Source: Variovorax davisae (lineage in GTDB: Bacteria > Pseudomonadota > Gammaproteobacteria > Burkholderiales > Burkholderiaceae_C). From it: DNA of 64,000 nt. Positions within the stretch are counted from its first letter, which is position 1, and every line of letters begins with the position of its first letter. Position numbers and translations under genes: made by a program. This document shows positions 1 through 64,000 of this stretch, in pieces. The notes under the pieces were generated by a model. The model ran no database searches and was not told where the DNA came from. It saw only the letters and a list, made by a program, of their open reading frames with translations. The stretch lies in assembly GCF_030316845.1 (NCBI RefSeq), contig NZ_JASZYS010000002.1, positions 496,001 to 560,000 of the forward strand. The letters run 5' to 3'.

Positions 1-2441
1 TTGACCACGCGGCCCGCGTGGATCGTGCCGCGCGAGGTGCGGACCACGAAGCCGGCGCCATCGCCGGGCAGGCGTTCGATTTCGCGCACGTCGCAGCCGC
101 GCAGGAAGCGCGCGCCTTGCTGTTGGGCGCGCGTCGCGACCGCGTAGGTCGCGCGCAGCGGATTGATCTTGCCCTCCATGGGGCACAGCTCGGCGCCCAG
201 CAGCTTGTCGGACAGGGCGGGCGAAAGCCGGCGCAGTTCGGTGCCATCGATCACCTGCGCGTCGATCCCGTGGCTGCGTTCGAGCGCCGCCTTGGCCTCG
301 ATGAAGCGCATGCCGGCCTCGCTGTCGGCCACCATCAGGCCGCCGGTGATCTTGATCTCGAGGTCTTCGCCGCAGTCGGCCTCGATCGCCTGCCACAGCC
401 GCACCGACATCGGCCCGAGCGGCAGCGTGGCCGCGGCCGGCCCGCCGCCTTCCTGCGCCTTGGCACCGAAGTCGAAGGACAGCAGCTGCACGTGCAGGCT
501 GCCCGCGTTGGCGCCCGAGGCCTGCAGGTTGACGTCGTCGCGGTCGACCACCGTGACGTCCTGGCCGGCCTTCGACAGGTAGTGGCCGAGGCAGGAACCG
601 AGCACGCCGGCGCCGATCACCAGCACGTCGGTGCGCAGCGTCTCGAAAGGCGCATGTTCCACCGGGCGCGCGAGGTTCGGCGTGATCGCGGGCTTGTGGC
701 CGCCCCATTCGGGCTTCTCGAAGCCGAGCGCGCCGGCCGCCACCGGTTTCGCAGGCGGCCGGGGTGCGAAGTACTGTTCGACCTCGGGCGGCCGTCCGGT
801 CATCTCGCTGACCAGCCTTGCCGCCGTGACCGCGCAATAGCGGCCCTGGCAGCGGCCCATGCCGAGCCGGGTGTTGCGCTTCAGCGCGGCCAGCGTGTCG
901 CGGCCGGCGCGGATCTGTTCGCGCACCGAGCCGAAGCTGATCTCCTCGCAGCGGCACAGCAGCGTGTCGTCGCTGACCGCAGCCAGCGCGACGGGCGGTG
1001 CCTGGTACAGCGACCACAGCGCCTGCTGGAAGCATTCGGCCTGGCGCAACTGGCCCTGCGCCTTGAACGGGTCGGAGGCCAGCAGGCCGAGGTTGCGGGC
1101 CGCCGCCACGCCGGCCAGCGTGCCGCGCGCCAGGGCCACGCGCGAGCCGCCCATGTCGGCACCGTCGCCGACCACGAAGACACCCGGCAGGCTGGTCGCC
1201 CCGTCGGGGCCGGTGACCGTCGCGAGGTGGCCGAGATGCCGCTCGGCCACGCGGTGCGCGCAGCCCAGCATGCGCGCCAGTTCGGTCGAAGGGATGAAGC
1301 CGTAGCCCAGGCACAGCGTGTCGGCCTCGAAGCGCAGTGCGGGGGAGGGTGAGGCATGGCCTTGCGGATCGAGCCTGGCGGCCTGCACGAATTGCAGTTC
1401 GCCCGCGCCTTCGGCGGCGACCACCGCATGGCCCCACAGCAGCGGGACTTTGTGGGCGCGCAGCGTGCGCATGTAGCCCCAGCCCTGGCGCAGCAGGTCG
1501 GGCGCGGTGCGGGCGGCCGTGAGCAGCTGGCGCCAGTCGCGCGCGCTCGGGCGGCTGGCCGATTCGAGCACGGCCACGACGTCGGCGCCGCCGGCCAGCA
1601 GTTCCGCCGCGAGCTGCAGGTTCAGCGGCCCGTTGCCGGCGATCACCACGCGGCGGCCGGGTGCGACGCGGTAGGCCCGTGCCAGCGTCTGGGCGGCGCC
1701 GGTGGTCATCACCCCCGGCAGGGTCCAGCCCGGGAACGGCACCGGCCGCTCGTAGGCCCCCGGCGCGATCACCAGTTGCCGGCAACGGATGTTCACGGCG
1801 CGCCCGTCGATCAGCGCACTGACCTCGCGCTGGGAAAACGCGGCCCAGACCTGAGCGCCCTGCTGGACCGTGACGCCTGCGGCGAGCACCTCGCGTTCGA
1901 GCGTAAGGCCGTCGGCGAACTGCCGGTCGGTGGGCGTCGCCGCCTGGTGCGACGGGGCCAGCGGCTTGTAGAACTGGCCGCCCGATTGCAGCCGTTCGTC
2001 CAGCACCAGCACCCGTGCACCGGCGCGCCGGGCCGCGAGGGCCGCCGAGAGGCCGGCCGGTCCGGCCCCGACCACCAGCACGTCGACCTCGCGCTGCGCC
2101 GGTTCGGTCCCGGCATCGGGTGCCAGCGGCATCAGCGGGTCTTCGGGCGTCCCGGCCGGCATCGTCGAGCGGATCTGCTGCCCCTCCGCGGCCTTGGTCA
2201 GGCAGGCGCGCTGACTGGCCTGGCCGTCGATCGTCACCAGGCAGTCGAAGCAGGCGCCCATGCCGCAATAGAGGCCGCGGCGGCCGCCGTCGCGGGTGTG
2301 GCGCATGGGCCGGATGTCGTTGGCCGCGAGCGCGGCGGCGACGGTCTCGCCTTCGAGTCCGTCGACGGGCTGGCCGTCGTACCAGAAGCGGATCGGGCGT
2401 CCGCCGGTGGCGATGGAGGGGTGGGTCAGTCTGGCGCTCAT
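1..2441 (-). CDS. Fused HcnA-HcnB-HcnC-like FAD/[2Fe-2S] amino-acid or opine oxidase (C-terminus off the left edge)
   Basis: One uninterrupted minus-strand frame of at least 813 codons starts at 2441 and is still open at base 1. Residues 1-95 form a small ferredoxin domain with Cys59, Cys64, Cys67 and Cys80. Residues 118-490 are an FAD/NAD(P)-type oxidoreductase with a GAGPAG motif near 125-130. Residues 491-550 form a BFD-like [2Fe-2S] domain with Cys496, Cys498, Cys531 and Cys536. A second Rossmann fold, of the DAO (glycine/D-amino-acid oxidase) type, starts near residue 606. In known hydrogen cyanide synthases, opine oxidases and D-hydroxyproline dehydrogenases these are three separate subunits. 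Here they are joined, so the complex is made at fixed stoichiometry. The probable reaction is FAD-linked oxidation of an amine or D-amino acid feeding electrons to the respiratory chain. The gene diverges from the DapA-family gene at 2547, which may act on its product. The substrate is not known. Confidence 0.85.
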   Translation of the reverse strand, partial: MSARLTHPSIATGGRPIRFWYDGQPVDGLEGETVAAALAANDIRPMRHTRDGGRRGLYCGMGACFDCLVTIDGQASQRACLTKAAEGQQIRSTMPAGTPEDPLMPLAPDAGTEPAQREVDVLVVGAGPAGLSAALAARRAGARVLVLDERLQSGGQFYKPLAPSHQAATPTDRQFADGLTLEREVLAAGVTVQQGAQVWAAFSQREVSALIDGRAVNIRCRQLVIAPGAYERPVPFPGWTLPGVMTTGAAQTLARAYRVAPGRRVVIAGNGPLNLQLAAELLAGGADVVAVLESASRPSARDWRQLLTAARTAPDLLRQGWGYMRTLRAHKVPLLWGHAVVAAEGAGELQFVQAARLDPQGHASPSPALRFEADTLCLGYGFIPSTELARMLGCAHRVAERHLGHLATVTGPDGATSLPGVFVVGDGADMGGSRVALARGTLAGVAAARNLGLLASDPFKAQGQLRQAECFQQALWSLYQAPPVALAAVSDDTLLCRCEEISFGSVREQIRAGRDTLAALKRNTRLGMGRCQGRYCAVTAARLVSEMTGRPPEVEQYFAPRPPAKPVAAGALGFEKPEWGGHKPAITPNLARPVEHAPFETLRTDVLVIGAGVLGSCLGHYLSKAGQDVTVVDRDDVNLQASGANAGSLHVQLLSFDFGAKAQEGGGPAAATLPLGPMSVRLWQAIEADCGEDLEIKITGGLMVADSEAGMRFIEAKAALERSHGIDAQVIDGTELRRLSPALSDKLLGAELCPMEGKINPLRATYAVATRAQQQGARFLRGCDVREIERLPGDGAGFVVRTSRGTIHAGRVV

Positions 2442-2483
2442 GAATTCCGGTGCGAAGCAAAAAACCACTTGGACATGGTTCAA

Positions 2484-2510
2484 TGTATACGTATACTAAC
2501 CGTATACAAA
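2484..2510. promoter_or_regulatory. Triple GTATAC operator between divergent genes
   Basis: The six-base palindrome GTATAC occurs three times, at 2485-2490, 2491-2496 and 2502-2507. It lies within an AT-rich stretch between the minus-strand flavoenzyme (start 2441) and the plus-strand lyase (start 2547). FCD-type GntR regulators commonly bind short palindromes of this kind, and one is encoded at 6639. The same core occurs as TGTATACA upstream of three purine-catabolism promoters in this window. Confidence 0.6.
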
Positions 2511-2546
2511 TACTTCGTCACCCGAATTTTTCACCGAGGACTGGCA

Positions 2547-3443
2547 ATGACAGCGTTCCGAGGCACCTATACGGTGCTCATCACCCCCATGACCGCCGAC
2601 GGAAAGCACGTGGACGTGCCGGCCCTCAAGAAGCTGGTCGACTGGCAGATCGAAGAGGGCATCCACGGGCTGATTCCCCTGGGCAGCACCGGCGAATTCC
2701 TGTCGTTGACGCCCGACGAGCGGCAGCTGGTGATCGAGACCTGCGTGCAGACCGCTGCAAAACGCGTGCCCGTGCTGATCGGCACCGGCGCCGAGTGGAC
2801 CGACGAGTGCGTGCGGCTGAGCCGCGAGGCCGAGACCATGGGCGCCGACGGCGTCATGATCATTCCGCCGTTCTACAGCACGCCCACCGACGACGAGTTG
2901 TTCGAGCACTACCGCAAGGTGGGCGAATCGATCGGCGTGCCGATCATGGTCTACAACAATCCGGCCACGGCCAACGTCGACCTGAAGCCCGAACTGGTGG
3001 CGCGGCTCTCGCGCATCGACAACTGCCAGTACATCAAGGAGTCGACGCTCGAAGTCACCCGGGTGCGCGACATCATCGAGCTCTGCGGCGACCGCATGAC
3101 GGTGTTCGCCGGCATCCTGGGCTACGAGTCGTTCTGGCTCGGCGCCCAGGGCTGGGTCGCGGTCTGCTCGAACCTGATCCCCAAGATGTCGGCCCGCCTG
3201 TTCGAACTGGTGGCCGACGAGCGCAACATGCCCGAGGCCCTCGCGCTCTACAAGGAGATGCTGCCGATCGTGCGCTGGGTCGGCGGCCACCGCTACGTGG
3301 CGGCGTCGAAGGACGGCCTCACGATGATGGGCCTGCCGGTCGGCAAGCCTCGGGCGCCGCGCCTGCCGCTGCCCGAGGCCGATGCCCTCGACCTGCGGCG
3401 CGAACTCGACCGCCTGGGCCTGCTGGGGTCCATCGCCGCGTAA
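2547..3443 (+). CDS. DapA / N-acetylneuraminate lyase family aldolase or dehydratase
   Basis: A 298-residue protein, the usual length for the dihydrodipicolinate synthase / N-acetylneuraminate lyase TIM-barrel family. The family GSTGE motif is near residues 47-51, the catalytic Tyr lies in VYNNP near residue 136, and the Schiff-base Lys lies in IKES near residue 164. The ATG at 2547 follows a GAGGA ribosome binding site. Biosynthetic DapA usually has GTTGE and sits elsewhere, so this is probably a catabolic member. It heads an operon with an amino-acid ABC receptor, a permease and a hydantoinase, and diverges from an amine/D-amino-acid oxidase-like fusion. One known pairing of this kind is D-hydroxyproline dehydrogenase with pyrroline-4-hydroxy-2-carboxylate deaminase. 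That analogy is an inference; the substrate is unproven. Confidence 0.85.
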   Translation: MTAFRGTYTVLITPMTADGKHVDVPALKKLVDWQIEEGIHGLIPLGSTGEFLSLTPDERQLVIETCVQTAAKRVPVLIGTGAEWTDECVRLSREAETMGADGVMIIPPFYSTPTDDELFEHYRKVGESIGVPIMVYNNPATANVDLKPELVARLSRIDNCQYIKESTLEVTRVRDIIELCGDRMTVFAGILGYESFWLGAQGWVAVCSNLIPKMSARLFELVADERNMPEALALYKEMLPIVRWVGGHRYVAASKDGLTMMGLPVGKPRAPRLPLPEADALDLRRELDRLGLLGSIAA

Positions 3444-3502
3444 GTCACCGCCTGATCCAGTCCCCAGTTCCCGCTTCGTTCCATCTCCACCAGGAAACCA
3501 CC

Positions 3503-4333
3503 ATGAAACTGCTTCCCGCTCTCACATCGGCCACGGTTCTTTTCATCCTCGGCACGGGGCTAGCGAACGCCCAGGCCTGCAAGTCGCCGGTGCCCGATTC
3601 GGCGCTGGTCAAGAAGGGCACCCTGATCATGTCGGTCAACCCGACCCTGCCGCCGATGCAGTTCGTCGACCAGACCGGTGCGCTCAAGGGCATGCGGGTG
3701 GAACTCGGCGAGGCGATCGCCAAGCGCCTGTGCCTGACGCCCGAATACGTGCGCATCGAGTTCTCGGCCATGATCCCGGGCCTGCAGGCCGGCCGCTGGG
3801 ACGTGATCAACACCGGCATCTTCTATACCGACGAGCGCGCCAAGCTGATGCAGATGCTGCCCTACGAAGACCAGGCGATCAGCATCAGCACCGCCAAGGG
3901 CAACCCGCTCAAGATCACGAAGCCCGATGACCTGTCGGGCAAGAGCATCGGCGTCGAGATCGGCGGCTTCGAGGAGCGCAAGGCGCGCGAACTCGACAAG
4001 CAGCTGACCGACAAGGGCATGAAGGGCATGACCATCCGCACCTTCGAGAACTTCGCGATGGCCTTCCAGGCGCTGCGTGCGGGGCAGGTCGAGGTCGCGC
4101 TGTCGATCGATTCCACCGGCGCCGAATATCAGAAGCGCGGCGATTTCGACCGCGTGCTCAACGGCCTGTTCCCGACCCCGGTGGCGCTGGCGGCGAAGAA
4201 CAAGGATCTGTCGGTCGCCATGGCCAAAGCCCTCAACGACATGAAGGCCGACGGCAGCTTCCAGAAGCTGTTCGACCAGTACGGCGTCAAGGCCATCGAC
4301 GGCGCCGTGGTCGTCAAGGGCCCGGCGAGCTGA
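3503..4333 (+). CDS. Amino-acid-type ABC transporter periplasmic substrate-binding protein
   Basis: A 276-residue protein with a clear Sec signal peptide, likely cleaved after Ala-Asn-Ala at residue 23. It belongs to the family 3 (polar amino acid/opine) solute-binding proteins. The start at 3503 lies behind an AGGAAACC ribosome binding site, 59 bp after the lyase gene. It should deliver a small amino-acid-like ligand to the permease encoded 40 bp downstream. No cognate ATPase gene is found in this operon, so an ATPase encoded elsewhere or beyond the left edge must be used. The ligand is probably the substrate of the neighbouring oxidase, lyase or hydantoinase, but that is inferred from position only. 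Confidence 0.85.
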   Translation: MKLLPALTSATVLFILGTGLANAQACKSPVPDSALVKKGTLIMSVNPTLPPMQFVDQTGALKGMRVELGEAIAKRLCLTPEYVRIEFSAMIPGLQAGRWDVINTGIFYTDERAKLMQMLPYEDQAISISTAKGNPLKITKPDDLSGKSIGVEIGGFEERKARELDKQLTDKGMKGMTIRTFENFAMAFQALRAGQVEVALSIDSTGAEYQKRGDFDRVLNGLFPTPVALAAKNKDLSVAMAKALNDMKADGSFQKLFDQYGVKAIDGAVVVKGPAS

Positions 4334-4373
4334 GCCGGCACTGCGCCACCACCGACATCAGGAAGGAAGCGAC

Positions 4374-5099
4374 ATGGGACAAGGCTGGAGCTGGTCCGGG
4401 TTCATCGACTATCTGTTCAACCCGTACATCCTGCAGGGCGCCGTCACCACGCTGTGGCTGACGCTGGCATCGATCGCAGGCGGCCTCGTCGTGGGGTGCG
4501 CGCTGGCGTTGGCCCGGCTGTCGCGCCATCGCTGGCTGGCCGCGCCCGCGCACTTCTACATCTGGATCTTCCGCGGCACGCCGCTGCTGGTGCAGCTGAT
4601 CATCATCTACACCGGCCTGCCCCAGCTCGGGCTCAAGCTCTCGGTGGTCGAATCGGCGCTGCTCGGCCTGATCCTCAACGAGGCGGCCTACCTCGCCGAA
4701 GTGGTGCGCGGCGGCATCCAGTCGGTGCCGGCGGGCCAGACCAACGCGGCACGCGCGGTCGGCTTCAGCGGCCCGCAGGCCATGCGCTACATCGTGATGC
4801 CGCAGGCGATGCGGTTGATCGTGCCGACCTTGGGCAACAGCATCAACGGCCTGCTCAAGACCACCTCGATCACCTCGGTGATCTCGATGGAAGAACTGCT
4901 GCGCCGCACCCAGGTGCTGATCCAGGAGAAGTTCATGGTGCTGGAGCTGTTCGTCGTCGCCGCCATCTACTACCTGCTGATGACCACGGCGTGGGATTTT
5001 ATCCAGCGCCGCATCGAGCGTCACTACGGACGCGCCTACGGCAACGCCAGCACCGGCGCGCCGGTGGTGCCCGACGCCGCGGTGCTCGAACAACGCTAG
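4374..5099 (+). CDS. Amino-acid ABC transporter permease (HisM/GlnP type)
   Basis: A 241-residue inner-membrane protein with about five hydrophobic segments. It carries the EAA-type cytoplasmic loop that contacts the ATPase, in the region reading EAAYLAEVVRGGIQSVPAGQ followed by alternating small residues. This places it in the polar amino acid permease family. It follows the receptor gene by 40 bp and precedes the hydantoinase by 13 bp, so the genes are probably co-transcribed. Only one permease is present, so it presumably forms a homodimer. The partner ATPase is not in the operon. Confidence 0.88.
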   Translation: MGQGWSWSGFIDYLFNPYILQGAVTTLWLTLASIAGGLVVGCALALARLSRHRWLAAPAHFYIWIFRGTPLLVQLIIIYTGLPQLGLKLSVVESALLGLILNEAAYLAEVVRGGIQSVPAGQTNAARAVGFSGPQAMRYIVMPQAMRLIVPTLGNSINGLLKTTSITSVISMEELLRRTQVLIQEKFMVLELFVVAAIYYLLMTTAWDFIQRRIERHYGRAYGNASTGAPVVPDAAVLEQR

Positions 5100-5112
5100 C
5101 CGGAACGGCACC

Positions 5113-6567
5113 ATGAACAGCTACGACCTGATCCTTCGCAACGCCGACATCGCCACTGTGGGCGACCGCTACCGCGCCGACATCGGCGTGCGCGATGGCC
5201 GCATCTGCGCCATCGCGCAGCAGCTCGACGGCAGTGCCGCACGCGAGATCGACGCCGCCGGCCGGCTGGTGACGCCCGGCGGCGTCGACGGCCATTGCCA
5301 TTTCGACCAGCCGACCAGCGACGGCTCGCGCTTCGCCGACGATTTCTTCACCGGCACCCGCTCCGCGGCCTGCGGCGGCACCACCACGGTGCTGCCTTTC
5401 GCGGCCCAGCAGAAGGGCCACAGCATCCAGGAGGCGGTCGACGACTACCACCGCCGCGCCGAAGGCAAGGCGGTGATCGACTACGCCTTCCACCTGATCG
5501 TCGCCGACGCCACCAAGGACGTGACGCAGCGCGAGCTGCCGGCCCTGATCGAGAAGGGCTACACCTCCTTCAAGATCTACATGACCTACGACGACCTGAA
5601 GCTGGCCGACCGGCAGATCATCGAGGTGCTGGCGGTGGCGCGCAAGCACGGCGCGATGACCATGATCCACGCCGAGAACAGCGACTGCATCGCCTGGCTG
5701 ACCGAGCAGCTGCTCGATGCCGGGCTGACGGCGCCGCGCTACCACTCCAGCTCGCGGCCGATGGCGGTCGAGCGCGAGGCCACGCACCGCGCGATCGCTC
5801 TGGCCGAGCTGATCGACACGCCGATCCTGATCGTCCACGTCTCGGGCCGGGAGGCGGTCGAGCAGATCCACTGGGCGCGCGGGCGCGGTCTGCCGATCCA
5901 TGCCGAGACCTGCCCGCAGTACCTGTTCCTGAGCGCGGAAGACCTGGGCATCGACCCCGACGATCCGATGCACGGCGCACGCTGCATCTGCAGCCCGCCG
6001 CCGCGCGACAAGGGCAACCAGCAGTTCATCTGGAACGGCCTGTCGAGCGGGCTGTTCACGATCTTCTCGTCCGACCACGCGCCGTTCAACATGCAGGGCA
6101 GCGACGGCAAGCGGGTGGCCGGCGAGGACGCCTCGTTCGACCGCATCCCGAACGGCATCCCCGGCGTCGAGACGCGGCTGCCGCTGCTGATGAGCGAAGG
6201 CGTGATGGCCGGGCGCATCGACATCCACCGTTTCGTCGAGCTCACGGCCACCAACCCGGCACGGCTCTACGGGCTGTATCCGAAGAAGGGCACGATCGCG
6301 GTCGGCGGCGATGCCGACTTCGTGGTCTGGGACGTCTTCGCCGAGGGGCACGAGAAAGTCATCGCCAACGACATGCTCCACCATGCGGCCGACTACACGC
6401 CCTACGAGGGCATGAAGCTGCGGGCCTGGCCCGGCGTCACGGTGTCGCGCGGCCGGGTGGTCTGGCAGGACGGCGTGTTCTCGGCGGCCGCCGGCTCGGG
6501 CCAGTTCCAGCCCTGCCTGCGCCCGCGCGCGCCCAACGCCACCAACCCGCTCGACAAGTGGCTGTGA
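5113..6567 (+). CDS. hydA: D-hydantoinase / dihydropyrimidinase
   Basis: A 484-residue cyclic amidohydrolase that opens dihydropyrimidine or 5-substituted hydantoin rings to N-carbamoyl amino acids. All ligands of the binuclear metal centre are visible: His61 and His63 (HCH), the carbamylated Lys154 in SFKIYM, His186 (IHAEN), His242 (VHVSG) and Asp321 (SDHAPFN). Length and motifs fit the family well. It is the last structural gene of the lyase-ABC operon, 13 bp after the permease. No N-carbamoylase gene is adjacent, so the second step would need an enzyme encoded elsewhere. The enzyme could act on dihydrouracil, hydantoins, or an unknown cyclic ureide taken up by the neighbouring ABC system. 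Confidence 0.9.
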   Translation: MNSYDLILRNADIATVGDRYRADIGVRDGRICAIAQQLDGSAAREIDAAGRLVTPGGVDGHCHFDQPTSDGSRFADDFFTGTRSAACGGTTTVLPFAAQQKGHSIQEAVDDYHRRAEGKAVIDYAFHLIVADATKDVTQRELPALIEKGYTSFKIYMTYDDLKLADRQIIEVLAVARKHGAMTMIHAENSDCIAWLTEQLLDAGLTAPRYHSSSRPMAVEREATHRAIALAELIDTPILIVHVSGREAVEQIHWARGRGLPIHAETCPQYLFLSAEDLGIDPDDPMHGARCICSPPPRDKGNQQFIWNGLSSGLFTIFSSDHAPFNMQGSDGKRVAGEDASFDRIPNGIPGVETRLPLLMSEGVMAGRIDIHRFVELTATNPARLYGLYPKKGTIAVGGDADFVVWDVFAEGHEKVIANDMLHHAADYTPYEGMKLRAWPGVTVSRGRVVWQDGVFSAAAGSGQFQPCLRPRAPNATNPLDKWL

Positions 6568-6638
6568 GCTTTTCGCGGCGCACCGCATCGGCCTGCTAAG
6601 CTTTTCCCCGTCCCTCCGTGGAAACCGTCCATCCCCGC

Positions 6639-7325
6639 ATGCCAAGCCTTCCCAGCCCCGCGCAACCCGCCACCATCACCATCGCACCGCTCGAGGTGCG
6701 CTCCGCCAGCCTGGCCGAACAGGCTTATGCCAGCCTGCGCACGCTGATCCTCGACCGCAAGATCTCGCCCGGCAGTCCGCTGCAGGAGGGGCGCCTGGCG
6801 GAAGACCTGCGCATCTCGCGCACGCCGATGCGCGAGGCGCTGGTGCGGCTGGCCGGCGAGGGCCTGCTGGTGCGGCGCGACGCCCGCTCCTATGCGGTGC
6901 GGGCGCTGGGCACCAAGGAGTATTTCGACTGCATGCGCGCGCGCGAGGTGATCGAGTGCGAGGCGATCGTGCTGGCGGTCGGCAAGATCACCGATGCCGA
7001 GATCGACGCGCTGGAAGCCGACCTCAAGGCGCTCGACAGCGGCGACCACGACGAAACCGAACACTGGCACTTCGACGACCGCTTCCACCAGCTGATCTCG
7101 ACGGCCAGCGGCAACGTGGTGTTTCCGCGCCTGGTGGAAGAACTGCGCGTCAACGCGCGCCTGTTCCGCCTGCACAGCCCGCTGCACCGCCAGCGCGAGA
7201 ACCACGACGAGCACGGCGAGATCATCGAGGCCCTGCGCGCGCGCGACCCCGAGCGTGCCCGCACCGCCATGCGCGAACACCTGCGCAGCCTGCAGGAAGA
7301 CGTCAAGCGCGCGATCATCGAGTGA
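6639..7325 (+). CDS. GntR family transcriptional regulator, FCD subfamily
   Basis: About 228 residues from the ATG at 6639; a GTG at 6618 would add seven residues. Neither start has a strong ribosome binding site. An N-terminal winged helix covers roughly residues 25-90, with the recognition segment around ISRTPMREAL. A helical FCD ligand-binding domain follows, containing the metal-type histidines expected of this subfamily. It lies just downstream of the hydantoinase gene and is the natural candidate to bind the GTATAC repeats at 2484-2510. It overlaps the convergent MFS gene by 11 bp. Confidence 0.88.
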   Translation: MPSLPSPAQPATITIAPLEVRSASLAEQAYASLRTLILDRKISPGSPLQEGRLAEDLRISRTPMREALVRLAGEGLLVRRDARSYAVRALGTKEYFDCMRAREVIECEAIVLAVGKITDAEIDALEADLKALDSGDHDETEHWHFDDRFHQLISTASGNVVFPRLVEELRVNARLFRLHSPLHRQRENHDEHGEIIEALRARDPERARTAMREHLRSLQEDVKRAIIE

Positions 7326-8736
7326 GCTCCGAGCCGAGCGGCGGCGCCACTTCCTCGAGCGGCTTGCGTTCGGCATCCACGGCCCAGCGCAAGGCCAGCA
7401 GTCCGGCGGCGATGACCAGGACGGCGCCGATCGCATAGCCGACGGCCACCGCGCCGCGGCTGCCGGTCTCGATCAGGGCGCCGAACAGCAGCGGCGCGAC
7501 GAAGCCGCCGGCGCCGGTGCCCACCGCATAGAAGATGGAGATCGCCACCGCGCGGATCTCCAGGGGGAACACCTCGCTCACCGTGAGGTAGGCCGAGCTG
7601 GCCGCCGCAGAGGCCAGGAAGAACACGGCCGACCAGCAGAGCGCCTGGCTGCGGGCGTCGAGCCAGCCCTGCATGAAGGCCCAGCCGGTCAGCGCCAGTC
7701 CGACGCCCGACAGCACATAGGTCAGCGCGATCATCCGGCGCCGGCCGACGCGGTCGAACAGCGGGCCCAGCAGCAGCGGGCCGAGCACGTTGCCGAGCGC
7801 GAACGGGAAGATGTAGAGCGCGACCCTCTCGGCGGGCACGCCGTGGAAGCGGGTCAGGACCAGGGCGTAGGTGAAGAAGATCGCGTTGTAGAAGAAGGCC
7901 TGCGAAAGCATCAATGCCAGCGCCACCGCGCTGCGCCGCGGGTAGCGTTTCAGCAGCACCTGGGCGACTTCGCGCCAGCCCGGGATGGCGCGGCCGCCGA
8001 AGCTGGCATGGCCGACGGCGGCGGGCAGGGGGCCGTGCTGCGCCTGGGCCTCGGCTTCGATCCGCTGCACGATGCGTTCGGCCTCGTCGGCGCGGCCGTG
8101 CGCGATCAGCCAGCGCGGGCTCTCGGGCACGTCGCGCCGCACCAGCAGGATCGCCACCGCCAGCAAGGCGCCGAGCGCGAAGGCGACGCGCCAGCCCCGC
8201 ACCGGGCCGAGCACCTGCGGATCGAGCAGCCACAGGCTCAGCCCGGCGCCGAGGGCGGCGCCGACCCAGAAGCTGCCGTTGATCGCCAGGTTCACGCGGC
8301 CGCGCACCCGTGCCGGGATCAGCTCGTCGATGGCCGAGTTGATCGCCGCATATTCGCCGCCGATGCCCAGGCCGGTGGCGAAGCGGCACAGCGCGAAGAA
8401 GGCGAAGTTGGGCGAGAAGGCCGTGGCCAGCGTGGCCGCGGCATACACCGCCAGCGTGATGAGGAACAGCTTCTTGCGCCCCAGCCGGTCGGCCAGGCGG
8501 CCGAACACCAGCGCGCCGATGACGGCGCCGCCGATGTAGAGCGACCCCGAGCCGCCGATCTGGGCCGCGCTCAGGCCCAGCGTGTCGGGCCGCTCGAGCA
8601 CCCCGCCGATCGATCCGACCAGCGTGACTTCGAGCCCGTCGAGCACCCAGGCCACGCCCAGCGCGATCACCACGCGCCAGTGCCAGCGCGACCAGGGCAG
8701 GCGGTCGAGGCGGGCCGGGATGTCGGTGCGGGTCAT
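7315..8736 (-). CDS. Major facilitator superfamily transporter
   Basis: A 473-residue protein with about twelve hydrophobic segments. The MFS loop 2-3 signature GRLADRLGRKK lies at residues 79-89, and a PESPRWL sequence typical of the sugar/organic-acid porter superfamily lies at 204-210. It is likely a proton-coupled importer of an organic acid or other small metabolite. It is convergent with the GntR gene and shares 11 bp with it, so its regulation may be separate. The substrate cannot be read from the sequence. Confidence 0.88.
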   Translation of the reverse strand: MTRTDIPARLDRLPWSRWHWRVVIALGVAWVLDGLEVTLVGSIGGVLERPDTLGLSAAQIGGSGSLYIGGAVIGALVFGRLADRLGRKKLFLITLAVYAAATLATAFSPNFAFFALCRFATGLGIGGEYAAINSAIDELIPARVRGRVNLAINGSFWVGAALGAGLSLWLLDPQVLGPVRGWRVAFALGALLAVAILLVRRDVPESPRWLIAHGRADEAERIVQRIEAEAQAQHGPLPAAVGHASFGGRAIPGWREVAQVLLKRYPRRSAVALALMLSQAFFYNAIFFTYALVLTRFHGVPAERVALYIFPFALGNVLGPLLLGPLFDRVGRRRMIALTYVLSGVGLALTGWAFMQGWLDARSQALCWSAVFFLASAAASSAYLTVSEVFPLEIRAVAISIFYAVGTGAGGFVAPLLFGALIETGSRGAVAVGYAIGAVLVIAAGLLALRWAVDAERKPLEEVAPPLGSELTR

Positions 8737-8785
8737 CGCGGCCAGTGTAGGCAGGGCTTTCGCAGGCCCCCGTCGGACGGGAACC

Positions 8786-9616
8786 CTACATCGACCAGAT
8801 GCGCGGCGGCTCGCCGGTCATCTGCCAGAGCTCGGCCCGCCAGGCCTTCCAGACCTGGCGCAGCAGCTGCATCGCCGGCTCGACCACCGGCGCCAGGACG
8901 CGCAGCACGATGATCTCCCCATGCGGACTGGTGACGCCGGCCCGCTCGTTCAGCTCGTGCGCCTCGATCAGCGCGCGGGCGGCGTCGAGCGCCGCATCGC
9001 GCCGGGCGCGCGCCAGCGGCGTGCCGGCAACGAAGAAGAGCGACGCCAGGCAGCGCTGGCCCGCCAGCCCGAGCGGGCTTTGCAGCAGCCGCTGGTCGGC
9101 GGCGTCGATGCGCCCGCGCTCCAGCCATCGCCCGGGCGCCTCGATGTGCTGCTGCAGCGAGCCGCGTTCGAAGGGCTTGCCGGCGTTGGGCAGTCCGAGC
9201 GCCGTGACGTCCCAGCCGATCAGCTCGGCGCCTTGCGCCACCCGCAGGGTCAGCCGGTTCTCGGCCCGGCAGCCGCTGAAGCAGATCGCCTCCAGCGGCA
9301 GCCATTCGAGGCGGGCGCCGGCTTCGAGCTGCAGTTCGGTGCGCTGCAGCGCCAGTTCGCCATCCGAGCGGTAGAAGCGCGAGGCGCCCGGCGTGGTGAT
9401 GAGGCCGTGGCTGCCGGCGCCGGCCCGCACCCGGATGTCCAGCGTGTCGCCGCCCACCAGCCCGCCGGGCGGATGCACCAGCACGTTGTGGCAGACCGGG
9501 TCGCCCTCCGGGTAGAGGCTCTGCAGGATCCGCAGCGGGCCTTCATGGCGAAAGCGGGCCACGCTGCGGGCGTGTTCAAGTTGGTAGTCGAGGTCGAGTC
9601 GCGCGTGCCAGGGCAT
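8786..9616 (-). CDS. ureD: Urease accessory protein UreD (isolated copy)
   Basis: A 276-residue protein with clear UreD features: the HPPGG(L/I)VGGD segment near residues 47-57, the TTPGA(S/T)RFYRS segment near residues 74-84, and the C-terminal EPPRIWSM-type end. UreD is the scaffold that recruits UreFG to apo-urease for nickel insertion. Normally ureD lies next to ureABCEFG, but no other urease gene is present in this window. It starts 18 bp after the LuxR regulator gene and is probably the last gene of that transcription unit. Its ribosome binding site is weak. It may serve a urease encoded elsewhere, which would suit an organism releasing urea or ammonia from purines. Confidence 0.9.
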   Translation of the reverse strand: MPWHARLDLDYQLEHARSVARFRHEGPLRILQSLYPEGDPVCHNVLVHPPGGLVGGDTLDIRVRAGAGSHGLITTPGASRFYRSDGELALQRTELQLEAGARLEWLPLEAICFSGCRAENRLTLRVAQGAELIGWDVTALGLPNAGKPFERGSLQQHIEAPGRWLERGRIDAADQRLLQSPLGLAGQRCLASLFFVAGTPLARARRDAALDAARALIEAHELNERAGVTSPHGEIIVLRVLAPVVEPAMQLLRQVWKAWRAELWQMTGEPPRIWSM

Positions 9617-9634
9617 GTCACCGAGTGTAGGGAC

Positions 9635-12370
9635 TCAGAGCAGCGACTTTTCCTGCGCCCGGGCCAGCGCCCCGATGCGGTTCTTGACGCCGAGCTTGGC
9701 GAAGATGTTGTGCAGGTGCCATTTCACCGTCGCTTCGGAGAGGAACAGGCTCTGTGCCAGCTCGCGGTTGCCGAGGCCGGCCTTGAGCAGCCGCAGGATC
9801 CCGATTTCGCGCTCGGTCAGTTCCTCGGCCTCGCTGCGCGCGTGCTGCGGCTCCGGGGCCGCGGCAGCGACCGGCGTGCGGCCCGCCGCTGCGAGCAGGC
9901 GGCGCAGGTAGTCGTCGACCCCGGGGGGCGCCACCGGCCGCCGGGCGGCGATCATCTCGACCAGGTCGAGCAGCTGCGGTTCGGCATCGACCAGGCTGCG
10001 CAGCAGGCCGCAGCGGGCCGCCAGGGCCAGCGCGTCGTCGAGCGTGCGCAGCGCCAGGGCCGGGTCGTGCGCGCGCTGCGGGTGCAGGGCCCGCAGCAGC
10101 AGCAGGCGCGCCTGCTGCGCCTGGTGGCCGTCGCGCTGGGCGCGCCGCAGCGCATCGTTGAGGGCGCCGGCCACGGGCGCGCCGCCACCCTGCGCCAGCC
10201 GCAGGCGCAGGATGGCCAGGCCGACGCTGTCTTCCTCGGCCGCCACGGCGCTGGCCGGGGCCGCGCCGCCGTGGCCGATGAAGCCATAGGACTGGGCGAG
10301 CTTGAGCGCATCGTCGAGTGAGGCCACCGACAGGCGCAGCGTGCAGCGCTCGGCGGCCAGGATGCGCGCCAGCCGCGGCAGCCCGAGCCGGTGGCCGAGC
10401 GATTCGCCTTCGAGCAGGCAGCTGTCGGCGCCCGCGAGGTCGCCGCGCAGGCGCAGCAGCCGGGCCCGCGTGAGGTAGCCGGCGGCACTCATCTCGACCA
10501 GGCCGTGCTCGTCGATGAAGGGCAGGCCGAGGTCCAGGTAGCGCTGGGCCTGGGCGAGCTCGCCCTGCTCGTAGCAGACCTCGGCCGCCAGCAAGGTCAG
10601 CATCGAGCCCGCGTAGGAAGCGACGCCCAGGCTGGGCTCGACCGTGGCCAGGCCGAGGCGGGCCTGGGCCATCGCCTCGGGCAGGTCGCCGCGGCGCATC
10701 GCGATCACCATCGCCAGCGCGCTGGCCCAGGCCAGGCCGTAGTGGGCGCCGCATTCCTCGAAGGCGCGGCGGGCGATCGCCAGCGCCTGCAAACCCTGCT
10801 CGAAGGCGTCGCTGGCCGCGCAGCCGGCCGCCAGCACGTTGGCCACCACGCCGGTGCGGAAGGCCTCGGCCCGGGGCCAGGACCGGAGCCAGGCTTCGCT
10901 CGCGGACTTGGCCAGCAGCGGCTGGTCGGACAGTGCGAAGTAGACGCAGCGGATCATCTCGACCACGCAGCGCACGCCCTCGTCGCCGTCGTCCGCGCAG
11001 GCGCTTTCGAGCGCCCGCAGCTCCTGGTCGGCCTCGGCATGGCGCCGGGTCAGCACCAGCGACCAGGCATGGCCGGTGCGGATCTTGGGCCGCGCATGGA
11101 TCAGCGCCTGCGGCAGCCGCGTGAGCCAGCCGAGCAGCGTGGCGTGCTCGCCGCGGTACTGCACCAGCTCGCCCGAGAACTCGGCCACCAGGTCGGCGGC
11201 GCGCTCGACGTCCTGGCCGTCGAAGGCATAGCGCACCGCCTCGTGCGGCAGCCGGTGCCGGTTGAACCAGTCGCTGGCGCGCAGGCAGATGGCCCGCGCC
11301 GGCTCGCCCGGGCGCTCCTTGGCGCGCCCGCGCAGGTAGTCGGCGAACAGGTGGTGGTAGCGGAACCAGGTGCGCGAGCGGTCCAGCCCCGAGAGGAACA
11401 GGTTGCGGGCCTGGATCTCGGCCAGCATCGCATGGCTGTCGTCGCGCTGCAGCACTTCGTCGCACAGCTCGGCGCAGAAGCGGTCGAGGCCGGCGGTGTC
11501 GAGCAGGAAGTCGCGCAGGGCCGGCCGCAGGCTGTCGAGCACCTGCTCGCCGAGGTAGTCGGTGATGTCGCGGTCGGTGCCCGAGAAGGCGGCCAGGAAG
11601 GCCCCCCGGTCGCCGCTCTCGCGCAAGGCCAGCGAGGCCAGCTGGAGGCCGGCGATCCAGCCCTCGGTGCGCTCGTGCAGGGTCTGGAGCTGGCCGCGCT
11701 CCAGCGGCGCGCCGCTCACGCGGCCGACGAAGTCGGCAGCCTCGTCGAGGCCGAGTCCGAAGTGCGAGGCGTCCAGCTCCAGCAGCTCGCCGCGCAGCCG
11801 CAGCTGGCTCAGCGACAGCGGCAGCCGGGTGCGGCTGGCGATCACCAGGCCGACGCTGGCGGGCAGGTGGCCGATCAGCCATTCGAGCTTGCGGTGCACG
11901 CCGTCGTCATGCACCAGGTGGAAGTCGTCGAGCACCAGCAGCAGCCGATGGTCGTGGCCCATCAGGTCGTGCAGCAGCGAGGCGACCACCGCATCGGGCG
12001 AGGCCATCGTGCCGCCGTCGGTCTGCGCGAGCGCGCTGCGGCCGAGCCGGGCATCCGCATGGTGCAGGGCGGCCGCGACGTAGCGCACGAAATGCAGCGG
12101 GTCGTTGTCCTCGGCGTCGAGACTGAGCCAGGCGCAGGTGATGCCATGCGGCTCCAGCTGCGCCACGAACTGGGCCAGCGCCGTGGTCTTGCCGTAGCCG
12201 GCCGGCGCGGTCACGCTGGCCACCCGCTGCATCAGGCCCGCGTGCAGCCGCGCCGACAGCGTGGAGCGCGCGAGCAGGCGCAGCGACAGCTGCGGCGGCG
12301 CCAGCTTCGATTCGACCAGCACGGCCGCCGATGCGGGCCTGTCTACGGACTTGCCTGTCGCCCGCGCCAT
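9635..12370 (-). CDS. MalT-type LuxR family ATP-dependent transcriptional activator
   Basis: A 911-residue regulator. The ATG at 12370 is chosen because an AAGGAA ribosome binding site precedes it and the P-loop (APAGYGKT, residues 55-62) follows. The frame stays open far upstream, but there it is antisense-frame noise over the acyl-CoA synthetase gene. The order is an N-terminal STAND-type NTPase, a winged helix, a long TPR-like helical sensor region, and a C-terminal LuxR helix-turn-helix in the last 68 residues beginning LTEREIGILRLL. In MalT-like proteins, inducer and ATP binding drive oligomerisation and activation. It sits 38 bp after the acyl-CoA synthetase gene, so it probably controls the acid-activation/dehydrogenase cluster upstream of it on the same strand. 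Confidence 0.92.
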   Translation of the reverse strand: MARATGKSVDRPASAAVLVESKLAPPQLSLRLLARSTLSARLHAGLMQRVASVTAPAGYGKTTALAQFVAQLEPHGITCAWLSLDAEDNDPLHFVRYVAAALHHADARLGRSALAQTDGGTMASPDAVVASLLHDLMGHDHRLLLVLDDFHLVHDDGVHRKLEWLIGHLPASVGLVIASRTRLPLSLSQLRLRGELLELDASHFGLGLDEAADFVGRVSGAPLERGQLQTLHERTEGWIAGLQLASLALRESGDRGAFLAAFSGTDRDITDYLGEQVLDSLRPALRDFLLDTAGLDRFCAELCDEVLQRDDSHAMLAEIQARNLFLSGLDRSRTWFRYHHLFADYLRGRAKERPGEPARAICLRASDWFNRHRLPHEAVRYAFDGQDVERAADLVAEFSGELVQYRGEHATLLGWLTRLPQALIHARPKIRTGHAWSLVLTRRHAEADQELRALESACADDGDEGVRCVVEMIRCVYFALSDQPLLAKSASEAWLRSWPRAEAFRTGVVANVLAAGCAASDAFEQGLQALAIARRAFEECGAHYGLAWASALAMVIAMRRGDLPEAMAQARLGLATVEPSLGVASYAGSMLTLLAAEVCYEQGELAQAQRYLDLGLPFIDEHGLVEMSAAGYLTRARLLRLRGDLAGADSCLLEGESLGHRLGLPRLARILAAERCTLRLSVASLDDALKLAQSYGFIGHGGAAPASAVAAEEDSVGLAILRLRLAQGGGAPVAGALNDALRRAQRDGHQAQQARLLLLRALHPQRAHDPALALRTLDDALALAARCGLLRSLVDAEPQLLDLVEMIAARRPVAPPGVDDYLRRLLAAAGRTPVAAAAPEPQHARSEAEELTEREIGILRLLKAGLGNRELAQSLFLSEATVKWHLHNIFAKLGVKNRIGALARAQEKSLL

Positions 12371-12408
12371 GGGGGTTCCTTGCTGCAACGAGGGGCGATC
12401 AGTGTGCC

Positions 12409-14289
12409 TCATCCTGCCTGCCAGGCCAGCGTCCAGTGCACCGGCAGGGCGGCCAGCCCGGCCTCTGCCGCCCGCATGCGCGCTTCGGCCTCCGGGCCGC
12501 CGGGCCGGGCCGCGCTGATGCGGGCTTCCAGGCCGTGCTTGGGATGCGGCTCGACCGCGACCTGCACCTCGACCTCGCCGCAGGCCGCGCGCACCGCATC
12601 GGCCAGCGCCCGCGCGATCGCCTGCTGGCGCAGCGCGGGCTTGAAGATCTTGTTGACCGCGGTCAGCGGCATCGTGTCGAGCACCACCACCTCGACCGGC
12701 ACCGCGGCCCGCTCGGTGATCGTGCTGCGGGCATGCGCGAGCAGTTCGGCCGGATCGCATTGCGCGCCGCGGCGCAAGGTCACGTAGGCCATCGGCAGCT
12801 CGCCCGCGTGCGCATCCGGCTTGCCCACCGCGGCCGCGATCTCGACCGCCGGATGGCGCATCAGGCCTTCCTCGATCATCGCCGGGTCGATGTTGTGGCC
12901 GCCGCGGATGATCAGGTCCTTGGCCCGGCCGGTGAGCCAGAAGTAGCCCCTGGCGTCCTGGCGGCCGAGGTCGCCGGTGTTGAGCCAGCCGTCGGCCAGG
13001 CAGACGCCGCGGTTGTCGCTGTCCTTCACGTAGCCCGCGAAGACGAAGGGGCCGCGCAGCAAGATCGTTCCGATCTCGTCGGTCGCGGCCTCGCGCTCGA
13101 CTTCGCCGTCGGCACCGAGCTGCGCCACCTTCATCTGCTGGTAGGGCAGGCGCAGGCCGATGGAGCCGATCGCGCGTTCGCCGTCGCGCGGGTTGATCGA
13201 GCTGACGCAGGTCGCTTCGGTCATGCCGTAGCCCTCGAGCAGCTTGAGGCCCGTGGCCTGCTCGAAGCGCTGGAACAGTTCGGGCGCGAGCGGCGCGGCG
13301 CCGCAGATCGCGAAGCGCAGCGAGGCGATGTCGGCGCCGTCGCGCGGCACGTTGAGCAGGGCGGACAGCACCGTCGGCACCGCACTGAAGAAGGTCGCCC
13401 GATAGCGCTCGACCGAGCGCCAGAAGGCCGCGAAGGTGCGCGGATCGCGATAGCCGGCGGGCGACAGCAGCACCACGTGCGCGCCGACGCCGAAGGCGGC
13501 GAGCCCGGTGATCAGCATCGCATTCGAGTGGAAGAGCGGCAGGCCGCACAACAGCGTGTCGCCGCTGCCGATGTCTGCGACGGTGGTCAGCGACCAGGCA
13601 TTCGCGGCTTCGTTGAAATGCGTGCGGCGCGCCAGCTTGGGCGTGCCGGTGGTGCCGCCGGTGTGGAAGTACGAGGCCACGTCCTCGCCCTTGGGCGGCG
13701 CGCCCAGCAGCCTGTCGCCCGGCTGCTGGGCCAGCAGCGCGTCGAACTCCAGCGCCCACGGCGGGCACAGCCCGAGGCCGCCGATGCGCAGGACGGCGCG
13801 CAGCGTCGGTACGCGCTCGCGCAGGGCCTCGACCTTTTCCCAGATGCCGGGCTGCGCCTGCCGCCCCTGCGCCACCAGCACCACGGTGCCCGCGGCGTTG
13901 AGGATGCCGGCCATGTGCTCGACTTCGAGGAAGGGATTGACCGGGTTCACGATGCCCACGGCCTCCGCGCCCCAGAGCGTGAAGTGGGTCTCGGGCAGGT
14001 TCGGCAACAGGTAGGACACGACGTCGCCGCGGCCCACGCCCAGGCCCGTGAAGACGTTGGCCGCCTGCGTGATGCGCTGCAGCAGCGTGGCGTAGTCGAA
14101 GCGCGTCTCGCCGTCCGCCGGGTCGCCGGTCGGCACGAAGGTCAAAGCCGGTGCGCCGGGGGTGGCCGCCGCCTGCCGCGCGATGGCGGCATAGCTCGAC
14201 ACGGGCCGCTCGAGCCGGGCCTCGATCGGCACGGCCTCCAGCGCCTCGACATCGGCCAGGTGGCGCAGGGGCGCGCGAAGGCTCGTCAT
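12409..14289 (-). CDS. AMP-dependent acyl-CoA synthetase
   Basis: A 626-residue adenylate-forming enzyme that activates a carboxylic acid to its acyl-CoA. The ATP-binding loop (FHTGGTTGTPKL) is near residue 220, the A5 motif (EGYGMTEA) near 385, and the A7-A8 region (NTGDLGRQDARGYFWLTGR) near 475. The C-terminal Lys motif (NKIFKPAL) lies near 565. It is somewhat longer than a typical 550-residue enzyme, mainly because of a C-terminal tail of about 40 residues. It follows the saccharopine-dehydrogenase-like gene by 14 bp and precedes the LuxR gene. Co-location with two SDRs suggests degradation of a hydroxylated or cyclic acid. The substrate is unknown. Confidence 0.92.
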   Translation of the reverse strand: MTSLRAPLRHLADVEALEAVPIEARLERPVSSYAAIARQAAATPGAPALTFVPTGDPADGETRFDYATLLQRITQAANVFTGLGVGRGDVVSYLLPNLPETHFTLWGAEAVGIVNPVNPFLEVEHMAGILNAAGTVVLVAQGRQAQPGIWEKVEALRERVPTLRAVLRIGGLGLCPPWALEFDALLAQQPGDRLLGAPPKGEDVASYFHTGGTTGTPKLARRTHFNEAANAWSLTTVADIGSGDTLLCGLPLFHSNAMLITGLAAFGVGAHVVLLSPAGYRDPRTFAAFWRSVERYRATFFSAVPTVLSALLNVPRDGADIASLRFAICGAAPLAPELFQRFEQATGLKLLEGYGMTEATCVSSINPRDGERAIGSIGLRLPYQQMKVAQLGADGEVEREAATDEIGTILLRGPFVFAGYVKDSDNRGVCLADGWLNTGDLGRQDARGYFWLTGRAKDLIIRGGHNIDPAMIEEGLMRHPAVEIAAAVGKPDAHAGELPMAYVTLRRGAQCDPAELLAHARSTITERAAVPVEVVVLDTMPLTAVNKIFKPALRQQAIARALADAVRAACGEVEVQVAVEPHPKHGLEARISAARPGGPEAEARMRAAEAGLAALPVHWTLAWQAG

Positions 14290-14303
14290 CTGCGGCGGCC
14301 GCT

Positions 14304-15437
14304 TCAGCTCTCGACCCTGAGTTCGGGCTTGGCCACCAGGCCGAAGCTGCGCAGCACGCCCAGCAGTTCATGGTGGCCGAAGGCCTGGCAGCCGGAGGCG
14401 AAGCCGACTCGCTTCGGCGGCTGCTGCAGCAATGCGTAGGCGGCGTGCGCCTGCAGCAGCCCGGTCTGCTTGTAGTTGCAGTTGCCGAAGATCACGCAAT
14501 GCGCGCGGCCCAGCGGGCCGGTGGCGTGCACCGAATCGACCGACTTGTTCAGGCGCGGGTTCTCACGCGGCGGCATGCTGTTCATCACGCCGGCGGCGGT
14601 CTGCGCCAGCGCGGCGTAGCGTTCGTCGGGCGGCATGCCTTCGGTGGCCTTCAGCGCGGCCGCGACGATCTGCGGCACGCCCAGCATCAGCGGCTTGTTG
14701 AACACGCCGCCCAGCACCTTGACGTTGGCCACCCGCGGGTCCTTGCGGAACCACACCGGGTGCGAGGTGCCGCCCCACGGCAGCGCCAGCGCCATCTCGT
14801 GCTGGCCGGGAATGGCCAGGCTGTAGAGGCCGGCGTCGGGCTGCCATTCGACCATCTTGTTCTGGTGCAGGAAGAAGGCCTTCGACGTGGCGGCATTGAC
14901 CAGGATGGTCTGGGTCGAGGCGATGGTCGGGCTGCCGCCCCAGAACACTGCGATGTCCAGGGTGTCCAAGCCCGGTGTCTCCAGGCAGAGCTGCGCGGCG
15001 ATCTCGCCGGTGGTGTACATCTGCGCCAGCCCGGGCGACAGCAGCAGCCCGGCTTGCGCGAACCTGGCGCCGAACTCTTCCTCGAGCGTGATCAGCCAGT
15101 CCTGCTCGCCGGTGGTGTCGGTGTAGTGGCACTTGGCGGCCAGGCAGGCATTCACCACCTCGGGGCCGAACTTGGCGAAGGGGCCGACGGTGTTCAGCAC
15201 CACCGAGGCGCCGGTGAAGAGCCGGGTCAGCGCCTCGGTGGTGTGCGCCACCTCGACGACTTCATAGTCCGCGGTCTCGATGCCGGCCACGTTGGCCTTC
15301 ATGGCCTCGTTGAGTTTCTCCGCGCTGCGGCCGGCGGCAATGAAGGGCACGCCGTACTCGCGCAGGTATTCGCAGATCAGCCGGCCGGTGTAGCCGCTGG
15401 CGCCGTAGACGATGACGGGCTTCTTGGTGCTGCTCAT
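14304..15437 (-). CDS. Saccharopine-dehydrogenase-like NAD(P)-binding protein (DUF5938 type)
   Basis: A 377-residue protein whose N-terminus is a Rossmann fold with GASGYTG at residues 12-18, followed by features of the saccharopine dehydrogenase / trans-acting enoyl reductase family. The central part includes an NTVGPFAKFG segment typical of the family. It probably reduces or oxidises a carbonyl intermediate with NAD(P)H. It is flanked on the same strand by an SDR gene 31 bp upstream and the acyl-CoA synthetase 14 bp downstream, which suggests joint action in one catabolic route. The substrate cannot be inferred. Confidence 0.8.
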   Translation of the reverse strand: MSSTKKPVIVYGASGYTGRLICEYLREYGVPFIAAGRSAEKLNEAMKANVAGIETADYEVVEVAHTTEALTRLFTGASVVLNTVGPFAKFGPEVVNACLAAKCHYTDTTGEQDWLITLEEEFGARFAQAGLLLSPGLAQMYTTGEIAAQLCLETPGLDTLDIAVFWGGSPTIASTQTILVNAATSKAFFLHQNKMVEWQPDAGLYSLAIPGQHEMALALPWGGTSHPVWFRKDPRVANVKVLGGVFNKPLMLGVPQIVAAALKATEGMPPDERYAALAQTAAGVMNSMPPRENPRLNKSVDSVHATGPLGRAHCVIFGNCNYKQTGLLQAHAAYALLQQPPKRVGFASGCQAFGHHELLGVLRSFGLVAKPELRVES

Positions 15438-15468
15438 GGTGTGGGTTTCCCGGGTCTGTTGGATGGGT

Positions 15469-16236
15469 TCAGAGAAGGGACGAGCTGACGCCGCCGTCCA
15501 GCACGAAGGGGCTGCCGTTCGAGAAGCTGGCGCGCTCCGAGGCCAGGAAGACGGCCAGGTTCGCCACCTCCTGCGGCGTGCCGTAGCGCCCCTGGCGCTG
15601 GGCGATCACCGCGTCGAAGTCCGGGATGCCGAGCATCTGCTCGAACTCCTTCTTGCGCGGCTTGACCATGTCGGTCTCGATGAAGGCCGGCAGGATGGCG
15701 TTGACGCGGATGTTGTGCGCCCGCAGTTCGGTCGCGGCGGTCTGGGTGAGCGACACCACGCCGGCCTTGGCCGCCGCATAGCTGCCGATCAGCGGGCAGG
15801 CCGCCTTCGCCGTGACCGAGGCCATCGTGACGATCGCGCCGCCACCGGCCGCGATCAGCGCCGGCGCCGCATAGCGGATGCAGAGGAACACGCCGTCGAG
15901 GTTGACGGAAGTGACTTCGCGCCATTGCTCGTAGCTGGTGGCGACCAGTGGCGAGAGCATGGCGACGCCGGCGTTGGCGACCATGATGTCGAGCCGGCCA
16001 TGTTGCTTCGTGGCCGCGGCGACCAGCGCCTCGACCTGGGCCGGCACGCGCACGTCGCAGGCCACCGCGCTGGCGCCCGGCAGCGAGGCCGCGACCTTCT
16101 GCGCCGCCTCGGCGTCGAGGTCCGACACGATGACTTTCGCGCCCTCGGCGGCATAGGCGCGCGCGATGGCCTCGCCGAGCCCGCGCCCGGCGCCCGTGAC
16201 GATCGCGACCTTGTCTTGAAGCAGCAATTGGCTCAT
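15469..16236 (-). CDS. Short-chain dehydrogenase/reductase (SDR)
   Basis: A 255-residue classical SDR. The cofactor motif TGAGRGLG lies at residues 14-21, NAG at 88-90, and the catalytic Ser140, Tyr153 and Lys157 (YAAAK). The start ATG at 16236 overlaps the TGA of the upstream SDR gene by four bases (ATGA), so the two are translationally coupled. It likely oxidises a hydroxyl group of an intermediate in the route served by the neighbouring acyl-CoA synthetase. Confidence 0.92.
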   Translation of the reverse strand: MSQLLLQDKVAIVTGAGRGLGEAIARAYAAEGAKVIVSDLDAEAAQKVAASLPGASAVACDVRVPAQVEALVAAATKQHGRLDIMVANAGVAMLSPLVATSYEQWREVTSVNLDGVFLCIRYAAPALIAAGGGAIVTMASVTAKAACPLIGSYAAAKAGVVSLTQTAATELRAHNIRVNAILPAFIETDMVKPRKKEFEQMLGIPDFDAVIAQRQGRYGTPQEVANLAVFLASERASFSNGSPFVLDGGVSSSLL

Positions 16237-16994
16237 AGCAATCCGGCAGACAGGCCGCCGTCCAGGATGTAGTGGGAGCCGGTGGTCCAGCTGGCGGCGT
16301 CGGAGGCGAGGAAGGCGGTCATCTCGGCCACTTCGAGCGGCGTGCCGAGCCGCAGCTGCTTGGCCGCGACCAGCGCGCTGAACGGCACGCCGACAATGGC
16401 TTCGACGGTGGGAATCAGCCGGTCGACCATCGCCGTGCCGATGAAACCCGGGCACACGGCGTTGACGCGGATGCCGGTCGGCTTGAGCTCGGCGGCGGCG
16501 GTGCGGGTGAGCTGGATCACCGCCGACTTCGACGCCGCATAGGAGCCGAACAGCGGCACGCCGTTGGTGCCGGCCAGCGACGAGATGTTGACCACCGAGC
16601 CCTTGCCCGAGGCGACCAGGGGCCCGAGCGCGCTCTTCATGCCGAGGAAGACGCCCATCACGTTGATGTTCATCAGGCGCTGGAATTCTTCCTCGCTCTG
16701 TTCGAACAGCGGCTTGACGATCTCGATGCCGGCGTTGTTGACCAGCGTGTCGAGGCCGCCGAAGGCGGCGGTGGTGGCCTCGACGGCGCGGGCCCAGTCG
16801 GCCGCCTGGGTGACGTCGCAGCGCACGGACCGGGCCATCGGCCCGAGTTCGTCGGCGGCCCTGGCGGCACCGGCTTCGTCGATGTCGGCCAGCATCACCT
16901 GCGCGCCGCGTTCGACGAAGAGACCGGCGATGGCTCGACCGAGCCCCTGCGCCGCCCCTGTGATGAGGGCCTTTCGGCCCTGCAGTTCGATCAT
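16233..16994 (-). CDS. Short-chain dehydrogenase/reductase (SDR), second copy
   Basis: A 253-residue classical SDR with TGAAQGLG at residues 12-19, NNAG at 86-89, the catalytic Ser at 138-139, Tyr152 and Lys156 (YAASK). It is paralogous in layout to the next gene, with which it shares an ATGA overlap. An AGGAGAC ribosome binding site precedes the ATG. It is the first gene after the 153-bp gap that follows the deaminase, and may have its own promoter there. Confidence 0.92.
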   Translation of the reverse strand: MIELQGRKALITGAAQGLGRAIAGLFVERGAQVMLADIDEAGAARAADELGPMARSVRCDVTQAADWARAVEATTAAFGGLDTLVNNAGIEIVKPLFEQSEEEFQRLMNINVMGVFLGMKSALGPLVASGKGSVVNISSLAGTNGVPLFGSYAASKSAVIQLTRTAAAELKPTGIRVNAVCPGFIGTAMVDRLIPTVEAIVGVPFSALVAAKQLRLGTPLEVAEMTAFLASDAASWTTGSHYILDGGLSAGLL

Positions 16995-17073
16995 GCGTTT
17001 GTCTCCTGGGTTCGAAGGTCCGGCCGGGCCGCGCTCGCAGGCGCAGTCCCGGAACGGGTGCTATTCGAACTCC

Positions 17074-17130
17074 GGAGGCTTCGCATGCCTCCCACCTAAA
17101 GGTTGGTTTTTCGTGCTGCGGCGCAGCACG
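17074..17130. other. Gap with two short hairpins between deaminase and SDR genes
   Basis: The 153-bp gap from 16995 to 17147 holds GGAGGC/GCCTCC arms at 17074-17079 and 17087-17092. It also holds a perfect eight-base stem, CGTGCTGC/GCAGCACG, at 17112-17119 and 17123-17130. In the minus-strand transcript these lie between the deaminase stop and the SDR start. The second hairpin is followed by A residues rather than U residues on that strand, so it is not a classical terminator. It could stabilise a 3' end. Confidence 0.35.
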
Positions 17131-17147
17131 TGCCCGTCAGCCTGTGC

Positions 17148-17669
17148 TCAGGTCTTCCAGGCGCCCACGTGCGCCGCGCCGGCTTCGTCCACCAGCGCTG
17201 GTCCGATGCATTCGATCGCATGCGGCGAGGCCCGGAACACGTCGCGGCAGGACAGCTCGGCATCGCGCTGGTCGCCGCGCTCGCCGCGGAACACGCGCAG
17301 CCGCTCGGCGTCGATGCCGAACACCACGCGGCCGATGTTGGCCCAGAAGATCGCGCCCGCGCACATCACGCAGGGCTCGCCCGACGAATAGATCGTGGCG
17401 CCCGCCAGTTCCTCGCGCGACAGCTTGCGCGCGCCGAGCATGCGCACCGCGTTGGTCTCGGCATGGCCCGTGACGTCGCCGGTCTCGGCGGTGTTGCAGT
17501 AGGCCTCGGCCAGCACCTCGCCGGCCGCCGAGACCACCACCGCTCCGAAGGGCCGGTTGCCACGCCGGCGGCCGGCGTGCGACCAGACGATGGCCTTGCG
17601 CAGGTAGCGGCCGTCGCGCTCGTCGAGCTGCTGCTCGACCGGGAAGGTGTCTGAAAGAAGTGAACTCAT
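17148..17669 (-). CDS. Nucleoside/guanine deaminase of the cytidine-deaminase fold
   Basis: A 173-residue zinc deaminase. The catalytic signature HAE has His69 and Glu71, and PCVMC has Cys100 and Cys103. Length and layout resemble small bacterial guanine deaminases of the cytidine-deaminase superfamily rather than tRNA adenosine deaminase. It should hydrolyse an exocyclic amino group on a purine- or pyrimidine-like ring. Its ATG at 17669 overlaps the stop of the upstream ABC receptor gene (ATGA). The imported ligand may therefore be an amino-substituted heterocycle, though that is inference from gene order. Confidence 0.88.
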   Translation of the reverse strand: MSSLLSDTFPVEQQLDERDGRYLRKAIVWSHAGRRRGNRPFGAVVVSAAGEVLAEAYCNTAETGDVTGHAETNAVRMLGARKLSREELAGATIYSSGEPCVMCAGAIFWANIGRVVFGIDAERLRVFRGERGDQRDAELSCRDVFRASPHAIECIGPALVDEAGAAHVGAWKT

Positions 17670-18694
17670 GCCTGGATGCTACGTTCATTGCGCGCCGGCA
17701 GCATCGAGCTGTTGAAGATGGCGTCGGCCGAAGGCCGGGTCTTGAGCCCGAACACTTCGGCGACTTCGTCGACCTGCTGCTCGAGCAGCAGCTTGCGGAT
17801 GTCGCCCAGGCCGTGGCCGCGCGTGTCGGGTGCGCCGACGTACTGCGCCGTGATGGCCCAGCGGTCGAGCTCGACCTTGGGGTCGAGGATCGGTTCGCGC
17901 TGGCGCATCGCCGCGATGCTGGGCGCCGGGTTGGCGAAGGTCTCGACGATCGCCCGGTTGGTGGCGCGCAGGAAGGCCGCCACCGCCTTCGGGTTCTGGG
18001 CGATCAGGTGGCTGCTGGCGAGGATCGCGTTGCCGTACAGGTTGACGCCGGCGTCCGAATACTTGAGCACCGACAGCTCGTCGGCCTTCATGCGCGCGAA
18101 CAGCGAGACCGCGGAGTCGTGGAAATAGGTGGCGGCATCGACATCGCCGCGCACCATCACGTTGTCGCGGGCGCTGAAGTCGGTGGTCTGCCACTGGAAG
18201 GCGTCGGGCTTCATGCCCTGCTTGCGCGCCACCATCGGCCAGGCGCGGCGCGTCGATTCGACCGCCGCGGCCGCCACCTTCTTGCCCTGCAGGCTCTTGA
18301 AGTCGGGGCCGACGCCGCGGTCCTTGCGCCCGATGATCACGAACGGTGCACGGTTGTAGTACTGGTAGACCGCCTGCACCATCGGGGTGCCCGGATTCTG
18401 CGCGTTGAACTCCACCAGCGAGCTGATGTCGCCGAGGCCCAGCTGGTAGACGCCGCTGGCGATGCGCGTGATGGAGGCCACCGAGCCGGCGCCGGTGTCG
18501 ATCGCGACGTCGAGCCCTTCGTCCTTGTAGTAGCCCTTGCTCTCGGCCAGGAAGAAGGGCGCGGTCTGGCCGTTGATGCGGAAGTCGAGCGTGAACTTGA
18601 GCGGCGTGAGCTTGCCGCCCTGCGCGAGCACGGCAGGGGCGGCGAGGGCGGCGGCGCAGGCGGCGCCGGTGGCGATGAAGTGGCGGCGTTGCAT
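17666..18694 (-). CDS. NMT1/THI5-like ABC transporter substrate-binding protein (copy 1)
   Basis: A 342-residue periplasmic receptor of the nitrate/taurine/thiamine-pyrimidine type. The N-terminus has a signal peptide with a twin Arg at residues 3-4 and a likely cleavage after Ala-Leu-Ala at about residue 24. It is clearly paralogous to the receptor encoded at 23823-24851 and has the same length. No permease or ATPase adjoins this copy, so it may share those encoded at 22209-23823. The gene begins at one end of the nested palindrome at 18755-18928 and is coupled to the deaminase by a four-base overlap. Confidence 0.88.
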   Translation of the reverse strand: MQRRHFIATGAACAAALAAPAVLAQGGKLTPLKFTLDFRINGQTAPFFLAESKGYYKDEGLDVAIDTGAGSVASITRIASGVYQLGLGDISSLVEFNAQNPGTPMVQAVYQYYNRAPFVIIGRKDRGVGPDFKSLQGKKVAAAAVESTRRAWPMVARKQGMKPDAFQWQTTDFSARDNVMVRGDVDAATYFHDSAVSLFARMKADELSVLKYSDAGVNLYGNAILASSHLIAQNPKAVAAFLRATNRAIVETFANPAPSIAAMRQREPILDPKVELDRWAITAQYVGAPDTRGHGLGDIRKLLLEQQVDEVAEVFGLKTRPSADAIFNSSMLPARNERSIQA

Positions 18695-18754
18695 GAAGGT
18701 GATCTCCGGAATTCGTGGGTCTTGAACACCCCGCCGGGCCGGCGAGGCACTTCA

Positions 18755-18928
18755 AGAGCAATTTCCGGGCGGCGCACGAATCGGGTGCGGGCGCTGCTGA
18801 ACGCTTCTACTCTTGACCGCAGTCATGCAGGAGGCATGCCAACTCGCGGGCCCGCAATTTGCATGAGAATCGGCGCAGAGTAGAAGCGTTCAGCTCCCGC
18901 GCACGGTCGCGGAGCGGGAAATTGCTCT
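18755..18928. repeat. Nested 174-bp imperfect palindrome in a divergent promoter region
   Basis: Three pairs of inverted repeats share nearly the same centre (18841-18845). The outer arms AGAGCAATTTCC and GGAAATTGCTCT lie at 18755-18766 and 18917-18928. The 18-bp perfect arms beginning GCTGAACGCTTC lie at 18796-18813 and 18877-18894. The inner arms TCATGCA and TGCATGA lie at 18823-18829 and 18860-18866. The element fills most of the 271-bp space between the minus-strand receptor gene and the plus-strand Rieske gene. It may be a duplicated operator or promoter facing both ways. Confidence 0.85.
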
Positions 18929-18965
18929 TTCAAGTTGGTCCTCACGCAACCGAAGGAGTCTTTTC

Positions 18966-20042
18966 ATGCTCGTCACGCAGCAACCCGTTTTCCGCAAGTT
19001 CTGGCATGCCGTCATGCCCCTGGCCGATCTGCAGCAGGGGCCGAAGCCCTTCACGCTGCTCGGCGAGAACATCGTCCTGTTCCTCGATGCCGACGGCCAG
19101 CCGGCCGCCTTGCGCGACCGCTGCTGCCATCGCACCGCGAAGCTGTCGAAGGGCTGGTGCGTCGACGGCGAAGGCAAGGCCTGCGGGCAGGGCGCGATCC
19201 AGTGCGGCTACCACGGCTGGACCTACGACCGCAGCGGCCAGGTGATACGCATCCCCCAGTACGAACCCGAGCGCAAGATCTCGCCCGAGTACAAGACCAC
19301 CGCCTACCACTGCAGCGCGCGCTACGGCTACGCCTGGGTCGCGCTCGAAGAGCCGATCGCCGAGATCCCGGCAATCCCGGAGTTCGACGATCCGGGCTTT
19401 CGCACCATCCACCAGTTCTATGAAGAGTGGCAGACCAGCCCGATGCGCGCGCTCGAGAACTCCTTCGACAACTCGCATTTCAGCTTCGTGCACCGGGCGA
19501 CCTTCGGCGTGGCCGCGAGCCCGAAGCCGAGCAAGTACGAACTGGTCGAGAACGAATCGGGCTTCTACGCCGAGACCGTGATCCAGGCGGCCAACCCCGA
19601 GAAGTTCCATGCCATCAGCGGCGTGACCGACCCGATCACCACCCGCCACATGCGCAACGCCTACTTCCTGCCGTTCTCGCGCCGGCTCGACATCGAATAC
19701 CCCTCGGGCATCCGCCACATCATCATCAACTGCTTCACGCCGATCGACGACGGCCGCATGCAGCTGTGCCAATGGCTGTTCCGCAACGACTGCGAGGCCG
19801 ATTGCGCGGCGCAGATGCTGATCGACTTCGACGAGGAGATCACGCGCGAGGACAAGGACATCCTCGAGTCGACCGACCCCGATGCGCTGGTCGACACGCG
19901 CCGGCGCGGCGTCGAGTACTCGATGGAGTCGGACCGTCCCGGCATGCTGATCCGCAAGCACCTGATGCAGCTGCTGGCCCGGCATGGCGAGGCCGAGGTG
20001 CATCGCGGCATGCGCGTGGTGCCGCTGGCGCAGGCGGCCTGA
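18966..20042 (+). CDS. Rieske [2Fe-2S] oxygenase, alpha subunit type (N-demethylase/ring-hydroxylase family)
   Basis: A 358-residue non-haem iron oxygenase subunit. The Rieske cluster ligands are Cys53 and His55 (CCH) and Cys80 and His83 (CGYH). The spacing between the two pairs is longer than usual because of a Cys-containing insert near residues 65-75. The mononuclear iron site contains His171 and His176 in DNSHFSFVH. An AAGGAG ribosome binding site lies seven bases before the ATG. The size and the RDRC-x-HR-x-AKLS pattern recall single-component Rieske N- or O-demethylases. A flavin reductase is encoded two genes on, but no ferredoxin. The substrate is likely the ligand of the flanking ABC receptors. 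Confidence 0.88.
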   Translation: MLVTQQPVFRKFWHAVMPLADLQQGPKPFTLLGENIVLFLDADGQPAALRDRCCHRTAKLSKGWCVDGEGKACGQGAIQCGYHGWTYDRSGQVIRIPQYEPERKISPEYKTTAYHCSARYGYAWVALEEPIAEIPAIPEFDDPGFRTIHQFYEEWQTSPMRALENSFDNSHFSFVHRATFGVAASPKPSKYELVENESGFYAETVIQAANPEKFHAISGVTDPITTRHMRNAYFLPFSRRLDIEYPSGIRHIIINCFTPIDDGRMQLCQWLFRNDCEADCAAQMLIDFDEEITREDKDILESTDPDALVDTRRRGVEYSMESDRPGMLIRKHLMQLLARHGEAEVHRGMRVVPLAQAA

Positions 20043-20081
20043 AGAGGGCGCTACCATGGCGCTCGATTTGAAGGAGTGCCG

Positions 20082-20690
20082 ATGGTCACGCGTGGATTCA
20101 CAGGACGACGTCCGACCGCAGCCTTTGCCCGCCGCCTGCCGCCGGGCCAGTTCGAGACCGACGACTTTCCGGTGCTGGCCAAGGGGCCGACGCCCGAGGT
20201 CGATCTCGCGGCCTGGCGCTTCACGCTGAGCCACGGCCCGCGTCCGCTCGCGAGCTGGAGCTGGGCCGAGTTCGCAGCGTTGCCGCGAACGCAATGGCAG
20301 GGCGACATCCACTGCGTCACGACCTGGTCGAAGTTCGACACCCGGTGGGAGGGCGTGGGCATCGACGACCTGCTGGCGGCTGCGGGCGTCGCGCCGCCCA
20401 GTGACTTTTTGCTGGCGCTCTCGCACGACGACTACGACACCAACGTGCCGCTGGCGGACCTGGTGGGCGGACGGGCCATGGTGGCGACCCATTTCGACGG
20501 CCAGCCGCTCGCGGCCGAGCACGGCGGGCCGGCCCGGCTGCTGGTGCCGCACCTGTATTTCTGGAAGAGCGCCAAGTGGCTCAAGGGCCTGCGCTTCACG
20601 GCGCGCGACGAGGCCGGCTTCTGGGAGCTGCGCGGCTACCACATGCGTGGCGATCCGTGGAAGCAGCAGCGCTACTCGGACGATCCGTGA
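20082..20690 (+). CDS. Sulfite-oxidase-like molybdopterin oxidoreductase
   Basis: A 202-residue protein comprising only the molybdopterin domain of the sulfite oxidase / YedY superfamily. The probable molybdenum ligand is Cys78 in the segment GDIHCVTTWS. The ATG at 20082 is preferred because AAGGAG lies five bases upstream; the GTG at 20076 falls inside that site. There is no signal peptide, so it is cytoplasmic. It is followed, with a GTGA overlap, by a flavin reductase. This pairing is known elsewhere and implies NAD(P)H-driven electron transfer to or from the molybdenum centre. Substrate unknown. Confidence 0.85.
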   Translation: MVTRGFTGRRPTAAFARRLPPGQFETDDFPVLAKGPTPEVDLAAWRFTLSHGPRPLASWSWAEFAALPRTQWQGDIHCVTTWSKFDTRWEGVGIDDLLAAAGVAPPSDFLLALSHDDYDTNVPLADLVGGRAMVATHFDGQPLAAEHGGPARLLVPHLYFWKSAKWLKGLRFTARDEAGFWELRGYHMRGDPWKQQRYSDDP

Positions 20691-21424
20691 GCGCGCAGGG
20701 GCCCACGCGCTGGCAGGAGGCCATGATCGAGCGCATCGCGCCGGTCACGCCGCGCATCGCCAGCGTGATCCTGAAGGCGGACCTGGCGCGGCATGTCTCG
20801 GGCCAGCATCTTGACGTGCGCCTGACCGCGCCCGACGGCTATACGGCGCAGCGCAGCTACTCGATCGCTTCGGCACCGGGCGAGCCGGTCGAACTGCTGG
20901 TCGAGAAGCTCGACGACGGCGAGGTCTCGCCGTACTTCCACGACATCGCGCAAGCCGGCGACGCCATCGAGGTGCGCGGTCCGCTGGGCGGCCATTTCAT
21001 CTGGCGCGCCGAGGACGGCGGGCCTGTGCTGCTGGTCGCGGGCGGCTCGGGCATCGCGCCGCTGATGGCGATGGTGCGCGACTGGGCGCGCACCGCGGTC
21101 GATCTGCCGTTGATGCTGGTCTGCTCGGCGCGCACGTGGGACGAACTGGCCTGCCGCGATGAACTGCTGGGGCTGGAGGCGAGCCGGACCGGTTTTCGCT
21201 TCGTCGCCGCGATCACGCGCGGCCCGGTGCAGCGCGCAGGCGACCGTGCGCAGCGCCTCGATGCCGCTGCGCTGAAGGAACTGATCGTGCGCTGGGGCCA
21301 TCTGCCGCGCCATGTCCTCGTCTGCGGCTCGAACCGTTTCGTCGAGGGCGTGACCCGCGGGTTGGCCGATGCCACGCTCGCAGCGGGCATGATCCGCACC
21401 GAGCGCTATGGTGGCGCCGAATGA
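20687..21424 (+). CDS. FAD/NAD(P)-binding ferredoxin reductase-like protein
   Basis: A 245-residue flavoprotein reductase. The FAD-binding RSYS motif lies at residues 56-59 and the NAD(P)-binding GGSGIAP at 120-126, with a C-terminal CGSNRFVEG segment. There is no plant-type [2Fe-2S] domain at the C-terminus, unlike most Rieske oxygenase reductases. The GTG start at 20687 overlaps the previous stop (GTGA); an ATG at 20723 is an alternative but its AGGAGG is too close. It probably serves the molybdoenzyme upstream, the Rieske oxygenase, or both. Confidence 0.85.
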   Translation: MSAQGPTRWQEAMIERIAPVTPRIASVILKADLARHVSGQHLDVRLTAPDGYTAQRSYSIASAPGEPVELLVEKLDDGEVSPYFHDIAQAGDAIEVRGPLGGHFIWRAEDGGPVLLVAGGSGIAPLMAMVRDWARTAVDLPLMLVCSARTWDELACRDELLGLEASRTGFRFVAAITRGPVQRAGDRAQRLDAAALKELIVRWGHLPRHVLVCGSNRFVEGVTRGLADATLAAGMIRTERYGGAE

Positions 21425-21446
21425 CATTCAACCAGGAGCAATTCGA

Positions 21447-21845
21447 ATGACCCTCACGGTCCGGCGCGACGGCGTCACAGGCACCCGCCACATCCTCAAG
21501 ATCCGGGCCCACGAGATCCCGGTCGACGCCTCGCCCGATGGCGGCGGCGCCGATGCCGGCCCGACGCCGCACGACCTCTACGATGCCTCGCTCGCGGCCT
21601 GCAAGGCCTTGACGGTGCTGATCTATGCGCGGCGCAAGGGCATGCCGATCGAGGAGATCGAGGTCGCGGTCGACCGCGACGACAGCGAGGAGCGCCACGG
21701 CGTGTACCGCCTCGACAGCACGCTGCGCGTCACGGGTGACCTGACGGAGGCGCAGCGCGCCGAGTTGCTGCGGGTGGCCGGCAAGTGCCCGGTGCACCGC
21801 CTGATGACCGAGGTCAAGACGGAAATCGAGACCCGGATGGTCTGA
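21447..21845 (+). CDS. OsmC/Ohr family protein
   Basis: A 132-residue OsmC-like protein. The two reactive cysteines of the family are Cys52 (in a SLAACKALT context) and Cys114 (in AGKCPVH). The ATG at 21447 lies behind an AGGAG ribosome binding site. Family members reduce organic hydroperoxides using thiols. As the last gene of the Rieske operon it may protect against peroxide formed by uncoupled oxygenase turnover, which is an inference. Confidence 0.88.
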   Translation: MTLTVRRDGVTGTRHILKIRAHEIPVDASPDGGGADAGPTPHDLYDASLAACKALTVLIYARRKGMPIEEIEVAVDRDDSEERHGVYRLDSTLRVTGDLTEAQRAELLRVAGKCPVHRLMTEVKTEIETRMV

Positions 21846-21852
21846 ACGAGCC

Positions 21853-22167
21853 TCAGCCCACCACCACTTCGCTGATCTGCATCACCGGCTGGATGTCGGT
21901 GTAGTTGGCGATGTCCGCCAGGATCTCCTTCGCATGCGGCCCGAAGCCGGCCTGGAACGATTCCACCGAGTCGGCGTAGACGTGGCACATGCCGACGTAG
22001 GTGGGCGGCTCGCCGGGCGCGCCGCCGGCCAAGCCCTTGTCGATCGTGTAGGACTTGCAGGCGTCGCCCATCCGGCTTTTGAGCAGCGGCATGTGCTTGT
22101 CGCGGTAGTAGGCGTGGTCGAACCGGGCGCCGGGAGTGTGGGGGTACATCACGCTGACCTTGATCAT
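21853..22167 (-). CDS. EthD family protein
   Basis: A 104-residue dimeric alpha-beta barrel protein of the EthD type. The N-terminal segment runs VSVMYPHTPGARFDHAYYRD, followed by a KHMPLL segment, as in EthD. EthD proteins accompany oxygenases, including cytochrome P450 systems for ether cleavage, but their biochemical role is unclear. The gene is last in the minus-strand ABC operon, 41 bp after the permease, and ends 7 bp from the convergent osmC-like gene. Confidence 0.85.
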   Translation of the reverse strand: MIKVSVMYPHTPGARFDHAYYRDKHMPLLKSRMGDACKSYTIDKGLAGGAPGEPPTYVGMCHVYADSVESFQAGFGPHAKEILADIANYTDIQPVMQISEVVVG

Positions 22168-22208
22168 GTTCGTCTCCAGGTGAAAAGAACCGGCAAGGTT
22201 ACGGGATT

Positions 22209-22979
22209 TCACTCCCCCTGCGAACCCCGGTGCGCCCAGCCCGTGGTGTGCTTCTCGACCGCGCTGAACAGTTCGTACATCCCCATCGCCATCGCGCCCA
22301 CCACCATCAGCCCGGCAAAGGCCAGGCCCATCTGCATCGACGAGCCGGCCGAGATCAGCAGGTAGCCGATGCCCTCGTTGGCGGCGGTCATCTCCGACAC
22401 CGTGGTGCCGACGAAGGCCAGCGTGATCGCCACCTTGAGCGAGGCGAAGAAGTAGGGCATGGAGCGCGGGAAGCCGATCTTCATGAGCACGTCCCAGCGC
22501 TTCGCGCCCAACACCCGCAGCACGTCCTCGAGCTCCGGCTCCAGCGTCGCGAGGCCGGTCGCGATGTTGACCATGATCGGGAAGAAGCTGATCAGGAAGG
22601 CGGTGAGGATCGCCGGCCCGACGCCGATGCCGAACCAGACCACCAGGATCGGCACGAAGGCCGCCTTCGGCAGCGCGTTGAAGGCGGTCATCAGCGGGTA
22701 CATCGCCGCGTAGGCCAGCCGCGAACTGCCGATCACGAAGCCCAGCAGCACGCCCACCACGATCGCCAGGCCGAAGCCCGCCATCGTGACCCAGAAGGTG
22801 CGCCAGGCGTGGCCCGCGATGATTTCCTTGAACTCCCAGAACTGGGTCCAGATGCGCCACGGGCTCGGGAAGATGAACTCCGAGACGCCGAAGCCCGAAC
22901 AGACGATCTGCCACAGCACGATGACCGCGACCAGCAGCAGCCAGGGCGACCAGCGTTCGATTTGCTTGTTGTTTTTCAT
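22209..22979 (-). CDS. ABC transporter permease (nitrate/sulfonate/pyrimidine type)
   Basis: A 256-residue inner-membrane permease of the SsuC/TauC/NMT1-associated family with about six membrane segments. The EAA-like cytoplasmic loop is present as ELEDVLRVLGAKRWDVL followed by a Pro-Arg-Ser segment. It follows the ATPase gene by only 7 bp. With the ATPase and receptor it forms a complete importer, presumably for a small heterocyclic or sulfonated compound. Confidence 0.9.
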   Translation of the reverse strand: MKNNKQIERWSPWLLLVAVIVLWQIVCSGFGVSEFIFPSPWRIWTQFWEFKEIIAGHAWRTFWVTMAGFGLAIVVGVLLGFVIGSSRLAYAAMYPLMTAFNALPKAAFVPILVVWFGIGVGPAILTAFLISFFPIMVNIATGLATLEPELEDVLRVLGAKRWDVLMKIGFPRSMPYFFASLKVAITLAFVGTTVSEMTAANEGIGYLLISAGSSMQMGLAFAGLMVVGAMAMGMYELFSAVEKHTTGWAHRGSQGE

Positions 22980-22986
22980 GAAGGGC

Positions 22987-23823
22987 TTACTGCGGGATCG
23001 CGGCGGTGGCGATGGCCTGGCTGCGAATGGCGCCGATGTGGCCGCGCAGTTCGAGCACGATGTCGGTGAATTCCTTGGTGTAGGTCAGCTCCAGCTCGCG
23101 CGGGCGCGGCAGGTCGATCTCGCGCTTGACCACGAAGCGGCCCGGGCTCTTGCTCATCACGTAGACCGTGTCGGCCAGGAACACCGACTCGCGCAGGTCG
23201 TGCGTGACCAGGATCACGTTGAACTGCTGCTCGGTCCAGAGGTCGCGCAGGATGCACCAGAGCTCTTCGCGCGTGAAGGCGTCGAGGGCGCCGAAGGGCT
23301 CGTCGAGCAGCAGCATCTTGGGCTCGTGGATCAGCGCCCGGCAGATGCTCGCGCGCTGCTGCATGCCGCCCGAGAGCTGCCACGGGAACTTGTCCTCGTA
23401 GCCGCCCAGGCCGACCTTCTGCAGCAGCCTGCGGGCCCGCTCGACATATTCGCGGCGCTTGGCCTTGAAGGTCGAGCGGTAGGGCTCGACGATCTCCAGC
23501 GGCAGCAGCACGTTGTCGACCGTGGTGCGCCAGGGCAGCAGCGACGGCGCCTGGAAGGCCATGCCCGAGATCTTCAGCGGCCCGGTCACGGGCTGGCCGT
23601 CGATCCGGATCTTGCCCATCGAGGGCATCCGCAGCCCGGTGGTGAGCTTCATGAAGGTCGACTTGCCGCAGCCCGAGGGCCCGACGATGGCGATGAACTC
23701 GCCGCGCTGGACCTTCAGGTCGATCGCCTCGACCGCGAAATGGTTGGCCCGCAGCAGTTCCTCGTTGTAGGCGAGCCAGACGTCCTGGAAATCGACGAAG
23801 GGCGCGTGGGCGTTCTCCGCCAT
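22987..23823 (-). CDS. ABC transporter ATP-binding protein (SsuB/TauB type)
   Basis: A 278-residue ATPase. Walker A (GPSGCGKS) lies near residues 48-55, the signature LSGGMQQR near 150-157 and Walker B (MLLLDEP) near 170-176. The ATG at 23823 overlaps the receptor stop by one base (TGATG); the GTG just before it is less likely. It belongs to the nitrate/sulfonate/taurine importer family. It is translationally coupled to the receptor and is followed 7 bp later by the permease. Confidence 0.92.
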   Translation of the reverse strand: MAENAHAPFVDFQDVWLAYNEELLRANHFAVEAIDLKVQRGEFIAIVGPSGCGKSTFMKLTTGLRMPSMGKIRIDGQPVTGPLKISGMAFQAPSLLPWRTTVDNVLLPLEIVEPYRSTFKAKRREYVERARRLLQKVGLGGYEDKFPWQLSGGMQQRASICRALIHEPKMLLLDEPFGALDAFTREELWCILRDLWTEQQFNVILVTHDLRESVFLADTVYVMSKSPGRFVVKREIDLPRPRELELTYTKEFTDIVLELRGHIGAIRSQAIATAAIPQ

Positions 23824-24851
23824 CACTTGCGCAGGATGTTCAGTTCTGCGGCGGGCGGCAGCAGCGAGCCGTTCCAGACCGCGTCGGGGTTGACGCGGGT
23901 CTTGGTCGCGAAGGCGTCCGACACCTGCGAGGCCATCAGCGACAGCCGGCCGGCGTTGACCTGGCCGAAGCCCTCGGCGCGGGCGTCGGGCGTGTTGACC
24001 ACGGTGTCGATCGCCAGCTTCAGGCGGCGCGTCTCGAGCTCGCTGTTGACGATGCCGTCGCGCGCCTTGATCGATTCGATCGCGACCGCCGGGTTGGCGA
24101 TCACGTCCTTGGCGCCCTTGGTGAAGGCCGAGAGGAAGGCCTTGACGGCCGCCGGGTTCTCCTTGATCAGCTTGGGCGAGGCGATGATCGCGTTGCCGTA
24201 GAGCTTCACGCCGAAGTCGGGGTAGGGCAGGATCACGATGTCGGCCGTCTTGGCGCCGCGCGCCTCGAGGTTCAAGAGCGAGGTGAAGGTGAAGCCCGTG
24301 ATGGCGTCGATGTCGCCGCGCAGCAGCATGGTTTCGCGCAGTGTCGGGTCCATCGCGGTCCAGTTCACCGCGCCGATGTTGTTGGCCTTGGCGAAGATCG
24401 GAAAGGCACGGCGGCCGGCGTCGAACACCGGGGCGCCGAGCTTCTTGCCGGTGAGGTCGGTGGGCTTGGCGATGCCGCTCTTCTTGAGCGCCATCACCGA
24501 GGCCGGCGTGTTGTTGTAGACCATCATCACCGCCACCGGCTTGTTCGGGCTGTCGGGGTTGTTGGCGTGGAACTCCATCAGCGCCGCGAGGTCGGCGAAG
24601 CCCATGTCGTAGGCGCCCGAGGCCACCCGCGTGACTGCGCCGCCCGAGCCGTTGCCGGCGTCGACCGTGACGTCGAGCCCGCTGGCCTTGAAGTAGCCCT
24701 TGGCGGCCGGGTGGGTGAAGAAGGCGCCGGGCCCCTCGAAGCGCCAGTCCAGCTGGAACTTGATCGGCGTCGTCTGCGCGTGCGCAGTGCCCAGCCCGAA
24801 GCTGAGGGCGGAGGCGGCGAGGAAGGTCTGGAGCAGGTGGCGCTTGTTCAT
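23823..24851 (-). CDS. NMT1/THI5-like ABC transporter substrate-binding protein (copy 2)
   Basis: A 342-residue periplasmic receptor with a Sec signal peptide likely cleaved after Ala-His-Ala at residue 25. It is paralogous along its whole length to the receptor at 17666-18694. For example, both share a VxLYGNAIxAS segment. It heads the receptor-ATPase-permease-EthD operon. A good match to a sigma-54 promoter lies 37-54 bp upstream of its ATG, which suggests induction under nitrogen limitation. Confidence 0.9.
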   Translation of the reverse strand: MNKRHLLQTFLAASALSFGLGTAHAQTTPIKFQLDWRFEGPGAFFTHPAAKGYFKASGLDVTVDAGNGSGGAVTRVASGAYDMGFADLAALMEFHANNPDSPNKPVAVMMVYNNTPASVMALKKSGIAKPTDLTGKKLGAPVFDAGRRAFPIFAKANNIGAVNWTAMDPTLRETMLLRGDIDAITGFTFTSLLNLEARGAKTADIVILPYPDFGVKLYGNAIIASPKLIKENPAAVKAFLSAFTKGAKDVIANPAVAIESIKARDGIVNSELETRRLKLAIDTVVNTPDARAEGFGQVNAGRLSLMASQVSDAFATKTRVNPDAVWNGSLLPPAAELNILRK

Positions 24852-24887
24852 TCAGGAATTCCGTGAAAGGGTGGATGCACGGGATTC

Positions 24888-24905
24888 AAGCAAAAACGGT
24901 GCCGG
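24888..24905 (-). promoter_or_regulatory. Candidate sigma-54 (RpoN) promoter
   Basis: On the minus strand the sequence CGGCACCGTTTTTGCTTG has GG and GC separated by exactly ten bases and keeps the GGCAC and TTGC halves of the -24/-12 consensus. The predicted start would be near 24878, giving a leader of about 27 nt before the receptor ATG at 24851. It would put this importer under an NtrC-type activator. Binding sites for such an activator were not identified. Confidence 0.6.
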
Positions 24906-24991
24906 CACGCACTTGGTGCGAACCCTTTCGCGTTCTCCATGCGGGTGCATGCGGTAACTGCGGGTTTCCACCGGACACAGGAGAGCGGACG

Positions 24992-25026
24992 AAAAAGCGC
25001 CCCGTCGCGTGCACCGCGCCGGGGCG
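24992..25026 (-). terminator. Rho-independent terminator of maeB
   Basis: Downstream of the maeB stop (25044) the minus strand has a GC-rich stem with arms CGCCCCG and CGGGGCG (plus-strand positions 25020-25026 and 24998-25004), then five T residues. This is a classical intrinsic terminator. It separates maeB from the ABC operon that follows on the same strand. Confidence 0.85.
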
Positions 25027-25043
25027 TCCAGTTTGGTGCGCGC

Positions 25044-27344
<2,301 letters not shown>

Positions 27345-27454
27345 CGATGTCTCCTTGCTTTCTTGGCTCAGGAGAGAGGCTACTCCAAAAGTGAGCTTGG
27401 GCAATTCGGGATCGTGATTCGGGGTGGGACGGCGCGCATCCGCGCCGCCCGGCT

Positions 27455-28360
27455 TCAGTTGCCGTCCGGCGCCACGGGATGCTGTGCCATCGCCTCCAGC
27501 GCCCGCACCAGGGCCGAATGATCCTCCTGCCCATGCCCCAGCGCCGAGCACGCGTTCATCAACTGCGCCGCACTCGCCGTCTGCGGCAGCGCCACCCCCA
27601 GCGCACGCGCCCCTTGCAGCGCCAGGTTCAGGTCCTTCTGGTGCAGCGCGATGCGAAACCCCGGTGCGAAGGTTCGCTTGATCATGCGCTCGCCATGCAC
27701 CTCCAGGATGCGCGAGGACGCGAAGCCGCCCATCAAGGCCTGCCGCACCTTCGCCGGATCGGCGCCGGCCTTGGAGGCGAACACCAGCGCCTCGCCCACC
27801 GCCGCGATGTTGAGCGCCACGATGATCTGGTTGGCCACCTTGCAGACCTGGCCGTCGCCGACGTTGCCGACCAGCGTGATGTTCTTGCCCATCTTCTCGA
27901 GCAGGGGCCGCACGCGCCCGAAGGTGCCCTCGTCGCCGCCGCACATGATCGTGAGGCTCGCCGCCTTCGCGCCCACCTCGCCGCCCGAGACCGGCGCATC
28001 GACGTAGCCGCAGCCCAGGCCGATGATCCGCTGCGCGAAGTCCTTGGTCGCGATCGGATCGATCGAGCTGCAATCGACCACCAGCTTGCCTTTGGACAGG
28101 CCCGCGGCCACGCCGCCTTCGCCGAACAGCACCTTCTCCACGTCCGGGGTGTCCGGCACCATGACGAAGACGATGTCGGCCTGCCGCGCCACCTCCGTGG
28201 CCGAGGCGCAGACCGTCGCGCCCGAAGCCAGGGGCTGCGGCACCTCGCCGCGCGTGTTCACGAAAAGCCGATGGCCGGCGTCGAGCAGGTGGCCCGCCAT
28301 CGGCGCCCCCATGATGCCGAGGCCGATGAAGCCGATGTTCTGTGCGTTCGATTGCGTCAT
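27455..28360 (-). CDS. glxR: 2-hydroxy-3-oxopropionate (tartronate semialdehyde) reductase
   Basis: A 301-residue beta-hydroxyacid dehydrogenase. The NAD-binding GLGIMG lies at residues 13-18, the substrate-binding DAPVSGG at 121-127 and the catalytic Lys174 in the CKVANQ segment. It reduces tartronate semialdehyde to D-glycerate, the step after glyoxylate carboligase. It lies 24 bp downstream of hyi in the order gcl, hyi, glxR, the standard glyoxylate assimilation set. Confidence 0.93.
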   Translation of the reverse strand: MTQSNAQNIGFIGLGIMGAPMAGHLLDAGHRLFVNTRGEVPQPLASGATVCASATEVARQADIVFVMVPDTPDVEKVLFGEGGVAAGLSKGKLVVDCSSIDPIATKDFAQRIIGLGCGYVDAPVSGGEVGAKAASLTIMCGGDEGTFGRVRPLLEKMGKNITLVGNVGDGQVCKVANQIIVALNIAAVGEALVFASKAGADPAKVRQALMGGFASSRILEVHGERMIKRTFAPGFRIALHQKDLNLALQGARALGVALPQTASAAQLMNACSALGHGQEDHSALVRALEAMAQHPVAPDGN

Positions 28361-28384
28361 GTCGCGAGCTGTCCTTGTGCTGGG

Positions 28385-29164
28385 TTATTGCGTGAGCGCC
28401 GTGCGCCATCCGAGACCGTCGAGCGTCGTGCCGCGTGGCTTGTATTCGCAGCCGATCCACCCGTCATAGCCCAGCGAATCGATGTGCCTGAACAGCCACG
28501 GGTAGTGGATCTCGCCCGTGCCCGGTTCGCCGCGCCCCGGGTTGTCGGCCAGCTGGATGTGGCCGATCCGGGCGATGTTGCGGCTCAGCGTGTTGCCGAG
28601 CTCTCCTTCCATGCGCTGCGCGTGGTAGATGTCGTACTGCACCCGCAGGTTGGGCGAGCCGACCTCGTCGATCAGGGCCAGCGCCTGGTCGGTACGGCTC
28701 AGGTAGAAGCCGGGGATGTCGAAGGTGTTGATCGGCTCGATCAGCAGCCGGATGCCGGCGCCCAGCAGCTCCTTCGATGCGAAGCGCAGGTTGTCGACCA
28801 CCACCTTGCGCGCGTCGGCCTGCGTGACGCCTTCGGGCAGCTTGCCGAGCAGGCAGTTCAGCTGCGGGCAACCCAGCGCCGTGGCGTAGTCGATCGCCCG
28901 CGCCACGCCTTCGCGGAACTCGCCCACCCGGTCCGGATGGCAGCCGATGCCGCGCTCGCCCGCGTCCCAGTTGCCGGCCGGCAGGTTGTGCAGCACCTGC
29001 GCCAGGCCGTTGTCGCGCAGGGCGGCCGCCAGCTCCTTCTTTTCGCAGGCGTAGGGGAACAGGTATTCGACGGCCTGGAAGCCGGCCTTGGCGGCGGCCT
29101 CGAAGCGCTGCATGAAGGGCAGCTCGGTGAACAGCATCGTGAGGTTGGCTGCGAATTTGGGCAT
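28385..29164 (-). CDS. hyi: Hydroxypyruvate isomerase
   Basis: A 259-residue TIM-barrel isomerase interconverting hydroxypyruvate and tartronate semialdehyde. Metal and substrate ligands expected of the family are present: Glu143 (LIEPIN), Asp178 (QYDIYH), His202 (GHIQLAD) and Glu240 (GCEYKP). A GAGGAGACA ribosome binding site precedes the ATG at 29164. It is second in the gcl operon and is separated from gcl by a hairpin that could attenuate transcription. Confidence 0.92.
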   Translation of the reverse strand: MPKFAANLTMLFTELPFMQRFEAAAKAGFQAVEYLFPYACEKKELAAALRDNGLAQVLHNLPAGNWDAGERGIGCHPDRVGEFREGVARAIDYATALGCPQLNCLLGKLPEGVTQADARKVVVDNLRFASKELLGAGIRLLIEPINTFDIPGFYLSRTDQALALIDEVGSPNLRVQYDIYHAQRMEGELGNTLSRNIARIGHIQLADNPGRGEPGTGEIHYPWLFRHIDSLGYDGWIGCEYKPRGTTLDGLGWRTALTQ

Positions 29165-29191
29165 GTGTTTGTCTCCTCTCTCGTCAGATGA

Positions 29192-29231
29192 GGACAGAGC
29201 AAAAACTGCGACGCAGTTTCTTGATCTGTCC
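29192..29231 (-). terminator. Nested hairpin with U-tract between gcl and hyi
   Basis: On the minus strand an inner stem with AAACTGC/GCAGTTT arms (29203-29219) runs directly into five T residues. It is enclosed by outer arms GGACAGA/TCTGTCC (29192-29198 and 29225-29231). It lies in the 76-bp gap between the gcl stop and the hyi start. It resembles an intrinsic terminator inside an operon, so partial termination could lower hyi and glxR expression relative to gcl. Confidence 0.65.
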
Positions 29232-29240
29232 CGCAAAGTC

Positions 29241-31034
<1,794 letters not shown>

Positions 31035-31109
31035 GCGAGTCTCCTTGGGTTGGGCTCGACTGTAGGAATTCGGGCCGGTTCGCAGAAGACGGCGGGAGGC
31101 CATAAAGCC

Positions 31110-31126
31110 TATTCCTGGGTGGAATA
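31110..31126. promoter_or_regulatory. LysR-type operator between gcl and its divergent regulator
   Basis: TATTCC and GGAATA form a perfect inverted repeat with a five-base spacer at 31110-31126. The core fits the T-N11-A rule for LysR-type sites. It lies 19 bp before the LysR start and 76 bp before the gcl start, as expected for an autoregulated divergent pair. Confidence 0.65.
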
Positions 31127-31144
31127 ACTGGCTACCATCCGGGG

Positions 31145-32068
31145 ATGGACCGATTGCTGGCGATGGAGATGTTCGTGCGCGTGGTGGAGACCGGCAGCTT
31201 CTCCAAGGCGGCGCGCGAGTTCAACACCACCCAGCCCACCGTGACCAAGCAGGTCGCCGCCACCGAGGCCCGGCTCAAGGCCCGGCTGCTGAACCGCAAC
31301 ACCCGCGGCGTGAGCCTCACGGAATCGGGTGCGCTCTATTACGAGAAGTGCAAGTCGATCGTGCGCGAGGCGGAGGAGGCCGAGAGCATCGTCAAGCTCA
31401 GGCAGTCGCAGGCGCAAGGCTTGCTGCGCATCGGCACCTCGACCGCCTTCGGCCGCCGCGTGGTGGTGCCGCTGGCGCTGGAGTTCATGGCCCGGCACCC
31501 GCAGGTGCAGGTCGACCTGAGCTTCGAGGATCGCTATGTCGACCTGGTGGCGCAGGGCATCGACGTCGCGATCCGCATGGGCAAGCTGGCCGATTCCTCG
31601 CTGGGCGCGCGTTTCCTCGGCATGAATCCCTGGGTCATGGTGGCCGCGCCGGCCTATCTCCAGGCCCACGGGACGCCGAAGAAGGCCCAGGACCTGAGCG
31701 CCCACGTGGCCCTGATCTACAGCAGCGTGGTCGGCGACGACGTCTGGCACCTGCACACGCCCCGGGGCGAGCCGGTCACGGTGCCGGTGTCGGGGCGCCT
31801 GCGCTCGAACAACGTCTCGGCCGTGCTGGCCGCCGCGCGGGCCGGCCTCGGCATCGCGCTGATGCCGCGCTACGTGGCGAGCGATTCGCTGGCCGCGGGG
31901 CAGGTGAGCGAAGTGCTGGCCGACCATGCGCTGGACGAGCAGGAGATCCATGCCGTGTTCCCCTCGCCCAAGCTGGTGCCGGGCAAGGTGTCGAGCTTCG
32001 TCGCCTTCCTGCAGGGGCGGTTCGGCGAACGCTGGTGGGCGTCGGCGCCTGTACGCGCCGCGCCCTAG
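31145..32068 (+). CDS. LysR family transcriptional regulator of the gcl operon
   Basis: A 307-residue regulator with an N-terminal winged helix-turn-helix (residues 1-60, including a [20 protein letters not shown] segment) and a C-terminal type 2 periplasmic-binding-like effector domain. It diverges from gcl with 110 bp between starts. The inverted repeat at 31110-31126 is its likely site. By position it probably controls gcl, hyi and glxR in response to glyoxylate or a related acid. The effector is inferred. Confidence 0.9.
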
Positions 32069-32091
32069 GGTGCCGAGCGCGCTCGGGCTTG

Positions 32092-32928
32092 TCAGGCGGC
32101 GGAGCGTGCCGGTTCGGGGGTGCGGCCCAGCCATGGCTGGAACTCGGCGGTGGGCGTCCGGTCGTCGGTCGGCTGCGAGAGCTCCTTCGCGTCCAACAGG
32201 CCACAGCGCCAGAGTTCGACCTCCGAGGCGGCGCTGGCGAACGGGCGCTGTGTGGCAGCGAGCACCATGTAGATCTCGCGGCACTCGCGCCGGCCGAAAT
32301 CCTGGCGCAGCTGGTCGAGCGACAGCCGGCGCAGTTGTCCGAGGGTTTCGCAACCCTGGTCGAGCACGCGCTCCAGCGTCTTGGGCCTGAGCCCGAGCGC
32401 CGCCGCATGGGCGTCGTCCTCGAGGCCGCGCAACGCGCGCCGGCGTGCCTCCCGATGCAGGGCCAGGACGACCCGGCATTGGTCTGCCTGCGGTCCTTGC
32501 GTGTCGGCGTCCGGCCGGAAGCCGAGTCCGATGCTGGCCAGCGCGTCGCGCAGCGCGGACAGCGTCGGGGCGTCGATCGCCTTTTCCTGCTGCAGTTCCC
32601 GCTCGCTGGCCGCGCAGAGGTCCTCGAGCCAGTAGATGCCGCGCTCGCGCAGCGCCTGGCGGGCCTGCGCCCCGATGGCGATCTCGTCGATCGGCATGTC
32701 GAGCCCCAGGCGCGACAGGCAGTCCAGCTGCAGCGCTCTTTTCGGGAACCAGTTGAAGGACGAGAAGTCGGGCCTGGTGCCGGCGGCGATCAAGCCGTCG
32801 CGCAGGGCCGTGGCGTGCTTGCGCCGGGTCGCGAGGATGAATCGGCGCAGGCCGCGCAGGCAGGCGGAGAGTTCGTCGCCGGACAGTTGAGACAGGTCCT
32901 CGACAGAGCGGATGGTGAAATGTTGCAT
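32092..32928 (-). CDS. Orphan protein with an RNA polymerase alpha C-terminal-domain-like helical repeat
   Basis: A 278-residue protein from the ATG at 32928; a GTG at 32967 would add 13 residues. Residues 78-140 align without gaps to the RpoA C-terminal domain over about 60 positions, including the P-(V/I)-D-(D/E)-(L/I) entry, the GI-x-x-x-x-DL turn and the ALASIGL-type exit. A second, weaker helical unit of similar pattern lies near residues 170-230. The DNA-contact residues of the true domain are not kept: the positions of E. coli Arg265 and Asn268 are both Gln. It may therefore bind protein rather than DNA. Function unknown. It diverges from a response-regulator/kinase pair. Confidence 0.7.
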   Translation of the reverse strand: MQHFTIRSVEDLSQLSGDELSACLRGLRRFILATRRKHATALRDGLIAAGTRPDFSSFNWFPKRALQLDCLSRLGLDMPIDEIAIGAQARQALRERGIYWLEDLCAASERELQQEKAIDAPTLSALRDALASIGLGFRPDADTQGPQADQCRVVLALHREARRRALRGLEDDAHAAALGLRPKTLERVLDQGCETLGQLRRLSLDQLRQDFGRRECREIYMVLAATQRPFASAASEVELWRCGLLDAKELSQPTDDRTPTAEFQPWLGRTPEPARSAA

Positions 32929-33068
32929 GGTCGGCGGGCGTTGAGGGTTGTGGGTCGGGCTGTTCACTATGCAATCACGGCGCGCTTGCCAAAACCCCCG
33001 AGAGGTCGGGTTATGCTCGTGCGTGCTCAGCGCCGCGACGACGGCGCGACGCTCAGGGAGTCAGAAAA

Positions 33069-33698
33069 ATGACAGAGATTCTTCTGGTCGACGACCATGC
33101 CTTGTTCAGGGCTGGGCTTCGACTGCTGGTGTCGACCATCCTGCGCAACGTGCAGGTCTTCGAGGCGTGTTCTCTCGCGGAGGCGCTCGAGACGGCCAGG
33201 GCGCGCGAGGGCATCTCCCTGTGCCTGCTCGATCTGGTGCTCGAGGACGGCGGTGGACTCGATGCCCTGGCCGCCTTCCGCCGCGCGGCGCCGGAGATCG
33301 CGGTGGTGGTCGTCTCGGCCACCCAGGATGCCGCCACCATCCGCGCCTGCCTCGATGCCGGGGCGATGAGCTTCGTGCCCAAGAGCATGCCCGCGGCCGC
33401 CCTGACGCAGGCACTGCGCCGGGTGCTGTCGGGCCATGTCTTCCTGCCCGAGCAGGTCCTGCCGGCGGCACCGTCGCCCGGTGCGCGCTCGGGCCTCAGC
33501 CGCCGCCAGCGCGACGTGCTGAGCGCGTTGGCGCGCGGGCTGCCGACCAAGTCCATCGCGCGCGAACTGGGCATCTCCGATCACACCGTCAAGGAGAATC
33601 TCACCGGGCTGTTCCAGGCCTTGCGGGTGACCAATCGCACCGAGGCCGTCATCGTCGCCAGCCGGCTGGGCCTCACGGAGGGAAGCGATGTCGGATGA
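33069..33698 (+). CDS. Two-component response regulator, NarL/LuxR type
   Basis: A 209-residue response regulator. The receiver domain has Asp8, Asp9 and phosphoacceptor Asp55, and the conserved Lys in VPKSM near residue 105. A LuxR helix-turn-helix occupies residues 140-205 (LSRRQRDVLSALARGL). An AGGGAG ribosome binding site precedes the ATG. It overlaps the hybrid kinase gene by 11 bp, so the two are co-translated and presumably form a cognate pair. Confidence 0.92.
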   Translation: MTEILLVDDHALFRAGLRLLVSTILRNVQVFEACSLAEALETARAREGISLCLLDLVLEDGGGLDALAAFRRAAPEIAVVVVSATQDAATIRACLDAGAMSFVPKSMPAAALTQALRRVLSGHVFLPEQVLPAAPSPGARSGLSRRQRDVLSALARGLPTKSIARELGISDHTVKENLTGLFQALRVTNRTEAVIVASRLGLTEGSDVG

Positions 33699-35622
33699 GG
33701 CGGGGCATGCGACCATCCGGCAGGCCTGGACCGAGATGTGGATGCAGGCGCCGCGCTTCGGGTCGAGCGTGCAGGAGACGGCCTTCCTGCGCGGCTACAG
33801 CCTCCAGTTCGCAAACCAGCGCCGCCTGGCCCTGCTGCTGGGCATCGTCGCGACGGTGGCCTACCTGCCCTGGGACCATGTCTATGCGCGGGACCCCGCG
33901 TTCGGCGGCGAGGTCTTCCGGGCGGTGCTCGTCAACCGGATCCTGACGGCGCTGCTGATCGTGCCGTTCCTGGCGCTCGCGATGCGCCCGCGCTTCGCGC
34001 AGGACGAGCGCTTCGCCACCGCCGTCGTGACGGCCTGCGTCTTCGTCGACTTCCTCTTCTACTGCCGCGGCTTCCTGCTGGCGCCCTATCCCTACGACTA
34101 CATGTACTTCTTCATGGGGATGTGCATCAACGTGGTGTTCGGCTTCGCGGTGCTGCAGATGCGGGCTCGGCCGGTGCTGCTGCAGCTTGGCTTGTGCGCG
34201 ATGGCTTCGCTTGTCACCTTCGCCTGGAACTGGCAGCTCAAGGCCGACGTTCTCGAAGACCACGAGGCCCGCATCTACCAATGGGCGGCGCTGAGCTTCC
34301 TGGCGACGCTGGCGATGATCGGCTACATCGTCGCCAACCTGTTCGAGCGCACCCGGCGCGCCAGCTTCGCGCAGACCGAGCAGCTGGCCGGCTCGAACGC
34401 CAGCCTGACCAGCCGCCGCGAAGACGTCGACCGGCTCAACCAGGCGCTGCGCATGGCCGTGGAGCGCGCCGAGCGCGAATCGGCGGCGAGGACACGCGTG
34501 CTCGCCGCGGCCAGCCACGACCTGCGCCAGCCGCTGCATGCGCTGTCGATCTACAGCGCCGTCCTGGCGGCCGACCCGGTGCCGCAGACCTTGCGCGAGG
34601 TCGGGGCCCACATCGACCAGATCGCCCGCACCCTCGGGGCGCTGCTGCATGGCCTGCTCGACCTGTCGCAGCTGTCGAGCGGCCATTACGTGCCGGCGCG
34701 CCAGCGCGTGGCGCTGGACGCGTGGCTGGAATCGATCTGCCTCGAATACGAGGGCGCGGCCGCTTCCAAGGGCCTGCGGCTGCGGCGCGAACTGGCGCCG
34801 CTGGCCTGGCATGGCGACACGATGGCCGTCTCGCGGATCGCCCGCAACTTGCTGGGCAACGCCATCAAGTACACGGCCGCCGGCACGGTGACGATGCGGC
34901 TCGCGGCGCAGGGACAGCGCGCGTTGCTGTCGGTCGAGGACACCGGCGTCGGGATTCCGCACGAAGCCCAGCCGCGGATCTTCGAGGAGTTCTTCCAGGT
35001 CGGCAACCAGGGCCGCGACCGCAGCCAGGGCGTCGGGCTGGGGCTGGCGATCGTGCATCGGCTGGTCGAGCTGTCGGCAGGCGACATCGCCGTGCACTCC
35101 GAGCCCGGCGCGGGCAGCTGCTTCACGGTGAGACTGCCCGGCGTCGAGGCGGTGCCGTCGGCGGGGGCCGAGCCGGTCGTCGCCGGCCCTGCCGGCGCGG
35201 CCGACGCCATCGCCTTCGCGGGGCGGGTGTACCTGGTCGACGACGAGCCCGACATCCTGCGCAGCATGGCGATGCTGCTGCGGTCGTGGCATTGCAGCAC
35301 CTTCACCGCCGTCGATGCGGAACAAGCCACGGCGCTGTTCGAGTCGGCGGGCAAGCCCGACCTGCTGATCGTCGACCTGCGCCTGCAGGGGGCGGAGAAC
35401 GGTCCGATGCTGGTCGAGCGCCTGCAGCGCACGCATGGCCGCTTCCCGGTGCTGGTCATCACCGGCGAGACGGCGTCGGAGCTGCTGCGCGGTGCGACCC
35501 AGGCCGGCTGGACCCTGCTGTACAAGCCGATCGCCGCCGAGACCCTGCGCGACGCCCTGGCCCAGGTGCTGCCGCGGCTCAGTGCGCCTGCGACGCCACC
35601 GGCAGATCGGGCAGCACGTTGA
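33688..35622 (+). CDS. Membrane hybrid histidine kinase with receiver domain
   Basis: A 644-residue sensor. About five or six hydrophobic segments occupy residues 45-230, followed by a coiled linker. The H-box (AASHDLRQPLHAL) has His277, the ATPase domain N-box (NLLGNAIKYT) is near 395 and the G-box (GVGLGLAI) near 450. A C-terminal receiver domain has phosphoacceptor Asp563. The HDLRQPL form of the H-box marks a distinct hybrid kinase subfamily. There is no periplasmic sensory domain, so the signal is probably sensed in the membrane. Its 3' end overlaps the convergent PBP gene by 44 bp. Confidence 0.92.
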   Translation: MSDEAGHATIRQAWTEMWMQAPRFGSSVQETAFLRGYSLQFANQRRLALLLGIVATVAYLPWDHVYARDPAFGGEVFRAVLVNRILTALLIVPFLALAMRPRFAQDERFATAVVTACVFVDFLFYCRGFLLAPYPYDYMYFFMGMCINVVFGFAVLQMRARPVLLQLGLCAMASLVTFAWNWQLKADVLEDHEARIYQWAALSFLATLAMIGYIVANLFERTRRASFAQTEQLAGSNASLTSRREDVDRLNQALRMAVERAERESAARTRVLAAASHDLRQPLHALSIYSAVLAADPVPQTLREVGAHIDQIARTLGALLHGLLDLSQLSSGHYVPARQRVALDAWLESICLEYEGAAASKGLRLRRELAPLAWHGDTMAVSRIARNLLGNAIKYTAAGTVTMRLAAQGQRALLSVEDTGVGIPHEAQPRIFEEFFQVGNQGRDRSQGVGLGLAIVHRLVELSAGDIAVHSEPGAGSCFTVRLPGVEAVPSAGAEPVVAGPAGAADAIAFAGRVYLVDDEPDILRSMAMLLRSWHCSTFTAVDAEQATALFESAGKPDLLIVDLRLQGAENGPMLVERLQRTHGRFPVLVITGETASELLRGATQAGWTLLYKPIAAETLRDALAQVLPRLSAPATPPADRAAR

Positions 35623-37306
35623 GGATGCGCAGCGTCTGCTGCACCACCGCGCTGAACACCGGCGCCGCCACCAGGCCGCCGAAGTACTTGCCGGCACTGG
35701 GTTCGTCGATCATCACCGCGACGATGATGCGCGGCTTGTCGATCGGCGACATGCCGGTGTACCAGGCGCGGTACTTGTTGCTCGCGTAGCCCTTGCCGAC
35801 CTGCTTGTGGGCGGTGCCGGTCTTGCCGCCGACCGAGTAGCCCTCGGTCTGCGCCAGCGGCGCCGTGCCGCCGGGCGCGGCCGCCATGTGCATCATCTTG
35901 CGCACCTGGGCCGCGATCAGCGCCGAGAACACCGGCACGCCGGCCGGCGGCTCGTGGGTCTTGAGCATGGTGATCGGGATCACCTTGCCACCGTTGGCGA
36001 AGGCGGTGTAGGCATGGGCGATCTGGAACAGCGAGGCCGACAGGCCGTAGCCGTAGGACATCGTGGCCTGCTCGATCGGGCGCCACGACTTCCAGGGCCG
36101 CAGCCGGCCCGTCACGGCGCCCGGGAACTGCGTCTGCGGCTTCTGGCCGAAGCCGAGCGAGGTGTAGGAATCCCACATCTCCTTGGCCGTCATGCGCTGC
36201 GAGATCCTGGTGGCGCCCACGTTGCTCGACTTCTGGATCACCGTCTCGGTGGTCAGGACGCCGAAGTTCTCGTCGTCGTGGATGGTGGCGCCGGCCACCG
36301 TGAGGTGGCCCGGGTTGGTGTCGATCACGGTCTGCGGCGTGATCCGGCCCAGCTGCAGCGCGGTCGCCACGGTGATCGGCTTCATCGTCGAGCCGGGCTC
36401 GAAGACGTCGGTCATGGCCCGGTTGCGCAGCTGCTCGCCGGTCATCTTGCGGCGGTCGTTGGGGTCGAAGCTCGGGTAGTTGGCCATCGCCAGCAGTTCG
36501 CCGGTGGCGGCATCGACCACCACGGCGCTGCCGGCGCGGGCCTTGTTGGCGACCACGGCGTCGCGCAGCGTCTCGTAGGCCACCGCCTGCACCCGGTCGT
36601 CCAGGCTCAGCTGGACGTCGTGGCCGTCGACCGGCGGCACCTGCTCGCCCAGGTCCTCGACCACCGCGCCGAGCCGGTTCTTGATCACCCGGCGCGAGCC
36701 GGCCTTGCCCGACAGTTCCTTGTCGAAAGCCAGCTCGATGCCTTCCTGGCCGACGTCCTCCACGTTGGTGAAGCCGGCCACGTGCGCCGCTGCCTCGCCC
36801 TCGGGGTACTGGCGCTTGTACTCGCGGCGCTGGTAGATGCCCTTGATGTCGAGCGCGGCGATCTGCCGGGCGACGCCGTCGTCGACCTGGCGCTTGAGCC
36901 AGACGAAGCTCTTGTCCTCTCCGAGCTTGCGAGAGACCTCCGCCAGCGGCATGCCGAGCAGCTCGGCGAGCTTGCGCAGCCGCGGGGCCAGCGCCGGATC
37001 GTCCTGGTCGACGTCCTCCGGAATCGCCCAGATGCTGGGCGCCGGCACGTCGGAGGCCAGGATCAGCCCGTTGCGGTCGAGGATGTGGCCGCGGCTGGCC
37101 GGCAGCTCGAGGGTGCGGGCGTAGCGCGCCTCGCCCTGGTGCTGGAAGAAATCGTTGTCGATCACCTGCACGTCGATGGCGCGGCCGGCCAGCACGGCGA
37201 AGCCCAGCGCGATGCCGGCGACGATGAGTTTGCTGCGCCAGGCCGGCGTCTTGCTCGCCAGCAACGGGCTGGTGGCGTAGCGCAGGCTGGGCCCGCTGCG
37301 ATGCAT
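35579..37306 (-). CDS. Penicillin-binding protein 3 homologue (FtsI-like transpeptidase), outside the division cluster
   Basis: A 575-residue class B PBP. One N-terminal membrane anchor spans residues 26-45. The PBP dimerisation domain starts at the SRGHILDRNG segment. The transpeptidase motifs are S306-T-M-K309, S360-S-N and K495-T-G. It crosslinks septal or side-wall peptidoglycan from the periplasmic side. The primary ftsI normally lies in the mur/fts cluster, but here neighbours are a kinase and an AI-2E-family permease gene. It is probably a second, specialised copy. The last 44 bp overlap the hybrid kinase gene on the other strand. Confidence 0.9.
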   Translation of the reverse strand: MHRSGPSLRYATSPLLASKTPAWRSKLIVAGIALGFAVLAGRAIDVQVIDNDFFQHQGEARYARTLELPASRGHILDRNGLILASDVPAPSIWAIPEDVDQDDPALAPRLRKLAELLGMPLAEVSRKLGEDKSFVWLKRQVDDGVARQIAALDIKGIYQRREYKRQYPEGEAAAHVAGFTNVEDVGQEGIELAFDKELSGKAGSRRVIKNRLGAVVEDLGEQVPPVDGHDVQLSLDDRVQAVAYETLRDAVVANKARAGSAVVVDAATGELLAMANYPSFDPNDRRKMTGEQLRNRAMTDVFEPGSTMKPITVATALQLGRITPQTVIDTNPGHLTVAGATIHDDENFGVLTTETVIQKSSNVGATRISQRMTAKEMWDSYTSLGFGQKPQTQFPGAVTGRLRPWKSWRPIEQATMSYGYGLSASLFQIAHAYTAFANGGKVIPITMLKTHEPPAGVPVFSALIAAQVRKMMHMAAAPGGTAPLAQTEGYSVGGKTGTAHKQVGKGYASNKYRAWYTGMSPIDKPRIIVAVMIDEPSAGKYFGGLVAAPVFSAVVQQTLRILNVLPDLPVASQAH

Positions 37307-37321
37307 GGTTCGGGTTCCCTG

Positions 37322-38398
37322 TCAGGACAATGGGGGAGGGGGGGTGTCGTCGGCGTCGTTCGACGAGGCGAACAGGTCCCAGGCCGCCATGAAGAGCGCC
37401 GCGATCACCGGGCCGATCACGAAGCCGTTGATGCCGAACAGCGCGATCCCGCCGATGGTCGACATCAGCACCACGTAGTCGGGCATCTGGGTGTCCTTGC
37501 CGACGAGCAGGGGCCGCAGGATGTTGTCGACCAGGCCGATCACGAAGACGCCGACGAACACCAGGCCGAGGGCCTTGCCGATGGCGCCGACGGCCAGGAA
37601 GTAGATCGCCACCGGCCCCCAGATCAGGGCCGCGCCGACCGCCGGCAGCAGCGACAGGAAGGCCATCAGTGCGCCCCAGAGCAGCGAGCCCTGCAGCCCC
37701 ATCAGCGAGAAGGTCACGCCGCCGATCAGGCCCTGCGCGGCCGCCACCGCGACGTTGCCCTTGATGGTGGCGCGGATGACGGTGGTGAACTTGTTCAGCA
37801 GGTAGTGGGTGTGCGGCTTGGCCAGCGGCAGCGAGGCGCGGATCGTCTTCGACAGCTCGGCGCCGTCGCGCAGCAGGAAGAACAGCAGGTACAGCATGAT
37901 GCCGAAGCTGATGATGAATTCGAAGGTGTTCTGGCCGATCGCCACGGCGTGGGTGGCGATCGCCTGGCTGCCCCGCGCGGCCGCCTGCGAGACCTGCTTG
38001 ATCAGGCCTTCGACGTTGCCGAGGCCGAAGCGGTCGAGCAGGCTCAGGGCCCACTGCGGGATGGCGTTGACCACCTGCTGGAAGTAGTTGGCGAAGCTGA
38101 TGTCGCCGGTGCGGATCTTCTGCGACAGCAGCGACACCTCCTCGACCAGCGACAGGCTGACCGCGACCAGCGGGATGATCACCACCACCATCGCCATCAG
38201 CAGCGTCACGATGGCGGCCAGGTTGCGCCGGCCGCCCATCTTCTTGAGCAGCCGCCGGTAGATCGGGGTGAACAGGATGGCGAGGGCAAGCCCCCACATC
38301 ACGGCACCGAAGAAGGGGAAGAGGATCCAGCCGAAGGCGATCGTGACGACCGCCAGCAGGAACAGGAAGGTGCCGCGCTGCAGCGCTGGTGAATTCAT
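37322..38398 (-). CDS. AI-2E family (PerM-like) membrane transporter
   Basis: A 358-residue integral membrane protein with about eight hydrophobic segments and the family's central soluble stretch (residues 80-150). The C-terminal GLVDNILRPLLVG segment is diagnostic of the AI-2E/PerM family. Members export autoinducer-2 or act as ion-coupled transporters. The role here is unknown. The gene precedes the PBP gene by 15 bp and the two may be co-transcribed. Confidence 0.9.
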   Translation of the reverse strand: MNSPALQRGTFLFLLAVVTIAFGWILFPFFGAVMWGLALAILFTPIYRRLLKKMGGRRNLAAIVTLLMAMVVVIIPLVAVSLSLVEEVSLLSQKIRTGDISFANYFQQVVNAIPQWALSLLDRFGLGNVEGLIKQVSQAAARGSQAIATHAVAIGQNTFEFIISFGIMLYLLFFLLRDGAELSKTIRASLPLAKPHTHYLLNKFTTVIRATIKGNVAVAAAQGLIGGVTFSLMGLQGSLLWGALMAFLSLLPAVGAALIWGPVAIYFLAVGAIGKALGLVFVGVFVIGLVDNILRPLLVGKDTQMPDYVVLMSTIGGIALFGINGFVIGPVIAALFMAAWDLFASSNDADDTPPPPLS

Positions 38399-38448
38399 AG
38401 GCCGATCGACTTTAGCCGAAACCGCCCTCGTTGCAGGGGCGATGCGTG

Positions 38449-39147
38449 TCAGCGAATGCCGCGAGGCAGCGCCACCGGCGCCAGCGTGCTGCGCAGCCGT
38501 TCGTCGGCGTCGGGCAGCGGCGGGGCCTCGACCTGCAGCGCCTGCTCGACGTTGCCGATATGGTCCAGCATCAGCTGCCGGGCCTGCGGCGTGTCGCCGG
38601 CTTCCAGCGCGGCCACGATCGCGGCGTGCTCGGCGCAGGACTCGGCCGCCTCGTGCCGGGACTGGAACAGGGTGGCCGCCAGCGTGGTGCGCGCCGTCAG
38701 GTCCCGCAGCACGTCGCACAGCAGCCGGTGGCCCATCTGGTCGGCCAGGCAGACGTGGAAGTCGGCCAGCAGGAAGGCGCGGGTGGCGGCGTCGGCGCCG
38801 GCGATGGCGCGCTGCTCGTCGGCGATGTGCTCGCGCAGCTTGCGGATCACCTTGGCCAGCGGCCGGCCGGCTTCGGCCAGGATGCCGGCTTCGACGATCC
38901 GGCGGGCGGCGAAGGCGTCGCGGGCCTCGTCGGCCGAAGGTTCGACCACATACCAGCCGCGCCGCGACTGCACCTCGACGAAGCCGCGCGCCTGCAATTG
39001 CATCAGCGCCTCGCGCACCATGGTCCGGCTGACGCCGAAATTCTCGGCCAGGGCCTGCTCGCCGAGCCGCTCTCCGGGCGCCAGCTTCTGCGCCAGGATG
39101 GCTTCGACCACGCGCTCGGCGATGTGGGTGGGCGTGACGTCGGTCAT
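38449..39147 (-). CDS. GntR family regulator, FCD subfamily, next to a dicarboxylate carrier
   Basis: A 232-residue regulator. The winged helix covers residues 8-72, including a FGVSRTMVREALMQLQARGF segment, and the FCD helical domain covers 80-210. The start at 39147 lies 8 bp after the carrier gene stop, so the two are probably in one operon. It likely binds the two TTGCAT-x-CAA sites upstream of the carrier and responds to the transported acid. Confidence 0.9.
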   Translation of the reverse strand: MTDVTPTHIAERVVEAILAQKLAPGERLGEQALAENFGVSRTMVREALMQLQARGFVEVQSRRGWYVVEPSADEARDAFAARRIVEAGILAEAGRPLAKVIRKLREHIADEQRAIAGADAATRAFLLADFHVCLADQMGHRLLCDVLRDLTARTTLAATLFQSRHEAAESCAEHAAIVAALEAGDTPQARQLMLDHIGNVEQALQVEAPPLPDADERLRSTLAPVALPRGIR

Positions 39148-39155
39148 CGGCGGGG

Positions 39156-40478
39156 TCAGTGGGTGGCCGGGATGGCGGCCGGCGAGCCGGGGTCGGCCAA
39201 GGGTTCGTCTTCGGGCGAATGGGTGCCGTCGAGCACCGCATGGGCCCGTTCGCGGTCGATGTCGCCTTCCCAGGCGGCGATCGCCACGGTGGCAACGCAG
39301 TTGCCGATCAGGTTGCCGAGCGCGCGGGCGATGCCCATGAACCAGTCGACCGACAGCACCAGCACCAGCCCGATGGCGGGGATCGCGGGGATGGCGTGCA
39401 AGGTGGCGGCCAGCACCACGATGGCCGAACCCGGCACGCCGTGCGCACCCTTGGAGGTGACCAGCGCGATCGCCAGGATGGTCATCAGGTCGGCCATCGA
39501 GATCGGCGTGTTGGTGGCCTGGGCGATGAACACCGCGGCCAGCGTGATGTAGATCGAGAAAGCGTCGAGGTTGAACGAGTAGCCGGTGGGAATCACCAGG
39601 CCCACGGTCGAATCGCGGATGCCCATGTGGCGCAGCTTGGCCATGATCTGCGGCAGCACGCTGTCGGAGGATGTGGTGGCGAAGACGATGGTGAGCTCTT
39701 CGCGCAGGTAGCGCAGCAGCTTGACCAGGCTGAAGCCCGACAGGCGCATCACCAGCCCGAGCACCACGAAAACGAAGAACAGCACCGCGACATAGAACAG
39801 CGCCACCAGCATGCCGAGCTGCTTGAGCGACCCGACGCCGTACTGCCCGACCGTGAACGCGATGGCGCCCAGCACGCCCAGCGGTGCCAGCTTGATGATG
39901 ATGCCCATGATCTTGAACAGCACCAGCGAGAGCGCATCCACCACCTGCGCCACCGGGCGGCCGCGTTCGCCGAGCAAGGTCAGGGCGCAGCCGAACAGCA
40001 CCGCGAACAGCAGCACCTGCAGCACGTCGCCGGTGGCGAAGGCGTTGACCACCGTGGTCGGGATCAGCTTCATGAGGAACTCGACCGTGCCGCCGCTGGT
40101 GAGCTTGTCGGCGTTCGAGGCATAGGCGCTCATGGCCGCCGGGTCGAGCTTGGAGGGGTCGACGTTCATGCCGACGCCGGGCTTGAAGACGAAGGCCAGC
40201 ACCAGCCCGAGCGCCAGGGCGACGGTGGTCAGCACCTCGAAGTAGACCAGCGCCTTGACCCCGACCCGGCCGACGCGCCGCAGGTCGCCGGCGCCCGAGA
40301 TGCCGTGCACCACGACGCAGAACACCAGCACCGGGATGATCATCTTGATCAGCTTGATGAAGCCGTCGCCCAGCGGCTTGAGCTTGACGGCGAAGTCCGG
40401 AAAGAACAGGCCCGCCACGACGCCGAGCACCAGCGCGATGACCACCTGACCGAAGAGCGATTTGAAGAAACGTGGCAT
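39156..40478 (-). CDS. Dicarboxylate/amino acid:cation symporter (DctA/GltP family)
   Basis: A 440-residue carrier of the DAACS family with about eight membrane segments plus re-entrant loops. The serine-rich hairpin tip (FATTSSDSVLP) and the substrate-binding NLDAFSIYITLAAVFIAQAT segment are typical of DctA. It imports C4-dicarboxylates or acidic amino acids with protons or sodium. The ATG at 40478 follows a GGGGA site. A GntR gene lies immediately downstream and two palindromic operator candidates lie upstream. Confidence 0.92.
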   Translation of the reverse strand: MPRFFKSLFGQVVIALVLGVVAGLFFPDFAVKLKPLGDGFIKLIKMIIPVLVFCVVVHGISGAGDLRRVGRVGVKALVYFEVLTTVALALGLVLAFVFKPGVGMNVDPSKLDPAAMSAYASNADKLTSGGTVEFLMKLIPTTVVNAFATGDVLQVLLFAVLFGCALTLLGERGRPVAQVVDALSLVLFKIMGIIIKLAPLGVLGAIAFTVGQYGVGSLKQLGMLVALFYVAVLFFVFVVLGLVMRLSGFSLVKLLRYLREELTIVFATTSSDSVLPQIMAKLRHMGIRDSTVGLVIPTGYSFNLDAFSIYITLAAVFIAQATNTPISMADLMTILAIALVTSKGAHGVPGSAIVVLAATLHAIPAIPAIGLVLVLSVDWFMGIARALGNLIGNCVATVAIAAWEGDIDRERAHAVLDGTHSPEDEPLADPGSPAAIPATH

Positions 40479-40497
40479 GAAGGGTCCCCATGAAGGT

Positions 40498-40531
40498 TTG
40501 CATGCAAGCTGCACGTTGTCTTGCATACAAG
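40498..40531. promoter_or_regulatory. Paired GntR-type operators upstream of the DctA-family gene
   Basis: TTGCATGCAA at 40498-40507 is a perfect palindrome. CTTGCATACAAG at 40520-40531 is a near-perfect one of the same pattern (TTGCAT-x-CAA). Their centres are 23 bp apart, about two helical turns. They lie 20-53 bp before the carrier start. The rest of the 266-bp gap (40479-40744) shows no gene. Confidence 0.6.
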
Positions 40532-40744
40532 CAATGTAGGCAAGTTTCGGAGGGAGTGTTCGAGGGTATTCCCGGGTGGAGCCATGCGCAAACAAGCAAG
40601 GCAATCCCAGCCCCTGCCTCTCGGCGGGTGGATGCGCACGCGCTTCGCGTCGTCGCATTCGTGCAGGGCCTGAAGTAGAAGCAAGAAATGTCCTCTCACG
40701 GCGCCACATCGGTGTGCTGCGGCACGCACGACTGCGCCTGATCT

Positions 40745-41356
40745 TCAGTCCGAGGCCTTGGCCTTGGGCCTGAAGATGTGCACGACCTCACCTTGCCCGA
40801 GCATTTCCACCAGCTTGGCGATACGCCTGGCACGCGTCTCCGGCTTGACCGCCGTCTGCACGCGCCAGAGCACAGCGTAGCGGTTGGACGCACTGATGGT
40901 CGCGAAGAAGGCCTTCGCCGTCGGGCTTGCCTCCAGCGCGGCCTGCAGGTCGTCCGGCACGCTGGACGTGCGCGCGCTGTCGTAGGCCTTGCCCCAGCGG
41001 CCGTCGGTCTTCGCGGCCTCGATCTGGGCCTGCCCCGCGGGCTGGATGCGTCCGGCCTCGATCAGCGCGGCGACCTTGTCCACATTGATCTTGGACCAGA
41101 TGCTGCGTGCGCGCCGCGGCGTGAAGCGTTGCAGGAAGTGCTGGTCGTCGAGCCCTTTCTTCTGGCCGTCGATCCAGCCCCAGCACAGCGCGATCTCGAC
41201 GGCCTCGGGGTAGGTCACACCGGGTTCGTCGGCGCCTTTCTTCGCAATCTTCAACCACAGCCCGTCCGACGAGGCGTGGTGCTTTTTCAGCCACGCGTCG
41301 AAGGCCTTGGCGGACTTGAAGAGGGTCGCAGCAGTGGCGGGTTTCGTGCCGGGCAT
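40745..41356 (-). CDS. YdeI/OmpD-associated family protein
   Basis: A 203-residue cytoplasmic protein of the YdeI family. Characteristic segments are CWGWIDGQKKGLD near residue 58 and QRFTPRRARSIWSKIN near residue 75. The ATG at 41356 has a GGAAG site upstream. Family members are linked to stress or peptide resistance in some bacteria, but their biochemistry is unknown. It is flanked by the dicarboxylate carrier upstream region and the Tat-exported amidohydrolase gene, with no sign of an operon with either. Confidence 0.85.
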   Translation of the reverse strand: MPGTKPATAATLFKSAKAFDAWLKKHHASSDGLWLKIAKKGADEPGVTYPEAVEIALCWGWIDGQKKGLDDQHFLQRFTPRRARSIWSKINVDKVAALIEAGRIQPAGQAQIEAAKTDGRWGKAYDSARTSSVPDDLQAALEASPTAKAFFATISASNRYAVLWRVQTAVKPETRARRIAKLVEMLGQGEVVHIFRPKAKASD

Positions 41357-41477
41357 GTCGTCGCTTCCAGAGTTCGGCCCTTGGCAGGCGCATGCCGCCT
41401 GGATCGCCGTTCGGGCATTCATTGGCTCGGAACGCCGGCCGGGACTGCGGGATGCGCCGCCCCGGAAAGCGGGGTTG

Positions 41478-42902
41478 TCAGACGGCCTTCGGGACTGCGC
41501 CGTGGACGAGTCTGCCCTTGTGGAAAACAGCATTGCGCAGGGGCAGGCGAGCAACCGCCTCCGCCGAACAACTCGCCGGCAGAAGATTGAAGCTCGCCGC
41601 GTCCCCGGCTTTCGGCCACGCCTGCCCACCTTGGTTGTCGAGCGGCGTGACGAAGCCAGTCGCATAGCCCAGCGTGCGGCTGATGTCGTATTCGGTGCTG
41701 GAATACTGGAGGCGGGCGATCTCCTGGGCCTTCTGCAGGATGTCGCCATTGCCGAACGAATTCCACCAGTCCATGACGCTGTCGGTGCCGCAGATCACCT
41801 TGACGCCCGCCTCGTGCAGTTCGCGCAGCGGCATGGCGCCCTTGCCCAACGGAACCGCGCTGGCCAGGGTGACGTCGAGCGCCTTCATGCGGGCTGCCAT
41901 GTCCTTGAGTTCGTCCTTGGAGAGTTCGGCGAAGGCATAGGCGTGGCTGAAGGTCACGTTGCCTTGCAGCTGCTTGTTCTTCTCCATGTGATCCATGATG
42001 CGATGGAACGCGGGAATGGCGGTGCCGCGCGGCTCATGGACATGGATGTCGATTCCGACATTGAAATCGATCGCGAGCTGGACCGTCGTGTCGACCGACT
42101 TCTCCATCGCGTGATCGAAAGAGGTGGGATCGACCCCACCGACATAGCTGACACCGCCCGACCTCAATGCCTCGCGCATCAATCCTGCGCTGTCGGAGGC
42201 CAGCAGGCCGTGCTGCGGAAAGATGATGATCTTCGAATCCAAGGAATCCTTGAAGCGGTCGAGCGACGCCTTGAGATGTTCGAGATTGCCCAGCTTGCTG
42301 ACGGGATCGACGTTGCAATGACTGCGGCACACGGTCGTGCCCTGCGAATGCATGAGACGGATCATGGCCGCCGTACGCTCTTCGGCCACCGGGAGAAGCC
42401 TGGGCAGAAGCTCTTGCTCCTGGGCGACGCGGTCTGCCCGTCCATGCTGCGTCGGCAGTGTCGCTTCCCACGGGCCGCCGTAGAAGCTCTTGTCCAGATG
42501 GATGTGCATGTCGCGAAAGGTCGGCAGCATCAATTGCCCTTGCGCGTCATAGACCGCTGCGTCCGGAGGAACAGCCGATTTCGCTTCCAGGACGTCGGCC
42601 ACGGCGCCATTGGCGATGCGCAGCGTCTTCAGTTCGGTCTTGGTGTGCGCGATGACCGGCGTGTCGAGCCAGGGCTTCTTTTCCTCGACAAAGCCGGTCT
42701 CGAATCGGACGTTGGTCAGGTAATAGGCGTTCGGCAGGGTCTGCACGTTGGAGATGGGCGTGGTGACCGTGCTCACATCGATCACGGAAGCGGCGGCTGC
42801 CCGTCCAGGGTGACTCATCAGGCTGGCCCCGACGGCCAGGCCTCCGGCGCCAACGGCGCCCACGAAGCCGCGACGCGAAAGCCCTGACGGTGGGTTGTCC
42901 AT
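41478..42902 (-). CDS. Tat-exported metal-dependent amidohydrolase (cytosine-deaminase-like)
   Basis: A 474-residue protein from the ATG at 42902, chosen because AAGGACAC lies five bases upstream. The N-terminus has a twin-arginine signal (SRRGF at residues 9-13) followed by a Gly/Ala-rich hydrophobic core, so the folded enzyme is probably exported to the periplasm. The amidohydrolase metal site is visible: HIHLDK near residue 130, SHCN near 193, IDIHVHE near 281 and a CGTDS segment near 380. The layout resembles cytosine deaminase and related aminohydrolases. A periplasmic location is unusual for such an enzyme. Substrate unknown. Confidence 0.85.
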   Translation of the reverse strand: MDNPPSGLSRRGFVGAVGAGGLAVGASLMSHPGRAAAASVIDVSTVTTPISNVQTLPNAYYLTNVRFETGFVEEKKPWLDTPVIAHTKTELKTLRIANGAVADVLEAKSAVPPDAAVYDAQGQLMLPTFRDMHIHLDKSFYGGPWEATLPTQHGRADRVAQEQELLPRLLPVAEERTAAMIRLMHSQGTTVCRSHCNVDPVSKLGNLEHLKASLDRFKDSLDSKIIIFPQHGLLASDSAGLMREALRSGGVSYVGGVDPTSFDHAMEKSVDTTVQLAIDFNVGIDIHVHEPRGTAIPAFHRIMDHMEKNKQLQGNVTFSHAYAFAELSKDELKDMAARMKALDVTLASAVPLGKGAMPLRELHEAGVKVICGTDSVMDWWNSFGNGDILQKAQEIARLQYSSTEYDISRTLGYATGFVTPLDNQGGQAWPKAGDAASFNLLPASCSAEAVARLPLRNAVFHKGRLVHGAVPKAV

Positions 42903-43119
42903 ATTCGTGTCCTTGATGGCACTACCGAAATACGTGATTGGCCGGGTCGACACATGATAGGTCCGGATCCGCGCGATGTCTCGGGTTCCGTTGACCCGAA
43001 CGAGCGGTGATCTCGGCGGCTGCGTGTCCGTCCCGACGAAGCGTCAATTGCGAGAAACACGAAGACGACCGCTGCCGCGAGCAACCCCCAGCTCAAGGCC
43101 AGGGCCGAGTTGCGCCTGC

Positions 43120-43365
43120 TCAGACCAGGGCGAAAAAGGCGATGACGCCGACGAAGGCAACGGCAGGAATCCAGATCGCGCCCGCGAGCGCAAACCGAGG
43201 CAACTCGCCAGCGATTTGACGAAGCCGGTCTGCCGCCGGATGGCCGCGTGGGAGGAGCGCCGCGACGATGAGCAGGCCCACCACGAGCGACATGGCCAGC
43301 CCGGTCAGCGCTGCGATGGCGACGAAGAGAACGAAATTGAACGAGAGGGGCACCGGGCTCGGCAT
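43120..43365 (-). CDS. Small two-helix membrane protein, unknown
   Basis: An 81-residue open frame from an ATG at 43365 (a longer frame starts at 43428). It has two hydrophobic segments, roughly residues 10-38 and 58-80, joined by a charged loop. No family is recognised. Codon use resembles the neighbours, but there is no strong ribosome binding site. The 217 bp between this stop and the amidohydrolase start contain a further hydrophobic stretch on the same strand without a normal start codon. Confidence 0.45.
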   Translation of the reverse strand: MPSPVPLSFNFVLFVAIAALTGLAMSLVVGLLIVAALLPRGHPAADRLRQIAGELPRFALAGAIWIPAVAFVGVIAFFALV

Positions 43366-43428
43366 TCGACCGATTGTTCTCAAATGCCTGTTTGTGTGCA
43401 CGCGCTTCGGGCGCGCGCTTGAACACAA

Positions 43429-43821
43429 TCAGCGGCCCGCCCCGACTGGCAGCTCCTGGCCAACCATGAAGCGATGCCCGTCGGGCGTCGCGACCACGAA
43501 TTCACGCATGCCATGCGGTCTGTCCACCGGCGGCTGCAGTATCAGCGCGCCGCGGTGGACGAATTCTTCATGAAGTGCATCGACATCATCCACATGCAGG
43601 TATCCGAAGTAGCTGTGGTCGCCGGTCGCAGACGGCGGGATGGCGTCTGGACAATGGCCGATCATGATGCGCACGTCGCCTCGCGAAAGCAACTGCCACC
43701 CGGTGCCTTCCGGCCACTCGGCCTGGAAGCCAAGGGAGTCTCTGAAGTAGGCGGTGTTCCGATCGAGGTCGGGCACGGCCAAAACGAACGAAAACGGGCG
43801 TAGCTGATGTGCGTGCGGCAT
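43429..43821 (-). CDS. VOC family (glyoxalase/bleomycin-resistance/dioxygenase) protein
   Basis: A 130-residue single VOC domain: N-terminal PFSFVLAVPDLDRNTAYFRD, central SYFGYLHVDDVDALHEEF and C-terminal FVVATPDGHRFMVGQ. This beta-alpha-beta-beta-beta fold usually dimerises and binds a metal. The His/Glu ligands are partly present. Candidate roles are a lactoylglutathione-lyase-like isomerase or a small-molecule binding/resistance protein. No substrate can be assigned. Confidence 0.85.
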   Translation of the reverse strand: MPHAHQLRPFSFVLAVPDLDRNTAYFRDSLGFQAEWPEGTGWQLLSRGDVRIMIGHCPDAIPPSATGDHSYFGYLHVDDVDALHEEFVHRGALILQPPVDRPHGMREFVVATPDGHRFMVGQELPVGAGR

Positions 43822-43914
43822 CGGAATTGCTCTTCATGGTGTGTCTGTACGCAGTGTGATCCGCTCAAGCCGGGCGGCTGCTGCCGCCCAGGCGGGCCTA
43901 CGGCTTCTGGCACC

Positions 43915-44276
43915 TCAGCCGCTCACGAGCGCGATGGCCTGCTCGATATAGAGGGCCGCATGCTTGTCGCGAATGTCGGACAGCTGTTTGAACTTCAGGT
44001 GGCGGCGGTATTTTCCGGCGCCTTCCAGCAATCGCGCCGGATCGTGAAACCTGTAGCCTTCGCCGAATTCGAGGCTGACGTGTGTCTTGTACGAGAAGAT
44101 CCCGCAAAAGGAATCGTCGAGGCAGTACAGCACGCCGCCGTAGATCATCTTCTCTGTCGCCGTCCTGGCCAGGCGCAGGATCTCCTTTCGCAGGGCGACT
44201 GCGATCTGATGTTTTTGCGGATCGACCAAGCCGAGGTCGTTAAGAAGTCGTCGACTCTCGATGTAGTGGTTGCCAT
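43915..44276 (-). pseudogene. DUF1801 family gene with an apparent frameshift near its start
   Basis: Residues corresponding to most of a DUF1801 (YdhG-like) protein are encoded in the frame ending at 43915. Characteristic segments are KMIYGGVLYCLDDSFCGIFS and EGAGKYRRHLKF. That frame has no ATG and no ribosome binding site at its 5' end (TTG at 44229). A strong AAAGGA site followed by ATG lies at 44276, and its reading frame begins M-A-T-T-T-S-R-V-D-D-F, the expected family N-terminus. A -1 shift near 44243-44246 joins the two halves into a natural 120-residue protein. Either a base was lost, disabling the gene, or the sequence has an error there. Confidence 0.75.
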
Positions 44277-44345
44277 TTTTCCTTTCGTTCTTTTTCCTTC
44301 GCTGCGAGCCGGCGGAGATGCATGGCCAGGCGCACCGGAGCGCCC

Positions 44346-44567
44346 CTAGCCGGGCACGATCTCGAAAACGTCGCCGTTCGTCGGCGTCGCGTCCTCGTGG
44401 TAGACATCGTAGAGATACTGCGCCAGCTCGGCGTGCGGCAGGTCGGAAGGAATCGCCAGTTCTGCTGGACGACGCTTGCCGTCATTTCCCGGCAGGTAGC
44501 AGACCCACGCATCGCCGACGCGTTCGATGGAGATGATGCGTCCGAAGACGTTGAAACGGTGTCTCAT
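44346..44567 (-). CDS. Small conserved protein, unknown function
   Basis: A 73-residue soluble protein starting M-R-H-R-F-N-V-F-G, with one beta-rich N-terminal half and an acidic helical C-terminus. The ATG at 44567 is one base after the stop of the GST gene, suggesting translational coupling. No function is recognised; small proteins of this pattern are found as conserved hypotheticals in proteobacteria. Confidence 0.65.
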   Translation of the reverse strand: MRHRFNVFGRIISIERVGDAWVCYLPGNDGKRRPAELAIPSDLPHAELAQYLYDVYHEDATPTNGDVFEIVPG

Positions 44568-44568
44568 G

Positions 44569-45234
44569 TCACCCGTTTCGCCCGCGCGATGCATCGCCAG
44601 CCGTGAACACCGCCAGCTGATCGGCAAAAGCACGTTGGTAAGCCGGCCGAGCTTCGCCGCGGGCAACATAGCCGACGAGATTCGGATACTCGTCCAGGAG
44701 AGTCGACCCGCTCAATCTGCGCAGCACCGTCACCATCAGCAGGTCGCCGGCGCTGAATGCATCGTCGAGCCAATCCGCGGCGCCGAGTCGGCGGGACAGT
44801 TCCCCCAGCCGGACCCGGACGCGTTCATCGAGGACGGGCAGGCGCGCCTCGAACCAGGGCTTGTCGTGCTCCAGGATCATCGCGATGCCGCGATCGAGGA
44901 TCGGCGGCTCCACGGTGTTCAGCGCGGCGAACATCCAGGTGATCGCGCGCGCCCGCCCGTTGGCAGCGTCCGGCAGCAGGCCCGGGTGGCGCTCGGCGAT
45001 ATGGAACACGATGGCACCCGACTCGAACAGGGCGAGACCGCCTTCTTCGTAAGTCGGAATCTGTCCGAAGGGATGAAGCGCCAGATGCGCGGGCTTCTTC
45101 ATCTCGCTGAACGACACCAGGCGAACGGCGTAAGGCTGGCCCGCTTCTTCGAGCGCCCAGCGAACGCGCATGTCGCGCGCCAGTCCCCGGCCCCGATCGG
45201 GCGATTGCTCGAAGGCGGTGATGGTCGGGGTCAT
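44569..45234 (-). CDS. Glutathione S-transferase family protein
   Basis: About 221 residues from the ATG at 45234, which has GGAG seven bases upstream; an ATG two codons earlier is too close to it. The N-terminal thioredoxin fold contains the cis-Pro loop (FGQIPTYEEGGLALFESGAI) that binds the glutathione gamma-glutamyl group. An all-helical C-terminal domain follows. It could conjugate or reduce electrophiles. Neighbours on the same strand are a GNAT acetyltransferase and a small unknown protein. Confidence 0.88.
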   Translation of the reverse strand: MTPTITAFEQSPDRGRGLARDMRVRWALEEAGQPYAVRLVSFSEMKKPAHLALHPFGQIPTYEEGGLALFESGAIVFHIAERHPGLLPDAANGRARAITWMFAALNTVEPPILDRGIAMILEHDKPWFEARLPVLDERVRVRLGELSRRLGAADWLDDAFSAGDLLMVTVLRRLSGSTLLDEYPNLVGYVARGEARPAYQRAFADQLAVFTAGDASRGRNG

Positions 45235-45274
45235 CGGCATGCTCCAGTGGATGGCAGGACGCCAGTGTCGTCCT

Positions 45275-45823
45275 TCAGGCGCCCGGCAGGGGCTCCAGTT
45301 CGCGGTAAAAAAAGGTCGTGGCGCAGAGCCCGCCCTGCGGCAGCAGCGCGTAGCCGGGGATCACGCCGGCGCGCTGCCATCCCAGCCGGGCATAGAGCCG
45401 TTCGGCGCTCTCGCTGGCAGTGTCGAGCACCAGCAGCGATTTGCCGCGGTCGCGCGCCATCTGCTCGGCCGCCTGCAACAGCGCCTCGCCCCAACCCTGG
45501 CAGCGCGCGCGCCGCAGCACCAGCATCTTCGACAGGTCGGCGCGATGCGGCTGGTTGTCGGGCTGGGCCAGCACGAGCTGCACGGTGCCCACGATCCCCG
45601 CGTCATCCTCGGCAACCAGCAGGGCGCGCTCGCCCCGCGCGACCCCTTCCGCCACCTCGCGCCAGAACGCCATGGCGCGCGAGAGCGGCAAGGGGTGCAT
45701 GAAGCTCACCGAAGCGCCGCCCTCCACGCAATCGATCAACAGTTCAGCGAGTGCGCGCAGATGCGCGTCGGAGACGGTCTGGAGCCGGCGGACACGCCGG
45801 GCGGAAAGGCTTGAGGTCTGCAT
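45275..45823 (-). CDS. GNAT family N-acetyltransferase
   Basis: A 182-residue acetyltransferase. The acetyl-CoA binding segment is LSKMLVLRRARCQGWGEALL, with the Q-x-x-G-x-G/A-like loop near residues 108-113. A following strand-helix unit contains LVLDTASESAERLYARLGW. It lies one base after the stop of the XRE-cupin gene and is probably co-transcribed and autoregulated with it. Substrate unknown; related proteins acetylate aminoglycosides or other amines. Confidence 0.88.
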   Translation of the reverse strand: MQTSSLSARRVRRLQTVSDAHLRALAELLIDCVEGGASVSFMHPLPLSRAMAFWREVAEGVARGERALLVAEDDAGIVGTVQLVLAQPDNQPHRADLSKMLVLRRARCQGWGEALLQAAEQMARDRGKSLLVLDTASESAERLYARLGWQRAGVIPGYALLPQGGLCATTFFYRELEPLPGA

Positions 45824-45824
45824 G

Positions 45825-46409
45825 TCATCTCCAAGGCGAGGGCAGGGTGGCGATCACGACCGCATAGCGCGTGTGGCGCCGCGTGGGGTTGTGGTAGCTC
45901 ACGGGGCGGTCCAGCGCGTGGGCCAGACAGTCCCCGGCGTCGAGCCGATGGCAGACCTCGCCGACCGTGACTTCGATGGTGTTCTCGAGCACCCACACCT
46001 GCTGGTGGATGCGCGGCTCGCGGGCGCCGGTCTCGTAGGCCACGCGCGCCTGCGGCGGGAAGGCCACCTCGACGATCTGGATCGGCGAAGCCCCGCCGGC
46101 GGGCGAGACGTTGCGCCGCACGTAGCCCGAATGCGGATCGCGCCACAAGGGCTGGTCGGCCAGCCGCGCCACCGGGTCGTCGCTGGCCTGCGCCGCCTCG
46201 AACAGCGAGGCCAGCGCGACGCCGAGCCCGGTGGCGAGCTTCTCGAGCACGACCGCGGTGGGGCTGCTCTCGCCGCGCTCGATCAGCGAGATCATCGAAC
46301 GGCTGACGCCGCAGTGCGTCGCCAGCGCGTCGAGCGACAGGCCGCGCGCGGCGCGCAGCTCGCGCACCCGTTGGGCGATGCGGTCGCTCAGGTTTGCTTT
46401 ATCCGTCAT
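45825..46409 (-). CDS. XRE family regulator with C-terminal cupin domain
   Basis: A 194-residue regulator. An N-terminal helix-turn-helix (residues 10-65, GLSLDALATHCGVSRSMISL) is followed by a linker and a cupin effector domain (residues 110-190). This architecture typifies PuuR- or SutR-like repressors that sense small metabolites. Two tandem inverted repeats at 46400-46438 overlap its start codon, so it very likely represses itself and the divergent aldo-keto reductase. The GNAT gene follows by one base. Confidence 0.9.
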   Translation of the reverse strand: MTDKANLSDRIAQRVRELRAARGLSLDALATHCGVSRSMISLIERGESSPTAVVLEKLATGLGVALASLFEAAQASDDPVARLADQPLWRDPHSGYVRRNVSPAGGASPIQIVEVAFPPQARVAYETGAREPRIHQQVWVLENTIEVTVGEVCHRLDAGDCLAHALDRPVSYHNPTRRHTRYAVVIATLPSPWR

Positions 46410-46438
46410 GTTGGATCGAGTATCCGGTATATTGGATA
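46400..46438. promoter_or_regulatory. Two tandem operators, 21 bp apart, for the XRE-cupin regulator
   Basis: TATCC-N8-GGAT at 46400-46416 covers the regulator's start codon. TATCC-N8-GGATA at 46421-46438 follows it. The two copies agree at 14 of the first 16 positions and lie on the same face of the helix (21 bp, two turns). They occupy the space between the divergent regulator and the aldo-keto reductase. Confidence 0.75.
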
Positions 46439-46510
46439 AGACGTCCAGCCGCCGCTTGGTTAGGATCGTTGGCTGACGCGATCCGACGCCGTGACCGACA
46501 AGGAATACCC

Positions 46511-47359
46511 ATGCGAACCCTGGAACTGCCCGGCGGCGCGACGATGCCCGCCTTCGGCCTGGGCACCTGGAAGATCGGCGAATCCGCCGGCCGCCGCGCC
46601 GCCGAAGTCGCTGCGCTGCGCGCCGCCATCGCGATGGGCTACCGGCTGATCGACAGCGCCCAGATGTACGGCGAAGGCGGCGCCGAGGAGGTGGTCGGCC
46701 AAGCCGTGGCCGAGGCTCTGCGCGCGGGCGATGTGCGGCGCGAGGCGCTGTTCATCGTCAGCAAGGTCTATCCGCACAACGCCAGCCGCGCCGGAACGCC
46801 CAAGGCCTGCGCGCGCAGCCTGGCGCGGCTCGGGCTCGACCACATCGACCTGTATCTGCTGCACTGGCGCGGCGAGCATCCGCTCGGCGACACCTGCGAG
46901 GCGATGCAGGCGCTGGTCGCCGCAGGAAAGATCCGCCATTGGGGCGTCAGCAACTTCGACACCGACGACATGGAGGAACTCGCCGCCCTGGCCAGCGACT
47001 GCGCCGCCAACCAGGTCTATTACTCGGTCGCCGAGCGCGGCCCCGAGTTCAGCCTGCTGCCCTGGCAGCACGAACGAGGCATCCCGCTGATGGCCTACAG
47101 CCCGATCGACCAGGGGGCGTTGGCCGCCGACGCGGGCCTGCAGCAGATCGCGCAGCGGCTGGGCATCGGCGCGGCGCAGCTCGCGCTGGCATGGGTGCTG
47201 GCGCAGCCCGGCGTGGCCGCGATCCCGAAGGCGGTGCGCGAGAGCCATCTGCGCGAGAACCTCGCGGCGGCCGCGCTGACGCTGCACCCGGAGGTGCTGG
47301 CCGAAATCGATCGCCTGCACCCGGCGCCGCGGCGCAATAGGCCGCTGGCGATGATCTGA
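46511..47359 (+). CDS. Aldo/keto reductase
   Basis: A 282-residue NADPH-dependent reductase of the 2,5-diketogluconate reductase-like group. The catalytic tetrad is complete: Asp48, Tyr53, Lys85 and His118. The cofactor-binding C-terminal segment near IPKAVRESHLREN is present. The ATG at 46511 has an AAGGAA site nine bases upstream. It is divergent from the XRE-cupin regulator and probably controlled by the tandem operators. The physiological aldehyde or ketone is unknown. Confidence 0.92.
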   Translation: MRTLELPGGATMPAFGLGTWKIGESAGRRAAEVAALRAAIAMGYRLIDSAQMYGEGGAEEVVGQAVAEALRAGDVRREALFIVSKVYPHNASRAGTPKACARSLARLGLDHIDLYLLHWRGEHPLGDTCEAMQALVAAGKIRHWGVSNFDTDDMEELAALASDCAANQVYYSVAERGPEFSLLPWQHERGIPLMAYSPIDQGALAADAGLQQIAQRLGIGAAQLALAWVLAQPGVAAIPKAVRESHLRENLAAAALTLHPEVLAEIDRLHPAPRRNRPLAMI

Positions 47360-47366
47360 GCCGGGG

Positions 47367-48851
47367 TCAGTGCGCCTCGGCCTGCTTGGCGGCCGCGACG
47401 ATCGCCGCCTCGTCATGCTTGGCCCCGTTCAGGAACAGGTTCAACAGCACCGCGCAGACCGAAGCCAGCAGGATCCCCGACTCCACCAGCGAGTGGATCG
47501 CGTGCGGCATCCACTGCTTGAAGTTGGGTGCCAGCAGCGGGATCATGCCGACGCCGATCGACACCGCGACGATCATCGCGTTGTGGCGGTTGGTCTTGAA
47601 GTCCACGCCCGAGAGGATGCGGATGCCGGTCGCCGCGACCATGCCGAACATCACCAGGCCGGCACCGCCCAGCACCACGGTGGGCAGCGACTCGACCAGT
47701 GCCGCCATCTTCGGCAGCAGGCCCAGCACGACAAGGATCACGCCGCCGGCCACGCAGACGTAGCGGCTCTTGATGCCGGTCACCGCCACCAGCCCGACGT
47801 TCTGCGAGAAGCTGGTGTACGGGAAGGTGTTGAAGATGCCGCCGATCAAGGTGCCCAGGCCGTCGGTGCGCAGGCCGCGCGCCAGGTCCTGCTGGCTGAT
47901 CTTGCGCTCGGTCATCTCGCCGAGCGCGAGGAACATGCCGGTCGACTCGATCATCACCACGATCATGATCAGCGACATCGTGAGGATCAGCACCGGGTCG
48001 AATTTCGGCATGCCGAAGTGGAAGGGCAGCACGATGTCGAACCAGGCCGCGCTGCCGACCTTCTCGAAGGTCATGAAGCCGAAGAGGGTCGCGACCACCG
48101 CGCCGATCACGATGCCCAGCAGCACCGAGATGTTGGCGATGAAGCCGCGGGCGTACTTCACGATCAGCAGGATCGACACCAGCACCAGGGCCGCGATGGC
48201 CAGCCCGCCGAGGTCGGCGTAGCGCGGGTTGGGCACCGACGGCACGATCGACAGCCCCTTGGGCAGCGGCGGCACGGCCGAGCCGGGCGACGTGACATCG
48301 GCCAGCCACTTGGCGTACACCGGGTCGACCAGCGCCGGCGCGGTCGGGCCGACCGGGTTGCCGAAGATCCAGTTGATGCCCACGCGCATCAGGCTGATGC
48401 CGATCACCGCGATGATGGTGCCGGTAACCACGGGCGGAAAGAAGCGCAGCATGCGCGAGACCATCGGCGCGATCAGGATCGAGATGATGCCAGCGCCGAT
48501 GATCGCGCCGAACAGCAACTGCGCGCCGGCCTGGCCCGGGTTGGCGTTGGCGATCGCGACCATCGGTGCGACCGACGCGAAGGTCACGCCCATCATCACC
48601 GGCAGCTTGATGCCGAACCACTGGGTGGCGCCCAGCGCCTGGATCAGGGTCGCGATGCCGCAGCAGAACAGGTCGGCGGAGATCAGCAGCGCGACCTCCT
48701 GCGGCGTGAGCTTGAGCGCGCGGCCGACGATCAGCGGCACCGCCACCGCGCCGGCATACATCACGAGCACGTGCTGCAGGCCGAGGGCCGCGAGTTTGCC
48801 GGCCGGCAGGCGCTGGTCGACCGGGTGGATGGAAGGCGAGGCAGCCGTCAT
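47367..48851 (-). CDS. Nucleobase:cation symporter-2 family permease (xanthine/urate type)
   Basis: A 494-residue membrane carrier of the NAT/NCS2 family with about 14 hydrophobic segments. The family signature QNVGLVAVTGIKSRYV lies in the second half, and TGI at its end matches the purine-type rather than uracil-type members. The N-terminal QHVL motif is also present. It likely imports xanthine or urate with protons. A TGTATACA palindrome lies 85-92 bp upstream of its start, identical to those at the GntR/hiuH and puuD promoters, supporting a purine role. Confidence 0.9.
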   Translation of the reverse strand: MTAASPSIHPVDQRLPAGKLAALGLQHVLVMYAGAVAVPLIVGRALKLTPQEVALLISADLFCCGIATLIQALGATQWFGIKLPVMMGVTFASVAPMVAIANANPGQAGAQLLFGAIIGAGIISILIAPMVSRMLRFFPPVVTGTIIAVIGISLMRVGINWIFGNPVGPTAPALVDPVYAKWLADVTSPGSAVPPLPKGLSIVPSVPNPRYADLGGLAIAALVLVSILLIVKYARGFIANISVLLGIVIGAVVATLFGFMTFEKVGSAAWFDIVLPFHFGMPKFDPVLILTMSLIMIVVMIESTGMFLALGEMTERKISQQDLARGLRTDGLGTLIGGIFNTFPYTSFSQNVGLVAVTGIKSRYVCVAGGVILVVLGLLPKMAALVESLPTVVLGGAGLVMFGMVAATGIRILSGVDFKTNRHNAMIVAVSIGVGMIPLLAPNFKQWMPHAIHSLVESGILLASVCAVLLNLFLNGAKHDEAAIVAAAKQAEAH

Positions 48852-48934
48852 TGCGTGGACTCCTGGGCAGCGTGGAGGAAGGGGAGGGGCGAACGCTTCG
48901 TTGCGTTGAATCGTTCACCGTTCTGTACGCGAAA

Positions 48935-48945
48935 CTGTATACAAA
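48935..48945. promoter_or_regulatory. TGTATACA operator upstream of the nucleobase permease
   Basis: The perfect palindrome TGTATACA lies at 48936-48943, flanked by C and AA. It is in the promoter region of the minus-strand permease. The same octamer appears at 59064-59071 and 60909-60916. A GntR-type regulator encoded at 58368-59042 is the likely ligand. Confidence 0.65.
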
Positions 48946-49048
48946 CCAGGTGATCGCCTGTATGGCGGAAAACCCGTGGTGTGGCCTTGCAAATCGCGGG
49001 CCCGCCGCCGCCGTCGCAAAAACGTAGAAGAAATAATGATTCATCTTG

Positions 49049-49063
49049 TTACTTTTGAAGTAA
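49049..49063. promoter_or_regulatory. Inverted repeat TTACTT-N3-AAGTAA upstream of a small gene
   Basis: A 15-bp inverted repeat lies 77 bp before the 82-residue protein gene, in an AT-rich part of the otherwise GC-rich gap from 48852 to 49139. It may be an operator for the small-gene pair. No regulator is identified. Confidence 0.4.
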
Positions 49064-49139
49064 TTAGGCACAATGTATTACATCGATGTGCGGCCGATCC
49101 CCGGCGCGACACGATCCACCCTTTCCATGCGAGGCCCCC

Positions 49140-49388
49140 ATGAAGACCCAGAAACAGGCAATCAATGAAGGCTACGACGTCGATCTGTCGGGCCCCGGAC
49201 GACCGATGGGCGCCAAGGGCAAGTACCCGGACTTCGACGTGATCCCCCTGCTCACGGAGATGGAGGCCGAGCTCATCAACACGCTGGGCCTGGTGCGCCA
49301 GCTGCTGCTCGAAGGCGTGCCGTCGAAGGACGCCCGGGAGGGCGTGGTGCTCGCCATCGACGGGTTGCTGGCCGCCGCGCGCTCGTGA
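49140..49388 (+). CDS. Small acidic protein, unknown function
   Basis: An 82-residue protein from the ATG at 49140, with GAGG upstream. The N-terminal half is polar and glycine-rich, and residues 40-82 are predicted helical with regular leucines. No family is recognised. It is followed 33 bp later by a second small gene with a strong ribosome binding site, and then by an AT-rich island preceding a two-component system. The pair may be part of that system's output or input, but nothing in the sequence proves it. Confidence 0.6.
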   Translation: MKTQKQAINEGYDVDLSGPGRPMGAKGKYPDFDVIPLLTEMEAELINTLGLVRQLLLEGVPSKDAREGVVLAIDGLLAAARS

Positions 49389-49421
49389 TCTTTCGGCGAC
49401 CAACGAACGAGGAGACAGCAC

Positions 49422-49616
49422 ATGAACAGCTACAAGACCGTGAGCCAGGCGACCGGCGTGGCGCGCACCTTGAGCCGCAGCGCCGGCTGCACCATCCTGG
49501 TCTACCAGGCCGGCGACAACCGGTTCGTCACGGCGCGACCGTCCGACGCGGTCAGCGGGCTGGTGATCGGCATCTACCAGAACGGCTACAAGCTGCAGAG
49601 CGCCCAGCGGGCCTGA
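49422..49616 (+). CDS. Small basic protein, unknown function
   Basis: A 64-residue protein starting M-N-S-Y-K-T-V-S. A GAGGAGACA ribosome binding site precedes the ATG. The sequence has alternating polar/hydrophobic stretches (TILVYQAGDNRFVTARP) suggesting a small beta-rich fold. No family is recognised. It lies 33 bp after the 82-residue gene and is likely co-transcribed with it. Confidence 0.6.
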   Translation: MNSYKTVSQATGVARTLSRSAGCTILVYQAGDNRFVTARPSDAVSGLVIGIYQNGYKLQSAQRA

Positions 49617-49945
49617 TTCCCCGAAAACTCTTCGTAGAAAATTTTGGTATCAAATCCAATTAATGGATTGTTATCAATTCAATCAAGATTTCTTCTTTGA
49701 ATACTCGGAAAATTCCGAATTATCAATGAGAAAACTCTGAATTTTGAAAAACCGGATCCGGAATCCTATGTGATCTTTTTCGCGAACTGCTGCATTATTG
49801 ATTCTCGAATGCCTGATGAATTCCATCATCAATTGAGAAACGCCCTAAAATTGCGTTGAATTGTGAGGGGCATGACACTGGAAAAAAACAACAGTCGCCC
49901 TCGCGAGCGGCCTCAGGCCATCGAACTCAACGCAAGGGAATCCAT
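49617..49945. other. AT-rich intergenic island before a two-component operon
   Basis: About 330 bp with much lower GC content than the surrounding genes and no convincing gene. It contains several short inverted repeats: TCGGAA-N2-TTCCGA at 49705-49718, the palindrome CCGGATCCGG at 49752-49761 and TGATG-N5-CATCA at 49814-49828. Long A/T tracts would favour bending and binding of H-NS-like or global regulators. It probably holds the promoter of the response-regulator/kinase pair. Confidence 0.6.
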
Positions 49946-50578
49946 ATGCACTCAGTCATCGTTGTCGACGATCATCCCGCCATTCGCCTGGCGGTCCGGG
50001 CGGCCCTCGAATCCGGCGGCGAGTTCCAGGTCGTGGGCGAGGCCGGCGACGGCCCCTCGGCCCTGGCTACGATCCGCGACCAGCGTCCCGACCTGGTCAT
50101 CCTCGACCTCGACCTGCCGCGGCTCAGCGGGCTCGACCTGATCGAGCGGCTGAGAAAGTCCCTGCCGTCGACCAAGCTGCTGGTGCTGTCGGCCCAGCCG
50201 GAATCCATCTTTGCCGCCCGCACCGTGCAGGCGGGCGCCAATGGCTTCATGAGCAAGAGCGAAGACATGTCGGCCGTCACGCAGGCGGCCAGGACGGTGC
50301 TTGCCGGCTACAGCATGTTTCCATCGTCTGCGCTGTCGTCGCACGGGCACACGAATACCGGCGCCCCGCCCGATGTGTTGATGAAGTCGCTTTCCGACCG
50401 CGAATTGACGGTGCTGCAATACCTGGCGCGCGGCATGAGCAACAAGGAAATCGCCGAAACCCTGTTGATCAGCAACAAGACGATCAGCAGCTACAAGACG
50501 CGCATATTCGAGAAGCTCGGAATTTCCACGCTGGTCGAACTGGTCGATTTCACCCGCGCCCATCACCTCGTCTCCTGA
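49946..50578 (+). CDS. Response regulator of BvgA/EvgA type (NarL family)
   Basis: A 210-residue response regulator from the ATG at 49946, behind an AAGGGAA site. The receiver domain has Asp8, Asp9 and phosphoacceptor Asp54, and Lys near residue 103 (MSKSE). The LuxR helix-turn-helix (LSDRELTVLQYLARGMSNKE) fills the C-terminus. The hybrid kinase gene starts 9 bp later. The pair resembles BvgAS/EvgAS phosphorelays. The AT-rich island upstream probably holds its promoter. Confidence 0.92.
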   Translation: MHSVIVVDDHPAIRLAVRAALESGGEFQVVGEAGDGPSALATIRDQRPDLVILDLDLPRLSGLDLIERLRKSLPSTKLLVLSAQPESIFAARTVQAGANGFMSKSEDMSAVTQAARTVLAGYSMFPSSALSSHGHTNTGAPPDVLMKSLSDRELTVLQYLARGMSNKEIAETLLISNKTISSYKTRIFEKLGISTLVELVDFTRAHHLVS

Positions 50579-50587
50579 AAGGGGCGA

Positions 50588-52705
50588 ATGATGTGGGGGG
50601 AAATGTCGGGGCTCGTGCCCTGGGGATATGAAATCGCTGCCGGATTTGCGCTGTGCTTCGTCATCAGCGTGATCTGGAACCGGAAACTGCGCCATGAGAT
50701 GCGCCGGCGACTCGCCGTCAAAGCCGAATTGCGCGACCAGCTCGCCTTTCAGCGCGCCCTGCTCGACGCCATCCCGCAGGCGATCTGCGTGCGCGACGTC
50801 GAGGCCAGGCTGGTGTTCTGCAATGCCGCCTTCGAGAAGATGTGCGGCACCACCCGCGCCGCCATGGAGGGCAAGACCGTGGGCGAAAGCGGTCTTGACT
50901 ACATCAACCAGGACAATTCGGCCCTGCTCCACGCCCGCTATCTCGACATGCTGGCGACTGGCGAGCCGCTGAACGACGATGTCGACGTGGTCCTCGATGG
51001 CGAGACGCGCCGGCTGGCGCACTGGGCGGTCCCGATCTCCCTGTCGCCGGGCGGCCAGAAGCGCGCCCTGGTGGCCGGCGCGATCGATGTCACCGAGCGC
51101 CACCATCTGATCCATCTGAGCCAGGTCGCGCGGGCCGAGGCCGAGGAGGCCAGCCGCGCCAAGTCCAACTTCCTCGCCACCATGAGTCACGAGATCCGCA
51201 CGCCCATGAACGCCGTGCTGGGCATGCTCGAACTGCTGACGCGTGAAGGCCGGCTGTCGGCCAAGGACCGCGAATCGGTGGACCTGGCCCGGACGTCGGC
51301 CGTGGCCCTGCTCGGGCTCATCGACGACATCCTCGACATCTCCAAGATCGAGGCCGGCGGCCTCGAAATCGCCCTGGCGCCGGCCCGGCTGCCGGCGATC
51401 GTCGACGAGGTGGCCCGGATCTTCGGCGGCCTGGCGCGCCAGCACGGCCTGGCGATGGTGCTCGACATCGATCCCGCGGTCGGCGAATGGCACAGCGTGG
51501 ACGCGGTGCGCTTCAGGCAGATCGCCAACAACCTGGTGAGCAACGCCATCAAGTACACCGATGCCGGCAGCGTCACCGTGCGGCTGCGCCATGTGGGCCG
51601 CGAGGCCGGCGTCGAGACGATCGCCCTCGAGGTCGAGGACACCGGCATCGGGATTGCCCCGGAAGACGTGGCGAACCTGTTCCGGCCGTTCTTCCAGGCC
51701 GAGGCGGCCGGCCCGCGCGCCATCGGCGGCACCGGCCTGGGCCTGCCGATCGTCCAGCGCCTGTGCCGGCTGCTGGGCGGCAGCATCGACGTCCGCAGCC
51801 AGCGCGGCCAGGGCACCTGCGTCCGGGTCGAACTCGCGCTGCAGGCCGCGTCGCCCCCGCAGGCCGCCCCGGCCGCGGCCGCTGCGCCGGAGCCCGGCGC
51901 CTTGCTGCGGCAGCGTGGCCGCAGGATCCTGGCGGTCGACGACCATCCGGCCAACCGGCTGCTGCTGCAGCGCCAGCTCGAGCACCTGGGCCTCGCCTGC
52001 GAACTGGCGGAGGATGGCGAGACCGCCCTGGAACTCTGGCGCGACGGTGGCTTCGACCTGGTCATCACCGACTGTTCCATGCCGGTCATGGACGGCTATG
52101 CCCTGGCGCTAGCCATCCGGGCGCTGGAACACGAGCGTGGCCTGCCGCGCTGCCCGGTGCTCGGCTGCACGGCGCATGTCCAGGAGGAGGACCGGCGCCA
52201 CGCGCTCGAGGCCGGCATGGACGAGTGCCTCATGAAGCCGTTCAGCCTCGATGCCTTGGCGGCGGCGCTGCATCGCCATCTGCCCGCGGATGCGGCCGCG
52301 CCGCGCCTTGCGACACCGGTCGAAGCGCCGCCGCACGAGCCCTTCGAGGCCGCCTTCGACCCGCTGGCGCTGCGCAGCCTGTCCGACGACGACGCCCAGG
52401 TCGAGTCGCGCTTTCTCGAGGCGCTGTGGCGGACCAACCGCAGCGACATCCGCGAACTCGCCGTGCATGTCGGGTCGGGGGCGCTGGCCGAGGCGTCGTC
52501 GGTGGCGCACAAGATCCTGGGCCCGGCCCGGATGGTCCGGGCCCAGCGCGTGATGCGGGCCTGCGAGCTGCTCCAGCGGGCCTGCCGTGGCGAGCCGGCG
52601 CAAAGCCCCGGCGCCGCCTTGGCCCAGCTCGAGGCGGCGGTCGACGAACTCGACCGCGAGATCGAAATGCGGCTGAAGGGCCTGGCGCGGCCTGAACGCG
52701 CCTAG
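50588..52705 (+). CDS. Unorthodox hybrid histidine kinase with PAS, receiver and HPt domains
   Basis: A 705-residue kinase forming a full phosphorelay. One N-terminal membrane segment (about residues 12-30) is followed by a PAS domain (55-175). Next come a kinase core with H-box His201 ([16 protein letters not shown]) and an ATPase domain, a receiver with Asp495 ([11 protein letters not shown]) and a C-terminal HPt domain with His641 (AHKILGPA). This is the BvgS/EvgS core layout, but the large periplasmic Venus-flytrap domains are absent, so sensing must be cytoplasmic or through PAS. The 3' end overlaps the convergent USP gene by four bases. Confidence 0.93.
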
Positions 52706-53610
52706 CCGTTCAAGGCGCCCTTCAGATCCCCGCGTTCGGCCTCGAACCGTTGGCGCGCCGCGGCCCGGGTCGAGGCCTGGAAATCATCCGGCACGATCAG
52801 CACGTCGCTGGTGGCCCAGCACAGCACCCGGTGGGCCACGCTGCCGAACACGAAGTCCGCGATCGGCGAGCTGCGCCGCTTTCCGACCACCAGCAGGTCG
52901 GCGCCCACGTGGTCCTGCTGGACCACCGCCTGGCGGGCGGGGTCGCCGTAGCCGATGGCGCTCATCACGCGGTTGCGGCGGGTGTCGAACGAATCGGTCA
53001 GCCAGAAGATGCGGTCGCGGGCGTGGCGCATGCATTCATGACGGTAGGCCTGGATCGCACGCCGCGATGCCTCGGCCGACCGCAGCTTGGCCTCGTTCAG
53101 TGTGCTGATGGCATGGAACAGCTCGACCTCGGCGTTGCTGTCCAGCATCCATGCCAGCTGGACCAGCCGTTTCGAGGCGGGCGTGAAGTCGACGGCGACC
53201 AGGATGCGTTCGTAGCCCTGGCGCGGCGCGGTCCTGGTCACCAGCACCGGGCAGCGGCACAGGCGCGCCAGCCGCTCGGCCGGCTGCCCCTGCAGCAGCG
53301 AGGCCAGCGTGCGCTCGCGCCGGTGGCTCATGACCAGCAGGTCCGCGCAGCTGGCTTCCTCGGCGACATGCGCCAGCGTGTTCGCGGTCTGGGCGACCGG
53401 CCGCACCGTGAAGCCGAAGCGATGGCCCAGTTTCCTGGCGACATGGGCGAGCCGGCCGGCGCTGTTCGGGGGTGGCGCGCTGCCGCTCGCCGGCAGCACC
53501 ATGAGCTTGAGGACGGCGCGGTGCTCGGCCGCGAGCCGGGCCGCGCGTTCGAGGGCGAGGCGGGATGGCGGTGAGAAGTCGGTCACGGCCAGGATGGATC
53601 GGATGGTCAT
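52702..53610 (-). CDS. Tandem universal stress protein (UspA family)
   Basis: A 302-residue protein with two UspA domains. The first, residues 1-130, starts SILAVTDFSPPSRLALERA. The second, 135-285, starts RILVAVDFTPASKRLVQLA and ends with a GSVAHRVLCWATSDVLIVP segment typical of ATP-binding Usp domains. The first domain's ATP-binding Gly motif is degenerate. It probably supports survival under stress or low oxygen. It is divergent in direction from the two-component operon and overlaps it by four bases at the 3' end. Confidence 0.9.
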   Translation of the reverse strand: MTIRSILAVTDFSPPSRLALERAARLAAEHRAVLKLMVLPASGSAPPPNSAGRLAHVARKLGHRFGFTVRPVAQTANTLAHVAEEASCADLLVMSHRRERTLASLLQGQPAERLARLCRCPVLVTRTAPRQGYERILVAVDFTPASKRLVQLAWMLDSNAEVELFHAISTLNEAKLRSAEASRRAIQAYRHECMRHARDRIFWLTDSFDTRRNRVMSAIGYGDPARQAVVQQDHVGADLLVVGKRRSSPIADFVFGSVAHRVLCWATSDVLIVPDDFQASTRAAARQRFEAERGDLKGALNG

Positions 53611-53699
53611 GGAGGTCTCCTCTTCGCGCGTGGCGCGCGCGCTGGCGCCGCGGTCGAGGCACGACCGCGCGCTGCGTGGGCTGGAAAAGGCGGCGCGCG

Positions 53700-54101
53700 C
53701 TAGCGCGTGTAGTCGCCGCTGGCTTCGGGCTGGTAGGCCATGGCGACGATCTCGGCCGCGCCTTCTTCGCCGCCGGGCAGCTGCCAGCGCGCGACCGCGC
53801 CGACCTTCAGGCCGAGCAGGGCGCTGCCGACCGGCGACAAGACCGAGATGAAGCCGGCACTGGGCTCCGAGTCGCCGGGAAAGCAGACGGTCAGCGTCTG
53901 CCGGCGCCGCGTGTGGGGGTCGACCAGTTCGACCTGCGAATACATCGTGACGATGTCCGCGGGAACCTCGCGCGAGCGCGTCACTTCGGCCGCGCCGAGG
54001 ACGTTGGCCAGCGCGGGCGGCAGATGGCCGTCGAGCAGCTTGCTCAGGCGCGAGAAGTCATGTTCGGTGAGCGTTCGCTCGCCGAGGATGGTTGCATGCA
54101 T
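53700..54101 (-). CDS. Rnk / GreA-GreB C-terminal-domain family protein
   Basis: A 133-residue protein whose second half matches the GreA/GreB C-terminal domain. Characteristic segments are VTMYSQVELVDP and SVLSPVGSALLGLKVG. It lacks the N-terminal coiled coil that reaches into RNA polymerase, so it is Rnk-like rather than a transcript cleavage factor. Rnk proteins bind RNA polymerase and compete with Gre factors. It starts 90 bp upstream of the universal stress protein gene on the same strand and may share its stress control. Confidence 0.85.
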   Translation of the reverse strand: MHATILGERTLTEHDFSRLSKLLDGHLPPALANVLGAAEVTRSREVPADIVTMYSQVELVDPHTRRRQTLTVCFPGDSEPSAGFISVLSPVGSALLGLKVGAVARWQLPGGEEGAAEIVAMAYQPEASGDYTR

Positions 54102-54404
54102 GGGGACGCACTCCTGGTCGAATGCGGGCCGACCGAACGACGGGCAGGCACCGCGACGCGCGAGGTGGGTGCCCGGCGGTCGATGGTTGCGCTGAATGGG
54201 AGGGAAGCGGCCGCCGGGCTTAGGAATGTGCGGGCGTCGGCTGCAGGCCTGCCGCGCGCGCAGAAAACATCGGCTGCGCGAGCGCAGCGTGGTTCTGGAA
54301 GCGGGACGGGGCGTGCATGGGCCCGAGTGTATCGGGCAGTCACGCGAGGCTCAACCAATGGCCTCACGGTCCTTGCCAGATAGGGGCAACCGATCAGTGG
54401 CGCC
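54102..54404. other. Intergenic region upstream of the Rnk-like gene
   Basis: These 303 bp separate the stop of the purine-operon M20 gene from the start of the Rnk-like gene; both genes run on the minus strand. I see no convincing gene. A weak inverted repeat, TTGCC-N7-GGCAA, lies at 54373-54389. The region probably carries the Rnk-like promoter and the end of the purine operon, but no clear terminator T-tract was found. Confidence 0.5.
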
Positions 54405-55631
54405 TCACGTGAGTAGATCGCTCAGCGTGCGCGCGATGACCTTGGTGGCGCGTCGCAGGTCTTCGAGCACCACGCGCTCGTCGTTGCGCTTGGCATGCGA
54501 CTCGAGCACCGTGCGCGGACCGGCGCCGTAGATCACGCCCGGGATGCCGGCCTCGCCGTACAGCCGCACGTCGGTGTAGAGCGGGGTGCCCATCGCCTTG
54601 ATCGGCTCGCCGAAGAGTTCCTGGCCGTGCTTCTGTATGGCCTCGACCAGCGGCTTGTTGCCGGCCAGCGGCTTCATCGAGTTGGCCAGCAGCATGCGCT
54701 TGATCTCGACCGTGATGCCGGGCAGCTGCGCGGCGGCGTCGGCGATGACCTGGCGGATCGTGGCCTCGACCTCGATCGGGTTCTCCTCGGGGATCATCCG
54801 GCGGTCGAGCTTGAAGACCACCTTGCCGGGCACCACGTTGGTGTTGGTGCCGCCCTCGATGCGGCCGACGTTGAGGTAGGGGTGCGTGATGCCCTCGACC
54901 TTCGACGTCACCTGCTGGTAGAGCGTGTTCTGCGAATAGAGCGCGTTGAGGATGTGGACCGCACCCTGCAGCGCGTCGACGCCGGTGGTCGGGATGGCCG
55001 CATGCGCCATCTTGCCGTGCACCGTGACTTCCATCTGCAGGCAGCCGTTGTGGGCGGTGACCACTTCGTAGCTGAAGCCGGCGGCGATCATCAGGTCCGG
55101 CTTGGTCAGGCCTTGGGCGAGCAGCCAGCCCGGGCCCAGGATGCCGCCGAATTCCTCGTCGTAGGTGAAGTGCAATTCGACGCCGCCCTTGGCCGGCTTG
55201 GCGACCGCTTCGAGCGCGCGCACGGCGAAGGTGAAGCTGGCGAAGTCGCTCTTGCTCACCGCCGCGGCGCGGCCGTAGAGGCTGCCGCCGTCGATCTCGC
55301 CGCCGTAGGGGTCGTGGGTCCAGCCTTCGCCGGGCGGCACGACGTCGCCGTGGGCGTTGAGGGCGACGGTGCGGCCGCCGCTGCCGTACTTGCGGCGCAC
55401 GATCAGGTTGGTGATCGATTCGAGGCCGTAGTCCTTGACTTCCTGCGCGGGCACGGGATGCTTCTCGGCCTCGAAGCCGAAGGCCTGGATCAGCTCGGCC
55501 GTGCGCTCGGCGTGCGGCGCGTTGTTGCCGGGCGGGGTGTCGGTGGGCACGCGCACCAGCGCCTGCAGGAAGCGGACTTCCTCGTCGAAGTGGGCGTCGA
55601 TCCAGGCGTCGAGTTTGGTGTAGTCGGTCAT
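54405..55631 (-). CDS. M20 family metallohydrolase (ArgE/DapE-like) in the allantoin operon
   Basis: A 408-residue di-zinc hydrolase. The metal and catalytic motifs are NAHGDVVPPGEGW (near residues 91-103), DEEFGG near 158 and the later C-terminal His motif. The family includes deacetylases, deacylases and allantoate or ureidoglycolate amidohydrolases. The start at 55631 is one base after the preceding gene's stop, so it is translationally coupled to the UraD-allantoate amidohydrolase fusion. A ureidoglycolate-cleaving step is otherwise missing from the window, and this enzyme is a candidate for it. That is inference. Confidence 0.85.
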   Translation of the reverse strand: MTDYTKLDAWIDAHFDEEVRFLQALVRVPTDTPPGNNAPHAERTAELIQAFGFEAEKHPVPAQEVKDYGLESITNLIVRRKYGSGGRTVALNAHGDVVPPGEGWTHDPYGGEIDGGSLYGRAAAVSKSDFASFTFAVRALEAVAKPAKGGVELHFTYDEEFGGILGPGWLLAQGLTKPDLMIAAGFSYEVVTAHNGCLQMEVTVHGKMAHAAIPTTGVDALQGAVHILNALYSQNTLYQQVTSKVEGITHPYLNVGRIEGGTNTNVVPGKVVFKLDRRMIPEENPIEVEATIRQVIADAAAQLPGITVEIKRMLLANSMKPLAGNKPLVEAIQKHGQELFGEPIKAMGTPLYTDVRLYGEAGIPGVIYGAGPRTVLESHAKRNDERVVLEDLRRATKVIARTLSDLLT

Positions 55632-55632
55632 G

Positions 55633-57411
55633 TCAGTGGGCCGGGTCGGTGGCGAGGTTGTCGAGCAGCAGCTGGAAGGCCTGCACGGCCAGCTGCATGT
55701 CGTCGTTGGTGCTCGATTCGAGCGGGTTGTGGCTGATGCCGGAGTTGATGCCACGCACGAACAGCATCGCCTGCGGCATCACCTCGTGCAGCTTCATGGC
55801 GTCGTGGCCGGCGCCGCTGGGCATGCGGAACAGCGGCACGCCGAGCGTGTCGACCGCCCGCTCCCAGCGCTGCTGCCAATCGGGGGCGCTGGGCGCGGCC
55901 GCGGCGCGCATGGTTTCCTCGAGCGTGTGGCGCACGCTGCGGCGCTCGCAGATGTCCTTCAGCGCGGCCACCACGTCGTTGGCCAGCGCATCGCGCTGGG
56001 CGTTGTTCGGCGCCCGCAGGTCGAGGCTGAACTTGCAGCGCCCGGGCACCACGTTGATCGAGCCGCTCGGCACTTCGAGCATGCCGACCGTGGCGACCGA
56101 GTCGCCGTCCTTGGCGGCGCGCTGCTCGGCGTACAGGATCAGCTCGGCCACCGCGGCCGCGGCGTCGCGGCGGCGGTCCATCGGGGTGGTGCCGGCGTGG
56201 CTGGCCATGCCGATGACTTCGCCGACATAGCGCACGCTGCCGTTGATCGAGGTCACGATGCCGAGCGGCAGGTCGAGCTCGGTCAGCACCGGGCCCTGCT
56301 CGATGTGGACCTCGACGAAGCCCAGGTACTTCGACGGGTCGCGCTGCAGGGCGGCGATGTCCTCGTCCTTCAGGCCCGCATGGCGGCGGGCCTCGCGCAT
56401 CGTGATGCCGTCGGCATCCTGCTGGTCGAGCCAGCGGGTGTCGAAATGGCCGATCAATGCGCCGGAGCCCAGGAAGGTGGCCTTGTAGCGCTGGCCTTCC
56501 TCCTCGGCGAAGCCGACCACCTCGAACGCGAAAGGCAGGCGGCGGTTCTGCCGCTTGAGTTCGCGCACGCAGGCCATCGGCACGAAGATGCCGAGCCGGC
56601 CGTCGTACTTGCCGCCATTGCGCACGGTGTCGTAGTGCGAGCCGGTGAGCAGCGCGCGGGCACCGGGCGTGGCGCCTTCGTAGCGGCCGACCACGTTGCC
56701 GACGGCATCGATCTGCACGCTGTCGAAGCCGGCCTCGCGCATGTCGGCGGCGATCTGGGCGGCGCAGGCGCGGTGGGCGTCGGTGAGGTAGGTGACGGTG
56801 AGCTGGCCCTTCTCGGCGTAGCCCGGGTCGGTGTGGACCGAGAGCTTCTCGTGCCAATCCCAGACATCGTTGCCGAGCGTGGGGGTGGCGTCGAACTTGT
56901 CGTCGAGGCGGATCTCGGCGATGCGGTGGATGTTGCGCAGCGCCTCGCCGAGCTCGAAGTCCGGGTGGTGGTGCACGCGGCGCTCGAAGGTGTCGATGAT
57001 CTCGCGCTTGGCCAGGCCGGTGCCGCGCGGGCCGCGCACCGCGAGGATGAACGGGAAGCCGAACTTGGCGTTGTAGTCGGCGTTGAGCTGCTGGATCTTC
57101 GCGAACTCCTCCGGCGTGCAGTCGGTCAGGCCGGCCTTGTTCTGCTCGTTGGTCGACTCCGCCGTCAGGCTCTTGCTGACCATCGCCTTGCCGGCGAGTT
57201 CCGGGTGGGCGCGGATCAGGCCGAGCTGCTCGGCGCGCGCGGCATGGGTCACGGCCTGCACCAGCGCGTGCTTGAGGTGCGGCAGCGACCGGAACGGCCG
57301 CGACACCAGCGATCGCGCCGCGATCCAGGGCGAATGCTCGTAGACGCCGTCGAGCAGCGCGACGGCTTCGTCGGCCGAGGCCGCGTTGAGTTGGTCGATG
57401 GTGAGCGCCAT
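55633..57411 (-). CDS. uraD-allC: OHCU decarboxylase (UraD) fused to allantoate amidohydrolase
   Basis: A 592-residue bifunctional protein. Residues 1-170 are 2-oxo-4-hydroxy-4-carboxy-5-ureidoimidazoline decarboxylase with the catalytic His69 in RAHPELAGKA. Residues 180-592 are an M20-type allantoate/carbamoylase hydrolase with zinc ligands His259 (GSHYDT), Asp270 and the Glu303-305 cluster (FAEEEG). UraD makes S-allantoin from OHCU, and the second part hydrolyses allantoate to ureidoglycine, CO2 and ammonia. Allantoinase, the step between them, is encoded one base upstream. The reading frame is continuous with a normal linker, so this is a true gene fusion. Confidence 0.92.
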   Translation of the reverse strand: MALTIDQLNAASADEAVALLDGVYEHSPWIAARSLVSRPFRSLPHLKHALVQAVTHAARAEQLGLIRAHPELAGKAMVSKSLTAESTNEQNKAGLTDCTPEEFAKIQQLNADYNAKFGFPFILAVRGPRGTGLAKREIIDTFERRVHHHPDFELGEALRNIHRIAEIRLDDKFDATPTLGNDVWDWHEKLSVHTDPGYAEKGQLTVTYLTDAHRACAAQIAADMREAGFDSVQIDAVGNVVGRYEGATPGARALLTGSHYDTVRNGGKYDGRLGIFVPMACVRELKRQNRRLPFAFEVVGFAEEEGQRYKATFLGSGALIGHFDTRWLDQQDADGITMREARRHAGLKDEDIAALQRDPSKYLGFVEVHIEQGPVLTELDLPLGIVTSINGSVRYVGEVIGMASHAGTTPMDRRRDAAAAVAELILYAEQRAAKDGDSVATVGMLEVPSGSINVVPGRCKFSLDLRAPNNAQRDALANDVVAALKDICERRSVRHTLEETMRAAAAPSAPDWQQRWERAVDTLGVPLFRMPSGAGHDAMKLHEVMPQAMLFVRGINSGISHNPLESSTNDDMQLAVQAFQLLLDNLATDPAH

Positions 57412-57412
57412 G

Positions 57413-58363
57413 TCAGTCTCCTTGGCGAGTGGCGTAGGGGTGCGTCGCCTTCCAGTGTCGCGCGATGTCGAGCCGGGTACAGACCCAGACCCGGTCGTGG
57501 GTGGCGATGTGGTCGAGGAAGCGCTGCAGCGCCGTGATGCGCCCAGGCCGCCCGAGCAGGCGGCAGTGCATGCCGATGCTCATCATCTTGGGCGCCTCGT
57601 CGCCTTCGGCATAGAGGGCGTCGAAGCTGTCCTTCATGTACTGGAAGAAGGGGTCGGCGTGCGAGTAGCCCTGCGGCAGCGCGAAGCGCATGTCGTTGCA
57701 GTCGAGCGTGTAGGGCACGATGAGTTGCGGCACGACCTGGCCGTCGGTCTTCTGCACCTTCATCCAGAAAGGCAGGTCGTCGCCGTAGTAGTCGCTGTCG
57801 TATTCGAAGCCGCCGTAGTCGGCCACCAGGCGGCGCGTGCGCGGGCTGTCGCGGCCGGTGTACCAGCCGAGCGCGCGTTCGCCGGTGAGCTTCTCGATGG
57901 CTTCCATGCCGAGGCGCATGTGTTCGCGCTCGGTGGCTTCGTCGAGGTTCTGGTAGTGGATCCAGCGCCAGCCGTGGCAGGCGATCTCGTGGCCCAGTTC
58001 CTTGAAGGCCGAGGCCAGTTCTGGGTATCGCTCGAGCGCCATGCCGACGCCGAACACGGTCAGCGGCAGGCCGCGCTTCTCGAACTCGCGCAGGATCCGC
58101 CAGACGCCGGCGCGCGAGCCGTATTCGTAGATCCCTTCCATGCTGATGTGGCGATCCGGATAGCTCGCGGGATTGAACATCTCGGACAGGAACTGCTCGC
58201 TGCCGGCATCGCCGTGCAGCACGCAGTTCTCGCCGCCTTCCTCGTAGTTGAGGACGAACTGGACCGCGATGCGGGCGCGGCCCGGCCATTGGGCGTGCGG
58301 CGGATTGCGGCCGTAGCCGACCAGGTCGCGCGGGTAGGGAAGGGTCGTGTCGTAAACGCTCAT
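57413..58363 (-). CDS. puuE: Allantoinase, polysaccharide-deacetylase-like (PuuE)
   Basis: A 316-residue metal-independent allantoinase of the PuuE family, related to polysaccharide deacetylases rather than to amidohydrolases. Typical segments are RIAVQFVLNYEEGGEN near residue 30, a HGDAGSEQFLSE segment near 50, ACHGWRW near residue 128 and GWYTGRDSPRTRRL near residue 165. It converts allantoin to allantoate. It lies 4 bp after the GntR gene and one base before the UraD fusion, in one tight operon. Confidence 0.94.
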   Translation of the reverse strand: MSVYDTTLPYPRDLVGYGRNPPHAQWPGRARIAVQFVLNYEEGGENCVLHGDAGSEQFLSEMFNPASYPDRHISMEGIYEYGSRAGVWRILREFEKRGLPLTVFGVGMALERYPELASAFKELGHEIACHGWRWIHYQNLDEATEREHMRLGMEAIEKLTGERALGWYTGRDSPRTRRLVADYGGFEYDSDYYGDDLPFWMKVQKTDGQVVPQLIVPYTLDCNDMRFALPQGYSHADPFFQYMKDSFDALYAEGDEAPKMMSIGMHCRLLGRPGRITALQRFLDHIATHDRVWVCTRLDIARHWKATHPYATRQGD

Positions 58364-58367
58364 GGTG

Positions 58368-59042
58368 TCATGCGAGTGCGAGTGAGATGTCGTGCGTGGG
58401 GACCTTGCGGTCGAAGGTGAGGTTGGCCTCGACGTGCTCGAGGTGCTCGGTCATGAGGCGCACGGCGCGCTCCTCGTCCTTGGCGGCCAGCGCCTTGACG
58501 ATGTCGGCGTGCTCGTCGTTCGAATGCTCGGCCGCGGTGGCGCTCTGGTACATCAGCGTGATGAGGGCGCAGCGCGAGATCAGCTCGCCGAGGATCTGCG
58601 CCAGCACGGTGTTGCCCATGAGCTCGGCCATGCGCACGTGGAAGTCGCCGAGCAGTTCGGTGCGGCCCGAGACGTCTTCGCCCGACACCGCCGCCTTCTC
58701 GAGCGCCACGTGCTCCTTGAGCGCCTTGATCTTGGCCGGCGTGACGCTGCGCACGAAGGCCCGCGTCATCTCGGCCTCGAGCATGCGGCGCACCGCGAAC
58801 ACCTGCCGGGCCTCGTCGACCGCCGGCGCCGCCACGAAGGCCCCGCGCGCGGGTTCGAGCCGGATCAGCTTGTTCTGCGACAGCTGGAACAGCGCCTGCC
58901 GCACCAGCGTGCGCGAGACGCCGAAGTGGTCGGCCAGCTTCTGCTCGGCCAGCTTGCTGCCGGGTTGCAGCCGGTGCTCCACAATGGCCTTGGTGAGTGC
59001 GTCGACGATCGCGCGGGTGGTGGTCGAGTCCATGCTTTTCAT
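58368..59042 (-). CDS. GntR family regulator (FCD subfamily) of purine catabolism
   Basis: A 224-residue regulator from the ATG at 59042; a later ATG at 59033 is possible. The frame is open further upstream, but that part runs over a TGTATACA operator and is unlikely to be coding. The winged helix (residues 10-75, FGVSRTLVRQALFQLSQNKL) precedes the FCD ligand domain. It heads the allantoin operon and diverges from HIU hydrolase. Its likely sites are the TGTATACA palindromes at 48936, 59064 and 60909. Confidence 0.9.
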   Translation of the reverse strand: MKSMDSTTTRAIVDALTKAIVEHRLQPGSKLAEQKLADHFGVSRTLVRQALFQLSQNKLIRLEPARGAFVAAPAVDEARQVFAVRRMLEAEMTRAFVRSVTPAKIKALKEHVALEKAAVSGEDVSGRTELLGDFHVRMAELMGNTVLAQILGELISRCALITLMYQSATAAEHSNDEHADIVKALAAKDEERAVRLMTEHLEHVEANLTFDRKVPTHDISLALA

Positions 59043-59062
59043 GATAGACCCAAAGCCCAGAA

Positions 59063-59073
59063 CTGTATACACT
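59063..59073. promoter_or_regulatory. TGTATACA operator between the GntR gene and hiuH
   Basis: The palindrome TGTATACA at 59064-59071 lies between the divergent GntR start (59042) and the hiuH start (59117). It continues as CTT, as does the site before puuD, giving eleven identical bases (TGTATACACTT). It is well placed for autoregulation and for control of both operons. Confidence 0.7.
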
Positions 59074-59116
59074 TTTGTCGACCGTAATTTCCCCAATGCA
59101 TTGAAGGAGCAGATCG

Positions 59117-59479
59117 ATGGGCCTGAGCACTCACGTACTGGACACCATGCACGGCAGCCCCGCCGCCGGCATGGAGGTGGCGCTGTTCACGACCGATGGC
59201 ACCGGCGAGGACGCCCGCGCCACGCTGGTGCGGCGTTTCAAGCTGAACGCCGACGGCCGCAGCGACGGGCCGCTCTATGACAACAGCACGCTCAAGACCG
59301 GCACCTACCGGCTGGTGTTCGATGTCGCGGGCTACTTCAAGGCCCGCGGCGTGACCTTGCCCGAGCCGAACTTTCTCAATCGCGTGGCACTGGACTTCGG
59401 GGTCGCCCACACCGACCAGCACTACCACGTGCCGCTGCTGGTGAGCCCGTGGAGCTACTCCACCTACCGGGGCTCGTGA
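59117..59479 (+). CDS. uraH: 5-hydroxyisourate hydrolase (HIUase)
   Basis: A 120-residue transthyretin-like protein. It has the STHVLDTMHG N-terminal motif and ends Y-R-G-S, the diagnostic C-terminus of HIU hydrolases. It opens 5-hydroxyisourate, the product of urate oxidation, to OHCU. An AAGGAG site lies eight bases before the ATG. It is divergent from the GntR regulator with the operator in between. Confidence 0.95.
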   Translation: MGLSTHVLDTMHGSPAAGMEVALFTTDGTGEDARATLVRRFKLNADGRSDGPLYDNSTLKTGTYRLVFDVAGYFKARGVTLPEPNFLNRVALDFGVAHTDQHYHVPLLVSPWSYSTYRGS

Positions 59480-59480
59480 G

Positions 59481-59981
59481 CTACTGCTGGCCTTCGCTGA
59501 GCGTATCGAGTTGGAAATGACCGCCTTCGTCCCACAGCCAGGTGTCGGTCCAGGTCACCTTGCCCAGCCGCGTCGCCGCCGGGTAGGGCGCGTCCATCAG
59601 CACCGTGCGCTCGATCTCGGCGATCACCTCGGGGGCATGGGTGGGCGCCCGCATCCAGTGCATCGACAGCACCCTGCCGTCGGCATCGAGGTTGACCTGC
59701 AGCGTGCCGACGGCGTAGAGCAGCGGCGGCAGCTTGCCGCCGTAGATCCGGTCCTTGTTGATCTCGTAGACGTGGCGGGCGGCGTCCTTGCGGTAGTCGC
59801 GCGCCGTGGCGGCGTTCGACGCCCGCGGCTTGCCGCGGCTCTGGTCGGCGGGCTCCGGGCGGGCGCTGCTGAGCTGGCCCGGCACGGCGCCGGTCGGCGC
59901 GGTGCTGCAGCCGGCCAGCCAGACGCTGGCGAGGAGGGCGGCCGCCAGGGCGAGGCGGCGCGAAGTGGTCTGAAATGGCAT
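59481..59981 (-). CDS. Lipoprotein with a TonB-C-like domain
   Basis: A 166-residue lipoprotein. The signal peptide ends in the lipobox LAGC with the lipidated Cys at residue 25. The C-terminal half, residues 60-166, matches the short TonB_C-like beta fold seen in small cell-envelope proteins. It is anchored to a membrane and may bind an envelope protein. It is convergent with hiuH and lies between two purine genes without an evident purine role. Confidence 0.75.
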   Translation of the reverse strand: MPFQTTSRRLALAAALLASVWLAGCSTAPTGAVPGQLSSARPEPADQSRGKPRASNAATARDYRKDAARHVYEINKDRIYGGKLPPLLYAVGTLQVNLDADGRVLSMHWMRAPTHAPEVIAEIERTVLMDAPYPAATRLGKVTWTDTWLWDEGGHFQLDTLSEGQQ

Positions 59982-60034
59982 CGGCGGGTTTATACCGTGC
60001 CCGGCCGGGCGCCGGGCAACCGGAGGTATCGCCG

Positions 60035-60847
60035 ATGACCGGCGCCGTCGACGAACTGCTGCTGCGCCTGCAGCGCCAGCGCGGCGTGCTGGTGCGCGTG
60101 GTCTCGACCCAGGGCTCGGCGCCGCGCGAGGCCGGCACCTGGATGGCGGTCTGGCCCGACGGGCTGACGGCCACCATCGGCGGCGGCCAGCTCGAATTCC
60201 AGGCCACCGACGAAGCCCGCGCCTGGCTGGCGGGCGGCCCGCCGATCGAGGGCGTGCAGCGCTATCCGCTGGGTCCGAGCCTGGGCCAGTGCTGCGGCGG
60301 CGTGGTGTTCCTGTCCTACCAGCTGGTCGATGCCGCCGACGCGGCGTCGCTGCAGTCCGAGCTGCTGGCGCAGCTGGCGCCGGTGGCGCTGTTCGGCGGC
60401 GGCCACGTGGGCGCGGCGCTGGCGCGGCTGCTAGCGACGCTGCCGTTCGCGGTGCGCTGGATCGACAGCCGCGACGGCGTGTTCCCGGCCGAACTGCCGG
60501 CGCAGATCGAGACCGAGCATTCCGATCCGGTGCAGCAGGCGGTGGCGCAGCTGGCGTCGGGTGCGCGGGTGCTGATCATGAGCTTCAGCCACGCCGAGGA
60601 CCTGGACATCGTGATCGCCTGCCTCAAGCGGCTGCGCGAGCGCGACGACCTGCCCTACGTCGGCCTGATCGGCAGCAAGACCAAGTGGGCCACCTTCAGG
60701 CACCGGCTCGAGGCGCGCGGCTTCTCGGCTGCGGAGATGGACCGCGTGACCTGCCCGATCGGCGTGCCCGGCATCAGCGGCAAGGAGCCCGAGGTGATCG
60801 CCGTGGCGGTGGCGGCACAGTTGTTGCAATCCCTGCCGAAAGCATGA
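60035..60847 (+). CDS. xdhC: Xanthine dehydrogenase accessory protein XdhC
   Basis: A 270-residue protein from the ATG at 60035, behind a GGAGG site. An N-terminal XdhC/CoxI domain covers residues 1-95 and a Rossmann-type domain with the GGGHVGAALARLL motif follows. XdhC inserts sulfurated molybdenum cofactor into xanthine dehydrogenase. The structural genes xdhA and xdhB are not in this window, so this copy is separated from them or they lie elsewhere. It fits the purine theme of the region. Confidence 0.9.
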   Translation: MTGAVDELLLRLQRQRGVLVRVVSTQGSAPREAGTWMAVWPDGLTATIGGGQLEFQATDEARAWLAGGPPIEGVQRYPLGPSLGQCCGGVVFLSYQLVDAADAASLQSELLAQLAPVALFGGGHVGAALARLLATLPFAVRWIDSRDGVFPAELPAQIETEHSDPVQQAVAQLASGARVLIMSFSHAEDLDIVIACLKRLRERDDLPYVGLIGSKTKWATFRHRLEARGFSAAEMDRVTCPIGVPGISGKEPEVIAVAVAAQLLQSLPKA

Positions 60848-60907
60848 GGGCGCTCAGGGTTTTCCAGCACGCCAGGTGATGCAAAATCCACGAGCCAGCC
60901 TTCAAAA

Positions 60908-60918
60908 TTGTATACACT
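60908..60918. promoter_or_regulatory. TGTATACA operator upstream of puuD
   Basis: The palindrome TGTATACA at 60909-60916 lies in the 210-bp gap between xdhC and puuD, 142 bp before the puuD start, and continues as CTT like the hiuH site. It marks a likely independent promoter for puuD-ttuD under the same GntR regulator. Confidence 0.65.
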
Positions 60919-61057
60919 TCAGTCCACAACAAGCCGCAGCGGAGCGAGATTCCACCCCGGGTCTGCGTTCGCGGCACTTTCTCTGCTTACAGCGCCCGCA
61001 GTGGTGAGCAGGTCGGAACACCTCGGTGCCCCCATGCGCCGACAAGGTTGAGAGCAA

Positions 61058-62263
61058 ATGGAAAGCTACTACCTCGACTGGGCCAACCTGCTCCTGCGCT
61101 GGGTCCATGTCATCACGGCCGTCGCCTGGATCGGCGCGTCCTTCTACTTCGTGATGCTGGACAACAGCCTCGAGAAGCCCGAGGACCAGGAATCGCTCGA
61201 CAAGGGCGTCGGCGGCGAGCAATGGGCGGTGCACGGCGGCGGCTTCTACAACATGCAGAAGTACGCGCTGGCGCCCAAGCGCCTGCCCGACCATCTGCAC
61301 TGGTCGTACTGGGAAAGCTATTCGACCTGGCTCACGGGCTTCGCGCTGTTCACGATGTCCTATCTGTGGAACGCCAGCACCTACCTGATCGACAAGTCCA
61401 AGATGGACTGGCAGCCGGGCGCCGCGATCGGCGTCGCGCTGGCCTTCTTCGTCGTCTTCTGGATGGTCTACGACAGCATCTGCCAGCTGTTCGGCCGGCG
61501 CAAGAACGGCGACACCATCGTCGGCGTGCTGGTCGCGGTCTTCATCGCCTTCGCGGCCTGGCTGGCCTGCCAGTGGTTCGCCGGCCGGGCCGCCTTCCTG
61601 CTGGTCGGCGCGATGATGGCCACCACCATGAGCGGCAACGTGTTCTTCTGGATCATCCCCGGCCAGCGCAAGAACGTGCAGGCGCTGCGCGAAGGCCGGC
61701 CGGTGGATCCGGTGCACGGCCAGCGCGGCAAGCAGCGCAGCGTGCACAACACCTACTTCACCCTGCCGGTGCTGTTCGCGATGCTGAGCAACCACTACAG
61801 CTTCACCTACACCCACAAGTACAACTGGATCGTGCTGCTGCTGATCATGCTCGGCGGCGCGGCGATCCGGCAGTTCTTCGTGGTGCGGCATCGCTTCAAG
61901 CTCGGCAATGCGGGCAACCCGATTCCCTACGCGCTCTTCGGCATCGCGGTGCTGGGCCTGACCATCATCTGGATGAAGCCCGAGCCGGCGGCGGCACCGG
62001 CGCCCGGGGCGGCGGTGCAGAAGGTCAGCTTCGGCGACGTGCAGAAGGTGCTGGAGCAACGCTGCTACATGTGCCACGGCGCGCAGGTGCAGATGAAGAA
62101 CGTGCGCCTCGACACGTCCGACCAGGTCGCGGCGCATGCGCAGGCGGTGTACCAGCAGGTGGTGGTCACCAAGATCATGCCGATGAACAACGCGACCGGC
62201 ATCACCGACGCCGAGCGGGCCCTGATCGGCAAGTGGTTCGAAGGCGGTGCCGGCACGAAGTAG
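61058..62263 (+). CDS. puuD: Cytochrome-c-type urate hydroxylase PuuD
   Basis: A 401-residue protein. About eight membrane segments form the N-terminal urate oxidase domain (residues 1-310), and a C-terminal cytochrome c domain carries the haem motif CYMCH (Cys336, Cys339, His340). It oxidises urate to 5-hydroxyisourate and passes electrons into the respiratory chain instead of making hydrogen peroxide. This class replaces soluble uricase in many proteobacteria. It has its own TGTATACA operator and is followed 27 bp later by glycerate kinase. Confidence 0.94.
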   Translation: MESYYLDWANLLLRWVHVITAVAWIGASFYFVMLDNSLEKPEDQESLDKGVGGEQWAVHGGGFYNMQKYALAPKRLPDHLHWSYWESYSTWLTGFALFTMSYLWNASTYLIDKSKMDWQPGAAIGVALAFFVVFWMVYDSICQLFGRRKNGDTIVGVLVAVFIAFAAWLACQWFAGRAAFLLVGAMMATTMSGNVFFWIIPGQRKNVQALREGRPVDPVHGQRGKQRSVHNTYFTLPVLFAMLSNHYSFTYTHKYNWIVLLLIMLGGAAIRQFFVVRHRFKLGNAGNPIPYALFGIAVLGLTIIWMKPEPAAAPAPGAAVQKVSFGDVQKVLEQRCYMCHGAQVQMKNVRLDTSDQVAAHAQAVYQQVVVTKIMPMNNATGITDAERALIGKWFEGGAGTK

Positions 62264-62289
62264 CATCTGGCGCAGGAGACCAGCAAGCC

Positions 62290-63624
62290 ATGACCCCGAC
62301 GACCCCCCGGCCGATCCCCGACGCGCATTCGGCCCCGCGTGAATTCCTGGAGCATCTCTACCGCGTGGCGGTCGAGCGGGCGCTGCCGCTGGCCAGCATG
62401 GGCGGCTACCTGCCCGCACCGCCCAAGGGACGCACGCTGGTGCTCGGCGCCGGCAAGGCCGGCGGCTCGATGGTCCAGGCGCTCGAGGCGCTCTGGCCGG
62501 CGGACGCTGCGCTGTCCGGCCTGGTGGTCACGCGCTATGGCCACATCCCGCCGCGCCCCGCCGGGCTGGCCGCGCGCATCGAACTGGTCGAGGCAGCCCA
62601 TCCCGTGCCCGACCAGGCCGGGCTCGACGCCGCCCAGCGCATCCTCGCGCTGACCCAGGGGCTGACGGCCGACGACCTGGTGCTGTGCCTGATCTCGGGC
62701 GGCGGCTCCTCGCTGCTGACCCTGCCGGCCGAAGGGCTCACGCTGGCCGACAAGCAGCGCATCAACACCCAGCTGCTCGAGTCGGGCGCCCACATCGGCG
62801 AGATGAACTGCGTGCGCAAGCATCTCTCGCGCATCAAGGGCGGCCGGCTGGCCGCCGCCTGCGCACCGGCGCAGGTCGTGACCCTGACCATCAGCGACGT
62901 GCCGGGCGACGACCCGGCCGTGATCGCCAGCGGCCCCACCGTGCCGGATGCGAGCCGCTGCGCCGACGCGCTGGCGATCCTCGACCGCTACCGGATCGAG
63001 CTGCCCGCGGCGGTGCGGGCCCGGCTCGAAAGCGGTGCGCTCGAGACCCCGAAGCCGGGCGATGCCGCCTTCGACGGCCACCAGACCCATGTGATCGCGG
63101 CCCCGCAGCAGTCGCTCGAGGCGGCCGCGGCGGCGGCGCGCGCGGCCGGCATCGAGGCCCATGTGCTGAGCGACGAGATCGAAGGCGAATCGCGCGAGGT
63201 CGGCAAGGTGCACGGCGCCCTGGCGCGGTCGGTGTCGCTGCGCGGCGCGCCCTTCGCCAAGCCCTGCGTGATCCTGTCGGGCGGCGAGACCACGGTCACG
63301 ATCCGGCCGCGGCAACCCGGCCAGGCCAAGGGCCGCGGTGGCCGGGCGGGCGAGTTCTGCCTGGGGCTGGCGGGCGCGCTGGCCGGCCGCGAGGGCGTCT
63401 GGGCGCTGGCCGCCGACACCGACGGCATCGATGGCGTCGAGGACAACGCCGGCGCCATCGTCACGCCCGACACGCTGCGCCGGGCCGAGGCGGCGGGCGC
63501 CAAGCTGGCCGACCACCTCGACCGCAATGACGCCTACGGCTACTTCGACGCCGTCGGTGACCTGCTGGTGACCGGGCCGACCCATACCAACGTCAACGAT
63601 TTCCGGGCCCTGCTGATCGTGTAG
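62290..63624 (+). CDS. ttuD: Glycerate 2-kinase (TtuD/MOFRL family)
   Basis: A 444-residue enzyme of the MOFRL/glycerate 2-kinase family. Hallmarks are GAGKAGGSM near residue 55, CLISGGGSSLL near residue 136 and the C-terminal GRGGRAGEFCLGLA plus ADTDGIDG segments. It phosphorylates D-glycerate to 2-phosphoglycerate, completing the route glyoxylate, tartronate semialdehyde (Gcl), glycerate (GlxR), 2-phosphoglycerate. It is 27 bp after puuD, so glyoxylate assimilation is tied to urate breakdown. The ATG follows an AGGAG-like site. Confidence 0.93.
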   Translation: MTPTTPRPIPDAHSAPREFLEHLYRVAVERALPLASMGGYLPAPPKGRTLVLGAGKAGGSMVQALEALWPADAALSGLVVTRYGHIPPRPAGLAARIELVEAAHPVPDQAGLDAAQRILALTQGLTADDLVLCLISGGGSSLLTLPAEGLTLADKQRINTQLLESGAHIGEMNCVRKHLSRIKGGRLAAACAPAQVVTLTISDVPGDDPAVIASGPTVPDASRCADALAILDRYRIELPAAVRARLESGALETPKPGDAAFDGHQTHVIAAPQQSLEAAAAAARAAGIEAHVLSDEIEGESREVGKVHGALARSVSLRGAPFAKPCVILSGGETTVTIRPRQPGQAKGRGGRAGEFCLGLAGALAGREGVWALAADTDGIDGVEDNAGAIVTPDTLRRAEAAGAKLADHLDRNDAYGYFDAVGDLLVTGPTHTNVNDFRALLIV

Positions 63625-63685
63625 CTTGAGGCCGACACGCCCGGCGCGTTGGCTGATGAGAGAATCACCGACAACGCCGAGCCTC

Positions 63686-64000
63686 ATGAATCCACCCCAC
63701 GACCTGCGCCCGGCGCCCCGCCCCTTCGAGAGCTGGAAGGTCGAGATCTGGTTGCGCATCCGGCGCCACTTCGCCCTCAAGGTGATCGGCACCACGGCCT
63801 TCACGTGGCTCTTCTTCATCGGCTACTTCCACCTGCTGCGCCAGCCCGCCGGTCCGGTGACCGTGATGCCGCTGACCGCGCTCGACCACCTGGTCCCGTT
63901 CCAGCCGCAGGCGCTGGTCGCCTATTTCTCGCTCTGGCTGTACGTGGGCGTGGCGCCCGGGCTGCAGCTCACCTTCAGGGAGCTGGTGGTCTACGGCCTG
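63686..64000 (+). CDS. Integral membrane protein, possibly PAP2-type phosphatase (cut by the right edge)
   Basis: At least 105 residues from the ATG at 63686, still open at the window end. A positively charged N-terminus (WKVEIWLRIRRHF) is followed by a hydrophobic segment around residues 36-55 and another near 82-100. The pattern is similar to inositol-phosphorylceramide-synthase/PAP2-like membrane proteins of Burkholderiales, but the catalytic motifs lie beyond the window. A spacer of 61 bp follows ttuD, so it may start a new unit. Confidence 0.5.
   Translation, partial: MNPPHDLRPAPRPFESWKVEIWLRIRRHFALKVIGTTAFTWLFFIGYFHLLRQPAGPVTVMPLTALDHLVPFQPQALVAYFSLWLYVGVAPGLQLTFRELVVYGL

Follow-up and report, generated by a model that had tools for sequence, protein, structure and literature searches.

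A shared palindromic operator at the purine and urate catabolism genes of Variovorax davisae and its probable FCD-type GntR repressor

The window (i.e., the whole stretch of Variovorax davisae DNA analyzed, 64,000 nucleotides) contains a purine/urate locus. On the reverse strand, profile matches identify pbuX, of the xanthine permease family (NCS2; 47367..48851), and, in a gene run with gntR (58368..59033), the allantoinase gene puuE (57413..58363), a fusion of OHCU decarboxylase and allantoate amidohydrolase (55633..57411), and an ArgE/DapE-like M20 hydrolase (54405..55664) that closes the run. The forward strand carries uraH (hydroxyisourate hydrolase, 59117..59479) and puuD (membrane urate oxidase, 61058..62263), both also assigned from profile matches, and a MOFRL glycerate 2-kinase (62260..63624) directly 3' of puuD. 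The permease, the GntR regulator, uraH, and puuD had been correctly assigned in the original prediction.

The gntR product has an N-terminal GntR domain (PF00392, 59.1 bits) and a C-terminal FCD domain (PF07729, 85.4 bits), both above the gathering cut-offs, and is best read as a FadR-subfamily (FCD) repressor of purine/urate catabolism. Its start codon would be ATG 59042 or, more likely, the conserved ATG 59033. A start at TTG 59096 was rejected, given that conservation begins near 59042/59033 and that the operator between gntR and uraH would fall inside the gene.

An exact-match scan of the whole window for the octamer palindrome TGTATACA returned three sites, compared with a shuffle mean of 0.02; three or more were reached in none of 100 shuffles. 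With one mismatch allowed, three extra matches appear, at 2484, 2501, and 40522 (mean 1.47). Operator core 1 (48936..48943, reverse strand) lies 84 bp upstream of pbuX, core 2 (59064..59071) is common to gntR on the reverse strand and uraH on the forward strand, and core 3 (60909..60916, forward strand) lies 141 bp upstream of puuD. The scan thus reproduced all three positions at which the palindrome had been noted, and the identity over 11 bases claimed for the last two sites corresponds to TGTATACACTT.

In the relatives' loci, the extended symmetric operator has the consensus AAAAGTGTATACACTTTT, its conserved portion being a palindrome of 18 bp, and in the consensus GTGTATACAC two bases separate GT from AC. 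A weaker GT..AC box stands 12-13 bp from the core, on the side facing the start of uraH, puuD, or pbuX; the controls for this second-box signal were uneven. In the window, these weaker boxes are found at 48924-48931 for operator 1 (4/6 matches to TGTNNACA), at 59076..59083 on the forward strand for operator 2 (TGTCGACC, 5/6), and at 60921..60928 on the forward strand for operator 3 (AGTCCACA, 5/6).

Conservation was assessed in 60 related loci by counting exact octamers at most 250 bp upstream of each gene. The octamer precedes gntR in 57/60 loci, and in 60/60 if one mismatch is allowed, three gntR genes (L092, L104, and L111) having a one-mismatch core only; within the genus, 25 of 25 gntR promoters carry it exactly. 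It also precedes uraH in 50/53 cases and pbuX in 21/28 (one locus, L077, being counted twice). Upstream of puuD it is present in 23/45 and absent in 22/45, with no site even within one mismatch in 10/45. In the same 60 loci, no exact octamer was found upstream of puuE (0/59), the OHCU fusion (0/58), the M20 gene (0/58), or xdhC (0/48). A set of 80 named loci yielded 77/79 for gntR, 76/78 for uraH, 54/65 for puuD, and 13/16 for pbuX. Altogether, 116 octamers occur in the related loci, where 1.2 are expected, and 164 in the named set, where 0.9 are expected; 106 and 143 of these, respectively, are at gntR, uraH, puuD, and pbuX promoters.

The presence of the site also follows the presence of the regulator. 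Where a GntR at 53-61% identity is adjacent, the uraH promoter has the octamer in 33/33 cases, as opposed to 5/17 without an adjacent GntR (Fisher 5e-8), and where a GntR of at least 194 bits exists anywhere in the genome, the uraH site is found in 35/37, as opposed to 3/13 without one (Fisher 1.6e-6), both tests ignoring relatedness among the genomes. Of the 13 genomes that lack GntR, G157 and G233 are less than 90% complete. Control of import, urate oxidation, and allantoin hydrolysis by the adjacent GntR, as originally predicted, is hence strongly supported by site conservation and by the co-occurrence of site and regulator. The predicted extension to glycerate entry has indirect support only: the kinase directly follows puuD here, yet a glycerate kinase has its own exact octamer in only 3/24 loci, and in 0/51 named loci.

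These sequence comparisons make it very probable that sites 1-3 are operators of the GntR protein encoded at 58368-59033, which would repress the purine genes until released by a metabolite. A GntR dimer would bind the GT..AC palindrome with its 2-nt spacing, and a second dimer might occupy the adjacent weaker box. Four units would be repressed: gntR-puuE-OHCU/allantoate hydrolase-M20, uraH, puuD (with the glycerate kinase), and pbuX. Repression, as the sign of control, is assumed from the family's habit and from the operator position. With an operator in the promoter of gntR itself, the regulator would presumably also control its own expression. Release would follow binding of a purine-pathway metabolite in the FCD domain, with urate, allantoin, allantoate, or glyoxylate as candidates.

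Instead, the three sites could be read mainly by another GntR paralog of the genome, or be shared among several paralogs. The genome (G000) has several FCD-GntR relatives, at least three more of them at 193-195 bits, and three genomes (G168, G241, and G245) keep the uraH site, yet have no match to the adjacent regulator at 1e-35. In the whole genome (7.18 Mb) there are nine TGTATACA sites (a reversed-pattern control gives three), and one of the six outside the window adjoins a different FCD-GntR gene (L006). The claim that the palindrome occurs only at these promoters thus stands within the window and fails genome-wide. With these six further sites, one of them at L006, the octamer core alone is unspecific, and similar cores are probably read by other GntR proteins. 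Nevertheless, the tracking of the uraH site with the adjacent GntR and the octamer in the promoter of that gntR itself both speak against a paralog as the main reader. So does the arrangement in two genomes that have gntR and puuD in divergent orientation, in which the octamer has moved with gntR and stands upstream of both genes. We consider this alternative improbable.

The clustering of sites at xdhAB and ureABC that had been proposed as a check found no support. The 20 kb around xdhB (C12:599598) holds a single one-mismatch core, which is inside xdhB; in this stretch, the region upstream of xdhAB has no core with one mismatch or fewer. In the 3-kb loci around the six sites outside the window, ORFs were judged by eye and nine proteins were scanned, and none was recognised as a urease gene.

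A second alternative, in which the octamer serves chiefly as a core promoter hexamer (TATACA, acting as a -35 or a -10) instead of an operator, finds its support on the gntR side. There, a TATCAT hexamer (59041..59046, reverse strand), a candidate -10 of gntR, is 17 bp from the core's TATACA, which is taken as the -35; TATACA also resembles a -10. However, the conserved 18-bp palindrome is longer than a hexamer, the octamer is rare elsewhere in the genome and much rarer without the regulator, it lies at widely differing distances from the uraH, puuD, and pbuX starts, and no partner hexamer was found alongside the core in those three promoters. On the uraH side, what looks like a TTGACA signal 19 bp upstream (at least 4/6 in 52%) proved to be the gntR -10/start region in reverse. 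A promoter element in place of an operator is therefore very unlikely. Under the operator reading, operator 2 overlaps the candidate -35 of gntR, so GntR binding would exclude RNA polymerase; the predicted gntR transcript would start within 1-2 bases of the conserved ATG and be leaderless. For a short palindrome that arose by chance, nothing weighty speaks beyond the octamer's presence elsewhere in the genome. The excess in the window speaks against this reading, the conservation counts refute it, and its probability is negligible.

A further lead concerns pyruvate kinase (pyk). The operator layout precedes pyk in 26/30 Variovorax/Xenophilus loci and in 0/23 other loci; in many of the latter, a GTAAC..GTTAC-like element before pyk was seen by eye. 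The pyk promoter (C7:111863) has AAAGTGTATACAGT and a second box at +12, with consensus AcAAAGTGTATACAGTAgcGAATACAAA, and its left flank and tandem layout are as in the gntR operator. Glycerate 2-kinase yields 2-phosphoglycerate, and hence PEP. We tentatively suggest, as a possibility that is itself doubtful, that in Variovorax/Xenophilus the purine operator spread to pyk, replacing the GTAAC..GTTAC-like element, and that the regulator would tie the last step from glyoxylate to pyruvate to purine use. The regulator is present in all 25 genus genomes tested, so those among them that have lost the pyk site give no link between this loss and the regulator.

The preferred reading names a regulator, an operator, and a target list for purine/urate catabolism in a large bacterial family, with Variovorax, Polaromonas, and Hydrogenophaga among its members. 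If the same protein does act at pyk, a pathway regulator would, in one lineage, have gained a gene of central glycolysis, and its regulon would have grown.

Among named models, TIGR03338 (PhnR_burk) and the NanR-type FCD regulator score best, and both were rejected at 132.6 bits against a curated cut-off of 271.5 and 75.9 bits against one of 260, respectively; what these regulators have in common with the purine GntR is the GntR-FCD domain order. In many FCD domains, the metal site comprises an Asp at position -4 relative to a His, along with additional His residues. Here, H135, H178, and H200 are invariant in alignments of 61 and 33 sequences, and position 131, four before H135, is a Leu (Leu131) in all 33. 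In a class sample of 369 genomes, the window's genome and two of the same family score 406-423 bits and the next relative 209. Distant relatives (~34-41% identity) in other families adjoin puuE, uraH, puuD, pbuX, or the OHCU fusion in 7/11 genomes, and the exact TGTATACA is present in four of those seven purine loci. Their position beside purine genes indicates that a wider purine-GntR group exists. HpxS is part of the hpx purine system of Klebsiella; purine catabolism would be common to it and the Variovorax GntR. No paper describing a purine GntR with a TGTATACA operator was recognised in the literature searches; RegPrecise, to which PMC4494728 refers, may list the regulog.

The FadR-subfamily operator consensus is NyGTM-N0-1-KACNy in PMC4494728, and the purine operator fits it as a 2-nt GT..AC variant, the flanking y positions being left unscored. 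GntR operators with an additional box, as described in PMC4494728, likewise combine a palindrome with a weaker adjacent box, although the weaker box of the purine operator has a GT as well as an AC and is offset by 12-13 bp from the core on the uraH/puuD/pbuX side. Two nucleotides between GT and AC are given for HpxS and others in Suvorova et al. 2015 (PMC4494728), so that HpxS, a FadR-subfamily GntR regulator, resembles the purine GntR in both subfamily and spacing. HpxS may belong to the same wider purine-GntR group.

The original prediction proposed that a single GntR regulator could read three purine-catabolism promoters through the palindromic octamer TGTATACA. The positions were confirmed: the window contains exactly three copies, at 48936 near pbuX (site 1), 59064 between gntR and uraH (site 2) and 60909 near puuD (site 3), against a shuffle mean of 0.02, with 0 of 100 shuffles reaching three, and sites 2 and 3 are indeed identical over TGTATACACTT. 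Gene products were assigned with Pfam and NCBIfam, and comprise PbuX, the GntR-FCD regulator (58368-59033, minus strand, divergent from uraH), PuuE, an OHCU decarboxylase/allantoate amidohydrolase fusion, an M20 hydrolase, UraH, XdhC, PuuD and a MOFRL glycerate 2-kinase. A small lipoprotein-like ORF with no Pfam match at 1e-5 lies between uraH and xdhC (59481-59981, minus strand). Elsewhere in the window, a paralogous FCD-GntR gene stands beside a sodium:dicarboxylate symporter gene (38452-40709), and a core differing at one position, TGCATACA, occurs at 40522.

Among named sequences, the regulator is matched best, at 99%, by one from Variovorax sp. J22P240, and the window is Variovorax-like. 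Of 299 genomes in the family, 119 have the GntR at E of at most 1e-75. Sixty loci from 60 genomes of many genera were selected on presence of the GntR, not of the site, and genes were scored for an exact octamer within 250 bp upstream, excluding those less than 250 bp from a locus end. The octamer was found upstream of gntR in 57/60 loci (60 when one mismatch is allowed), uraH in 50/53 (51), puuD in 23/45 (35), pbuX in 21/28 (25; locus L077 is counted twice, owing to a split match) and glycerate kinase in 3/24 (5). No exact copy was found upstream of puuE (0/59), M20 (0/58), xdhC (0/48) or the OHCU fusion (0/58; 2 with one mismatch). In a second set of 80 named loci ranked by similarity of the regulator, whose genomes partly overlap the first, the values were 77/79 for gntR, 76/78 for uraH, 54/65 for puuD and 13/16 for pbuX, and the exact site was absent at puuE (79 genes), M20 (75), the OHCU fusion (76), xdhC (73) and glycerate kinase (51). 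Overall, the first set holds 116 cores (1.2 expected) and the second 164 (0.9 expected); 106 and 143 of these, respectively, are at gntR, uraH, puuD, pbuX or kinase promoters.

Co-occurrence was evaluated among the family genomes that fell below the ortholog threshold, 180 in all. UraH was sought in 80 of them, each from a different genus, and was present in 55, of which 50 were examined. The exact octamer is present at 33/33 uraH promoters with a GntR (53-61% identity) within about 1.5 kb, and at 5/17 with no adjacent GntR (Fisher 5e-8, ignoring relatedness). When a GntR of at least 194 bits anywhere in the genome is counted, the uraH site occurs in 35/37 genomes with the regulator vs 3/13 without (Fisher 1.6e-6, ignoring relatedness), two of these 13 being less than 90% complete. 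In the two genomes with a regulator and no uraH site (G247 and G243), gntR and puuD are arranged divergently and each has an octamer upstream. Three genomes, G168, G241 and G245 (loci L313, L314 and L332), keep the operator at uraH, with no GntR relative found at 1e-35.

Upstream-site conservation and the co-occurrence of site and regulator thus give good support to the predicted reading, in which the adjacent GntR acts on purine promoters through one operator. The model we favour as most likely to underlie the observed sites, conservation and co-occurrence is repression: the FCD-GntR would bind and repress four transcription units, and a purine-pathway metabolite, as the presumed ligand, would relieve this repression. 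FCD domains usually contain a metal site. This site may be altered in the present GntR, in which the domain's histidines H135, H178 and H200 are invariant and Leu131, four residues before H135, takes a position read from alignments as Asp in 7u5q and 3sxy.

The combined operator consensus is AAAAGTGTATACACTTTT, accompanied by a second, weaker GT..AC box that lies 12-13 bp away, on the side of the uraH, puuD or pbuX start. Taking the best of four offsets, at least 4/6 matches to this second box were found at 72% of 50 uraH, 78% of 23 puuD and 86% of 22 pbuX sites, against 6-24%, 4-43% and 14-50%, respectively, in five control offset groups. The signal is clearest at uraH, and some pbuX sites have an extra box near +24. 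By hand count, the second boxes in the window match 4, 5 and 5 of 6 positions at sites 1, 2 and 3. Additional boxes are described for GntR regulators in PMC4494728. On the gntR side, a TATcAT hexamer lies 17 bp after the core's TATACA, with at least 4/6 matches in 67% of 58 sites and at most 10% at the other spacings from 14 to 20. Transcription directed by this candidate -10 would start about one base before the gntR ATG at 59033, the near-invariant M4, so a leaderless gntR-puuE transcript is predicted.

The claim that the octamer occurs only at these promoters holds within the window but not genome-wide, where a scan of 7,180,008 bases in 44 contigs gave nine TGTATACA sites vs three for a reversed-pattern control. 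The core is rare but not purine-specific, because the six other sites adjoin other kinds of gene: within an AMP-binding ORF (L005), between a second FCD-GntR gene and a divergent short-chain dehydrogenase gene (L006:1501-1508), between pgk and pyk with a second box at +12 (L007:1501-1508, equal to G000:C7:111863-111870), near a thioesterase (L011), with a Meth_synt_2 gene on one side and a VanA-like Rieske oxygenase on the other (L012), and in the interval that separates an SBP_bac_3 gene from an oxidoreductase gene run (L013). The core is probably common to FCD-type GntR proteins in general.

In Variovorax and Xenophilus, the pyk promoter carries AAAGTGTATACAGT plus a box at +12 (mean 4.0/6 matches; 3.0 at the next best offset). 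An exact octamer was found within 110 bp of pyk in 26/30 loci (28 from Variovorax and two Xenophilus-like), and before pyk in 0/23 further family loci, one of them of the Xenophilus-like genus; many of these 23 have a GTAAC..GTTAC-like element, seen by eye. Given the regulator is present in 25/25 Variovorax genomes tested, its distribution cannot tell which protein reads the pyk site.

In several relatives, extra octamers also precede the gene for an NMT1/THI5-like binding protein close to the purine cluster, with gene identity checked in L200 (17324-18427) and assigned by sequence likeness only in L071, L095, L118, L119, L203, L208, L210 and L212. Given its own upstream TGTATACA, this transporter may be a further regulon member in those relatives. 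In several Variovorax loci, such as L062 (at 3122) and L161 (permease gene 15084-16577, identity checked), an NCS1 permease promoter holds TTGTATACAA in different flanks, gcgttatTTGTATACAaaa...gcaatcaa, and a paralogous GntR probably uses this site as its operator.

Beyond this family but within the class, GntR relatives that share about 34-41% identity (L243-L253) adjoin purine genes (puuE, uraH, puuD, pbuX or the OHCU fusion) in 7/11 genomes, and four of these seven loci contain the exact TGTATACA (L245, L246, L250 and L251), hinting at a wider purine-GntR group. Judged from this linkage and these cores, the association among this GntR type, purine genes and the core probably predates the family.

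No published description of a regulator with this operator was recognised in the literature search, which did not extend to RegPrecise. The regulon is well-bounded; this kind of regulon is already known, and this case appears to be new. Among FadR-subfamily members, PMC4494728 lists HpxS with 2-nt operator spacing, the same spacing as found here.
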